Origin: a virus
IMG/VR virus record: IMGVR_UViG_3300048839_000451
Span: 1-37,875 of that record
Strand: one strand, 5' to 3'
Length of the DNA stretch: 37,875 bases
Part shown: piece by piece, positions 1 to 37,875 of the stretch
How positions within the stretch are numbered: position 1 is the first letter of the stretch
Layout: each line of letters begins with the position of its first letter
The notes under the pieces: generated by a model
Seen by the model: the letters and a program-made list of their open reading frames with translations, nothing else
Database searches by the model: none
What the model was told of the DNA's origin: nothing
Position numbers and translations under genes: made by a program

Positions 1-41
1 GCGCGCAGCGTTGCGCATAGAAACGTGTGGTCAATCCTCAT
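1..41 (-). CDS. Partial hypothetical protein (N-terminal 13 codons only)
   Basis: The reading frame opens with ATG at 39-41 inside an ATGA overlap with the stop of the Ala-rich gene and runs off the window edge. The 13 visible residues (MRIDHTFLCATLR) are identical to the start of the 92-residue protein at 37023-37301. If the genome is circular through the 120-bp repeat, this is that same gene. If not, it is a second copy whose remainder lies outside the window. No function can be assigned. Confidence 0.75.
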   Translation of the reverse strand, partial: MRIDHTFLCATLR

Positions 42-120
42 GCATCCTCCGAGCAGAACATCTCGACGAACAGCGTGCGCTGCCAGTCGCGCTCGGCGAA
101 GTAGGCGGCTTCCGATTCCG
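1..120. repeat. 120-bp perfect direct repeat, copy 1 (copy 2 at 37261-37380)
   Basis: All 120 bases are identical to 37261-37380, and identity stops abruptly after base 120. The repeat holds the last ~27 codons of an Ala-rich gene and the first 13 codons of the gene behind it. It begins exactly at the window edge, so its left limit is unknown. It is either a circularisation overlap or a recent gene-conversion tract between paralogues. Confidence 0.95.
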
Positions 121-544
121 CCGCCGCCGCAAACGCCGCAGACGCCGCCGCAGACTCCGCATGGCCCGCCGAAATCTTCGCCGCCGCCTCCGCCGTCACC
201 GTCGTCACCGCCGCCTCCGCCAAAGCCGCCGCTTCCGCGGCACCCTTCGCCCCCGTATACGAATACGCCGCCGCCTCCGCCGCCGCCTCGGTGGGCGGCG
301 GCTGGAGGCGCTTCGCCACCGACAGCGCGCACTCGTGCGCGAACTGGGCGAACAGCCGGGTCGGCGCGTCGGTTGCGCACAGGCACCGGATCGCAGCGTT
401 GAGTCCGGCGATCCGCAACACGTCGGCGATCGGAATCTGCTCGTGATACGACCGGTTTTCCGCGAGCGCGGCCAACAGTCGCTCGTGCTCGTTGGCGAGG
501 ACGTTGTAGTGGCGGAGCCTCGCGATGGTAGTGACTGCGTGCAT
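38..544 (-). CDS. Ala-rich phage hypothetical protein, paralogue A
   Basis: A 168-residue protein with no recognised enzymatic motif. The N-terminal ~75 residues look globular (GLNAAIRCLCATD is a recognisable stretch). A strongly Ala/Glu-rich helical middle (~85-140) follows, then a conserved tail with RDWQRTLFVEM. It is a paralogue of 37298-37765: the N-terminal domains align moderately and the last 25 residues are identical. The architecture resembles a widespread family of Ala-rich hypothetical proteins in proteobacterial phages. The ATG at 544 is preceded by a GGGAG ribosome site; the longer open frame upstream is ignored because it overlaps two better-supported genes. Last complete gene of the leftward operon. 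Function unknown. Confidence 0.75.
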   Translation of the reverse strand: MHAVTTIARLRHYNVLANEHERLLAALAENRSYHEQIPIADVLRIAGLNAAIRCLCATDAPTRLFAQFAHECALSVAKRLQPPPTEAAAEAAAYSYTGAKGAAEAAALAEAAVTTVTAEAAAKISAGHAESAAASAAFAAAAESEAAYFAERDWQRTLFVEMFCSEDA

Positions 545-555
545 GGTGTGACTCC

Positions 556-681
556 CTAGGTTAGGTGCCGCTGCGCGGCTACAGCAGCGTCGCCTGCTCG
601 GCGGAGCGCTGGACCTTTGAACCGCGCATGGCAATGACCGCATTCGAGGTTGTCGCGTATCGCCGCGAGTGTTGCGTTCAT
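556..681 (-). CDS. Small CxxC protein, hypothetical (41 aa)
   Basis: A 41-residue basic protein starting at ATG 681, whose ATGA overlaps the stop of the winged-helix gene upstream. It carries a CGHCHARF motif around residues 14-21, which could be half of a zinc knuckle (two Cys and nearby His). It ends just before the ribosome site of the Ala-rich gene. The tight coupling on both sides argues that it is real despite its size. Function unknown. Confidence 0.55.
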   Translation of the reverse strand: MNATLAAIRDNLECGHCHARFKGPALRRAGDAAVAAQRHLT

Positions 682-968
682 GCGCCCCCTCGCTCGCTAT
701 GCCCTGATGCGACGGCAAGCGCGTCGGTGGTGCTGCGCCGCCAATGGTATTGGAGCAGCAGCGCCCATCGCGCGCCGACATTTCCGCGGCCATGCTCGAC
801 TCGCCGAACCTCGCCATCGGCGCGCATTCTCTCCAGGTGCGCCGCAACCGTGCGGCGCGCGAGCCCGACCTGCGCGGCGATCTCAGCAACGCTCGCCGCG
901 CCCGCGCGCATCGCGGCGCGGATCGCGGGGCGGCGGAACCCATGCCGATACCCCGGCGCGGGCGGCAT
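678..968 (-). CDS. Winged-helix DNA-binding protein
   Basis: A 96-residue protein whose first ~60 residues form a recognisable winged helix-turn-helix. An alpha-helix is followed by SVAEIAAQVGLARRTVAAHL (recognition helix region ~26-45), then a wing (MRADGEVRRVEHGRGN). The ATG at 968 overlaps the preceding stop by one base (TGATG) and has a GGAG site upstream. Located downstream of RecT in the leftward early operon, it is plausibly a transcriptional regulator of phage or host genes. The C-terminus (~70-96) is low complexity. The fold call is fairly firm; its target cannot be inferred. Confidence 0.75.
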   Translation of the reverse strand: MPPAPGYRHGFRRPAIRAAMRAGAASVAEIAAQVGLARRTVAAHLERMRADGEVRRVEHGRGNVGARWALLLQYHWRRSTTDALAVASGHSERGGA

Positions 969-1411
969 CAGATCGGCTCCTGCAGGTCGAGCTCGCCGTC
1001 CTCCGGGCGCAGGTCGATGATGAATGCCTCGGTCAGATACTCGGCGAAGCGCGCGACTTCGTCGCCGCTGGGCTTGAACGATGCAGCGAAGGTCACCGAC
1101 AATCGGCGGCCATCCACAGGTTTGAACGCGAATTTCCTGAGTTCGACGCCACCGAAGAACGAGCCAAACGCCTCGAGCCGGTAGTTAACGAGGATCGCGC
1201 TGAACGCGAGCGGCAGTAGTTGGATGTTGCGCACCGCGCCGCTGTCGAGATACAGAACGTCGACCAGCGCTGGCTCAAATGCCGCGAGCAGTGACGCGTC
1301 TACCGCCGCCTCGAACTTGAGATCGACGGCCAGTTCCGGGTTGTCCTCTGGCCCTTCCTTGCGGGCGTTCATGTGGCGCAGCGTCGCCTCCCCGCTAAAT
1401 GCGAACTTCAT
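968..1411 (-). CDS. Hypothetical protein translationally coupled to RecT
   Basis: A 147-residue acidic protein starting at ATG 1411, whose ATGA overlaps the RecT stop. No Cys cluster, membrane segment or nucleotide-binding motif is visible. The sequence looks globular with alternating beta-strand character (VDLKFEAAVD, KPVDGRRLSVTFAA). The overlap suggests co-translation with the recombinase and a possible accessory role in the same recombination pathway, but this is only neighbourhood evidence. Confidence 0.7.
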   Translation of the reverse strand: MKFAFSGEATLRHMNARKEGPEDNPELAVDLKFEAAVDASLLAAFEPALVDVLYLDSGAVRNIQLLPLAFSAILVNYRLEAFGSFFGGVELRKFAFKPVDGRRLSVTFAASFKPSGDEVARFAEYLTEAFIIDLRPEDGELDLQEPI

Positions 1412-2394
1412 CCGGCCGCCTTCGCGCGCAGGTCGTTGTAGAGCGCGACGAGCTCGGCCCGCTGCGTCTCGTCGGCAACGGTTCCGATCAGATCGGCGGC
1501 GGCGTCGAGCAGGTCGGCGTCTGCGGCCTTGTGCAGTGCGTCCGCGACCTGGGCGAAGCTGGGCGCCGCCGGATCGAGGAGGGCGATCTTGCGGGCTTTC
1601 CATGCTGCGCGCGCGGACCTCTTCGCTTCGTCGCCCAGGTGCTCTGCGAGCGTCGTGGTCGCGTGCAGCGCATCGAGCGTGTCCGCCTGACTGATCGCGG
1701 CGAGCACGTCGTCGAGCGATTGCGTCGGCACAGGCTGCGCGACGACGGTTTCGCCGCGCCGGTTGTGAAGCGCCTTGCGCACCGCCTCAGCTCGAGTCGC
1801 CGGCTTCGCCGCGGCCTGATCCTTCACGATCTCGGCGGCGCCCATGTCGCGCTCGGGTGGCATGTCTGCCGCTTCTTCGGCGACGTAGACCCCGCGCAGA
1901 ACGTCGGGGAAGACATCTCGCAGCGCGAAAGCGCGCGCGCGCATTTGCAGCATCCGCTTCGGATACTGCTGCCACGGGCCCTGCTTGCCAGCAAGGCCGG
2001 CGCGCTTGGCATCCTCCATCGTGAATGTGCGCGTCACCGGATCCTCGCCGCGACGTTGCACGGTGCATGATGCCTCCGTATCGCCGACATCCTCCGTGAT
2101 CGACACCAGCAGGCCCGATGCGCGCACGATCGCGAGCACCGAATCGCCCCATATCGACGGGCGCCCGTTGATGACTGCGATGTTCTGCATCGCCTGCAGG
2201 GGGGGCAGGCCGAGCTCGGCGCCCCATTGGATCGCGACGATCACGTTGCCCGGGTTGCCCTGGTAGTCCTTCGGGACGATCGAGGACTTGGCGAGCATTT
2301 CGGCGAACCGAAGCGCCTCGTCGAGCGATTGCGGAGTGAGAGAGAATTGGCTCTTGCCGGTTGGCAGAGAGACGGTGGTGGTGGCGTCGGTCAT
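1408..2394 (-). CDS. recT: RecT-family single-strand annealing recombinase
   Basis: A 328-residue protein of the RecT family (phage annealing proteins that coat ssDNA and anneal complementary strands). The core is residues ~15-190, with the family-typical stretches NPGNVIVAIQWGAELGLPPL, MQNIAVINGRPSIWGDSVLA and WQQYPKRMLQMRARAFALRD. The Ala-rich C-terminal ~120 residues are variable, as is usual in this family. It follows the YqaJ-type exonuclease by one base, the classic exonuclease/annealase pair acting on double-strand breaks and replication ends. The ATG at 2394 lies directly after the exonuclease stop. Assignment is confident. Confidence 0.93.
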   Translation of the reverse strand: MTDATTTVSLPTGKSQFSLTPQSLDEALRFAEMLAKSSIVPKDYQGNPGNVIVAIQWGAELGLPPLQAMQNIAVINGRPSIWGDSVLAIVRASGLLVSITEDVGDTEASCTVQRRGEDPVTRTFTMEDAKRAGLAGKQGPWQQYPKRMLQMRARAFALRDVFPDVLRGVYVAEEAADMPPERDMGAAEIVKDQAAAKPATRAEAVRKALHNRRGETVVAQPVPTQSLDDVLAAISQADTLDALHATTTLAEHLGDEAKRSARAAWKARKIALLDPAAPSFAQVADALHKAADADLLDAAADLIGTVADETQRAELVALYNDLRAKAAG

Positions 2395-2395
2395 G

Positions 2396-3436
2396 CTAAA
2401 GCTCCTTCATGTTCAGGCGCAGCACGCGCGCGCCTTCGGTGGTGGTGGTGTGCGTGTCCAGAAGTTCGGCGGCCAGCGTCGGATCGACGTGATCGGAGAG
2501 GCGGCTGCAGAGGCCCTTCCAGTCGGTCTTGGTGGAGGCCTTGTTCTGTTTCCAGGTAGCGAGGCGCCGGCCCATGTAGGTAATGGCCTCGGCGTCGCCG
2601 AACGCCGGCAGAACGGCGTCGCGCAACTCCTGTTCGCGACCTTCGAGTTCGGCGATGCGTGCCTTGACGGTGGCGAGTTCGCGCACGGCGTTCGCGACGT
2701 TCACGTCGACGATCTTCTCGCGCCCGGCGACGTGGGACCGCCACAGCGACCGGGCTTCATCCTCGGTGCGCGGCTCGGGCGGCATGTCGGCCTCGACGTG
2801 GCGTGCCCACCAATCCGCCGCCTCTGCAAACAGGCCATCGACGATCGACTGGTCGAGCGCGATCTGGTAGACGCGGAACTTCTGGCCGCCGAACAGGACC
2901 GCGAGATCCGCTCGCTCGAGGCCGGTAACGCCGAGATACCACTGGCACTGCAACCAGTACGATGGCGGCACTTCGTCTGTGCCTGGCTCGCCCCATTCGG
3001 CGCCGTTGAGCGCCAGCGCGTGAGCCGTCTTCACCTCCAACAGATGACTTGCGCCACGTACCCGGCCGGTTGCGTCGTCCCACCGAGCGCGGGAACCTGG
3101 CGCCACGACCGCGCGGTCGATGTTCGCTATCGCCACGCTGCACCGCGGGCTGCGCAGTGCGCCGTTGATCCGCTGCACGCGCGCTCCGGTGACCTCGCTG
3201 TAATGGTTTGCAACCACGGCCTCGAGGACGGTGCCCCATTGCATCCGCTCGCGTGCGTCGGCGTCGGGTTCTACATCCGGCGCGCGGCGTGTCTTCTCGC
3301 GCCAAATGTCGAGCGGGGTCTTGTACGGCGACAGGCCCAAGACCGCCGCAATATCAGATCCCCCGATTCCGGTTGCGCGGGAGGCGAGAAACTCGTCGCG
3401 GGTTGTGTTCATGTCAGTTGCTCCGGTTGTGTTCAT
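2396..3436 (-). CDS. YqaJ-type phage exonuclease (RecT partner)
   Basis: A 346-residue nuclease of the YqaJ viral recombinase family (PD-(D/E)XK fold). Visible signatures are GIGGSDIAAVLGLSPYKTPL (residues ~23-42), the Glu of MQWGTVLEAV (E72), the Asp of ANIDRAV (D107) and the ExK of LLEVKTA (E134, K136). The C-terminal half is partly coiled-coil (~255-290). It should resect dsDNA 5' ends to load RecT, encoded next. Two in-frame starts, ATG 3436 and ATG 3412, each have their own GGAGC site because a 24-bp segment is duplicated. The upstream ATG overlaps the previous stop as ATGA and is preferred for that reason. Confidence 0.9.
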   Translation of the reverse strand: MNTTGATDMNTTRDEFLASRATGIGGSDIAAVLGLSPYKTPLDIWREKTRRAPDVEPDADARERMQWGTVLEAVVANHYSEVTGARVQRINGALRSPRCSVAIANIDRAVVAPGSRARWDDATGRVRGASHLLEVKTAHALALNGAEWGEPGTDEVPPSYWLQCQWYLGVTGLERADLAVLFGGQKFRVYQIALDQSIVDGLFAEAADWWARHVEADMPPEPRTEDEARSLWRSHVAGREKIVDVNVANAVRELATVKARIAELEGREQELRDAVLPAFGDAEAITYMGRRLATWKQNKASTKTDWKGLCSRLSDHVDPTLAAELLDTHTTTTEGARVLRLNMKEL

Positions 3437-3448
3437 GTCAGTTGCTCC
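3401..3448 (-). repeat. Perfect 24-bp tandem duplication of the exonuclease start region
   Basis: Positions 3401-3424 and 3425-3448 are identical. Each unit contains a GGAG-type ribosome site and an ATG, so the exonuclease mRNA carries two consecutive translation starts and the longer product begins MNTTGATDMNTT. The 24-bp length keeps the frame. Confidence 0.95.
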
Positions 3449-3630
3449 TGCTGCTGTTGGCCGCGCTCGTGGCCGAGCACTCGTCCAGCCCAGCGCGCAC
3501 GCGCCTCGGCGAGCGTCTGACGGTCGATACGCACGGGCGGGTCGAGGCGCCGCGCACGCGCCACATCGCACAGTGCGAGCGCCTCGGCGACCGGGACTAG
3601 GGGAGGCGCGGTGCGGCGACGGCGGCTCAT
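3433..3630 (-). CDS. Small basic hypothetical protein (65 aa)
   Basis: A 65-residue protein beginning MSRRRRTAPPLVPV, Arg-rich in both halves and ending in a Gln-rich tail. The ATG at 3630 overlaps the upstream stop as ATGA and is preceded by GGGGG. It lies between a membrane protein and the YqaJ exonuclease, with overlaps on both sides. Its Gln-rich C-terminus is partly encoded by the duplicated 24-bp segment. No family recognised. Confidence 0.6.
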   Translation of the reverse strand: MSRRRRTAPPLVPVAEALALCDVARARRLDPPVRIDRQTLAEARARWAGRVLGHERGQQQQEQLT

Positions 3631-3887
3631 TTCGCTACCCCCAACGCCGTCACCAGTTGCTCGCGGCCCCACAGGAACGCCTTGGCGATCTCGGCCGGCG
3701 TATCTGCACCAGCCAGATCGTCGGCGATGAGCACCGCGAGCGCAGCGACGGCGATGTAGAGCAGCACGCGGCCTACGGCGTCCATGCCACGGTGCGCGCG
3801 GCGGCGGCGGGCTAGGTAGCTCTTGTCGGCGTGATCTCGCCGTGCGCGAGCGGCGGCGAGAATGCGCAGTTGGTCGATTGTTCTCAT
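3627..3887 (-). CDS. Small single-pass membrane protein (86 aa)
   Basis: An 86-residue protein with a basic N-terminal ~34 residues (RARRDHADKSYLARRRRAH) and one hydrophobic segment, RVLLYIAVAALAVLIADDLA (~40-59). The positive N-terminus predicts an N-in orientation with about 25 residues outside. The ATG at 3887 overlaps the pentapeptide gene stop (ATGA) and has a GGAGG site. No known holin or superinfection-exclusion family is recognised, although either role would fit its size and early position. Confidence 0.65.
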   Translation of the reverse strand: MRTIDQLRILAAARARRDHADKSYLARRRRAHRGMDAVGRVLLYIAVAALAVLIADDLAGADTPAEIAKAFLWGREQLVTALGVAK

Positions 3888-4591
3888 ATCGCCTCCGTCT
3901 TCGGTTGCGCGGGCGTCCAGATTGCGGCGTGCGCCTCGATCATCGCGATTGCTGCTGCGTACTCGCGGCCGTGCGTGGTGTCGCTGCCATGCGTCGTCTC
4001 GACGGCGACGCGGAATTCTTCGAGCGAGCCGAAAAAACAGCCGGTACGCACACAGACTCCGGCGCTTACGGTGTACGCAATCAGATAATCGTTGCGCGAC
4101 CCGATTGGTCCGATCTGCAGGATTGGACTGTTGCCAACCAGTATTCCGTACTCGCTCAGGGTCGAGCCGCTCAGTTTCGAGCCGCTCAGTTTCGAGCCGC
4201 TCAGGTCCGAGCCGCGCATGTCCGAGCCGCGCATGTCCGAGCCGCGCATGTCCGAGCCGCTCAGGTTCGAGTAGCTCAGGTTCGAGTAGCTCAGGTTCGA
4301 GTAGCGCATGTCCGAGCCGCTCAGGTTCGAGTAGCTCAGGTTCGAGTAGCTCAGGTTCGAGTAGCTCAGGTTCGAGTAGCTCAGGTTCGAGCCGCTCAGG
4401 TTCGAGTAGCTCAGGTTCGAGCCGCTCAGTTTCGAGTAGCTCAGGTCCAGGCCGCTCAGGTCCAGGCCGCTCAGGTCCGAGCGGCGCAGGTCCGAGCCGC
4501 CACGAACTGCGGCCTTTACTGCGTCGCGCAGCGACATGGCATCGGCCGCGTAGATCACGTCGCCGAACACGTTTCTGATCTCGAATTTCAC
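3884..4591 (-). CDS. Pentapeptide-repeat protein
   Basis: A 235-residue protein with an N-terminal cap (~1-31, KFEIRNVFGDVIYAADA). It has 23 uninterrupted pentapeptides (~32-146) of the form S(D/N)LS(G/Y) with GSDMR variants, predicting a right-handed quadrilateral beta-helix. The conserved C-terminal domain (~150-235) includes LQIGPIGSRNDYLIAY and REYAAAIAMIEAHAAIWTPA. The same cap/repeat/tail layout is known from many phage hypothetical proteins. Pentapeptide helices can mimic B-DNA (as in Qnr and MfpA), but DNA mimicry here is unproven. GTG 4591 is chosen because a strong GGAGG lies 8 bases upstream and it overlaps the preceding stop as GTGA. Second product class of the early leftward operon after two hypotheticals. 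Confidence 0.88.
   Translation of the reverse strand: MKFEIRNVFGDVIYAADAMSLRDAVKAAVRGGSDLRRSDLSGLDLSGLDLSYSKLSGSNLSYSNLSGSNLSYSNLSYSNLSYSNLSYSNLSGSDMRYSNLSYSNLSYSNLSGSDMRGSDMRGSDMRGSDLSGSKLSGSKLSGSTLSEYGILVGNSPILQIGPIGSRNDYLIAYTVSAGVCVRTGCFFGSLEEFRVAVETTHGSDTTHGREYAAAIAMIEAHAAIWTPAQPKTEAI
4154..4498 (-). repeat. 15-bp tandem repeat array, 23 units
   Basis: The 345-bp array encodes the pentapeptides of the overlapping gene. The units are near-identical at DNA level, with a few alternating versions. One block reads GSDMR three times in a row and YSNLS recurs in runs of three and four. This suggests recent slippage or unequal recombination within the array. Confidence 0.93.
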
Positions 4592-4956
4592 GACGGATAC
4601 CTCCACTCGCGATCGACCGCGCGAGCAATAGGTCCGTCGTCTGCTGCGAGGATTTGGAGGATGCGAGCCCGGAGCGCGCCGCGGAGCGATTCTCGTTCGG
4701 CGCCGGAATCCAGCAGCGCGAACAGAATTCCTGCGTCAAGCAGGTAGTTCCGCCCGCCCGCGTGGCAGACCTCGACGCCGTCGGCGAGGCCGTGCTCGTT
4801 GATGAATTCGAGGCACGCACCGGCATCGTGCAATAGCGCCCACGCCCGCTGCGCGATCTCGGCGCGGCGCGCGTCTGCGTACTCGGGAGTGCCCTGCCGG
4901 CGGCGCAGGTCGCGCAGGTCGTGTTGGTACTCGGCGTCGGTGATCTGGTCGTGCAT
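4588..4956 (-). CDS. Hypothetical protein of the early leftward operon
   Basis: A 122-residue acidic, mostly helical protein (HDQITDAEYQHDLRDLRRRQ at the N-terminus; C-terminus AVDREWRYPS). No catalytic motif or membrane segment is visible. ATG 4956 is preferred because GTGAGG sits five bases upstream. ATG 4974 would extend it by six residues and overlap the upstream gene but has no ribosome site. Its stop overlaps the pentapeptide gene start. Function unknown. Confidence 0.7.
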   Translation of the reverse strand: MHDQITDAEYQHDLRDLRRRQGTPEYADARRAEIAQRAWALLHDAGACLEFINEHGLADGVEVCHAGGRNYLLDAGILFALLDSGAERESLRGALRARILQILAADDGPIARAVDREWRYPS

Positions 4957-4963
4957 GTCGGCC

Positions 4964-5278
4964 TCACTCGGCATCGATCAGCCGCTCGAACGTCTGCCGC
5001 GCGATCTCGTCGGCCCGCTCCTCAAGCGACACGTAGTCGATGTCGGGGTCGTCCGAGTAGACCTGCGGCCGGGCAGACGACCCAGAGGTCCTGTACTGGA
5101 TCGTGAGGTCGATATCCGCGTCGTCGCCGAACTCCGCGCGGAACGCCTGCTCCAGCATCTCGCGGTAGCGCCGCGCGCGGGCGACGACCTGCTCGTCGGT
5201 CAGGGTCTCGGTGGCGTACACCAGATTGCCGTCGTTGATCGTGTAGCGGATGCGCATGGTGGTGGTGGTGGTGGTCAT
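4964..5278 (-). CDS. Hypothetical protein, first gene of the leftward operon
   Basis: A 104-residue acidic protein starting with six consecutive Thr codons (MTTTTTTMRIRY) followed by a beta/helix-rich domain (DEQVVARARRYREMLEQAF, then an acidic DDADIDLTI region). A strong AGGAGA site precedes ATG 5278. It is the first gene downstream of a leftward promoter at 5416-5444, so it should be expressed early and strongly. No family is recognised. The poly-Thr tail comes from a short GGT triplet run on the plus strand and may be dispensable; an internal ATG at codon 8 is an alternative start. Confidence 0.72.
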   Translation of the reverse strand: MTTTTTTMRIRYTINDGNLVYATETLTDEQVVARARRYREMLEQAFRAEFGDDADIDLTIQYRTSGSSARPQVYSDDPDIDYVSLEERADEIARQTFERLIDAE

Positions 5279-5415
5279 GTTTCTCTCCTGTGGTGTCTCT
5301 GCCGGCTGTGCCGCGCCGGCCCAGCCCCGTCTAGCCCGGGGTGCCCCCTGTTTCGCCCGGGACCGCTGCCGCTCTGGTGGTGAGCACCGTGGCGTACTTG
5401 CTGGCCACAGAACGA

Positions 5416-5444
5416 ACGGTAAGCGAGTTGACCAGCCGTGTCAA
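5416..5444 (-). promoter_or_regulatory. Leftward promoter PL2 for the early operon
   Basis: On the minus strand a perfect -35 TTGACA (5439-5444) is followed by a 17-bp spacer and a weak -10 TACCGT (5416-5421). The -10 and the bases just downstream form a 12-mer (5411-5422) repeated exactly at 5660-5671 in PL1. It lies ~140 bp upstream of the first leftward gene, leaving a long 5' leader. The weak -10 suggests that it is regulated or activated. Confidence 0.55.
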
Positions 5445-5658
5445 GCGTTTTGCGCGTCCTGTTCGTCTGTGTCGGTGGCGAGATCCAATTCCAGATTATC
5501 GCGATCGATAAGGTGGCCGCTAGCCGCCGCCTCGTCAAGCTGGCCTCGATTCCGTAGATCGGGAATACCAGCATCTGACCTGCGAGCGCGACGCAGTAGC
5601 CGATCGCCACATTGGCGACCGACTCGACAGCGGACATGATGCGCGATTGACTGGCCAT
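5441..5658 (-). pseudogene. Truncated or frameshifted DUF7220-like small membrane protein
   Basis: From ATG 5658 the first 41 codons closely match a widespread small phage membrane protein family. ESVANVAIGYCVALAGQMLV is the signature and VFPIYGIEASL the end of the first hydrophobic region. The family's usual second half (a second hydrophobic helix and an RSYxxRR end) is absent. In frame, translation continues as unlikely Arg/His-rich sequence to 5275. After a -1 shift near 5538 it becomes an acidic tail ending DTDEQDAQNA at 5441. The gene looks broken or replaced at its 3' end. The region to 5279 otherwise holds only promoter PL2 and a leader. Confidence 0.55.
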
Positions 5659-5664
5659 CAACGA

Positions 5665-5694
5665 ACGGTAAAGTAGATTACGGGCATTCGTCAA
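5665..5694 (-). promoter_or_regulatory. Leftward promoter PL1 (divergent)
   Basis: On the minus strand -35 TTGACG (5689-5694) and -10 TACCGT (5665-5670) are separated by 18 bp. The 12-mer 5660-5671 is shared exactly with PL2. Its -35 lies four bases from the -35 of the rightward promoter, together forming the inverted repeat CGTCAA-CCCC-TTGACG (5689-5704), a good candidate for a shared operator or competition point. Confidence 0.55.
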
Positions 5695-5698
5695 CCCC

Positions 5699-5727
5699 TT
5701 GACGGCTGGCGAATCGATGTCTATCCT
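5699..5727 (+). promoter_or_regulatory. Rightward promoter PR driving the Cro-like gene
   Basis: TTGACG (5699-5704), a 17-bp spacer and TATCCT (5722-5727) form the best sigma-70-type promoter in the window. The expected transcription start (about 5733-5735) coincides with the ATG of the downstream regulator at 5735, so its mRNA is probably leaderless, as is lambda cI mRNA from PRM. Confidence 0.7.
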
Positions 5728-5734
5728 GTTCGGC

Positions 5735-5935
5735 ATGAAACTATCTGACGTGATCGAGTATTTCGGTGGTCGGCATGAGGACGTAGCCGAGGCACTCGGC
5801 ATCTCGCGCGCGGCTGTGTCGATGTGGGCGGCCGCAGGCGAAATCCCGCTGCTCCGTCAGTACCAGATCGAGGTGGTCACAAAGCGCCGCCTGCGCGTCG
5901 CCGACGCGCATCGCCAGCCGAAGACGCCGGCCTAG
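5735..5935 (+). CDS. Cro-like helix-turn-helix regulator
   Basis: A 66-residue protein beginning MKLSDVIEYFGGRHEDVAEA. The helix-turn-helix is HEDVAEALGISRAAVSMWAA (residues ~14-33), the arrangement seen in Cro/YdaS-type proteins ("plug-in" helix, turn G, recognition helix with S/W). It is the first rightward gene and lies directly at a divergent promoter pair, the position of cro in lambda-like phages. No Shine-Dalgarno site precedes ATG 5735, consistent with leaderless translation; an upstream TTG at 5699 lies within the promoter and is rejected. It probably binds the inverted repeat between PL1 and PR. Confidence 0.85.
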   Translation: MKLSDVIEYFGGRHEDVAEALGISRAAVSMWAAAGEIPLLRQYQIEVVTKRRLRVADAHRQPKTPA

Positions 5936-5961
5936 CCTGACCACCGCGCCGGAGAACAACA

Positions 5962-6348
5962 ATGGCAAAGGCGCAGCGCGGCACGCCGACACGCAAGCTC
6001 GGCATCGGCGAGGTCGGCGAGCGGATCATCCGCAGCATCGAGGCGGGCGCGCACCTCGACCACGAGTTGCGCAGACTGCTCAAGCCGCTCATCGCTGGCG
6101 ATGCGTTCGTCGGCGCACTGCGCGGCCTCTGCCAGCAGCACTACGTTGTCAAGACCCGAGGCCGGTACGTCCTCGGACCGCGCGGCTATGCGTTTCTCGG
6201 TCGCTCACAACCGCAGCCGGCACCCGCTGGGTGGCAGGTCGGCGTCTACGTCCCGCCGGCCGGGCCGCCTCGGCGCGCGGGGTCGTGCTGGTTGCACATT
6301 CCGAGCTGTGAGTGCGGGCGGATCGTTGAGTACAAGGGGCATGTCTGA
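5962..6348 (+). CDS. Hypothetical early protein (128 aa)
   Basis: A 128-residue protein with a helical N-terminal domain (GEVGERIIRSIEAGAHLDHE), a segment resembling a winged-helix wing (YVVKTRGRYVLGPRGYAFLG, ~61-80) and a C-terminal tail with two Cys (PSCECGR). The ATG at 5962 has a GGAG site eight bases upstream. It follows the Cro-like gene in the rightward early operon, so a small regulatory DNA-binding role is possible, but no family is identified. Confidence 0.65.
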   Translation: MAKAQRGTPTRKLGIGEVGERIIRSIEAGAHLDHELRRLLKPLIAGDAFVGALRGLCQQHYVVKTRGRYVLGPRGYAFLGRSQPQPAPAGWQVGVYVPPAGPPRRAGSCWLHIPSCECGRIVEYKGHV

Positions 6349-6433
6349 GCAGCTGACGATCGATGACGCCATCGAGACGTACCGGCGGACCCGGGGGCAC
6401 GGGACGATTGGTGTCAAGTGGGAGAAAATGTAA
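6341..6433 (+). CDS. Small hypothetical ORF (30 aa)
   Basis: A 30-residue frame starting at ATG 6341, overlapping the preceding gene by eight bases and the next gene through TAATG. The sequence MSEQLTIDDAIETYRRTRGH looks helical. The tight coupling on both sides supports it as a translated link, but its shortness leaves doubt. Confidence 0.45.
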   Translation: MSEQLTIDDAIETYRRTRGHGTIGVKWEKM

Positions 6434-6825
6434 TGGAAAATACATCCGGAGTATTCACGCTAGAGGATGAGTCGTTTTCGCAGGCAGACATTGTTGCTGC
6501 GTTGACTGTTGAAATTCCAGAGCATCACAAGCTCGCGCGATCACTGGAGGAACTGAGTGACGTGCAACTCTCTACGGTGGCGACGATCGGCACGCCGAAA
6601 TGCTTCCAGGACGAAAGGCAATATCGAATGTGGCGAGAGCTTGCGATCCAGTCGAAACTGGAATCGCTGCACGGATTTTGTACAGACTGCACGGCCGAAT
6701 ACAAGGCTCAGATGGTGATGAATGGCCGCTGTCAGTTTCCGAACACCATATTCGTGCGTGGTCACGGCATCCGAATTTTCTTCGTGCCGAAAAAGCGCAC
6801 CAGTAAATCGGAGCGCGTGGCGTGA
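6433..6825 (+). CDS. Cys-containing hypothetical early protein
   Basis: A 130-residue protein starting at ATG 6433 (TAATG overlap, GGGAGA site at ~6420). A Cys motif, CTDCTAEYKAQMVMNGRC (~83-100), resembles a short zinc-binding module seen in phage hypothetical proteins of the early region. The N-terminal ~80 residues are acidic and helical. Its base composition is clearly less GC-rich than its neighbours, hinting at recent acquisition. It ends in a basic tail KKRTSKSERVA. Position immediately before the replication gene suggests an early regulatory or replication accessory role; this is inference only. Confidence 0.7.
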   Translation: MENTSGVFTLEDESFSQADIVAALTVEIPEHHKLARSLEELSDVQLSTVATIGTPKCFQDERQYRMWRELAIQSKLESLHGFCTDCTAEYKAQMVMNGRCQFPNTIFVRGHGIRIFFVPKKRTSKSERVA

Positions 6826-7580
6826 CTCGTCCAATGCGCTGGTTCCGGATGTACTCCGAGGCCGTCGACGACGAAAAGCTGCGACTGCTGGCGTTCGAGG
6901 ACCGATGGCATTTCGTTGCGATCCTGTGTTGCAAGGCTGCCGGTATCCTCGATGAGGGCGGCCGGCTGTTGCGGGCAAAGATCGCGGTCAAGCTGGGCGT
7001 GGATCGGGCCACGCTTGACGAGATCGTGCGTCGGCTCGCCGAGGTCGGGTTGATTGATTCGGCTACGCTTCAGCCGCTGCGTTGGGATGACCGGCAGTTC
7101 AAGTCCGACGACTCCACTGAGCGCGTCCGAGCGCACCGGGAACGCATGAAACGTTCCGGAAACGTTACTGTATCAGCCCAAGAGACAGAGACAGAGACAG
7201 AGACAGAGACAGAGACAGAGACAGAGACAGAGAGAGAGAACGCGCGCGCACGCACAAAGCCCCGCTCGCCTACCGGCTCGCGCATCCCTGACGATTTCCC
7301 GGCAGAATCGGAGCTGGATTGGTGCCGGGCCAGGCGGCCGGACCTGGACCCGGCGGAAACCGCAGCCAAGTTCCGCGACTACTGGATCGCAGTGCCCGCA
7401 GCCAGGGGCCGGAAAACAGACTGGCCTGCGACCTGGCGGAACTTCGTGCGAACGGAGCGCGTACCGCGAGGACCGCCGCGGAGATCCGCCGCCACCGAAT
7501 CCTGCCTTGCATTGGCCGGCCTGCACCGCAACGAGATCATCGATGTCGACACACCACTCACTACCAGCCGCGTGGATTGA
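6822..7580 (+). CDS. O-like phage replisome organiser
   Basis: A 252-residue replication initiator-like protein. The N-terminal domain (~1-105) is winged-helix-like, with KIAVKLGVDRATLDEIVRRL as the HTH. A low-complexity linker (~123-138) of eight Glu-Thr pairs follows. The C-terminal domain (~145-225; RIPDDFPAESELDWCRARRP, AAKFRDYWIAVPAARGRKTD, WPATWRNFVRTER) is the conserved end found in phage O-type and DnaT-like primosomal proteins that contact the helicase system. GTG 6822 overlaps the previous stop (GTGA). The P-like partner follows with a 38-bp overlap. Function is inferred from domain order and location. Confidence 0.82.
   Translation: MTRPMRWFRMYSEAVDDEKLRLLAFEDRWHFVAILCCKAAGILDEGGRLLRAKIAVKLGVDRATLDEIVRRLAEVGLIDSATLQPLRWDDRQFKSDDSTERVRAHRERMKRSGNVTVSAQETETETETETETETETERENARARTKPRSPTGSRIPDDFPAESELDWCRARRPDLDPAETAAKFRDYWIAVPAARGRKTDWPATWRNFVRTERVPRGPPRRSAATESCLALAGLHRNEIIDVDTPLTTSRVD
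7150..7228 (+). repeat. Eight-copy hexanucleotide array plus paired AACGTT boxes; candidate origin
   Basis: AACGTT occurs at 7150-7155 and 7161-7166, five bases apart. AGAGAC is repeated eight times at 7181-7228, followed by AGAGAGAG. The array is all purine except one C per unit on the plus strand and encodes the Glu-Thr linker of the O-like protein. In lambda the origin lies inside gene O, so this is a candidate origin; equally it may be a simple slippage-prone linker. Confidence 0.5.
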
Positions 7581-8109
7581 GCGACTGTTCGCCAGATTCG
7601 CGGCAACCTGGGGGGTGCAGCGGCTCGGCGCGATGTTCCCGGTGGAGACCCATGTCGAGACGAAGCGCATTTGGGCCGAGCAATTGGGGCGCTTCGAGGG
7701 CGAGACGATCTCGCGGGCGGTGCAGGCGGAAACCGACTCCGGCCGCGAGTGGCCGCCGAGTCTGGCGGAGTTCGTGGAGAGTTGCCGACAGGCGTCGCTC
7801 GGGCGAGTGTCGAGCCAGGGGTTTCCTGCGTTGCCGGCCCCTGCCGATCCGGCTGTTGGTCAGGCTGCGCTTGAGCCGCTGCGCGGTGCGGCCAGTGCGA
7901 CCCGCGACCCGCTGCGGTGGGCGCGACACCCGCGGTCTGTGCACGCGGTCGTGCTGTTGATCCGCGGAGCGCAGCGCGATCGCCGCCTGCAGGAGATCCT
8001 GCGAGGCCACGTCGCGGACGCCGGGGAGCGCCTGCCGGACGACGGCTCGGCCGCTGTCCTGCTGGCCGTCGCGGCGCGCGAACCGTCGCTGGCCGAGGAA
8101 ACGCTGTGA
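7543..8109 (+). CDS. P-like replication protein (putative helicase loader)
   Basis: A 188-residue protein starting at ATG 7543 (MSTHHSLPAAWIERLFARFA). Residues ~11-85 resemble the lambda P family: a helical region (IERLFARFAATWGVQRLGAM) followed by KRIWAEQLGRFEGETISRAV and PPSLAEFVESCRQA. Lambda P recruits host DnaB to the O-bound origin, and the overlap with the O-like gene supports the pairing. The C-terminal ~100 residues are variable and Arg/Ala-rich. No Walker motif is present, so it is not a DnaC-type ATPase. The family match is from pattern memory and is moderate. Confidence 0.65.
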   Translation: MSTHHSLPAAWIERLFARFAATWGVQRLGAMFPVETHVETKRIWAEQLGRFEGETISRAVQAETDSGREWPPSLAEFVESCRQASLGRVSSQGFPALPAPADPAVGQAALEPLRGAASATRDPLRWARHPRSVHAVVLLIRGAQRDRRLQEILRGHVADAGERLPDDGSAAVLLAVAAREPSLAEETL

Positions 8110-8336
8110 CCGACCGACCCTGCTCAACCTGCGCACACTACCTGCCGCGAGATCACCCGCACCAGGACCGCGGCGGGCGGACCTATGCGGTCGATTGCTG
8201 TACGCACGAGCGGGTCCGCAACGGCCACGGGGTTCTGGCGATCGTCCTGGCGAGGCGGCCGGACGAGCGTTGCGGGCCGGACGGCGCGTTCTGGACGGCG
8301 AGAGCCGGCGTAAACAATGCCCGTAAACGGCCTTAA
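8106..8336 (+). CDS. Small Cys-rich protein, putative zinc-binding
   Basis: A 76-residue protein from GTG 8106 (GTGA overlap with the P-like gene). It has CSTCAHYLPRD near the N-terminus, DCCTHERV in the middle and DERCGPDGAFW near the end, giving five Cys plus His. This pattern (CxxCxxF/Y...C...RCGPDGxxW) recurs in small phage proteins located beside replication genes and probably binds zinc. Function unknown. Confidence 0.65.
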   Translation: MTDRPCSTCAHYLPRDHPHQDRGGRTYAVDCCTHERVRNGHGVLAIVLARRPDERCGPDGAFWTARAGVNNARKRP

Positions 8337-8378
8337 TCGGGCGCTGGTGGCGCAAACGAAGGCGCGGAGGTATCCGGG

Positions 8379-8846
8379 GTGCTGATCGCCGAATTCTTCG
8401 TCCCAGGGCCGCCAATTGCCAAGGGCCGTCCCCGCGTTGCGTTGCGGGCCGGGCGGCCGGTCGCATACACCCCGGACCGGACGGTGCGCTACGAATCGAC
8501 CGTCGCATTGATCGGGGCGCAGGCTATGGACGGGCGCTCTCCGATAGCGGAACCGGTGGAGTTGAGCGTGCGGGCGTTCTTCCCAATCCCGCAATCGTGG
8601 CCGAAGGCGCGGCGCGCGGCGGCGCTGGCCGGCGAGCTTGCGCACGCCTCGCGGCCCGATCTCGACAACGTGGTCAAGGCCGTCGCCGATGGACTGGCCG
8701 GCATCTGCTGGCCGGACGATGCGTCCGTCGTCGCCGTCCTGGCGGAGAAAACCTACTCCGAGACCCCGGGTGTCGCCGTCCGAGTTCGGATCTGGCAACC
8801 GGCTGCGTTGCTGGGCCGATGGGAGGCGTCATGCGTGAGCACCTGA
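8379..8846 (+). CDS. rusA: RusA-family Holliday junction resolvase
   Basis: A 155-residue homologue of RusA, the dimeric Mg-dependent endonuclease that cuts four-way junctions. The N-terminus has PGPPIAKGRPRVALRAG. The catalytic Asp motif is SRPDLDNVVKAVADGL (91-106; D94 and D96), with further acidic residues in WPDDASV (~111-117). GTG 8379 lies after GGAGG at ~8369. It would resolve junctions made by the RecT pathway or trim concatemers before packaging. The C-terminal ~25 residues extend past the usual family end. Confidence 0.92.
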   Translation: MLIAEFFVPGPPIAKGRPRVALRAGRPVAYTPDRTVRYESTVALIGAQAMDGRSPIAEPVELSVRAFFPIPQSWPKARRAAALAGELAHASRPDLDNVVKAVADGLAGICWPDDASVVAVLAEKTYSETPGVAVRVRIWQPAALLGRWEASCVST

Positions 8847-8971
8847 TCCGCGTTGGTCTGCGGCATTCTGACGAGATCCGAGGCGAGGTCGAAGCCGGAA
8901 CCGCGGACCTGTACCGCGACGCCGAGGGCGAGATCTGGTGGGTCTGGACGCTGCGCGAAACCGACATCTAG
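8831..8971 (+). CDS. Small hypothetical protein (46 aa)
   Basis: A 46-residue protein from ATG 8831, overlapping the end of rusA by 16 bases and preceded by GGGAGG. It is acidic, with GEVEAGTADLYRDAEGEIWW and a Trp-rich end (WWVWTLRETDI). The stop overlaps the next start as TAGTG. No family recognised. Confidence 0.55.
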   Translation: MREHLIRVGLRHSDEIRGEVEAGTADLYRDAEGEIWWVWTLRETDI

Positions 8972-9363
8972 TGAGCGATCACCTGATCCTGCCGCCCGAA
9001 CTGCGCGAAACCGTGGACCGGCTCGCAAATTGGGGCCTATGGGCACGCGAGCGACGCGGTGCAGGACGCGCGCTGTCAGCGGAGGGCCGCTACCGAAGAC
9101 CGGCATCCGACGATGATCCGCGGCGCACGCCAACGCCAGTCATCGACCCTTGGGATGCGCAGCGCGTCGACAAAGCACTTGCGCCGGCTACTGGAATGCC
9201 GCGGCGGCTCTCGGTCATACTCCGCGATCACTATGTATTCCACGCCGATTACCGAGCGACCTGTCGCCGGCTCGCAATACAGTGGCAGTCCTATCATCCA
9301 ACTTTGCTACAAGCATTGCGCGCAGCAGACAATCGACTTGCGAAAAATGATAGGTTGCGCTAA
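8971..9363 (+). CDS. Putative Q-like late-gene regulator
   Basis: A 130-residue protein from GTG 8971. The N-terminal region (LANWGLWARERRGAGRALSA) and middle (PWDAQRVDKALA...LSVILRDHYVF) resemble small phage regulators at the Q position. Its C-terminal ~40 residues could form a sigma region-4-like helix-turn-helix (YRATCRRLAIQWQSYHPTLL). It occupies the place of antiterminator Q, after replication and rusA and just before HNH/terminase. A candidate promoter and two hairpins follow its last codons. Family assignment is by position and general shape, so the name is provisional. Confidence 0.55.
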   Translation: MSDHLILPPELRETVDRLANWGLWARERRGAGRALSAEGRYRRPASDDDPRRTPTPVIDPWDAQRVDKALAPATGMPRRLSVILRDHYVFHADYRATCRRLAIQWQSYHPTLLQALRAADNRLAKNDRLR

Positions 9364-9366
9364 AAC
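9338..9366 (+). promoter_or_regulatory. Candidate late promoter
   Basis: TTGCGA (9338-9343), a 17-bp spacer and TAAAAC (9361-9366) each match the sigma-70 consensus at four of six positions. It lies at the end of the Q-like gene and just upstream of two hairpins, at the head of the late operon, the position of lambda PR'. It may need an activator or antiterminator. Confidence 0.35.
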
Positions 9367-9386
9367 CTCGCGCATCATCTCCGCGC

Positions 9387-9423
9387 CTCGCATTTGCGAG
9401 TGATCCGCCTGCCACACGGCAGG
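9387..9423 (+). other. Two consecutive hairpins in the late leader
   Basis: CTCGCA/TGCGAG (9387-9400, 2-base loop) and CCTGCC/GGCAGG (9408-9423, ACAC loop) are separated by seven bases. Neither is followed by a T run, so they are not ordinary intrinsic terminators. They could form pause or antitermination signals in the late leader, or packaging-site structure. Confidence 0.45.
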
Positions 9424-9441
9424 TCGGCGCGCCAGCAAAAC

Positions 9442-9741
9442 ATGCAGACTCTACGACCTCGCGCACCTGCGCGCGACCTCGCTCGTGCAAAGCAATTGCG
9501 TGATCACCCGGACTACCGGCTGCGCGGCACATCGAATCAACTTCGTCGTAAACGATTGTTCACGGCGCAACCCCTGTGCGTGCATTGCGAGGCAGTCGGA
9601 CGCACAACGATTGCGACCGAGATCGATCACATCATCCCGATTGCAGCCGGCGGCGCAGACGCGGATCACAATCTGCAGCCGTTGTGCCACGACTGTCACG
9701 CGCGCAAGACCGCGACGGAGCGAGCGACGGGTAGGGGGTAA
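9442..9741 (+). CDS. HNH endonuclease
   Basis: A 99-residue HNH nuclease. CVHCEAVGR (first CxxC) is followed by TEIDHIIPIAAGGADADHNL (the H and central N of the beta-beta-alpha-metal core) and QPLCHDCHARKT (second CxxC and final H). HNH proteins beside HK97-type terminases stimulate cos cleavage by the terminase, and the location just upstream of TerS fits that role. ATG 9442 is used; the frame stays open upstream to TTG 9394, which would cover the leader hairpins. Neither start has a good ribosome site. Confidence 0.9.
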   Translation: MQTLRPRAPARDLARAKQLRDHPDYRLRGTSNQLRRKRLFTAQPLCVHCEAVGRTTIATEIDHIIPIAAGGADADHNLQPLCHDCHARKTATERATGRG

Positions 9742-9746
9742 GAAAG

Positions 9747-9801
9747 CTCGCGGGCGCGAGGCTCGTTCACCTTGCGCCTACCCATTCGGACAAAAAAGTC
9801 C
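9747..9801 (+). other. Hairpin-rich HNH-terS intergenic segment; possible packaging site
   Basis: Between HNH and terS lie two inverted repeats, CTCGCG/CGCGAG (9747-9760) and GGAC/GTCC around six A residues (9788-9801). Phage cos or pac sites often sit beside terS, so this is a reasonable place to look for one, but no defined end is visible in the sequence. Confidence 0.3.
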
Positions 9802-9828
9802 TGTTTGCACCATAGGAGGGCGGTCGCG

Positions 9829-10143
9829 ATGACTGATTCCACGCTAAAGCGCCCGCGCAAGACTCCGGCGAAGCGATCGACGGTGAAACGCCAGCCGACT
9901 CCGGCAATGCTGCCGGCGGCACCTGGACAAGACCCATTGGAATTTCTGCTATCTGTGCAAAACGATCCGAATGCAGCGCCGGCATTGCGTGTGCGTGCTG
10001 CGGTCGCGGCGGCGCAATACATGCATACGCGGCGCGCTGATGGCGGGAAGAAGGAAGAACAGGAAGCGCGTGCGATCGAGTTGATGCAGGGCGGAAAGTT
10101 CGCGCTCTCGCGCCCGCCGTTGAAGCTGGTGAGCGGTGGCTGA
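9829..10143 (+). CDS. terS: Terminase small subunit
   Basis: A 104-residue protein from ATG 9829 with a strong AGGAGG site at 9814. A basic, Pro-rich N-terminus (LKRPRKTPAKRSTVKRQ, ~5-21) is followed by a helical domain PLEFLLSVQNDPNAAPALRV ... AAAQYMHTRR (~36-68), typical of a small TerS family lying directly upstream of HK97-type TerL. It should recognise the packaging site and stimulate TerL. Its stop overlaps the TerL start by eight bases. Confidence 0.78.
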   Translation: MTDSTLKRPRKTPAKRSTVKRQPTPAMLPAAPGQDPLEFLLSVQNDPNAAPALRVRAAVAAAQYMHTRRADGGKKEEQEARAIELMQGGKFALSRPPLKLVSGG

Positions 10144-11815
10144 TGGTGCGTGGACAACTGCGCTGCCGGATTGGGAGCGGCGTGTCGTTGCTGGCGAATC
10201 GCTGATTCCGTTTGCGCCGCTGTTCCCGGCGGAGGCCGATAGCGCGCTTGCGGTGCTCGATGAGTTGCGCGTTGTGGACATGCCGGAGCAGCCGCGATTC
10301 GGTGAGATTGCGCGACCGTGGGTGCGCGAGTTTGCGGCGAGCGTGTTCGGCGCATATGACCCGGACGCTGGCCGGCGCTTGGTGCGTGAGTGGTTCTTGC
10401 TGATCTCGAAGAAGAACAGCAAGTCGACGACCGCCGGCTTGCTCATGCTCACGTTCCTGATTCGCAATTGGCGGCATGCTGGTGAGTTTGGAATTCTCGC
10501 GCCGACCGTCGAGGTCGCGAACAATGCGTTCAAGCCGGCCGCTGATGCGGTGAAGGCTGACGACGAGTTGCGCGAATTACTGCATGTGCAGGATCACATT
10601 CGCACGATCACGCATCGCGGAACGAAAGCCAAGCTCCAGGTGGTTGCTGCTGACAGCGAAACGATCGCTGGGAAAAAGTGGATCGTTACACTGGTTGATG
10701 AGCTGTGGCTGTTCGGCAAGTGGCCACGCGCCGAGGACATGCTGCGTGAGGCGATCGGTGGACTAGCGAGTCGGCCAGAAGGTTGCGTGATCTGGCTCAC
10801 GACACAGAGCAGCGATCCACCGGCCGGAGTGTTCCGGCAAAAGCTGCAGTACGCGCGCAGCGTGCGCGACGGTGCGGTGAAAGACCCGCAATTCTGTCCG
10901 GTGCTCTACGAATTTCCGCCGACGATGGTCGAGGCGAAAGCGCATCGCGACCCGGCGAAGTTCTATGTGACGAATCCGAATCTCGGTGCATCGGTTGATG
11001 TCGAGTTTCTAGAGCGTGAGTTCGCGAAGGCCGAAGTCGCCGGCGAGGAATCCATGCGCGGATTCCTGGCAAAACATCTGAATATCGAGATCGGCCTGGC
11101 GTTGATGTCCGACCGTTGGGCCGGCGCGAACTTCTGGGAGCAGCAAGGTTCTGCGGATCTCACGCTTGACCAGTTGCTTGCACGATGCGAAGTCGTGACG
11201 ATCGGTATCGACGGCGGCGGGCTGGACGATCTGCTCGGCTTGTCGGTGATTGGTCGCGACGCGCAGACGCACGCATGGTTGGCGTGGTCGCACGCATGGG
11301 CGCATCCGAGCGTCGTGCAACAGCGCGCATCCGAGGCGTCGCGGTTCCGCGACTTTGAACGCGACGGTGATTTGACGTTCGTGGATCGTATCGGCGATGA
11401 CGTTGTGCAGGTCGTTGCAATTTGCCAGCGGATACACGAGGCGGGATTGCTCGACAAGATCGGTGTTGATCCGCACGGACTCGGCGGAATTCTAGATGCG
11501 CTCGTAGAAGCGAGCATTCCTCAGGATGCCGTGATCGGCATTCCGCAGGGTTGGAAATTGCAGAGCGCAATCAAAACCGTAGAACGCAAGCTCGCGTCCG
11601 GTGAATTGCATCACGGCGGTTCGGCACTGATGTCCTGGTGTGTCGGAAACGCGAAAGTCGAACCGCGAGGGAACGCAGTCATGATCACAAAGCAGGCTGC
11701 CGGTTACGCGAAGATCGACCCGTTAATGGCGCTGTTCGATGCCGCTGCGCTGATGTCGCTTAATCCTGCGCCGGCCGATCTTGCGCCGTTCCTCGGCGAT
11801 CCGATCATCGCGTGA
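10136..11815 (+). CDS. terL: Terminase large subunit, HK97 type
   Basis: A 559-residue DNA-packaging motor and nuclease. The ATPase domain has a Walker A-like loop LLISKKNSKSTTAG (~88-101) and a Walker B WIVTLVDELW (~182-191), followed by the coupling motif region IWLTTQSSDPP. The C-terminal RNase H-like nuclease has TIGIDGGGLDDLLG as the first Asp motif, DKIGVDPHG in the middle and a final Asp in PLMALFDAAALM. Start GTG 10136 overlaps terS. It docks on the portal to drive DNA into the prohead. Confidence 0.95.
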   Translation: MADGAWTTALPDWERRVVAGESLIPFAPLFPAEADSALAVLDELRVVDMPEQPRFGEIARPWVREFAASVFGAYDPDAGRRLVREWFLLISKKNSKSTTAGLLMLTFLIRNWRHAGEFGILAPTVEVANNAFKPAADAVKADDELRELLHVQDHIRTITHRGTKAKLQVVAADSETIAGKKWIVTLVDELWLFGKWPRAEDMLREAIGGLASRPEGCVIWLTTQSSDPPAGVFRQKLQYARSVRDGAVKDPQFCPVLYEFPPTMVEAKAHRDPAKFYVTNPNLGASVDVEFLEREFAKAEVAGEESMRGFLAKHLNIEIGLALMSDRWAGANFWEQQGSADLTLDQLLARCEVVTIGIDGGGLDDLLGLSVIGRDAQTHAWLAWSHAWAHPSVVQQRASEASRFRDFERDGDLTFVDRIGDDVVQVVAICQRIHEAGLLDKIGVDPHGLGGILDALVEASIPQDAVIGIPQGWKLQSAIKTVERKLASGELHHGGSALMSWCVGNAKVEPRGNAVMITKQAAGYAKIDPLMALFDAAALMSLNPAPADLAPFLGDPIIA

Positions 11816-11817
11816 TC

Positions 11818-13062
11818 ATGGCCAAAGAACACAAAGTCGCGCGGCCGGGGCGCATCAAATCGGCGGTGCTGAACTGGCTCGGTTTTAGCCTGCGCGACAT
11901 TGATCAATGGCGCGCGCTGTACGGCGGCGAGTCAGAGTCAGGCGAGCGTGTAACGATTGATCGTGCGCTGACGATACCAACGGTCATGGCGTGCGTACGT
12001 CTTGTGTCGCAAACAGTTGCGACGCTGCCGCTCGGTGTGTATGAGCGCACGCCAGCCGGCAGGACCGAAGTCGTTAATCATCCGGTCGCACGGTTGTTGT
12101 CAGTACGGCCGAATGCCGATCAAACGCCGACGGTGTATTGGGAAGGCATGGTTGCAGCCGCCCTGCTTTCTGGCAATGCGTTTGCAGAAAAGCGCACGGT
12201 CGGTGGGCGCGTCGTGTCGCTCGTGCCGCTGCATCCAGAGCGCGTCGCGTGGCGCAGGTCTCCGGCTGGTAGTTACGTGTTCGACTACATCGACGACGAC
12301 GGGCGTCCGCGCGAGATTCCCGAAACAAACGTTTTTCACCTGCCAGGTTTCACGTTGCAATCGCGGTGGGGCATGTCGGCGATTCGCTACGGAATGGAGA
12401 TGTACGGCGCCGCGCTTGCTGCGAATGGTGCGGCGGCACGCACATTCAAATCCGGGCTGCTGCCGACGGTCTATTACTCGATGGATCGTGTGCTTACGAA
12501 AGAGCAGCGCACGCAGTTTCGAGAAAATCTTCGCGAGCTAACAGGCGCGATGAACGCCGGCAAATCACCGTTGCTGGAAGGCGGGATGAAAGCCGGCACT
12601 ATCGGCATCAATCCGTCCGATGCGCAACTACTTGAGTCTCGTTCGTTTTCGATCGAGGAAATTTGCCGATGGTTCGGCGTGCCAGCGGTCATGCTTTCTG
12701 CTGGTGACAAGGCGTCATCGTGGGCGTCATCGGCAGAGTCGTTGAACCGATGGTTCCTGCAGTACGGATTGCGACCGTTACTAAAACGGATAGAGCAGGA
12801 GATTGCGAAAAGCCTGTTCACCGCGGAAGAAGCATTGCGCTATTACGCCGAGTTTGCGGTCGAGGGATTGCTACGTGCGGATACCGCCGGCCGAAGCGCG
12901 TTCTACTCGACCGCGCTCCAGAACGGCTACATGTCGCGCAACGAGGTTCGGCGCTTGGAAAACCTGCCGCCGATTGATGGTGGCGACGTGTATACGGTGC
13001 AGGTCAATCTAATGCCGCTGGATCGGATCGGCGAGGAACCTGGAGTTGGCGAAAATGGCTGA
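11818..13062 (+). CDS. Portal protein, HK97 family
   Basis: A 414-residue portal of the HK97 (lambda-like) family: the dodecameric ring at the capsid vertex through which DNA passes. Characteristic parts are RALTIPTVMACVRLVSQTVA near the N-terminus, VFHLPGFTLQSRWGMSAIRY, the clip/stem region with SFSIEEICRWFGVPAVMLSA, and the C-terminal AFYSTALQNGYMSRNEVRRL ... LPPIDGGD. ATG 11818 is taken; GTG 11812, overlapping the TerL stop, would add two residues, and neither has a clear ribosome site. Confidence 0.95.
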   Translation: MAKEHKVARPGRIKSAVLNWLGFSLRDIDQWRALYGGESESGERVTIDRALTIPTVMACVRLVSQTVATLPLGVYERTPAGRTEVVNHPVARLLSVRPNADQTPTVYWEGMVAAALLSGNAFAEKRTVGGRVVSLVPLHPERVAWRRSPAGSYVFDYIDDDGRPREIPETNVFHLPGFTLQSRWGMSAIRYGMEMYGAALAANGAAARTFKSGLLPTVYYSMDRVLTKEQRTQFRENLRELTGAMNAGKSPLLEGGMKAGTIGINPSDAQLLESRSFSIEEICRWFGVPAVMLSAGDKASSWASSAESLNRWFLQYGLRPLLKRIEQEIAKSLFTAEEALRYYAEFAVEGLLRADTAGRSAFYSTALQNGYMSRNEVRRLENLPPIDGGDVYTVQVNLMPLDRIGEEPGVGENG

Positions 13063-13171
13063 CGTATTGATTCCGATTGGCTCACCTATCGGTGGTGTTC
13101 AGATCGTCAAGCGTTTTCGCGACATGGGCGATGGCACTCATGCCGAGGTTATCCACGCAGTCATGGCGTGA
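13055..13171 (+). CDS. Small phage protein between portal and protease (38 aa)
   Basis: A 38-residue ORF from ATG 13055 overlapping the portal end by eight bases. The C-terminal half, VKRFRDMGDGTHAEVIHAVM, carries the RDMGDGTHAEV motif that I recognise from small conserved ORFs and module ends in other phages' structural regions. This argues that it is translated, perhaps a minor head component. Function unknown. Confidence 0.6.
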   Translation: MADVLIPIGSPIGGVQIVKRFRDMGDGTHAEVIHAVMA

Positions 13172-13190
13172 GCCGAAACGAGGGTTGACT

Positions 13191-13847
13191 ATGAAGATCG
13201 AGCACAAGACATTTCCGTTCGAGGTTAAGGCCGTAGAGAAAACCGGCGAGTTCTCCGGCTATCTATCGGTGTTTAACGTGCTCGACGCCTATCGAGACAT
13301 TGTTGTTCCTGGTGCGTTCGCTGAATCGCTTGCCGAGTGGAACGCGAAAGGTCGCCTGCCGCCGGTGCTCTGGCAGCACATGTCAGTAGAGCCGATCGGG
13401 CCGTTTACGAAGATGCGCGAGGACACGAACGGCCTATACGTCGAAGGGCGAATGCTAGTCGAAGAAGTCGCGCGTGCGCGCGAGGCTCATGCGCTCGTTA
13501 AGCACAAGGTCGTATCCGGCATGTCGATCGGCTACGAAACGATTGGCGAGGAATGGGATAAGACCAATCGCATTCGCAAGCTCACCAAAATCAAACTTTG
13601 GGAAGGTTCGCTCGTCACATTTCCGGCGAACGAGGCCGCGCAGATCGACGCGGTTAAGTCGGCGCTGTGTAATGGCGACCTTCCCGATCTCAGGACATTC
13701 GAGAAATTCTTGCGTGAGGCAGGATTCTCGAAAACCCAGGCCGTCGCGATCGCCTCGCGCGGACTGTCGCATCTGCTGCGGAGTGAGTCTGCCAGCGAAA
13801 CGGCGAACGAATTGGCCGACATTCTGGCCGCTCTCAAACAGACTTAG
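13191..13847 (+). CDS. HK97-family prohead protease
   Basis: A 218-residue serine protease (peptidase U35/S78 type) that trims the delta domain of the capsid protein during maturation. It has the strand pattern EFSGYLSVFNVLDAYRDIVV, the catalytic His in VLWQHMSVEPIG (H63) and the catalytic Ser in KVVSGMSIGYET (S112). The C-terminal ~60 residues may act as a scaffold-like tail. ATG 13191 follows a GAGGG site. Encoded just upstream of its substrate. Confidence 0.93.
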   Translation: MKIEHKTFPFEVKAVEKTGEFSGYLSVFNVLDAYRDIVVPGAFAESLAEWNAKGRLPPVLWQHMSVEPIGPFTKMREDTNGLYVEGRMLVEEVARAREAHALVKHKVVSGMSIGYETIGEEWDKTNRIRKLTKIKLWEGSLVTFPANEAAQIDAVKSALCNGDLPDLRTFEKFLREAGFSKTQAVAIASRGLSHLLRSESASETANELADILAALKQT

Positions 13848-13858
13848 GGGTAAATGCG

Positions 13859-15028
13859 ATGGACGTGAAAGACCAAATCCTCGGCGTTCTCAAGGAACAC
13901 ACCGAGGCGCTGACCGCGGCGATTGCTCGCAGCGATGCTGAGTTGAAGGAGCATGGCAAGGTTGCTGATGCGACAAAGAACGAGATCGCCGCGCTGTCCG
14001 AGAAGGGCCGCGCGATCGAGGCTCGGCTTGAGGCGCTGGAGCAGACGAGCGTGCGCGACACCGGGGGCAAACAGCAGCGCAAGTCGATTGGCCAGATTTG
14101 CACGGAGTCGGATCAGTTCAAAGAGTTCGCTTCGCGCAAGCAGAAAAAGGGGCAGTCTGCGCCGGTGGAACTCAAGGACATTACGAGCGACGCAGCTTCG
14201 GCCGGCGACGGAATCTGGTCTTATCGCGATCCCGAGCTGGTGTCGAATCCGTATCGCCCGCGAATGATCCGCACGCTGATTCCGACCGTGCCTGTCAACA
14301 GCAATCTGGTCGAGTGGGTGCAGACTAACGTCAGGACGAATCGTGCCGATGTCGTTTCGGAAGGTGGCGAGAAGCCGAAGTCCGAGTTGACGTATGACCG
14401 GAAGGAAACGCCGATTCGCAAAATCGCGCACTACTTCAAAACGTCAAGCGAAGTGCTGCAAGACTTCGCACGTCTGCGTGCGGAGATCGACTTCGAGGGC
14501 ATGGAGATGCTGCGTCAGGTCGAGGAAGATCAGCTCATGTCGGGCGACGGAACCGGCATCAACATCCTGGGGCTGATTCCGCAGGCAACGAACTTCGACG
14601 TGTCGATGGTCGTGTCTGGCGACCAGCAAGTCGACGTGATCCGGCGTGCGATTCTGCAGGTGCGGCAATCGTTCTACTCTGCAACTGGTATCGTTTTGAA
14701 TCCGGAAGATTGGGCGGCAATCGAGCTGCTCAAGGACATGGAGAATCGGTATCAGTTCAGCGTCGCGACGAGTGGCGCTCCGGCGCGGCTGTGGGGTCTG
14801 CCGGTTATCGAGTCGGACGCGCTGCCGCCTGGCGAATTTCTCGTCGGCGCGTTTGCGACTGCGGCATCGATCTTTGATCGGATGTCGACGTCTGTGTTCC
14901 TGAGCACCGAGAACGAGGACGACTTCATCATGAACATGGTGTCGATTCTGTTCGAGGAGCGGATCGGGCTGGCGGTGAAGCGCCCGCTTGCGTTCGTGCA
15001 TGGCAACGTGGACGGCACTTCGGGTTGA
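13859..15028 (+). CDS. Major capsid protein, HK97 fold
   Basis: A 389-residue capsid protein. The N-terminal ~95 residues are a charged coiled-coil delta domain (VKDQILGVLKEHTEALTAAI) serving as internal scaffold and removed by the protease. The HK97 fold follows, with RPRMIRTLIPTVPVNSNLVE, VSEGGEKPKSELTYDRKETP (E-loop region), LMSGDGTGINILGL and LWGLPVIESDALPPGEFLVG as hallmark stretches. Length is normal after cleavage. A TTCG-loop terminator follows immediately. No crosslink Lys/Asn pair can be called from sequence alone. Confidence 0.95.
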   Translation: MDVKDQILGVLKEHTEALTAAIARSDAELKEHGKVADATKNEIAALSEKGRAIEARLEALEQTSVRDTGGKQQRKSIGQICTESDQFKEFASRKQKKGQSAPVELKDITSDAASAGDGIWSYRDPELVSNPYRPRMIRTLIPTVPVNSNLVEWVQTNVRTNRADVVSEGGEKPKSELTYDRKETPIRKIAHYFKTSSEVLQDFARLRAEIDFEGMEMLRQVEEDQLMSGDGTGINILGLIPQATNFDVSMVVSGDQQVDVIRRAILQVRQSFYSATGIVLNPEDWAAIELLKDMENRYQFSVATSGAPARLWGLPVIESDALPPGEFLVGAFATAASIFDRMSTSVFLSTENEDDFIMNMVSILFEERIGLAVKRPLAFVHGNVDGTSG

Positions 15029-15049
15029 TCGGTGGTTGATGGCAGGGTT

Positions 15050-15079
15050 GCGGGGCGACTTCGGTCGCCTCGCTTTTTT
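15050..15079 (+). terminator. Intrinsic terminator after the capsid gene
   Basis: A 10-bp stem (15050-15059 with 15064-15073, one G-T wobble) closes a TTCG tetraloop and is followed by six T. It stands right behind the capsid stop and would reduce transcription into the glyco/methyl cassette and connectors unless transcription is antiterminated. Confidence 0.88.
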
Positions 15080-15099
15080 CTACCCTAGACAACGAAAAC

Positions 15100-15894
15100 A
15101 TGGACAAGGTTGCCATCGCAATGCGTGCGTTTCGGCGATCCGACACGCAGCAGTTTGTGCGCAACGGTCAAAAGATCGTCGCGCGTGACAGGTACATAGC
15201 AGAATTGGCGCGCGGCGGACTGGTGCGCGAAGTGGCGATGTTGCCTGATCCGCCGGAGCATAAACAACCAGATGCGCTTGGTCGCTGGCCAGGATCGGTC
15301 ATCGTATGTATCGCGAGCGGCCCGAGTCTGACGATTGATGATGTCTCGCTCGTGGAGGAATGGCGCACCGCGCCCGTGCGCGAACCGCGCCGAGTGATCG
15401 TCGTCAACACGACGTACAAGGCCGCGCCGTGGGCTGACGTGCTGTATGCCTGCGACGCGGCATGGTGGAATCTGCACATTCAGGACGTACGCGAATCGTT
15501 CGCTGGCGAACCGTGGACGCTGCAAAACTTTGCAGCGAAGAAGCACCGGTTGCACGAGATGCCGAGTGACGCAAAACCTGGGCTTGGGCGCAAGGTCATG
15601 CACCTGGGCGGGAATAGCGGTTATCAAGCCGTAAACATGGCGTACCTTTTTGGTGCGCGCAGGATCATCCTGCTCGGCTACGACATGCAGCGTACCGGCG
15701 GGCGGTCGCATTGGCACGGCGACCATCCGAAGGGCCTGCGCAATACGTCGCCGTTCGCGAGTTGGATCGCTCGTTTCAAGGTGCTGGCGAAAGACTTGCG
15801 CGAGGCTGGCGTCGAGGCTGTGAACGCGACGCGCGAAACCGCGCTACTCGGATTTGAGCGCGTTGATTTGCGCGAGGCATTGCGGCTTTGTTGA
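15100..15894 (+). CDS. DUF115/MptE-like protein with capsid-linked N-terminal module
   Basis: A 264-residue protein. Residues ~65-235 match the DUF115/MptE-like fold: a phosphate-binding turn VCIASGPSLTIDD (~69-81), VVNTTYKAAPWADVLYACDA (~101-120), the conserved HLGGNSGYQAVNMAYLFGA (~168-186), IILLGYDMQ and a His cluster HWHGDHP (~204-210). Known members include a pterin pyrophosphokinase in archaea and the Maf glycosyltransferase module for flagellin. Residues 1-47 look like a separate small module (RNGQKIVARDRYIAELARGG), similar in style to short ORFs after capsid genes. With two glycosyltransferases and a methyltransferase behind it, a protein-glycosylation role is plausible but unproven. 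Confidence 0.78.
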   Translation: MDKVAIAMRAFRRSDTQQFVRNGQKIVARDRYIAELARGGLVREVAMLPDPPEHKQPDALGRWPGSVIVCIASGPSLTIDDVSLVEEWRTAPVREPRRVIVVNTTYKAAPWADVLYACDAAWWNLHIQDVRESFAGEPWTLQNFAAKKHRLHEMPSDAKPGLGRKVMHLGGNSGYQAVNMAYLFGARRIILLGYDMQRTGGRSHWHGDHPKGLRNTSPFASWIARFKVLAKDLREAGVEAVNATRETALLGFERVDLREALRLC

Positions 15895-16583
15895 CGGTTT
15901 GCTGCTGGCTATGGGGCGGGCGCAACTATCAACCGGCGCACGTTAATGTACTGGCGTCGACGATGCGCCGTCACTTGGGCGCGCATCGGTTCGTTTGCAT
16001 CAGCGATGAGTACGGATTCTCGTCTGATGTGGAAGTGTTGCCGATGCCGGATGCAGCGCTTGCGCTCGGTGAATTGTTGACGCCGGAAGGTGGCAGGTTT
16101 CCATCTTGCTATCGCAGACTATGGATGTTTTCTGATGAGGCGCGATGTCTCGGCGAGCGTGTGTTGCTTGTCGATATTGATCTCGTTGTCGTGCGCAGCA
16201 TTCAGCATTTGGTCGATCGAGATGAGCCGTTCGTAGGCTGGCGTCCGATTGCAAACTGGGGGCCAGCGCAGCAAAAGCGGATCGGCGGCGGATTGTATTT
16301 GATGACGCCCGGCGCGCATCGCGAGGTGTTCGACGACTTCGCCGGAGAAGTGTCGATTGCGGCTGCGCGTGACGCTGGTTTTCGCGGGTCCGACCAGGCA
16401 TGGATCAGCTACAAGCTCGCGGCCCGTGTGCCGGTGTATCCGATGAACTCTGGTATCTACAGCATTCGTGATTTGGCCAATGGGAAAAAACCGTTGCCGA
16501 CTGATGCGTGCTTGGTGCAGTTCAACGGCGATGCAAAACCGTGGCATTCGAACCTATCCTGGGTGCGCAATCATTGGCGCTGA
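15888..16583 (+). CDS. DxD glycosyltransferase (GT-A type), first of two
   Basis: A 231-residue protein resembling nucleotide-sugar-dependent GT-A enzymes. The N-terminus LTVCCWLWGGRNYQPAHVNV is the donor-binding strand; SCYRRLWMFSDEA precedes the metal-binding LLVDIDLVVVRS (D96-I-D98); SDQAWISY and a late His (WHSNLSW) complete the pattern. The start is TTG 15888 (or 15891), overlapping the DUF115 stop. No ATG exists near the conserved beginning, so expression probably depends on coupling. Donor and acceptor are unknown. Confidence 0.82.
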   Translation: MLTVCCWLWGGRNYQPAHVNVLASTMRRHLGAHRFVCISDEYGFSSDVEVLPMPDAALALGELLTPEGGRFPSCYRRLWMFSDEARCLGERVLLVDIDLVVVRSIQHLVDRDEPFVGWRPIANWGPAQQKRIGGGLYLMTPGAHREVFDDFAGEVSIAAARDAGFRGSDQAWISYKLAARVPVYPMNSGIYSIRDLANGKKPLPTDACLVQFNGDAKPWHSNLSWVRNHWR

Positions 16584-17092
16584 TCACTGACGAATACTGC
16601 GCGCTCAATACTGAGATGCACCGCCGGCAGGCGCATTACGGTACAAGCGCGGCGAAACATGCGCGGCTAGTTTGCAAGGTCTTGCGCAAGGCAAAGGCGC
16701 GATCCATGCTTGACTACGGATGCGGCAAGGCGACATTGCGCAAGGTCGTTGCTGATGTCGTCGAGTATCGAGGATTCGACCCGGCGATTGCGGAATACGC
16801 GCACGCGCCAGAGCCCGCCGATGTGGTCGCCTGCATGGACGTAATGGAGCATGTGGAACCGCAATTCGTCGAGGCGGTTCTAGCCGCAGTCATCGGCCTA
16901 GCAGGTCGCGCGGCAATGTTCGTGATCTCGTGCGAAGTCGGCGGGCGGATTCTTGCCGATGGATTGCCGGCGCACCGCAGCGTTCATCCGCCGAGCTGGT
17001 GGTTGGATCGTCTCGGCGCTTATGGCCGGGTGGACATTCATCCGCCGGTTTCACCAACCGAAGAATTGGTGGCGGTCGTTTGGAAGTCGTAA
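16574..17092 (+). CDS. SAM-dependent methyltransferase (class I)
   Basis: A 172-residue methyltransferase. Motif I is MLDYGCGKATL (~45-55), the acidic post-I region is RGFDPAI, and motif IV-like is VACMDVMEHVEPQFVE (~85-100), the MDVMEHV form common in small-molecule and sugar methylases rather than DNA methylases. The proposed start TTG 16574 overlaps the glycosyltransferase end by ten bases; the frame is open further upstream but that would intrude on the previous gene. It probably acts on the same substrate as its glycosyltransferase neighbours, for example O-methylating a transferred sugar. Confidence 0.82.
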   Translation: MALITDEYCALNTEMHRRQAHYGTSAAKHARLVCKVLRKAKARSMLDYGCGKATLRKVVADVVEYRGFDPAIAEYAHAPEPADVVACMDVMEHVEPQFVEAVLAAVIGLAGRAAMFVISCEVGGRILADGLPAHRSVHPPSWWLDRLGAYGRVDIHPPVSPTEELVAVVWKS

Positions 17093-17733
17093 CCGTCATT
17101 CGGACGAATGGCGAGCGTACTGCGGCGGCTTGTGAGTGGTACGCAAAAAGACTGTTCGCGAACGTCCAGCCTATTCGCGTCGCGCCATTCGCCGAGGCGG
17201 TGCGCGAGTGCTTTCGCATTGGCATAGCGTCGCGTGCCGACTGGCTTGTGACGATCGACGCCGACTTGCTGGTGCTTGATGGGGCGCTGAATTTACTGCG
17301 GGTCGCAAAGCGCACGACCGGATGGCAGGTGCTAGGGCGCGTGCGTGATCGGTTGTACGGCGGCATTCGGCGCGGCGGCGTGCGCGTCTATCGTGTTGCG
17401 ACACTTGATCGAGTCTTGCCGCTGGTGCGTGATGACGCGATCCGGCCCGAGGGTGATCTCGCTGGCATCGTGCCTGGTGTCGAGATGGTCGAGACGGTGA
17501 CGGCCCTCCACGATTATGAGCAGTGGTACGCGGACCTGTATCGCAAGGGCGCTGCGCATCGGATCAAACATCCGAATTGGAATGTCGAGCGGTGGCGTAA
17601 ATCGGAGGACCGCGATCTGCGCGTGGCTTATGCGGGATGGATCGGCAGCCCGATGCCATATCGCGAGAAGAAAGCATTTAGGGCGGACGAATGGCAAACG
17701 TACATGTTATCGATACGCCGGCAACCGAGTTGA
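17080..17733 (+). CDS. DxD glycosyltransferase (GT2/GT-A type), second of two
   Basis: A 217-residue protein starting at TTG 17080 with the first strand VVTVIRTNGERT. Then come FAEAVRECFRIGIASRADWL and VTIDADLLVL (D60-A-D62), the metal/nucleotide-sugar motif of GT-A enzymes, and FDxD-like downstream elements RVRDRLYGGIRRGGVRVYRV and EGDLAGI. It overlaps the methyltransferase by 13 bases and the connector gene by 43 bases. That deep overlap places the cassette firmly inside the head operon rather than in an independent morphon. Confidence 0.78.
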   Translation: MEVVTVIRTNGERTAAACEWYAKRLFANVQPIRVAPFAEAVRECFRIGIASRADWLVTIDADLLVLDGALNLLRVAKRTTGWQVLGRVRDRLYGGIRRGGVRVYRVATLDRVLPLVRDDAIRPEGDLAGIVPGVEMVETVTALHDYEQWYADLYRKGAAHRIKHPNWNVERWRKSEDRDLRVAYAGWIGSPMPYREKKAFRADEWQTYMLSIRRQPS

Positions 17734-18293
17734 TCTCGCTCGAAGAAGCGCGGATGCACCTGTACCTGGACGCTGATGGATCGCCGCCGACGCATCCGCA
17801 AGACCCCCTGATCGAAACGTTCATTACTGCGGCGCGCGAGATTGCCGAGCGTCATTGTGACGCGCGGTTCGGTGCGTGGCAGCTAGAACTTCGGCAGGCA
17901 ATGTTCGGCGTGACGATCGAATTGCCGGATGCGCCGGTAATTGCAGTCGATTCGATCGGGTATATCGATACGGACGGCGACGCACAAACGGTCGACGCTG
18001 AGGACTACGAACTTGCCGGCACGGCGACAGCGCCTGTAGTTCGTTTGGTATCCGGCGTGTCGTGGCCGACGGACGTTGCCAGTCAGAATGACGCGGTGCG
18101 TGTTCGGTACACCGCTGGCTATCAGGTCGGCAGCCCGCACACGTTGCCGGCCGCACTTAAGGCGGCGATGCTGTTGCTGGTCGGGCATCTGTACGTCAAT
18201 CGCTCGGCAGTCGAGATCGGGACGATTGCGACGGAATTGCCGCTCGGCGTGTTCACGTTGCTGCAACCATATCGTCGCAACCTCGGAGTCTGA
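17691..18293 (+). CDS. Head-tail connector (phiE125 gp8 / HK97 gp6-like)
   Basis: A 200-residue protein with SLEEARMHLYLDADG near the N-terminus, PLIETFITAAREIAERHCDA (~41-60) and the late helix LPAALKAAMLLLVGHLYVNR. This is the standard pattern of the helical adaptor ring that attaches beneath the portal. ATG 17691 lies inside the end of the preceding glycosyltransferase gene. Followed by the other neck proteins in conventional order. Confidence 0.9.
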   Translation: MANVHVIDTPATELISLEEARMHLYLDADGSPPTHPQDPLIETFITAAREIAERHCDARFGAWQLELRQAMFGVTIELPDAPVIAVDSIGYIDTDGDAQTVDAEDYELAGTATAPVVRLVSGVSWPTDVASQNDAVRVRYTAGYQVGSPHTLPAALKAAMLLLVGHLYVNRSAVEIGTIATELPLGVFTLLQPYRRNLGV

Positions 18294-18296
18294 GCG

Positions 18297-18638
18297 GTGG
18301 CCGGCGGACGAATCAGAATCGGGCGGATGAATCGGCGGATCACGATTGCCGAAAAATTCGTGACGCGCGATGCGTTCGGTGGTGAGTCAATTGCGTGGCA
18401 ATCCGTCGGGAGTTATTGGGCTGCGGTCTTGCCGATTCGCGGGCGCGAGTACGTTGCGATTCGTGACGCTGGTGCGGAGATCACGACGCGGTTTGTCATG
18501 CACTACCGGGCCGGAATCACGCCGGCTATGCGCATCGAGCATCAGGGCGCGCTGTACGACATCATAGATGTGATTGATCCTGAAGATGGCGGGCAATACC
18601 TGGAAATCATGGCGAGAGCCGAGGCTGTGCCGTCGTGA
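18297..18638 (+). CDS. Head-tail joining (stopper) protein
   Basis: A 113-residue protein of the head closure (SPP1 gp16 / HK97 gp7) family. It starts with RMNRRITIAEKFVTRDAFGG, then YWAAVLPIRGREYVAI and ITPAMRIEHQGALYDIIDVI, ending in LEIMARAEAV. It plugs the connector after packaging. GTG 18297 is the start. The next gene overlaps by four bases. Confidence 0.9.
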   Translation: MAGGRIRIGRMNRRITIAEKFVTRDAFGGESIAWQSVGSYWAAVLPIRGREYVAIRDAGAEITTRFVMHYRAGITPAMRIEHQGALYDIIDVIDPEDGGQYLEIMARAEAVPS

Positions 18639-19174
18639 CTATCACAGCGAAGATTGACATTCCAGACTTCCGTCGGCAATTGCGTGAAGTCGAATCGAGG
18701 ATGCAAAAGCGCATCGCAGGCGGTGCGGCTCGCGCGGCTGCGATGGTGTTTGCAAAGGCCGCAAGAAATCGCGCTCCGAAATTGGAGCGACCTGTATTCG
18801 GCAAATCTCAGCGGATCCCTGGGGCGCTTAGGCGTGGCATCGTGGTTGCGCGCGGTCGCAGGAATACTGCGCGCGGTGCCGTGCGCTATTACATCAGTGT
18901 GCGTAGCGGAAAAAAATATGCACGACGCGGCAAAGGCGATCCGTTCTATTGGCGCTTTCTTGAGGCCGGATGGCATCCGCGAGGCCGAGGGCAAAAGCTG
19001 CGCGGCGGCAAACGGCTGCGTGCTCTCTTGCTAGATCGATCCATACAGGCCGGCGCGCGCAAGGTTCAGTATCCGTTCTTCCTGCCGGCGTTTCGCGCCG
19101 CCGGGCCTGATGCGCTCGCGGCGTTCAATCGGCGAATGAACGAAGGCATTGCCAAATTGCGGGACGTGCGATGA
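18635..19174 (+). CDS. HK97 gp10-like tail completion protein
   Basis: A 179-residue basic protein with a helical N-terminus (DFRRQLREVESRMQKRIAGG), an AAAMVFAKAARNRAP segment and the late YPFFLPAFRAAG motif typical of HK97 gp10/minor tail proteins that join tail to head. Starts GTG 18635 and overlaps both neighbours by four bases. Confidence 0.88.
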   Translation: MTITAKIDIPDFRRQLREVESRMQKRIAGGAARAAAMVFAKAARNRAPKLERPVFGKSQRIPGALRRGIVVARGRRNTARGAVRYYISVRSGKKYARRGKGDPFYWRFLEAGWHPRGRGQKLRGGKRLRALLLDRSIQAGARKVQYPFFLPAFRAAGPDALAAFNRRMNEGIAKLRDVR

Positions 19175-19524
19175 GCGCAGAAACGGTCTTGTATACGGCG
19201 CTATCGACGACGACGACGGTTGACTCGCTTGTAGATGGCCGCGTCTACCCGGACATTGCGCCACAAGATGCAAGCCTGCCGGCGATCGCATTCGAGCGCA
19301 CCGGGACGGAATATATCAATACAATTCACGGCGATGCGATTGCGACGAAAGCGATGCTCGCAATCTACTGCATGGCCGAGACTCGCGCAGACGCCGAAGG
19401 CTTGTGCGATGTTGTAGCCGATGCTGTGCGTGCCGCTGATTTCACGACGATAGATCGGCGCGCTGAGTTCAATGCGGAGCAGGCGCTTTGGGCGACCGTG
19501 CTCGAAGTGCAGTTCTGGGAATAG
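19171..19524 (+). CDS. Tail terminator-like protein (DUF3168)
   Basis: A 117-residue protein with the DUF3168 layout: LYTALSTTTTVDSLVDGRVY, then PAIAFERTGTEYINTIHGDA and a C-terminal strand VLEVQFWE. Members cap the tail tube at the neck and are functional counterparts of lambda gpU. ATG 19171 overlaps the previous stop. A strong terminator follows. Confidence 0.85.
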   Translation: MSAETVLYTALSTTTTVDSLVDGRVYPDIAPQDASLPAIAFERTGTEYINTIHGDAIATKAMLAIYCMAETRADAEGLCDVVADAVRAADFTTIDRRAEFNAEQALWATVLEVQFWE

Positions 19525-19543
19525 GGGCGTCGTCCCTGATAGC

Positions 19544-19566
19544 AAGCCGCCATTCGGCGGCTTTTT
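19544..19566 (+). terminator. Intrinsic terminator before the tail tube gene
   Basis: An 8-bp perfect stem (19544-19551 with 19556-19563, loop ATTC) runs into a T-rich stretch. It lies between the neck genes and the major tail gene. Downstream, GGAG precedes the tail tube ATG, but no obvious promoter is seen in the 40-base gap. Confidence 0.9.
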
Positions 19567-19605
19567 CTTTTCTGCCGCGCCGCGGCGTTTTTCGGAGTAG
19601 TCAAA

Positions 19606-20256
19606 ATGGCGAACGTCTCAAAGTGGGCAAAGGTTGCCGTCGATGTGGAGAGCACTGCGGCGGCTCCGGTTGCGATTGTCGGGATCTCGAAAGATAGTCC
19701 CGGCGTCGTAACGTTTCACGGCACTCTGCCGGATAACGGTGCGTATGTGCGCATCAATTCAAACGGCATGAGCCAGGTCGATGGCCGTGTGTTCCGCGTG
19801 GCGAATGGCGCATCCGGCTCGCCGGATTCGTTCGAGCTGGAAGGTGAGGACACGACCGACTTTGACGCGTTCGTTTCAGGAGAGTTCGAGGTTGTCACGT
19901 TCGGGCTGACCATGACGACGGCGCGCGGCCTGCAAGCAAGCGGTGGCGATTTCGATTTTATCGATATCACGACCATTCACGACAACATCCGCCGGCAGGT
20001 TCCTGGCGCGGCATCGCCCGCGACGTACCAGTTCGAGAACATCTGGGATATCGCGGATGCTGCGCTCGTCGGGCTGAAGCAGGCATCCGACAATCAAGAC
20101 CTCCGCGCTGTGCGGTTTACGTTTGCCAATGGGCAGCGCGTCGTGTTCAATGGCTATGTCGGCGCTACGCTCCTGCCGGTCGGGCAGGCGCAAGACCTCG
20201 TGACGACTTCTGTTGTCGTGACGATGTTCGGTCGTCCGACGGTCTATGCGAGCTAA
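19606..20256 (+). CDS. Major tail tube protein
   Basis: A 216-residue tail tube subunit with beta-rich segments FHGTLPDNGAYVRINSNG and VFRVANGASGSPDSFELEGE, and C-terminal RAVRFTFANGQRVVFNGYVG and TSVVVTMFGRPTVYAS. It follows the tail terminator and precedes the tail chaperones, as in all siphophages. Hexamers of it stack around the tape measure protein. Start ATG 19606 with GGAG site. Confidence 0.88.
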   Translation: MANVSKWAKVAVDVESTAAAPVAIVGISKDSPGVVTFHGTLPDNGAYVRINSNGMSQVDGRVFRVANGASGSPDSFELEGEDTTDFDAFVSGEFEVVTFGLTMTTARGLQASGGDFDFIDITTIHDNIRRQVPGAASPATYQFENIWDIADAALVGLKQASDNQDLRAVRFTFANGQRVVFNGYVGATLLPVGQAQDLVTTSVVVTMFGRPTVYAS

Positions 20257-20573
20257 TGGCACTGCGGCGCGGTGACATCCCGCCGCCGAGTTTTCCGCAT
20301 GAGCCAGTGCATGTGGAATCGCTCGGCGGCGAGGTTGTCGTCTACGGACTCGGACTCGCTGACAAGCTCAGGTTCTCGACTTGGGATGGGCCGCGCTTTG
20401 CGCAACTATGCGAGGCGCTTGCGATCTGTGTGCGTGACGACGAAGGCGCGGCCATCTGGACATCGGAGCAATGGGACGCTTGGGGGTCGCTGCATGTTAA
20501 AGAAGCGCTCGATTTGTTCGGCGTGATCGAGCGACTCTCCGGTATGACTGAGGAACAAGTCTCAAAAAACTGA
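20256..20573 (+). CDS. Tail assembly chaperone (G-like)
   Basis: A 105-residue acidic protein (GLGLADKLRFSTWDGPRFAQ, EALDLFGVIERLSGMTEEQ) that precedes the tape measure gene, the position of lambda gpG. Its last codons TCA AAA AAC TGA contain a perfect -1 slippery heptamer, so a fraction of ribosomes should continue into the overlapping frame to make a longer GT-type chaperone. It should coat the tape measure before tube assembly. ATG 20256 overlaps the tail tube stop. Confidence 0.88.
   Translation: MALRRGDIPPPSFPHEPVHVESLGGEVVVYGLGLADKLRFSTWDGPRFAQLCEALAICVRDDEGAAIWTSEQWDAWGSLHVKEALDLFGVIERLSGMTEEQVSKN
20564..20570 (+). promoter_or_regulatory. Programmed -1 frameshift site A_AAA_AAC
   Basis: The heptamer AAAAAAC fits X_XXY_YYZ in the frame of the chaperone gene and is followed immediately by its TGA stop. 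Slipping back one base joins the G frame to the open frame that ends at 20866, giving a ~203-residue fusion. This is the expected arrangement for siphophage G/GT chaperones. Confidence 0.9.
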
Positions 20574-20866
20574 GTACCCCCGACGTTGATTTTGCGATGG
20601 TGCTGTGCGGCCATCTCGGGATGACGCTCGGGGAGTTGGGGCAGCGCATGAGCGCTCAGGAATTCGCGCTATGGTGCGCTCGTCATGCGCAGGTTCCTAT
20701 TGGCGAAGTTCGCGATGATCTCAACACGGGCATTCTCGCCGCCCAGGTAACGAACATGGCCGGCAAGATTCTCAAGGGCAAGCCGACGAGTGCAAGCGAC
20801 TTTATGCCATCTCTGAATCGTCCAAACGACGAACCTGACCCGCTCGAATTTTTCGGGAAGATGTAA
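20570..20866 (+). CDS. Tail assembly chaperone extension (T frame, expressed by frameshift)
   Basis: After the -1 shift, 98 residues follow (LSTPDVDFAMVLCGHLGMTL, then RMSAQEFALWCARHAQVPIG and DPLEFFGKM). They form the T part of the fused chaperone, which in lambda recruits the tape measure or tail tube proteins. An internal ATG at 20597 could start a separate 89-residue product, but no ribosome site precedes it. Its stop overlaps the tape measure start (TAATG). Confidence 0.85.
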   Translation: MSTPDVDFAMVLCGHLGMTLGELGQRMSAQEFALWCARHAQVPIGEVRDDLNTGILAAQVTNMAGKILKGKPTSASDFMPSLNRPNDEPDPLEFFGKM

Positions 20867-23163
20867 TGCCGATCCTGTCGATTGATGTAGAAGCGCGGCT
20901 GGCGCAGTTCACCGATGCGCTGAACAAGATGCAGCGCGATGCTGGCCGTGCTGCCGGGCAGATCGAGCGCGCGTTTGCTGGTGCCGGCAAGGCGCTGCGG
21001 TTTCTCGGCGTGGCATATATCGGCAGTCAGGTTATTGGCAGTGTGCGCGACACGGTTGACGAATTGGCTGAATTGAATGACGGCGCGACGGCGGCCGGCA
21101 CGTCGGTCGAGTCATTGTCGTCGTTGCTCAATACGCTGCGTCCGACTGGTGTTGGCCTAGAACAAATCGTTGATCTAGCTGGTAAGATCACGCGGGCGAT
21201 GAAGCAAGCCGAGGTTGCCACCTCGGATCAGGCGCGCGCGTTTGCTGCGCTCGGCGTTTCGTTTCGCAATGCCGACGGAAGTTTCCGAGGCGCAGATGAC
21301 GTGCTGACGGACGTTGCGCGTGCGATGGCCGGGTTCGAGAGCGACGCGAACAAGGTGGCCGTCGCGCAGGCTCTCCTATCTAAGACTGGCGCGCAATACC
21401 TGCCGCTGCTCGGCGATCTCGCGTCTCGGCAACGCGAAGCGGCAAGCGCGACGAGTGAACAGGCTAGGGCTGCCGACGATCTCAAAGACCGGCTCGGAGA
21501 GATTGCGGATGCGTTTCGCATTCTGCGGGAGGAACTACTAGCGCCGATTGCGTCGCCGATGCTGAATCTCATTACGAGATTCATCGGTCTTTCGCGTGCC
21601 GGAATTCGTGACTTTGATCTTGTCGGTCAGATGTTCGATGATCCAAAAAATAGGGTCGTTGAATTGGAAGGCCGCGTAAGAGAACTAACGCGCATTCGTG
21701 AGCAGCTTGCGGAGAAAGGCGATCCGTCATTCTTGCAACGCGCATTCAACCCGGCATTGCGCACGCGCGAAGATATTGACCGCGAGTTGGTTGAAACAGC
21801 CGGCGAGATCGGCCGGTTGAATGCGCTGCAAGAACGGATTGATGTGTTGCGCGGCGGCGTGCAGGCGCAGTCATCCGGGAAATTGAGTTTTGCCGCTCCC
21901 GCGCAAGAGCCGAGAAAGGTGACTGCGGCGGCAGTTCGTGCGTTCGAGGACTTCGAGGCGAAGGTTAGCGGGATCGTCTCGCGCCTGGTGAGCGATGCAC
22001 CAGTCGTCAAAGCGCGTGAGCTAGAAGTCGTCATCGAACGGCTTAACGGATTGCTGACGATTGGACTCGATCCGAAGGTGTATGCCGGCGCGCTCGAATC
22101 GGCGCTTGTTGATCTGACCAGCAACAGCGGAGATTCGGTTCGCGCTCTGGAGTTGCTAGACCGCGCGTTCTTCGATCTAGGATTGAGCGCCGAGGACTAC
22201 GACAAAATCTTGCAGCGCATTTTCAATCGTAGCCCTGCCGATGGCGCAATAGGCGAGCGACAACTACGCGAATTGGCAGATGGTTGGCGCGATGCAATCG
22301 AGCCGATGCGTGTCTACATCCGGCAACTCGATGAAATAGCGAGACTTGAGTCGGCCGGGTTCTTGTCTCCTGATGCGGCGAAGCGTGCTCGACAAATTGT
22401 GCAGGACCGTGCGAATGCTGAGTTCGTCGGCGTTGACGACCAGACAAAACAACTATCCGACGCCGCGCGCGATCTAGGATTGTCGTTCACTTCGGCGTTC
22501 GAAGATGCAATTGTCGAAGGCAAGAACCTGCGCGACGTGTTGTCGTCGATCGAGCAGGACATCATTCGAATCATCGCGCGCAAGCTCGTTACCGAACCGC
22601 TGGCTAATGCAATCAGCGGTATTGCCGGAACACTGCTCGGCGGATTGTTCGGTGGCGGGAAAGCCGCGCCGATCAGCGCCAGTATCCCGACGTACATCAA
22701 AGCCACCGGCGGGATCGTAGGACCATCCGGCGACATGACGCTGCCGCGTGTGACGGCGTTTGCAAGCGGCGGCATCATGACGCAGCATGGCGCTGTAATG
22801 CTGCCTGGTCATTTGCGTTCGAGTCGAGGGGCATCGTTTGGCGGGGCGTCGTTGCCCATCGCATCGGCGTTTGCGGAAGGCGGAATCATGACGCCATTCG
22901 GCACGGTACCTTTGCGTACCTATGCGCGCGGTGGCGTGGCGACTTCTCCGCAGGCTGCGATCTTTGGTGAAGGTTCGATGCCGGAAGCGTATGTGCCGTT
23001 GCCGGATGGGCGCACGATTCCGGTCACGATGCAGGGCGGCAGCGGTGGCGGCGATGTGATCGTCAATATTGCGGCATCCGATGTCGAATCGTTCCGGCGC
23101 AGCGAAGCCCAGGTTAAGGCCCGCGTCGCCGGTTGGGCCGGCGGAGCAGGACGGTTCCGATGA
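20866..23163 (+). CDS. Tail tape measure protein
   Basis: A 765-residue protein, the longest helix-rich one in the tail module. It has long amphipathic helices (ARLAQFTDALNKMQRDAGRA; RVRELTRIREQLAEKGDPSF), a hydrophobic glycine-rich segment NAISGIAGTLLGGLFGGGKA (~582-601), then Gly/Ala repeats (TAFASGGIMTQHG; ASAFAEGGIMTPFG) and a C-terminus EAYVPLPDGRTIPVTM typical of tape measures. At ~0.15 nm per residue it predicts a tail of roughly 110 nm. No transglycosylase or peptidase motif is visible within it. Confidence 0.93.
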   Translation: MPILSIDVEARLAQFTDALNKMQRDAGRAAGQIERAFAGAGKALRFLGVAYIGSQVIGSVRDTVDELAELNDGATAAGTSVESLSSLLNTLRPTGVGLEQIVDLAGKITRAMKQAEVATSDQARAFAALGVSFRNADGSFRGADDVLTDVARAMAGFESDANKVAVAQALLSKTGAQYLPLLGDLASRQREAASATSEQARAADDLKDRLGEIADAFRILREELLAPIASPMLNLITRFIGLSRAGIRDFDLVGQMFDDPKNRVVELEGRVRELTRIREQLAEKGDPSFLQRAFNPALRTREDIDRELVETAGEIGRLNALQERIDVLRGGVQAQSSGKLSFAAPAQEPRKVTAAAVRAFEDFEAKVSGIVSRLVSDAPVVKARELEVVIERLNGLLTIGLDPKVYAGALESALVDLTSNSGDSVRALELLDRAFFDLGLSAEDYDKILQRIFNRSPADGAIGERQLRELADGWRDAIEPMRVYIRQLDEIARLESAGFLSPDAAKRARQIVQDRANAEFVGVDDQTKQLSDAARDLGLSFTSAFEDAIVEGKNLRDVLSSIEQDIIRIIARKLVTEPLANAISGIAGTLLGGLFGGGKAAPISASIPTYIKATGGIVGPSGDMTLPRVTAFASGGIMTQHGAVMLPGHLRSSRGASFGGASLPIASAFAEGGIMTPFGTVPLRTYARGGVATSPQAAIFGEGSMPEAYVPLPDGRTIPVTMQGGSGGGDVIVNIAASDVESFRRSEAQVKARVAGWAGGAGRFR

Positions 23164-23774
23164 GCTTCATCGACCAGCGATTTCCGGAGTCCTACGCTTA
23201 CGGCGCAGTCGCGACTGACGATTGGCTAACCGAGATTGTCGTCACGCGGAACCGACGCGAATATCGCAATGCGCCTGTCGCAGACGTGCGTCGATCCTGG
23301 GATCTATCGACGACCGGCAAGACTGCCGAGCAGCGCGCCGGAATACATGATTACTTCCTTGCGATGCGCGGGCCGTTTCACATCTTTCCTTTTCGCGATC
23401 TGTTCGACTATCAGGCGCAGCGATCGGTCATCGGTGCCGGCGACGGTGCGGCTGACGATTTCCAGCTTGTTAAGGCGTACACCATCGGCGGCGAGACGTA
23501 CTCGCGCACGATCACCAAGCCGGTTATTGCAAGCGTGCAGGTATGGGTCAACAACGTCGAGCAAGTGTCGGGCTGGACCGTTGATAGGGCGACTGGTGTT
23601 GTGTCCTTTACGTCGCCGCCGTCGAACGAGGCGGTTATTGAAGCGTCGTGTGAATTCGATGTTCCGGTGCGCTTCGCTGAATCTAGATTAGCGTGGCGTG
23701 CTCAGGCTCGCAGCGGTAGCGAGCTTTTCTTTTTCTGTGACGCGCTGACGCTAATCGAGGTGCTGGGCGAATGA
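23160..23774 (+). CDS. Distal tail protein, DUF2460 family
   Basis: A 204-residue protein starting MSFIDQRFPESYAYGAVATD, with RRSWDLSTTGKTAEQRAGIH, YFLAMRGPFHIFPFRDLFDY and ESRLAWRAQ. This is the DUF2460 pattern of the hub ring that begins the lambda/GTA-type tail tip. It overlaps the tape measure stop by four bases. The longer open frame upstream lies within the tape measure gene. Confidence 0.9.
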   Translation: MSFIDQRFPESYAYGAVATDDWLTEIVVTRNRREYRNAPVADVRRSWDLSTTGKTAEQRAGIHDYFLAMRGPFHIFPFRDLFDYQAQRSVIGAGDGAADDFQLVKAYTIGGETYSRTITKPVIASVQVWVNNVEQVSGWTVDRATGVVSFTSPPSNEAVIEASCEFDVPVRFAESRLAWRAQARSGSELFFFCDALTLIEVLGE

Positions 23775-24682
23775 GGACTGTTCCTGCTGGCATCCTCGCC
23801 GCTAAAGAGTCGCATTCGTCGCGACTGTGCAAGCTGTGGCGGATTGAGCGTATCGACGGTGCGGTGGTGCGTTATACGGATCACGACCAGGACATAACGA
23901 TCGACGGAGAAGTCTTTGTAGCGACTGCGTTTTTCGATCCGTCGGCAATCAAAACCGGCCTCGATATGAGCGTGTCCGATCTCGAAGTGCTCGGCGCGCT
24001 AGACGTTGGCAGTGCGGATGATCTGCTGGCCGGCAAGTGGAACGGCGCGTCGTTTCTGATCGGTGAATGCCTTTGGGATGATCCAACGGCTGGTGTCGTG
24101 ATCGACAAATTCGGATGGATCGGCAATATCAAAGAAGTTGGCAATCGGTTCGTCGCTGAGTTGCTCGGGCCTGAACGTATCCTGCAACGAGACATCATCC
24201 GCAGTTACACGCCCGGATGTAATGCGCTGCTTGGCGATGACCGTTGCGGAGTCGATCTCGCGCCGACCACGCAAACAGGAACGGTAGCCAGCGTTACGAA
24301 CAATCGATTCTGGTCGGCAACAGGACTCGTGATTCCGAGTGGCGATCCTGGCGACTATTTTCAATTCGGAACGACGACGTTTATCAGCGGAGACAATGCC
24401 GGCCTGAGCATGGAGACGCGCTCCTGCGACGGTACATGGGTGCAGATGATGCTGCCGTTGCCGTTCGATGTTGCGGTCGGCGACCAGTTCACGATTACGC
24501 CGGGATGCAACAAGTCGCTAGGCGCGTGCCGTTTCAAGTTCGACAACGTGTTGAACTTTCGCGGCTTTCCGCACGTGCCGCAATCGGATGATGTTGTGAA
24601 GGGCATCGCGCGCACGGAAGTTGAAAACGTTGACGGCGGGATGATCTGGCCGACGCCCGACGACGGAGCTGGTTCGCCGTGA
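23771..24682 (+). CDS. Tail tip protein, DUF2163/BR0599 (lambda gpL-like)
   Basis: A 303-residue hub protein. The N-terminal DUF2163 domain has LCKLWRIERIDGAVVRYTDH, then FFDPSAIKTGLDMSVSDLEV. The C-terminal BR0599 domain carries conserved Cys in TPGCNALLGDDRCGVD and ITPGCNKSLGACRFKFDN. Lambda gpL, its functional relative, binds an iron-sulfur cluster through Cys, and these four Cys are the obvious ligands here, though cluster binding is inference. Order DUF2460-DUF2163-NlpC/P60-tip protein is that of gene transfer agents and lambda-like tails. Confidence 0.9.
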   Translation: MRTVPAGILAAKESHSSRLCKLWRIERIDGAVVRYTDHDQDITIDGEVFVATAFFDPSAIKTGLDMSVSDLEVLGALDVGSADDLLAGKWNGASFLIGECLWDDPTAGVVIDKFGWIGNIKEVGNRFVAELLGPERILQRDIIRSYTPGCNALLGDDRCGVDLAPTTQTGTVASVTNNRFWSATGLVIPSGDPGDYFQFGTTTFISGDNAGLSMETRSCDGTWVQMMLPLPFDVAVGDQFTITPGCNKSLGACRFKFDNVLNFRGFPHVPQSDDVVKGIARTEVENVDGGMIWPTPDDGAGSP

Positions 24683-25089
24683 AGTTCGTCGCGCGCGAGC
24701 AATGGATCGCTGAGGTTCGCTCATGGATCGGCGTGCCGTGGAGGCATCAGGGCCGTAACCGGCATGGTGTCGATTGCATCGGATTGGTCATTTGCTCTGC
24801 TCACGCGCTCGGGCTGACGGACTTCGACTTTCGCGCGTATGGTCGTGTGCCGATGGACGATTTGTTAATGCGGCTTTGCGATGAGCAGATGGAACGACAG
24901 CACACAGCGGAGATTGGCGACGTGCTGCTGATGCGTCTGCGCCGCCTGCCGCAGCATTTTGCTGTGCTCGTCGAGCCGCGCCGCATCGTTCACGCGCGCG
25001 GCGAGGATGGTCGCGTTGTCGAGACGACGTTACCGGACGCCTGGGTGCGGCGCATTGCCGGCGTCTACACAGTGCCAGGGGTTGTGTAG
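24679..25089 (+). CDS. NlpC/P60 tail tip peptidase
   Basis: A 136-residue papain-like Cys peptidase. The catalytic Cys is in HGVDCIGLVICSA (C33), the His in LPQHFAVLVEP (H93) and the third polar residue probably the His of IVHARGED (H105). It would cleave peptidoglycan stem peptides to let the tail through the wall during infection; in lambda the related gpK sits at the same place. GTG 24679 overlaps the previous stop. Confidence 0.9.
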   Translation: MKFVAREQWIAEVRSWIGVPWRHQGRNRHGVDCIGLVICSAHALGLTDFDFRAYGRVPMDDLLMRLCDEQMERQHTAEIGDVLLMRLRRLPQHFAVLVEPRRIVHARGEDGRVVETTLPDAWVRRIAGVYTVPGVV

Positions 25090-28000
25090 TGGCACAGCTC
25101 GTCATCGCTGCGGCCGGGGCGGCCATCGGGCAGAGCGTGGCAACGGCTGCCGGCGCTGCTGCTGGCGCGACGTTCCTCGGGATGACGGGCGCCGGCTGGG
25201 GCTGGATGGTTGGCTCGGTCGCTGCGTCATTGCTGCTGCAAACAAAACAGCGCGGTCCTTCGATTGGCGACGGTAAATTCACGTCGTCGGTCTACGGCCA
25301 GCCGATACCGCTCAACTACGGCACGATGCGCCACGCTACGCAAATTGTCTGGTGGAGTGGTTTGCAGATTCGCACCGAGCAAGTCGGCGGCAAAGGCGGC
25401 GGCGGCGCAGAGATGGAAGTCTCGCGCATGAACCTGCTGCTCGCTGTTTGCGAGGGGCCGCAGGCCGGCATCCTGCGCGTGTGGGCGAATGGCAGGTTGA
25501 TCGCGCGCTGGAATGGTGCAACGTGGCTACTCGATCAGGAGGCGCTGCCAGCCGGCGAGGTGCGTGTCTATCTCGGAACGGAAACGCAATTACCCGATCC
25601 GACGTATGAGGCTGCGGTCGAACCTGAGAATGCTGTTGCGTATCGCGGCACGGTCATGCTCGCGATCGACAACCTGGAGGGCATCCAGTTCGGGCACCGA
25701 CCGCCGACGATCGAGGTTGAAGTCGCGCAAGACCTTACCGGGATGAGCTGCCCGGTAGCGCCGATTCGCAAAACCGAAGTGCAGCAGGACGGCGCATTTA
25801 TCGGGCAGACGGTTGCGCATTCGCATGGATCGAATTCGACTGCGCTCGATGTCGCAAACAAACTGCTCTATGTCGCGACCGAGGGCGACGGCACGACGCG
25901 ACAACTAGAAATCTACGATGTTAGCGGCGATGTGCCGGTATTTCGGTCGGCGCTTGCGTTCCCGCTCTGGCAGTTTTCTGGCGGCGATGTCGGCATCGGT
26001 GGTATCGGGTTTGATCCAGAGAACGGCTTGGTGCGCGTTGCATTTGGCGGGCTGCGTATCTCGACGTACTACACCGCGCCGATCGAATACATCTACGACG
26101 GACAAACGCTGCACGCATCGCGTGCGTTGATGGCGGGCGCATGGGGTAATTACCCGACGACTGGCGAGCGCGGCGGCTCTGGTGCGCTCTATGAGGTGCT
26201 TTACTCGATCTATCCGAATGACGGATACGATGGAATACCAGGCGTTACGCTGCGCGGCGAAGCGGGTTGGTGGACGCAGGCCACGGCGATCATCGGATAT
26301 CGTCGTTCGCGTCTGGTCAACGGCGAACAAACACCGTTCTATGGCTACGCATGGCATGTTGACGACAACGAGGGTCGTGTCGGCAGGATCGCGGATGTTG
26401 TCTACGTTCCTTTAGACAACGACTTATATGGTGGCGGCGGATATAACATCGCGTTTTCGTGGCAGACATGGACCGGGTGGTTTGATGACGGCGGCGGTGC
26501 AACGCAACTGACCGGCGCTACAGGCTCAGACACGACGCAGCGCGATCTATCGCTCGTCTATGCACCTAGCCGCGAATCGGTCTACGTTGTGACGCGGTTC
26601 AGCGGCATTGCGTCCGTCGACGTATCAACGTCAGGCAATCCGCAAGCAATGGCAACCGGGCTTACCGCATACCCGACCGGGCTCGGATTCGATCCAACGT
26701 TTGCTGTCTGGAATGAATTGGCCGATGGACTTGTAGTCGGATTCTCCGGCGGCTCGGTGCTCTACATGGCGTTGCTCGATCCCGACACGCTGGAAATTCT
26801 CGTTGGGCCATGCACATACGAAGGCGACGACTACGCAGGTCGATATATTCGCGCGCCGAAGGATCTCGGCAACGGGCGCTTCACTGCGCTGATTGACGAA
26901 CCAGGCGGACGCGAAACGGTAGCGATTATCGAGTCGCCAGGCGGTGCGGTGCGCGGCGCTGCTGTCACGCTGCGCTCGATCGTCGAAGATATTTGCGATC
27001 GTGCCGGCCTGCCGTCCGTCAATCTCGACGCAACGGCCGGAACCGATCTCGTGCCGGGCTTCAAGGTCGCACGACAAACGAGCGCGCGCGCCGCCATTGA
27101 GTCGTTGCGGCCGATGTACTTTTTCGACATGCCGGAGGTTGGTGAGAAACTCCGACTCGTCAAGCGCGGCGCCGCAGCAGTCAAGATCATCGATGCTGGC
27201 GATCTTGGCGCAGCGACGTTCGAACTAACAGCATCGGATGCTGCGCCAGCGTATGAGATGGTGCACACCGAGGACATGGAGGTTCCGCGTCGCTTGGAAC
27301 TTACGTTCGTTGATGTCGATGCCGACTATGATCCCGGCGTCCAAGCCGCCGAGCGCAATATCGGATCGTCGATTGCCCCGCTAACGATCGAGGTTCCGGT
27401 AGCGTGCGATGCGCAGGTCGGCGCGATCGCAGCCTGGGTGAATCTGATGCTGGCGCACGCAAGCCGCAGCACGATTCGCTTCGCGTTGCCGCATAGTTAC
27501 GACGAGTTGGTCCCTGGCGATTGCGTCATGCTGCCGCACACAAGCGGGCGCATGATGCGTGTTCGGATCGAAAAAATTACGCGAGCACGACCGCTGCTGG
27601 AATGCGAAGGCGTGCCCGACGAGGACTCGATCTATGTAGATGTGTTTGGATGGTCGCCGCGGTATCAAGGGCCGAGGCAGGGCGGCATCGGTGAGATTGC
27701 GTTCACCGACATGATCCTGATGGACGTGCCGCCACTGCGTGATTCCGACGACGTGCTCATCATGTATTCGGCATTCGGTCGCGACACGCGCACGAAAGCT
27801 TGGGCTGGTGCAGGGTTCTTCAAATCGCTGGACGGCGGCTCGAATTATTCGGTGGTGCACTGGGTTAATGCCGAGTCGGTATATGGGCGCACGATCAACG
27901 CGCTGGGTGATTGGACGGTCGGCAATACGTTCGATACAGCTAACACGCTCGATATCGTGCTGACCAACGGCAGCCTATCAACAGTGAGTGACTTCGCAGT

Positions 28001-28640
28001 CTATAACGGAGCCAACCTCGCTGCGGTGCAAACGCCGACCGGGATCGAGATTATCCAATTCGCGAATGCCGAACTGGTCGGCGATAACATTTGGCGTATC
28101 TCGCGCATCCTGCGAGGCAGGAAAGGCACTGAGCGATTCACTGGCACGCATGTGCCCTGGGAACCGTTCGCGCTGTTGTCTGTCATGACGACCTACAACA
28201 CGCTCATGCCAATGGGCGAGATCAATCTATTGCGGCATTACAAAGCGGTGTCTAATGGCAAGGCGCTCGATGATGCATTGGAAATTCCGTTGGTGCTAGA
28301 GGGCAATTCGATCAAGCCGCTGTCGCCGATCAACATTGTTGGCGAGTGGGGCGGAGGCGACGTTGACATTACATGGACGCGGCGCGCTCGAATCAATGCC
28401 GAATGGAAAGACACCTACGATGTGCCGCTCGATGAGCCGACGGAATCGTATGAAATCGACATCATGGACGGCGCGACAGTTGTTCGCACATTGACCGCGA
28501 GCGTGCCGACGGTGACGTACACGGCGGCACAGCAAACAACCGATTTCGGTTTGCCGCAATCCGCCGGCACGGTTAGCGTGCGCATCTATCAGATGAGCGC
28601 GCGCATCGGTCGCGGACACTCAGGGACGGCCACAGTATGA
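25089..28640 (+). CDS. Tail tip / host-specificity protein with beta-propeller-like insertion
   Basis: A 1183-residue protein at the lambda J / GTA tip position. Its N-terminus is a Gly/Ala hydrophobic region (~1-50), followed by the conserved FTSSVYGQPIPLNYGTMRHA (~64-83) and NLLLAVCEGPQAGILRVWAN. Residues ~236-617 are an insertion with repeated blade-like strands (GSNSTALDVANKLLYVATEG; GGIGFDPENGLVRVAFGGLR; TQRDLSLVYAPSRESVYVVT). The tip domain resumes at ~618-860 (SIVEDICDRAGL, the tail_3-type region with LPHSYDELVPGDCVM) and ends with a fibronectin-like domain (~1080-1183). GTG 25089 overlaps the peptidase stop. The insertion probably contributes to host recognition. Confidence 0.88.
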   Translation: MAQLVIAAAGAAIGQSVATAAGAAAGATFLGMTGAGWGWMVGSVAASLLLQTKQRGPSIGDGKFTSSVYGQPIPLNYGTMRHATQIVWWSGLQIRTEQVGGKGGGGAEMEVSRMNLLLAVCEGPQAGILRVWANGRLIARWNGATWLLDQEALPAGEVRVYLGTETQLPDPTYEAAVEPENAVAYRGTVMLAIDNLEGIQFGHRPPTIEVEVAQDLTGMSCPVAPIRKTEVQQDGAFIGQTVAHSHGSNSTALDVANKLLYVATEGDGTTRQLEIYDVSGDVPVFRSALAFPLWQFSGGDVGIGGIGFDPENGLVRVAFGGLRISTYYTAPIEYIYDGQTLHASRALMAGAWGNYPTTGERGGSGALYEVLYSIYPNDGYDGIPGVTLRGEAGWWTQATAIIGYRRSRLVNGEQTPFYGYAWHVDDNEGRVGRIADVVYVPLDNDLYGGGGYNIAFSWQTWTGWFDDGGGATQLTGATGSDTTQRDLSLVYAPSRESVYVVTRFSGIASVDVSTSGNPQAMATGLTAYPTGLGFDPTFAVWNELADGLVVGFSGGSVLYMALLDPDTLEILVGPCTYEGDDYAGRYIRAPKDLGNGRFTALIDEPGGRETVAIIESPGGAVRGAAVTLRSIVEDICDRAGLPSVNLDATAGTDLVPGFKVARQTSARAAIESLRPMYFFDMPEVGEKLRLVKRGAAAVKIIDAGDLGAATFELTASDAAPAYEMVHTEDMEVPRRLELTFVDVDADYDPGVQAAERNIGSSIAPLTIEVPVACDAQVGAIAAWVNLMLAHASRSTIRFALPHSYDELVPGDCVMLPHTSGRMMRVRIEKITRARPLLECEGVPDEDSIYVDVFGWSPRYQGPRQGGIGEIAFTDMILMDVPPLRDSDDVLIMYSAFGRDTRTKAWAGAGFFKSLDGGSNYSVVHWVNAESVYGRTINALGDWTVGNTFDTANTLDIVLTNGSLSTVSDFAVYNGANLAAVQTPTGIEIIQFANAELVGDNIWRISRILRGRKGTERFTGTHVPWEPFALLSVMTTYNTLMPMGEINLLRHYKAVSNGKALDDALEIPLVLEGNSIKPLSPINIVGEWGGGDVDITWTRRARINAEWKDTYDVPLDEPTESYEIDIMDGATVVRTLTASVPTVTYTAAQQTTDFGLPQSAGTVSVRIYQMSARIGRGHSGTATV

Positions 28641-29386
28641 GCACGACAAACCTCGGCATTACGCTGATTGACGAGCAGCAAACGCAAAAGGCGACCGCGT
28701 GTAATGTTGCGATTCAGGCTCTTGAGAATGCGATCACAGAGTCGGACGATTTCGCGTGCGACAACGGTAGCAATACCGTATCGAGCGCAGTTTTTCGCGG
28801 CAATGCACGATTGATGTTGACGGCCGGTACGTTGTCGGCGGATTTCGTCGTTGCGCTGCCGGCGCTGCATGGCTGGAAGCTAGTCACGAATGACACTAGC
28901 TACGATGCGACCGTCGTGTGCGCTGGTGCCGGCACTGGCGCATCAGAGGCAGAGGTCGCTGCGGGCGCGACGGCAATTGTGTATTGCGACGGCTCGGAAG
29001 TCGTCGGCGTATCTGGAAGCGGCGGCGGATTGCAGGCTATCCCTGTTGCCGTCTCGGACGAGACGACACCGCTGACGACCGGCGGCGACAAGATCACGTT
29101 TCGGATGCCATTTGCATTTACGCTAGTGGCAGTGCGCGCATCGGTGACGACAGCGCCGACCGGCTCGGCGATTCAAGTGGACATCAACGAGGGAGGCGCG
29201 TCGATCTTGTCAACGAAGCTGACGATTGATGCAACCACGAAAACGTCAACGACAGCAGGGACACCTGCGGTGATTTCCGATGCGTCGCTGGCCGACGATG
29301 CGGAGATCACGATTGACATTGACCAGGTTGGGTCGACGATTGCAGGTGCGGGCCTCAAAGTGTATTTGATCGGAGTGCCGGCGTGA
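28637..29386 (+). CDS. Putative tail fibre/receptor-binding protein
   Basis: A 249-residue protein. The N-terminal ~35 residues (NLGITLIDEQQTQKATACNV, "QxQK" motif) resemble tip-anchoring N-termini of DUF2793-like tail proteins. The middle has Gly/Ala-rich beta segments. The C-terminal ~100 residues (KITFRMPFAFTLVAVRASVT; VDINEGGASILSTKLTIDAT; ITIDIDQVGSTIAGAGLKVY) form a beta-sandwich-like module frequently seen at the ends of phage fibres. ATG 28637 overlaps the tip gene stop. Confidence 0.75.
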   Translation: MSTTNLGITLIDEQQTQKATACNVAIQALENAITESDDFACDNGSNTVSSAVFRGNARLMLTAGTLSADFVVALPALHGWKLVTNDTSYDATVVCAGAGTGASEAEVAAGATAIVYCDGSEVVGVSGSGGGLQAIPVAVSDETTPLTTGGDKITFRMPFAFTLVAVRASVTTAPTGSAIQVDINEGGASILSTKLTIDATTKTSTTAGTPAVISDASLADDAEITIDIDQVGSTIAGAGLKVYLIGVPA

Positions 29387-30114
29387 CGCTTCTAAATCCG
29401 TTTCGGTTCGGTGCTGAAACCGATCCGTATTGGGATCAGACTGTTTCATTGCTGCATTTCAACGGCTCGGACGCCAGCACGACATTCACTGACGAGAGCG
29501 GCAAGACATGGACCGTCAACGGTAACGCACAGATCGACACAGCGCAGAGCAAATTCGGCGGCGCGAGTGGATTGTTCGATGGCAACGGCGATTACCTGAG
29601 CGTTGGCGCAGATTCAGATTTCGATTTCGGCACGGGCGACTTCACCATCGAATGCTGGCTCAGGCGCAATTCATTCACGCAACACTATCAGGGTATTCTC
29701 GCATCAGGGTTTAAGAGTTATGCATCTGGGGCAAATACGTTTCTCGCATTCGGAAATAATAGCGCAGTCAACGTGAATCACCGGCAGCGGGTTGCACTTG
29801 GCGGATACGATCTTGACCAGGCCGGAGCAAACATTCTGACGGCGCAATTGTCATTGAATGTTTGGTATCACGTTGCCGCAACACGCGCAGGCAATACGCT
29901 GCGCGTGTTCTTGAATGGCAATCTCGAAGCGCAAAGCACATACGCTGGGGCGCTGAACTTCAACGTGAACGACGAGACGCGCATCGGATCAAATCGTTGG
30001 GATGGTTCAAATGGTTATCTGAACGGCTGGCTCGATGATTTGCGCGTAACGAAGGGCGCGGCGCGATACACACGCTCATTCGTGCCGCGCGGTAGTCCGT
30101 ATCCCGACTCCTGA
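29383..30114 (+). CDS. LamG/concanavalin-like lectin tail protein
   Basis: A 243-residue protein consisting mostly of one laminin-G/ConA-like jelly roll (~20-235): VSLLHFNGSDASTTFTDESG, KFGGASGLFDGNGDYLSVGA, GTGDFTIECWLRR, VWYHVAATRAGNTLRVFLNG and GYLNGWLDDLRVTKGAARYT are the strand landmarks. Such domains bind carbohydrate and are common adhesins in phage tails. GTG 29383 overlaps the previous fibre gene. It probably binds cell-surface glycan with or beside the upstream fibre. Confidence 0.88.
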   Translation: MTLLNPFRFGAETDPYWDQTVSLLHFNGSDASTTFTDESGKTWTVNGNAQIDTAQSKFGGASGLFDGNGDYLSVGADSDFDFGTGDFTIECWLRRNSFTQHYQGILASGFKSYASGANTFLAFGNNSAVNVNHRQRVALGGYDLDQAGANILTAQLSLNVWYHVAATRAGNTLRVFLNGNLEAQSTYAGALNFNVNDETRIGSNRWDGSNGYLNGWLDDLRVTKGAARYTRSFVPRGSPYPDS

Positions 30115-30138
30115 TTGTCTTGCGACGAGAGGATGATG

Positions 30139-30468
30139 ATGGCGACAGAAGAAGCAATGAACGACCGCCCGCGTCATTGGCACTTAGACAAGCGTCTAAA
30201 CGTATCGCACCTGCTGACGACGGTTGCGCTCGCGACCGGCATGATCGGATGGGGCGCGGCGATGGATCGGCGCGTGGCGATCCTTGAGGAACGCGCCGCC
30301 GCACAACGCAACATTGACGATCGTCAAGACGCCGAGTTGCTACGTGCACATCTGATGTTGAAGGAAGAAATTCGTGGCGTGCGAGACGAGTTGCGCGACC
30401 AGTCAAAGAAATTAGACCGACTCATAGAGCGATTGCCAAATCACACAACCAGGAGCAGCGTCCCATGA
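30139..30468 (+). CDS. Membrane-anchored coiled-coil protein of the lysis cassette
   Basis: A 109-residue protein with one transmembrane segment (VSHLLTTVALATGMIGWGAA, ~22-41) followed by a long charged coiled coil (~42-102; RRVAILEERAAAQRN, KEEIRGVRDELRDQSKKLDR). Similar membrane/coil proteins occur just before phage holins. Three ATG codons follow one another; ATG 30139 has the best spacing from GAGAGG at 30127-30132. It overlaps the holin gene by four bases. It may assist or delay holin action. Confidence 0.72.
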   Translation: MATEEAMNDRPRHWHLDKRLNVSHLLTTVALATGMIGWGAAMDRRVAILEERAAAQRNIDDRQDAELLRAHLMLKEEIRGVRDELRDQSKKLDRLIERLPNHTTRSSVP

Positions 30469-30761
30469 AAAACTTCCTCCGCGAATGTGCCGACGCCGGA
30501 CTGTGCAGAATGTGGCCGTGGCTCATCGTCGCTGTTGTCACGCTCGCTGCGATCTACGTGATCGCGCCGCAGCAAGTGTCGGTCGTGTTGGCGAAATTCA
30601 ATTTGCTAGCGCTCGGCGCGTGGCTCGGCTATTGGGTGGACCGCATCGCGTTCCCGTACGCGCGTCCTCACGAAGCGAAGCCGGCTCATGTTGACGTGGC
30701 GCAGCTACGGCGCGCTCTCATCATTGCCGCGGCAATGGTTGCGATGGCGCTTGCGCTATGA
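30465..30761 (+). CDS. Putative holin
   Basis: A 98-residue protein with two or three hydrophobic segments: MWPWLIVAVVTLAAIYVIAP (~16-35), LLALGAWLGYWVDRIAFPYA (~47-66) and ALIIAAAMVAMALAL at the C-terminus (~84-98). The GYWxDR stretch recalls a putative holin family in proteobacterial phages. Location before the lytic enzyme and spanins supports the role. It would form the inner-membrane hole that releases or triggers the lytic enzyme. Confidence 0.78.
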   Translation: MKNFLRECADAGLCRMWPWLIVAVVTLAAIYVIAPQQVSVVLAKFNLLALGAWLGYWVDRIAFPYARPHEAKPAHVDVAQLRRALIIAAAMVAMALAL

Positions 30762-30967
30762 AGCACATCTACGTTCTAGAGGTGTACCAGGGCCGAGGGC
30801 GCGGGTGGTACTGGCGCATGAAATCCGGCAACGGGCTTACGATCGCCGACGGTGCCGAAGGTTACTCGACCGCGAGCAATGCGATGCGTGCCGCACGACG
30901 ACTCGTCGAGATCATGCGCGAAGTCGGAGCCGGAACGATTGGAGTTGATATCCGAACCGTGGAGTGA
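30758..30967 (+). CDS. DUF1508 (YegP-like) small protein
   Basis: A 69-residue protein with the DUF1508 core: YVLEVYQGRGRGWYWRMKSG, NGLTIADGAEGYSTASNAMR and AARRLVEIMREV. The family folds as a small beta-beta-beta-alpha unit of unknown role, usually chromosomal. Here it sits between holin and transglycosylase, with four-base overlaps to the holin. Confidence 0.8.
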   Translation: MKHIYVLEVYQGRGRGWYWRMKSGNGLTIADGAEGYSTASNAMRAARRLVEIMREVGAGTIGVDIRTVE

Positions 30968-30975
30968 GGTGCGCG

Positions 30976-31659
30976 ATGGACTGGCACATGATCTATCTGA
31001 TGCGCTCTCGGATGCGGATGCGTGCGCTGCGTGTGCGCGTGTGGCCGCACTTCCTTGCCGGCATGGTCGCGGCGATGATTGTCGTGATTCTGCTCGCCGG
31101 CACCGCGCTCGCGCAGGAGATCCCGCGCGACGCTTACGAACATCGGCGCGACCTGATGCGCTCGTGGCGGCATGTGTGGGGGCTGACCGCGCCGACTTCT
31201 ACGGCGGCCGCGCAGATTCACCAGGAGTCGGCATGGCGACCGGATGCACGGTCGTTTGCCGGCGCGCAGGGACTTGCGCAATTCATGCCGCGCACCGCGG
31301 ACTGGATAGGCGCGATTGATCCGGAGCTATCCGCGCCCGCGCCCTACGACCCGCGCTGGGCGCTGCGTGCGCAGGCGCGTTACATGCGTCATCTGTATGA
31401 GCGCATAGCCGGCGCGCTCGACGATTGCGAGCGCATGGCGTTTGCGCTCTCCGCGTACAACGGCGGGCTTGGCTGGGTGCAGCGTCGCCGAGCGGCAGCA
31501 CCCGATCCGAGCCGATGTATCGACGCGGCTTGCACGATCAATCCGGGGATCACCGCTGGAAACCAGCGGGAAAACGAACGGTATAGCTGGCGCATCCTGG
31601 TGTTGATCGAGCCGGTCTATTACGCGCACGGCTGGGGGCCGGCAACATGCCTAGCCTGA
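30976..31659 (+). CDS. Exported lytic transglycosylase (endolysin)
   Basis: A 227-residue SLT-type lysozyme. A basic N-terminus (~1-24) and hydrophobic segment FLAGMVAAMIVVILLAGTAL (~26-45) are followed by ALA-QE, a likely signal peptidase I site, so it may be secreted or act as a membrane-tethered SAR-like enzyme. The catalytic Glu is in IHQESAWRPD (E84), with GAQGLAQFMPRTADWIG and ALSAYNGGLGWVQ completing the goose-type lysozyme pattern. It cleaves glycan strands during lysis. ATG 30976 is preferred over GTG 30964 for its GAGG site. Confidence 0.88.
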   Translation: MDWHMIYLMRSRMRMRALRVRVWPHFLAGMVAAMIVVILLAGTALAQEIPRDAYEHRRDLMRSWRHVWGLTAPTSTAAAQIHQESAWRPDARSFAGAQGLAQFMPRTADWIGAIDPELSAPAPYDPRWALRAQARYMRHLYERIAGALDDCERMAFALSAYNGGLGWVQRRRAAAPDPSRCIDAACTINPGITAGNQRENERYSWRILVLIEPVYYAHGWGPATCLA

Positions 31660-32222
31660 TTGCCCTGCTAGTCGCCGTGATCGTCGCTGCCGGCGGCGCG
31701 TGGTACATGCGCGCGACCGGCGACACGGCCGGCTACGAGCGCCGCGGCCTCGAATGCCGGGCCGAGCTCGCCGCGATCGACCGCGAGCGAGTCGCCGCCG
31801 AGCGCGAGGCGCAGTCGTGGCGCGAACGAGGCCGCACGCTCGCGGACCAGTTGGCAGCGCAGGCGGAAGAACACCGCGCGGCGCTCGCGGAAACGAGTAG
31901 GAGGATGCGAGATGAAATTGATCGACGCGCGCGTGCGCATCGTGTTGCTCTCGACGGCGCTCTTGTCCGCCTGCTCAACGAGCGGGCCGTCATTCGTGAG
32001 CGGACCGGCGACGATCGTGCGCCCGGCACCGCCGCCCCCGAGTCTGCTTCAACCGATGCCGCCGCTCCCGCTGCTGGTGATCGACCTGCCGGAGGGGGCG
32101 CGTCCGAGCGATCGGTAGCGCGCTGGATCGCTACGGCGGGCGAGATGTACGAAACCTGTAGGACACGGCTCCATGCGTTACAGGGCTGGGCGCGCGGAGT
32201 CTCCACCTCGACAGCCGACTAG
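31647..32222 (+). CDS. Rz-like inner-membrane spanin
   Basis: A 191-residue i-spanin with an N-terminal transmembrane anchor (LIALLVAVIVAAGGAWYMRA, ~4-23) followed by a long periplasmic coiled coil (RVAAEREAQSWRERGRTLAD; AALAETSRRMRDEIDRRARA), a Pro/Ala-rich hinge (~125-150) and a C-terminal helix. The o-spanin gene is entirely nested in another frame. The pair fuses inner and outer membranes in the last lysis step. ATG 31647 overlaps the transglycosylase stop by 13 bases. Confidence 0.88.
   Translation: MPSLIALLVAVIVAAGGAWYMRATGDTAGYERRGLECRAELAAIDRERVAAEREAQSWRERGRTLADQLAAQAEEHRAALAETSRRMRDEIDRRARAHRVALDGALVRLLNERAVIRERTGDDRAPGTAAPESASTDAAAPAAGDRPAGGGASERSVARWIATAGEMYETCRTRLHALQGWARGVSTSTAD
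31912..32118 (+). CDS. Rz1-like outer-membrane lipoprotein spanin, nested in Rz
   Basis: A 68-residue prolipoprotein encoded entirely within the Rz gene in another frame. Signal peptide ~1-20 ends in the lipobox LLSAC (lipidated C21). The ~48-residue mature part is Pro-rich (RPAPPPPSLLQPMPPLPLL), as in lambda Rz1. A GGAGGATGCGAG site precedes ATG 31912. It sorts to the outer membrane and partners with Rz. Confidence 0.93.
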   Translation: MKLIDARVRIVLLSTALLSACSTSGPSFVSGPATIVRPAPPPPSLLQPMPPLPLLVIDLPEGARPSDR

Positions 32223-32231
32223 GAGACAGCA

Positions 32232-32624
32232 ATGACGTATGTAGCAGCAGGCGCGGCGCAAACCGCGTACATCCACGTAAATGGCAACGGCGATTATCGA
32301 TTGCTCCCATTTGCTGCCGCGAGCATGGGCCAGCCTGGGATGATGGCAGTGATCTGCGCACTGTCTGGCGCGCCGTCGATCATTACCGCGACGATGGCCA
32401 CCAATGGGCGCGTGACGTTGCGACGCACGTATCCATTGCACGCATGGAAACCTCCGGCGACCGCGAGGATCATAACGAAGGCGTATACGTGGCGCGACCA
32501 GATGTCGTCGCTCGTGATCGAAGTTCGCGACCACAGCAAGGCCGGGTGCACTCTGCGTATTAGCGGCGTGCCGGAGTTCGTCGCCGCTCCCGGACTGCCC
32601 GGCGAGCCTGGCACTACGCAATGA
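32232..32624 (+). CDS. Hypothetical late protein with collagen-like end
   Basis: A 130-residue beta-rich protein (AQTAYIHVNGNGDYRLLPFA; TATMATNGRVTLRRTY) ending in a short collagen-like GLPGEPG stretch. A GGAGA site precedes ATG 32232. Its position after lysis genes suggests a decoration or accessory late protein, but there is no family match. It overlaps the next gene by four bases. Confidence 0.68.
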   Translation: MTYVAAGAAQTAYIHVNGNGDYRLLPFAAASMGQPGMMAVICALSGAPSIITATMATNGRVTLRRTYPLHAWKPPATARIITKAYTWRDQMSSLVIEVRDHSKAGCTLRISGVPEFVAAPGLPGEPGTTQ

Positions 32625-32932
32625 GCGGGGCGCTCAAGCAACTCGCGGCGCGCCTTGGTGGGCGCGTCGCTCAACCAATGCCGGCCGAGCCGGCGCAACA
32701 GGGGAACAGCATGGATAAGCGTTTTTCAGTCGAGATCGGCGGGTTCCGCTACGGTCCCGAGGGCGGGCCGATGGACCGCGCCGAGATGCCGGCGTATCGC
32801 CTCAACGGAATCGACGAGGCGCAGTTGCTGGCTATCGAGGGCTTGGTACTGCGGCATTGGGGCGCGATGATGCAGGAACTTTATCAACTCACCGCGGGCG
32901 CGGCGGCGGCGAAGGGCAAGGCCAAACGCTGA
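32621..32932 (+). CDS. Hypothetical late protein (103 aa)
   Basis: A 103-residue protein with an Ala/Gly/Pro N-terminus (~1-30) and a C-terminal domain starting at MDKRFSVEIGGFRYGPEGGP. The helix AQLLAIEGLVLRHWGAMMQE lies at ~67-86 and the tail (AAAAKGKAKR) is basic. An internal ATG at 32711 with GGGGA upstream could start a 73-residue form and may be the true start. No recognised function. Confidence 0.65.
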   Translation: MSGALKQLAARLGGRVAQPMPAEPAQQGNSMDKRFSVEIGGFRYGPEGGPMDRAEMPAYRLNGIDEAQLLAIEGLVLRHWGAMMQELYQLTAGAAAAKGKAKR

Positions 32933-33084
32933 TGTGGTGGCGCCCCGGCGCGTCGTCGGCATGGCATTGGCTCGCTGATGTTGAAGCCATGCTGATCGAC
33001 TGGCTTGTGTGGCTCGGTCTGGTTGCCGTCGCTGTCGTCGGCGCTCTTGCAATAGCCGCGATGTTTGCGAGTGACCAGGATTGA
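32932..33084 (+). CDS. Small membrane protein (50 aa)
   Basis: A 50-residue protein with one transmembrane segment (WLVWLGLVAVAVVGALAIAA, ~24-43) and a short cytoplasmic or periplasmic acidic tail (SDQD). ATG 32932 overlaps the previous stop (TGATG). At the end of the late operon it could be an antiholin or unrelated; no family is recognised. Confidence 0.6.
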   Translation: MWWRPGASSAWHWLADVEAMLIDWLVWLGLVAVAVVGALAIAAMFASDQD

Positions 33085-33087
33085 GCG

Positions 33088-33342
33088 GTGGCCCTGCACG
33101 CCGACTCGATTGTCGAGACGCTGAGGCTGCAGGACGGCGCAACGTATCGGTGGGGTGAGCCATACGTCGCCGTTTTAACGGTTTCGTGGGCCGGCGATGT
33201 GGCGTACCTGAGCGGGCTACACGGCAGGATCACGCGCGCCCGCTGGCGAGAGATTCACGACTATCTAGTCGGTGCCGGCGCGGTACGCGCAGAGTGTGTG
33301 CGCCGTGGGCGGGAGCGAACATACGCCCGCCGGGCACGCTAA
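33088..33342 (+). CDS. Hypothetical protein, last gene of the late operon
   Basis: An 84-residue protein from GTG 33088. After a beta segment (SIVETLRLQDGATYRWGEPY) comes a helical basic C-terminus GRITRARWREIHDYLVGAGA ... RRGRERTYARRAR. Its 3' end (33299-33339) is repeated imperfectly at 33459-33498. A strong terminator follows. Function unknown. Confidence 0.65.
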   Translation: MALHADSIVETLRLQDGATYRWGEPYVAVLTVSWAGDVAYLSGLHGRITRARWREIHDYLVGAGAVRAECVRRGRERTYARRAR

Positions 33343-33387
33343 CCGAGTCTCCTCACTCTGCGCGACGCCATACTCGCGCGGAGTTTC

Positions 33388-33412
33388 CCCCGCCGCGAGG
33401 CGGGGCTTTTTT
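33388..33412 (+). terminator. Intrinsic terminator ending the late operon
   Basis: CCCCGCC (33388-33394) pairs perfectly with GGCGGGG (33399-33405) around a GCGA tetraloop, then C and six T. There is no A run on the left side, so it works only for rightward transcription. It insulates the late operon from the opposing minus-strand genes. Confidence 0.92.
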
Positions 33413-33429
33413 CGTTGCCTGTCCCGGAA

Positions 33430-33500
33430 TCAGTCACCGTAGCCGCGCAGGTCGTCATGCGCCGTGGCGCAAGCGCACATACGCCCGCAGGGCGCATTGC
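33430..33500. other. Degenerate gene remnants between convergent operons
   Basis: Two decayed copies lie here. 33459-33498 resembles the 3' end of the last late gene (33299-33339), keeping the RTYARRA codons on the plus strand. 33430-33457 resembles the 3' end of the partial gene at 37789, preserving a DLxxYGD-stop on the minus strand. No complete gene fits, and the rest of 33343-33499 holds only the terminator. Confidence 0.55.
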
Positions 33501-33925
33501 TAGGGCCGCGATCGAGCACTGTTAATCGCGCGCCGCGTAAATCGGTTCGCCTTAGCCTCGTTGGTCGTGTCAGCCGGGCCATCTGGCCCCGGGAACAACG
33601 CCCGGTAGGCATCGCGGCCGGCGTAGGTCGCGGCCTGCCATCCGTCATCGCTCTTCACCATAATCTGCGCGGCCAGCCCGCGCCGCACCAGCGCGTCGCG
33701 GCCCTGCTTGCTTGGCACGTCGCCATCCCACAACGGGCCTTGCTCAACCAGTGCAATCAGCGTGTCTTTCTCGGCGCCAGTCAAAATCGGTCGGCGATCC
33801 GGTGCCTTGATCGCATCGCGCAGCCGGTCGAGTTCGTCAAGCAGGGCGCGCATGTCATCGTCGTGGATCGACGGATCGGCCAGCGCCGCCCGAATCTGCT
33901 CGATTGCGCGGTCTGTGTAGGTCAT
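33500..33925 (-). CDS. Hypothetical phage protein
   Basis: A 141-residue protein with a helical N-terminus (AIEQIRAALADPSIHDDDMR ... LLDELDRLRDAI). A small conserved domain at ~50-112 has LIALVEQGPLWDGDVPSKQG, RDALVRRGLAA and GWQAATYAGRDAYRALF, a pattern seen repeatedly in phage hypothetical proteins and perhaps wHTH-like. ATG 33925 overlaps the upstream stop. It ends the minus-strand operon. Confidence 0.7.
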   Translation of the reverse strand: MTYTDRAIEQIRAALADPSIHDDDMRALLDELDRLRDAIKAPDRRPILTGAEKDTLIALVEQGPLWDGDVPSKQGRDALVRRGLAAQIMVKSDDGWQAATYAGRDAYRALFPGPDGPADTTNEAKANRFTRRAINSARSRP

Positions 33926-34617
33926 TTCCGCTCCTTTGCTGCGGCGCGATCCAACCGCTCGATCTCGGCGATGATCAGCGCACCGGCTTTGACGAGATCG
34001 CGCCGCCTATCTGTGCCGGCTCGCGCGGTCCACCCTTCCGGCAGCATCGCGGCGCCTAGTGTGCGGCCGTAGCCGGTGCTGGTGGCGTCCCATTCCCTCG
34101 CGCCGTCTGGCATAGCGTAGAAGGTCGCTAAAGCAGCGATTTCTCCGAGCGCATGATCGTCGTCATGCTCGGCCGTCCACCCCTCGACCTCGACCTGCCG
34201 GCGTCGCTCGGCGAGTACGTCGATTGCGGCTTGTGTCTGCTCAACGCTCATTCGCTGCGCTTGTGCAGTCTGAGAAGCGATGTGCCGAGCCGCCGCGTTA
34301 GGATTTCCGTCCGGGTAAGCCCCTGCAACCATCCGGGTCGCACGCTGCTGGCGCATCAGTTCGCCGAGACTCACTTGCTGTGCAGCCGTTTCGTCGCTCA
34401 TCGGTTGCGGCAGGTGCAAGTCAGTGGCATGGCTATTCAACCCCTCGCGCAGCCGGTCGATCTCGGCGCGCAGCCGGTCGATTTCGGCGCGCAGTTGTTC
34501 GATCTCGGTATCCGCCGCCCAATAACAGGCATTCCATCCGTCCCGGTAGTAGGGTCCGACGTGGCTTGCGTCAGGGTGAAACGGCGCATACTCACGGCCA
34601 ATTTTCCAGTGGATCAT
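33922..34617 (-). CDS. Hypothetical phage protein with coiled-coil heptads
   Basis: A 231-residue protein. The N-terminus (~1-35) contains a YYRDGWNACY module. A coiled coil follows whose heptad EIDRLRA is repeated at DNA level (21-bp units near 34450-34495). The C-terminal half (~125-225) has VLAERRRQVEVEGWTAEHDD, HALGEIAALATFYAMP and DLVKAGALIIAEIERLDRA, a conserved phage protein module of unknown function. Overlaps both neighbours by four bases. Confidence 0.75.
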   Translation of the reverse strand: MIHWKIGREYAPFHPDASHVGPYYRDGWNACYWAADTEIEQLRAEIDRLRAEIDRLREGLNSHATDLHLPQPMSDETAAQQVSLGELMRQQRATRMVAGAYPDGNPNAAARHIASQTAQAQRMSVEQTQAAIDVLAERRRQVEVEGWTAEHDDDHALGEIAALATFYAMPDGAREWDATSTGYGRTLGAAMLPEGWTARAGTDRRRDLVKAGALIIAEIERLDRAAAKERK

Positions 34618-35039
34618 TCCTTCCCCCTCGCTGCGTAGATAGTTGCATCAAGCGGTTCCCATCGTGCACGCATCCGTTTGATGGCCGCAGGAGGCACGTT
34701 ATGCACGTTCGGCCAATCGCCGGTCGCCTCGATCACGCGCAGCGACGCGCCGCACCGTCGCGCCATATCAGCATACGGTCGCATTTCGATGTTGCGAGTG
34801 AACGTGTTCGCAACCACGACAGAGCATCCGGCTTCAAGTGCCGCTTCTGCGGCGCGTTGGCACCAGTCGTGCGCGCGCTGCAACCACGCCGAGTTGTAGA
34901 AATAGAAACCGTTGACCGTGAAGTACATGTCCGCTTCGACGTGCGCATGAGTCGTCCTCATCGCCCGAGCAAGCGTCGACTTTCCGCTGCCAGGCAGGCC
35001 GCGAATCAGTACGAGTTCAGGCATGATGGTTGCGATCAT
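34614..35039 (-). CDS. P-loop AAA/kinase-like protein
   Basis: A 141-residue small kinase-like NTPase with Walker A GLPGSGKSTLARAM (~14-27), a nucleotide-binding aspartate in VEADMYF, a lid-like region (AHDWCQRAAEAALEAGCSVV) and VVANTFTRNIEMRPY. Similar short ATPases resemble the polynucleotide-kinase/N4BP2-like group. Substrate is uncertain: RNA or DNA end repair are possibilities. ATG 35039 overlaps the upstream stop, while ATG 35024 gives a tighter start. Confidence 0.82.
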   Translation of the reverse strand: MIATIMPELVLIRGLPGSGKSTLARAMRTTHAHVEADMYFTVNGFYFYNSAWLQRAHDWCQRAAEAALEAGCSVVVANTFTRNIEMRPYADMARRCGASLRVIEATGDWPNVHNVPPAAIKRMRARWEPLDATIYAARGKE

Positions 35040-35332
35040 TTGTTGCTCAGACCGTTCAGAGTGCGTTTCAGGTCATCAGGGAACGGGCTGTTATCTGCCG
35101 CGAGCGGGTCAACATACGGCACGGGCAGATCATTGGTTGCTCGACGGACGACGCGCACTCGATAACCTTCGCCGTCGCAGGTGAAGATATAACTTGACGA
35201 TGCCGCGCCGCGACGAATGGCGGCGTCTATAGCCTCGCGCAACGCCCGCAAGGCGGCCTCGTCGCCAACGATGTGCGCATCGTCATGCCACAAGTGCTGT
35301 GCATAGATGTGTAAGTACCCTGACGCACTCAC
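35036..35332 (-). CDS. Hypothetical phage protein (98 aa)
   Basis: A 98-residue protein from GTG 35332 (GTGA overlap). The N-terminus YLHIYAQHLWHDDAHIVGDE and ALRALREAIDAAI are followed by SSSYIFTCDGEGYRVRVVRR, then a C-terminal acidic/polar tail. It looks like a small alpha/beta protein, but no family can be named. Confidence 0.65.
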   Translation of the reverse strand: MSASGYLHIYAQHLWHDDAHIVGDEAALRALREAIDAAIRRGAASSSYIFTCDGEGYRVRVVRRATNDLPVPYVDPLAADNSPFPDDLKRTLNGLSNK

Positions 35333-35505
35333 GGCCGCATCCTCGCGAGCGCGTCGGCCAGCGAACCGGCGCCGAACAGCCAGCCGTCGGCCGCGACGAT
35401 GCACAGCGCAACGAATGAGATCGAGCCGAGGACCAGGAGCAGGCTGCCCAGCATCTGCATCGCGCTGTCGCCGCGGTAGTTGCGGCGTCGATAGAACGTA
35501 GTCAT
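35329..35505 (-). CDS. Small membrane protein (58 aa)
   Basis: A 58-residue protein with a basic N-terminus (FYRRRNYRGD) and one transmembrane segment (LGSLLLVLGSISFVALCIVA, ~19-38). ATG 35505 overlaps the methyltransferase stop (ATGA), with GGGGGTGAT upstream. Function unknown. Confidence 0.65.
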   Translation of the reverse strand: MTTFYRRRNYRGDSAMQMLGSLLLVLGSISFVALCIVAADGWLFGAGSLADALARMRP

Positions 35506-36716
35506 ATCACCCCCTTGATCTGTTGGCCGATCCATAGCATCACAGGCACGGCCATGCTGTTGCCGATAGCCGTGTATCGCGGGCCGCCGGGGCATTGTTC
35601 GGCGGGTTTCTCGCGCCACGGGATCGCGGTCCAATCGTCCGGGAAGCCCTGTAGACGCTCGCATTCGCGAGGTGTCAGTCGTCGCACTGCGGTCCGATGC
35701 GCGGCAATCGGCGCCGCCCGCGTTCGATCCGCGCTCGTCGCCAGGGGCCTTGCTGTGTCGCATTCCTCATAGCCGCCGCCCTTGTAGTCGTCGGCCATGA
35801 AGGCCACCGGCACGATCGGCGTCCCTCTCCCCGTTCCGTCCTCGCTGGCGTCAAAGCCTTCGCCGCGCCGGGTGTGGGCGACATAGGTTTCACTATCGGC
35901 ACGATGCGATGACTGTGCTTGGCCGCGCAGGGTGTGGGCTATCAGGCTGCAGCACTCATCGCCCGCCGGTCCGCCGGTTCCCTTCGCCCACTTGCTGCTC
36001 ACGGTGCCCGAGAGGCGACCGCCGTCAGGGCCGCCGCCAGCGATTCCGGTAGCGCCTTCCCCCGCTTCGCGGCGCGGCGCAGAATCCCCGCGCAGGCTGT
36101 CGCGCTCAAGAAGTATCGGCGGTCGATTTGACCAGTTTCCAAAATCTGCGAGAGCGAACACACGGACCCGCCGTTGCGCCACGTTGAAGAACTGTGCATC
36201 CAGAGTTGCCCACTCGCACAACGCTTCCGGGCCGATTGCAAAACCGGCATTTCTCCAGCCGTCTCGCGGTACGTCAAACTCGGTCCCAACCATTTCTCCA
36301 ACCACGGCAGCAAAGTCTCGGCCCTTGTTGCTTGAGTAGAGCCCAGGGACGTTCTCGATGAGCAAATATCGAAGTCCACAGTGCTTTCGTGCCCACTGAA
36401 CAATTCGCATTGCATTGAAGAAAAGTCCGCTTCGAGTTGTCGATCCATCTTCATTTCTCAGTCCTGCGCGTTTGCCGGCAACCGAAAGGTCTTGACATGG
36501 AAACCCACCAACGATCAAGTCGATGTGACCGAGAGCAGAGACCTGGCTTTCTGTGATCTTCGTGACATCACCAAGATGCGGCACGCTCGGCCTATGGTGG
36601 GATGTGACCGCAATCGGGAACCTCTCAATTTCCGAAACGCCGACGCACTCCCACCCAAGCGGCTCCCACGCCACGCTCGCCGCGCCAATCCCGTCAAACA
36701 GGGAGAGGTATCGCAT
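35502..36716 (-). CDS. C5 cytosine DNA methyltransferase
   Basis: A 404-residue m5C methylase. Motif I is LSLFDGIGAASVAW (~4-17), motif IV is GGFPCQDLSVAGKRAG with catalytic Cys (C74), motif VI is ENVPGL, and motif VIII is QRRVRVFAL. Motifs IX-X are RRLTPRECERLQGFPDDW and AIGNSMAVPV. The region ~195-335, Gly/Ser-rich with GEGFDASEDGTGRGTPIVPV, is the target recognition domain. ATG 36716 is chosen for the GGAG five bases upstream. No nuclease gene is adjacent, so it likely protects phage DNA from host restriction rather than forming a restriction-modification pair. Confidence 0.93.
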   Translation of the reverse strand: MRYLSLFDGIGAASVAWEPLGWECVGVSEIERFPIAVTSHHRPSVPHLGDVTKITESQVSALGHIDLIVGGFPCQDLSVAGKRAGLRNEDGSTTRSGLFFNAMRIVQWARKHCGLRYLLIENVPGLYSSNKGRDFAAVVGEMVGTEFDVPRDGWRNAGFAIGPEALCEWATLDAQFFNVAQRRVRVFALADFGNWSNRPPILLERDSLRGDSAPRREAGEGATGIAGGGPDGGRLSGTVSSKWAKGTGGPAGDECCSLIAHTLRGQAQSSHRADSETYVAHTRRGEGFDASEDGTGRGTPIVPVAFMADDYKGGGYEECDTARPLATSADRTRAAPIAAHRTAVRRLTPRECERLQGFPDDWTAIPWREKPAEQCPGGPRYTAIGNSMAVPVMLWIGQQIKGVI

Positions 36717-37030
36717 CACTGCTCCTTTCCGAGATATGCAAGTTCTGCCGCTGCGCGCACGATGGCGCGGCGCACGGCGGCCTGTCGGTCGTTGCCGTAG
36801 TCCTCGCGCACACCCGACCCGAACAAGCCAGTTGCGCGCACGACTTTCTCGTGGTGATCCGTCACCACATACCCGTCGATCGCGACCAGCAACCGAAGTG
36901 CGTCACCGTCGTCGTCGAGCGGGTTCCATCCCGACAGGAACCCATCCCACCAAGACTCGGACTGGTCAAAATCCGGGTGGATATGGAGAACAGCGCGGGC
37001 CGCGCGCTTCAACAGTTCGCGGTCAGTCAT
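36716..37030 (-). CDS. Hypothetical phage protein (104 aa)
   Basis: A 104-residue protein starting MTDRELLKRAARAVLHIHPD, with WWDGFLSGWNPLDDDGDALR and LVAIDGYVVTDHHE, then a helical end AAVRRAIVRAAAELAYLGKE. This "TDRELLxxAA...WNPLxDDGDA" layout is common in phage accessory proteins of unknown function. ATG 37030 overlaps the upstream stop by eight bases and follows GGAGAG. Confidence 0.75.
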   Translation of the reverse strand: MTDRELLKRAARAVLHIHPDFDQSESWWDGFLSGWNPLDDDGDALRLLVAIDGYVVTDHHEKVVRATGLFGSGVREDYGNDRQAAVRRAIVRAAAELAYLGKEQ

Positions 37031-37301
37031 ATCCGCTCTCCTGCATCGCTGCGTCAATAGCAGCGTCAACGTCGTTCCACGTTTCAAAGTCACAATGGAA
37101 CTTGATGTACTTATCGCCTAGTGGCTTTTCGTGCACTGCGTTCTCGCGCAGCCACCGATACCGCTCGGCATCGGCGCGCAGCCGTTCAATCTCAGCGTCT
37201 AGCCGTTCAATCTCATCAGCCGCTGTCTGAACGTAGTCAGTGCCGTTCTGCGCATACAACGCGCGCAGCGTTGCGCATAGAAACGTGTGGTCAATCCTCA
37301 T
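37023..37301 (-). CDS. Hypothetical phage protein with coiled coil (92 aa)
   Basis: A 92-residue protein (MRIDHTFLCATLRALYAQNG) with a coiled-coil (~28-48; EIERLDAEIERLRADAERYR) followed by the conserved RYRWLREN and a C-terminal domain (KFHCDFETWNDVDAAIDAAM). Its first 13 codons are identical to the frame at 1-41. ATG 37301 overlaps the paralogue B stop (ATGA). The RYRWLRE segment is widespread in phage accessory proteins; function unknown. Confidence 0.75.
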   Translation of the reverse strand: MRIDHTFLCATLRALYAQNGTDYVQTAADEIERLDAEIERLRADAERYRWLRENAVHEKPLGDKYIKFHCDFETWNDVDAAIDAAMQESGYD

Positions 37302-37380
37302 GCATCCTCCGAGCAGAACATCTCGACGAACAGCGTGCGCTGCCAGTCGCGCTCGGCGAAGTAGGCGGCTTCCGATTCCG
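37261..37380. repeat. 120-bp perfect direct repeat, copy 2
   Basis: Identical to 1-120, including the coding end of the Ala-rich gene and the start of its downstream gene. After the repeat, the two loci diverge sharply in the Ala-rich coding region. Confidence 0.95.
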
Positions 37381-37765
37381 ATTCCGCCTCCAGCACCGCA
37401 ACTGCCGCTTCCTCGGCCAAATAGGCCGCCGTTTCCGCCGCCGCTTCTTCCGCCTCCTTCGCCAAATAGGCCGCTGCCATTTTCGCCTTCACGGCCCAAT
37501 AAGTCGCGGTCTCTGCGGACACTCCAGTCTGATGCTCGACGTGCTGCGCGCAGCGCGCCGCAAACTCGGCGACCCTCGTGAGCGGCACGTCCGATGCACG
37601 CAGGCACCAAAGCGCGTCGGCGAAGCCGTTACTGTCGAGCACCATAGCCAGCGTCAGTTGTTCATCGTCAGCCTTGATCTTCCCAAGTTCACGAAGCAAT
37701 TTTTCCCAGCCGTCCGCGCACGGCTGATGCTCACGGATCCGGCAAAGAGTCGTCATCGCTTTCAT
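37298..37765 (-). CDS. Ala-rich phage hypothetical protein, paralogue B
   Basis: A 155-residue paralogue of the protein at 38-544. The N-terminus (TTLCRIREHQPCADGWEKLL) and ALWCLRASDVP align with the other copy. The Ala/Glu-rich middle (~90-130; AAETAAYLAEEAAVAVLEAE) differs strongly, and the last 25 residues are identical. ATG 37765 follows GAGG. Function unknown. Whether both copies coexist or are alternative versions of one locus depends on the topology. Confidence 0.75.
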   Translation of the reverse strand: MKAMTTLCRIREHQPCADGWEKLLRELGKIKADDEQLTLAMVLDSNGFADALWCLRASDVPLTRVAEFAARCAQHVEHQTGVSAETATYWAVKAKMAAAYLAKEAEEAAAETAAYLAEEAAVAVLEAESESEAAYFAERDWQRTLFVEMFCSEDA

Positions 37766-37788
37766 CGCTCATCCTCGATCAGCGCGCG

Positions 37789-37875
37789 TCAGTCACCGTA
37801 GCTGCACAGGTCTTTGTACGCCACTAGCATCGCTACAACGTCGCCAGATGCCGCAGCCCGCTCTGCCGCTGCTAG
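37789..37875 (-). CDS. Partial hypothetical protein (C-terminal end only)
   Basis: The last 28 codons of a gene entering from beyond the window edge: LAAAERAAASGDVVAMLVAY then KDLCSYGD and stop. A degenerate copy of its 3' end is at 33430-33457. A short Ala-rich helix precedes the conserved YGD end. Upstream of the Ala-rich paralogue B in the same direction, so probably the same operon. No function can be assigned. Confidence 0.55.
   Translation of the reverse strand, partial: LAAAERAAASGDVVAMLVAYKDLCSYGD

Follow-up and report, generated by a model that had tools for sequence, protein, structure and literature searches.

A candidate glycan-modification cassette in a phage head operon and its MptE-like enzyme fused to a small post-capsid protein, a fusion that relatives probably make by −1 frameshifting

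Phage-encoded glycosyltransferases modify capsid and tail proteins of the mycobacteriophages Che8, Corndog and Myrna (Freeman 2023, as cited in PMC12363180), and by analogy this is probably what the cassette described here works like. Known phage frameshifts include those of the tail assembly chaperone G/GT and of the major capsid protein (MCP) extensions of T3 and A2, and in retroviruses the Gag-Pol fusion, made by programmed ribosomal frameshifting (PRF), serves enzyme packaging (PMC5009743). There are precedents for sugar-enzyme cassettes in head operons, related genes being carried by D3, PAJU2, Psp6, S20 and P7. In Pseudomonas phage D3 (orf6.5/orf7), PMG1 and Psp6, as in the locus studied here, the MCP gene is followed by a small ORF, a DUF115-type gene (A in the following; 43% identical) and gp6, and Psp6 has a methyltransferase gene ahead of the connector. 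Enterobacteria phage P7 has in its hdmB operon an A homolog, HdmB, whose annotation names head morphogenesis and a similarity to D3 orf7, together with a glycosyltransferase, HdmD. In PAJU2 and P7 the related gene sets lie elsewhere among structural genes.

The window analysed was the whole 37,875-nt stretch of IMG/VR virus record IMGVR_UViG_3300048839_000451. Between its HK97-type MCP gene (13859–15028, plus strand like all features below; phrog_10, 3.6e-59) and its gp6-like head-tail connector gene (17691–18293; phrog_442, 1.3e-26) lie four tandem ORFs, A-B-C-D, each overlapping the next; an earlier reading of the DNA alone (the sequence-only reading) had claimed this arrangement, which is borne out by the ORF positions and both profile matches. 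A (15100–15894) encodes 264 aa from an ATG and B (15888–16583) 231 aa from a TTG; C (16580–17092) has an uncertain start, with CTG 16580, GTG 16508 and ATG 16616 as candidates, and D (17080–17733) starts with TTG. The overlaps are 7 nt for A/B, 4 nt for B/C (the C start at 16580 being assumed), 13 nt for C/D and, as had been stated, 43 nt for D/gp6. TTG starts had been proposed for three of the four genes; as the codon at 16580 is CTG, only B and D have one. A hairpin followed by a T-run (15050–15079; 10-pair stem, then TTTTTT) resembles an intrinsic terminator between MCP and A, at the same place as the terminator annotated after the MCP of PMG1. The fold z of this gap (15026–15085) was −2.25, and a terminator scan that included the hairpin gave a number of sites not above that in shuffles.

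D3, PMG1 and Psp6 differ from the window in that the small ORF and A lie in separate frames (−1) and are annotated as two genes; in 20 records the D3-type small ORF and A are either annotated in this way or A is omitted. A search of D3, PMG1 and Psp6 for homologs of B or D found none. In Tetraselmis viridis virus S20 the interval from MCP to head closure also contains A, B and C homologs, but as part of nine genes in another order, with two A-like copies and no D; its A is in frame −1 relative to an ORF of 188 codons. The P7 genes, unlike those of the window, form a separate C1-controlled operon that does not follow the MCP, and hdmA has no match to the small-protein profile. The sequence-only reading had not recognised the combination at this location as described. 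That view does not hold, since DUF115-type genes directly follow the MCP in D3, PMG1, Psp6 and S20, some of them beside methyltransferase or glycosyltransferase genes.

The search for the same four-gene order that had been suggested was successful on a contig unrelated to the window (L094, IMGVR 3300009949_000035), where homologs of A, B, C and D stand in the order A-B-C-D; a second contig (L090, IMGVR 2751185655_000003) has A-B-D. The recurrence on L094 and the conserved motifs of B, C and D take the block beyond a chance arrangement. Identities of these two to the window are about 60–66% for B, 56% for C, 50–51% for D and only 33–38% for A. On both contigs, in contrast to the window, the cassette lies between Hc1 and gp10 instead of after the MCP, and A has its own start. 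In each case the genes lie within the head-neck operon, with B, C and D kept together in L094 and B with D in L090.

The sugar-transferase and methyltransferase signatures attributed to the four genes were supported by PHROGs profiles, motifs and folds, while none of the four proteins reached a curated Pfam cut-off. B matched phrog_1962 (glycosyltransferase, 1.6e-8) and scored 14.6 bits against GT8 (cut-off 24.3), with weaker profile matches to glycogenin (E 0.0075) and LgtC (E 0.058). Its DID (residues 96–98) and GxxKPW (214–219) motifs contain D96, D98 and G214 as invariant and P218 and W219 as nearly invariant residues of the alignment, and on this sequence basis B looks GT8-like. C matched phrog_24759 (methyltransferase, 1.9e-20), scored 22.8 bits against Methyltransf_23 (cut-off 27) and gave profile matches to HEN1 and UbiG structures. 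In its DYGCG and DVxEH motifs D45, Y46, G47, G49, D87, V88, E90 and H91 are invariant among 20 homologs, and by these motifs C is classed as a class I SAM-dependent methyltransferase.

A PHROGs search with D gave nothing significant, and its score against Glyco_tranf_2_4 was 13.8 bits (cut-off 27.5). The DAD motif (residues 60–62) is invariant in an alignment with the L094, L090 and bacterial homologs. These phage homologs, together with four in bacterial genomes, rule out that D is private to the phage of the window. The predicted structure of D (pLDDT 88) gave hundreds of PDB matches with Foldseek at E<0.001; the best were GT-A enzymes, from 5e-7, the PBCV-1 capsid glycosyltransferase 2p72 among them, and as modelled the fold of D is GT-A. 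Unrelated folds that lack sugar-nucleotide or SAM sites would have spoken against such a cassette; D does not show this, B and C keep their motifs, and A appears MptE-like.

Protein A is built of two parts. Its N-terminal module (about residues 1–59; 15100–15276) is homologous to small post-capsid ORFs and fused in frame: residues 1–56 match a separate post-MCP ORF at 5344–5628 of contig L025 (phmmer 7e-13), and the module aligns with 7199–7486 of contig L191. A resemblance of this kind had been noted from the window alone and is confirmed. The putative catalytic domain, MptE/DUF115/GT42-like (about residues 61–264; 15280–15894), matched phrog_4603, 'alpha-2,3-sialyltransferase', over residues 71–262 (2e-49), and scored 18.6 bits against the MptE-like family PF01973 (cut-off 34.6). 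G74, S76, D119, W122, N172, S173, G193, D195, H204, G207 and N242 are invariant in the alignment. Judged by its profile match, A is a member of the phage MptE/DUF115 'sialyltransferase-like' family phrog_4603, and its predicted structure (pLDDT 86) appears MptE-like in fold.

Whether A transfers sugars at all has to be weighed against its being carried in the head as an MptE-type nucleotide-dependent enzyme or as an inactive structural protein, a reading that we consider unlikely and yet the most viable of the alternatives. It draws on the best Foldseek match of A, and the sole one at family level, the HPPK/MptE of M. jannaschii (8sd5; E 2.5e-3, probability 1.0, TM 0.36/0.43), and on homologs in PAJU2 and Eowyn annotated as 'structural protein'. 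All seven PDB profile matches of A are GT42 enzymes, with the GPS, SG and GxD motifs aligned, yet at E values of only 0.21–0.39. A dead scaffold is argued against by D119, D195, H204 and the GPS residues, which are invariant across very diverse phages, and glycosyltransferase and methyltransferase genes recur next to A, to which a host-type pterin chemistry would have no obvious link.

The target of the cassette is a separate matter. O-antigen is often the target of phage glycosyltransferases, and the cassette might act on a host surface glycan, in superinfection exclusion or serotype conversion, instead of on the virion. In CcrColossus an A-like gene, glycosyltransferases and a methyltransferase adjoin the lysis genes, and D homologs are present in bacterial genomes, both in favour of this reading. 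We hold it to be rather improbable, less favoured even than the MptE-type reading of A, for the cassette of the window sits within the late head operon and its A is fused to a post-capsid protein. The seroconversion functions known from D3 are moreover those of other genes, namely iap, O-acetylase and beta-polymerase (PMC12373910). Modification of a virion protein, to which we give about an even chance, would be the most likely function of the cassette. Virion proteomics of YA3 (PMC7326022) was considered as evidence and set aside, as YA3 is a podovirus that has no A gene.

In the window, A is read through 15100–15894 without a frameshift, the alternative frame closing after 17 codons. Such in-frame fusions were seen in one species only, on two contigs with 1 mismatch in 16.8 kb. 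In relatives, the A genes were grouped at <70% identity into 42 lineages. In 25 of these, all with a −1 small ORF, A has no ATG, GTG or TTG before the GPS motif; by a similar measure start-less genes numbered 0/73 for portal, 0/77 for MCP, 0/87 for gp6, 0/86 for Hc1, 0/45 for B and 0/92 for C. Values for gp10 (16/53) and TT (3/9) were not counted as controls, because these cases were attributed to over-extended N-termini in home-made models. A small ORF overlapping A at offset −1 was present in 28 lineages, nearly always directly after the MCP. Phased X_XXY_YYZ heptamers occurred in 16 of 27 lineages, compared with 6.4±1.9 under a synonymous null (maximum 13 in 2000), and C_CCN slippery sites in 26 of 27 (null 18.2±2.0, maximum 24). 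For this test the small ORFs of L024, L031 and L039 had been set by hand beforehand, the automatic choice being longer spurious ORFs at the other offset.

Substitution patterns point to the same site. Among 30 distinct D3-type sequences, substitution periodicity changes frame at index 151 (support 150–167, log-likelihood ratio 51), coinciding with the CCCAAAG heptamer at 152–158. Each of the 38 loci whose small ORF has 97 codons keeps this heptamer, and no other phased heptamer is invariant within the first ~52 codons; the chimeric peptide predicted for D3 at the slip reads ...IPK-ACGWRVAVCLASGPSLTAE. The flip is visible in most independent sequence pairs, while L012/L015, for which the automatic slip position is probably wrong, and L018/L020 gave no clear switch. 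A strong shared stimulator was not found downstream of the slip, where the mean fold z was −0.8 and SD-like elements occurred in about half of the lineages. A second conserved protein encoded by the zero-frame tail of the small ORF was not supported, as substitutions in the overlap follow the A frame. For L191 and L025, the two nearest relatives of the window, the predicted −1 products align with the A protein of the window (P0001) across the junction, so by sequence the window is a hard-wired version of the fusion in which the slip site has been lost. The evolutionary signature of −1 decoding is thus read directly from the relatives, from which we infer actual frameshifting; the small protein and A are very probably encoded there as one polypeptide. 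The earlier suggestion that the post-capsid module could tie A to the virion is plausible and, through this signature, better founded than could be known from the window.

If relatives translated A from a non-canonical start or after termination-reinitiation, they would make no fusion and that of the window would be incidental. Such a reading would account for the TTG or GTG lying 20 codons ahead of the GPS motif in D3-type A genes, the codon from which A of PMG1 is annotated. It is nevertheless very unlikely. Past the slip region the small ORF continues for no fewer than 22 codons (median 40) and ends within the conserved core of A, so that reinitiation would lose the GPS motif; ahead of the slip, and also across the TTG/GTG, codon periodicity follows the small ORF frame, and the alignment of the relatives' predicted products with the natural fusion runs through the junction. 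Transcriptional slippage in place of ribosomal frameshifting, to which the A7 to A9 runs of two lineages (L011 and L013) would be suited, is less likely still, since the C_CCT, C_CCA_AAG, A_AAA_AAC or G_GGA_AAA of the other lineages are too short for polymerase slippage.

The explanation that we put slightly above even odds as a whole is a late-operon, virion-directed glycan-modification cassette with a fusion of small protein and A that relatives make by −1 PRF. Most relatives with A after the MCP would produce this fusion as a minor product from the small ORF, slipping at C_CCN-type or X_XXY_YYZ sites. That most relatives seem to make the same fusion by a programmed slip suggests a deliberate tie between enzyme and virus particle. 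From gene order, family motifs, fusion and −1 signature, all features of the sequences themselves, we infer capsid docking, catalysis, a sugar and an acceptor: the small protein may dock on the (pro)capsid and hold A there, A would begin a glycan on a virion protein, B and D would extend it and C would methylate it. Like G/GT, the T3 and A2 extensions and Gag-Pol, the product would be a minor −1 frameshift fusion from a structural gene; unlike G/GT and the T3 and A2 extensions, it joins an enzyme-like domain to a small post-capsid protein. More tentatively, and somewhat below even odds, this could be a widespread Gag-Pol-like device of tailed phages, by which a few sugar-transferase copies, docked into or onto each particle, would add sugars to its shell or travel with it to the next cell; the natural fusion of the window would then reveal the unit.

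Small post-capsid ORFs and DUF115 'sialyltransferase' genes are separate unknowns in many phage annotations, including that of the textbook phage D3, and among the papers searched none was found to describe a frameshift at this site. Reading the two as one frameshifted polypeptide corrects gene models, links the enzyme concretely to the capsid and makes its function directly testable in cultured phage. If true, enzyme tethering would join capsid extensions and tail chaperones as a use of programmed frameshifting in tailed phages, and would be relevant to the routes by which phages obtain glycan-coated particles. A tblastn search with two small proteins against phage records gave nothing at the limits used; the free small protein is thus known from two records only, those of phages that have no A gene, in which it stands alone after the MCP.

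Four overlapping ORFs, A to D, lie in the 37,875-base record between the gene for the major capsid protein (MCP) and the gp6-like connector gene: A at 15100–15894, B at 15888–16583, C ending at 17092, with CTG 16580, GTG 16508 and ATG 16616 as start candidates, and D at 17080–17733. The TTG start proposed for C in the sequence-only reading is absent, the in-frame codon at 16580 being CTG. A hairpin resembling a terminator, with six T, was found between MCP and A (15050–15079), and a terminator is annotated at the equivalent place in phage PMG1; in a consensus scan for terminator-like sites, the region's count was not above that in shuffles.

None of the four proteins reached the Pfam cut-offs. 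A was assigned to phrog_4603 (annotated ‘alpha-2,3-sialyltransferase’, 2e-49); its profile retrieved only GT42 sialyltransferases from the PDB, as weak matches (E 0.2), and its model (pLDDT 86) matched 8sd5, an MptE pterin diphosphokinase, at E 2.5e-3. A is probably a member of the MptE/GT42-like superfamily. B is similar to GT8 (glycogenin, LgtC), C is a class I methyltransferase, and D has a GT-A fold in which the DAD motif is invariant; among its best structural matches are 2p72, the capsid glycosyltransferase of PBCV-1, and WrtF, a fucosyltransferase. On the basis of these motifs and folds, sugar transfer and methylation are the likely chemistry of the cassette. D-like proteins (26–35% identity) also occur in genomes of Rhodohalobacter, Saprospiraceae, Cyclobacteriaceae and Parachlamydiaceae (L186–L189).

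The extra module on A, noted earlier as resembling small post-capsid ORFs, was borne out: residues 1 to ~59 are homologous to the small ORF just behind MCP, which phages lacking A also carry on its own (Sinorhizobium NV1.1.1, Klebsiella ST899-OXA48phi17.2). In relatives with A behind MCP, small ORF and A are in different frames. The survey covered 94 copies of A, which fall into 42 lineages (<70% identity). In 25 of these, no ATG, GTG or TTG occurs from the upstream stop to the conserved GPS motif of A's catalytic domain, and every one of the 25 shows a small ORF that overlaps A at offset −1 (chosen by hand in three lineages); counting D3-like, L033 and L012, the layout is found in 28 lineages. 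Where A lies behind Hc1 or tail genes it has a start of its own, and for the control genes portal, MCP, gp6, Hc1, B and C a start was missing in 0 of 460 cases. All 20 D3-type records annotate small ORF and A separately or omit A.

Slippery sites were counted in the 27 lineages with enough sequence, against a null in which codons were redrawn synonymously with the −1 frame held open; the lineages are related, and the counts are not fully independent. A correctly phased X_XXY_YYZ heptamer (C_CCT_TTG, C_CCA_AAG, A_AAA_AAC, G_GGA_AAA and others) is present in 16 of 27, versus 6.4 ± 1.9 under the null (maximum 13 in 2000), and C_CCN in 26 of 27, versus 18.2 ± 2.0 (maximum 24). CCCAAAG is kept in 38/38 loci with a 97-codon small ORF, and no other phased heptamer in the first ~52 codons is invariant. 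No stimulatory RNA elements were evident at the slip sites. Among 30 distinct D3-type sequences, variable sites track the third positions of the small ORF upstream (0.76) and those of A downstream (0.45–0.51), with the best change point at index 151 (support 150–167, log-likelihood ratio 51) and the heptamer at 152–158. The frame switch was seen in most independent pairs (L023/L027, L009/L010, L033/L026, L019/L022, L016/L021, L035/L059, L039/L032) and was not clear in L012/L015 and L018/L020; purifying selection on the small ORF's own tail downstream of the slip site was not visible.

The −1 frameshift products predicted for L191 and L025 can be aligned across the junction with the uninterrupted protein of the window (...PEEKGNPFEGRWRGEEVVCIASGPS against ...PEHKQPDALGRWPGSVIVCIASGPS). 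The window lacks the slip motif, and its alternative frame runs for 17 codons before closing (22–81 in relatives), so that the fusion looks real and not like an error of base calling. L008, a contig of another record, agrees with the window with one mismatch in 16.8 kb, but comes from the same species.

The simplest reading would be that the enzyme is kept tethered to the small post-capsid protein, the fusion being a predicted minor −1 product in most phages and, as read from its gene, probably the only product in the window phage. The position of the small protein suggests putative docking on the capsid; if so, the enzyme would act on the virion or travel with it, while B and D would extend a glycan and C would methylate it. 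Phages glycosylating their virions with their own enzymes are established (Freeman 2023, as cited in PMC12363180), and programmed frameshifting of phages, known for tail chaperones and for capsid extensions, has been reviewed together with Gag-Pol enzyme packaging (PMC5009743). The passages covered of two surveys (PMC3711429, PMC10885494) contain no comparable case; an earlier description is possible, since the search covered the open-access literature only.

Head-operon cassettes of this type are an already known kind, and the claim that the combination was undescribed at this location does not hold: D3, PMG1, Psp6, PAJU2 and S20 carry A-like genes inside the head operon, often near glycosyltransferases or methyltransferases, and the A homolog HdmB of P7 is annotated as head morphogenesis. 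In P7 (L199:2802–5499), HdmB, the phosphatase Ppp and the glycosyltransferase HdmD, with the same annotation, lie behind a C1-controlled operator. L094 (IMGVR 3300009949_000035) has the window's A-B-C-D order, but between Hc1 and gp10, and L090 (IMGVR 2751185655_000003) likewise carries A-B-D at that site; identity to the proteins of the window is 50–66% for B, C and D but only 33–38% for A. The close relative L191 (MCP 69% identical) reads MCP, small ORF, A, gp6, without B, C and D, so B-C-D look as if they had been added together where A adjoins gp6. Two other glycosyltransferase-like ORFs (judged by eye) lie in L191 between the head-closure and gp10 genes (8532–10132), so relatives seem to place glycosyltransferase-type genes at either site. 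In the giant Caulobacter phage CcrColossus (L004:9968–14521), a block between tail and lysis genes comprises a gene resembling A, one for an NDP-sugar transferase, a homolog of C and a GT9 gene.

Elsewhere in the window, the tail-tip genes (23133–28640) encode DUF2460, phiJL001 Gp84/BR0599 and NlpC/P60 domains as well as a large tail protein, in an order known from gene transfer agents of Alphaproteobacteria and from phages related to these. Directly behind the tail genes, 29383–30114 encodes a concanavalin-A-like lectin domain protein (Laminin_G_3, 5e-20). An ORF at 3842–4747 contains a decapeptide-repeat region (PF25296, 1.7e-13) and is opposed by a 446-codon ORF on the other strand. A C-5 cytosine DNA methylase (5e-43) is encoded at 35502–36719 on the minus strand and runs counter to the late genes.
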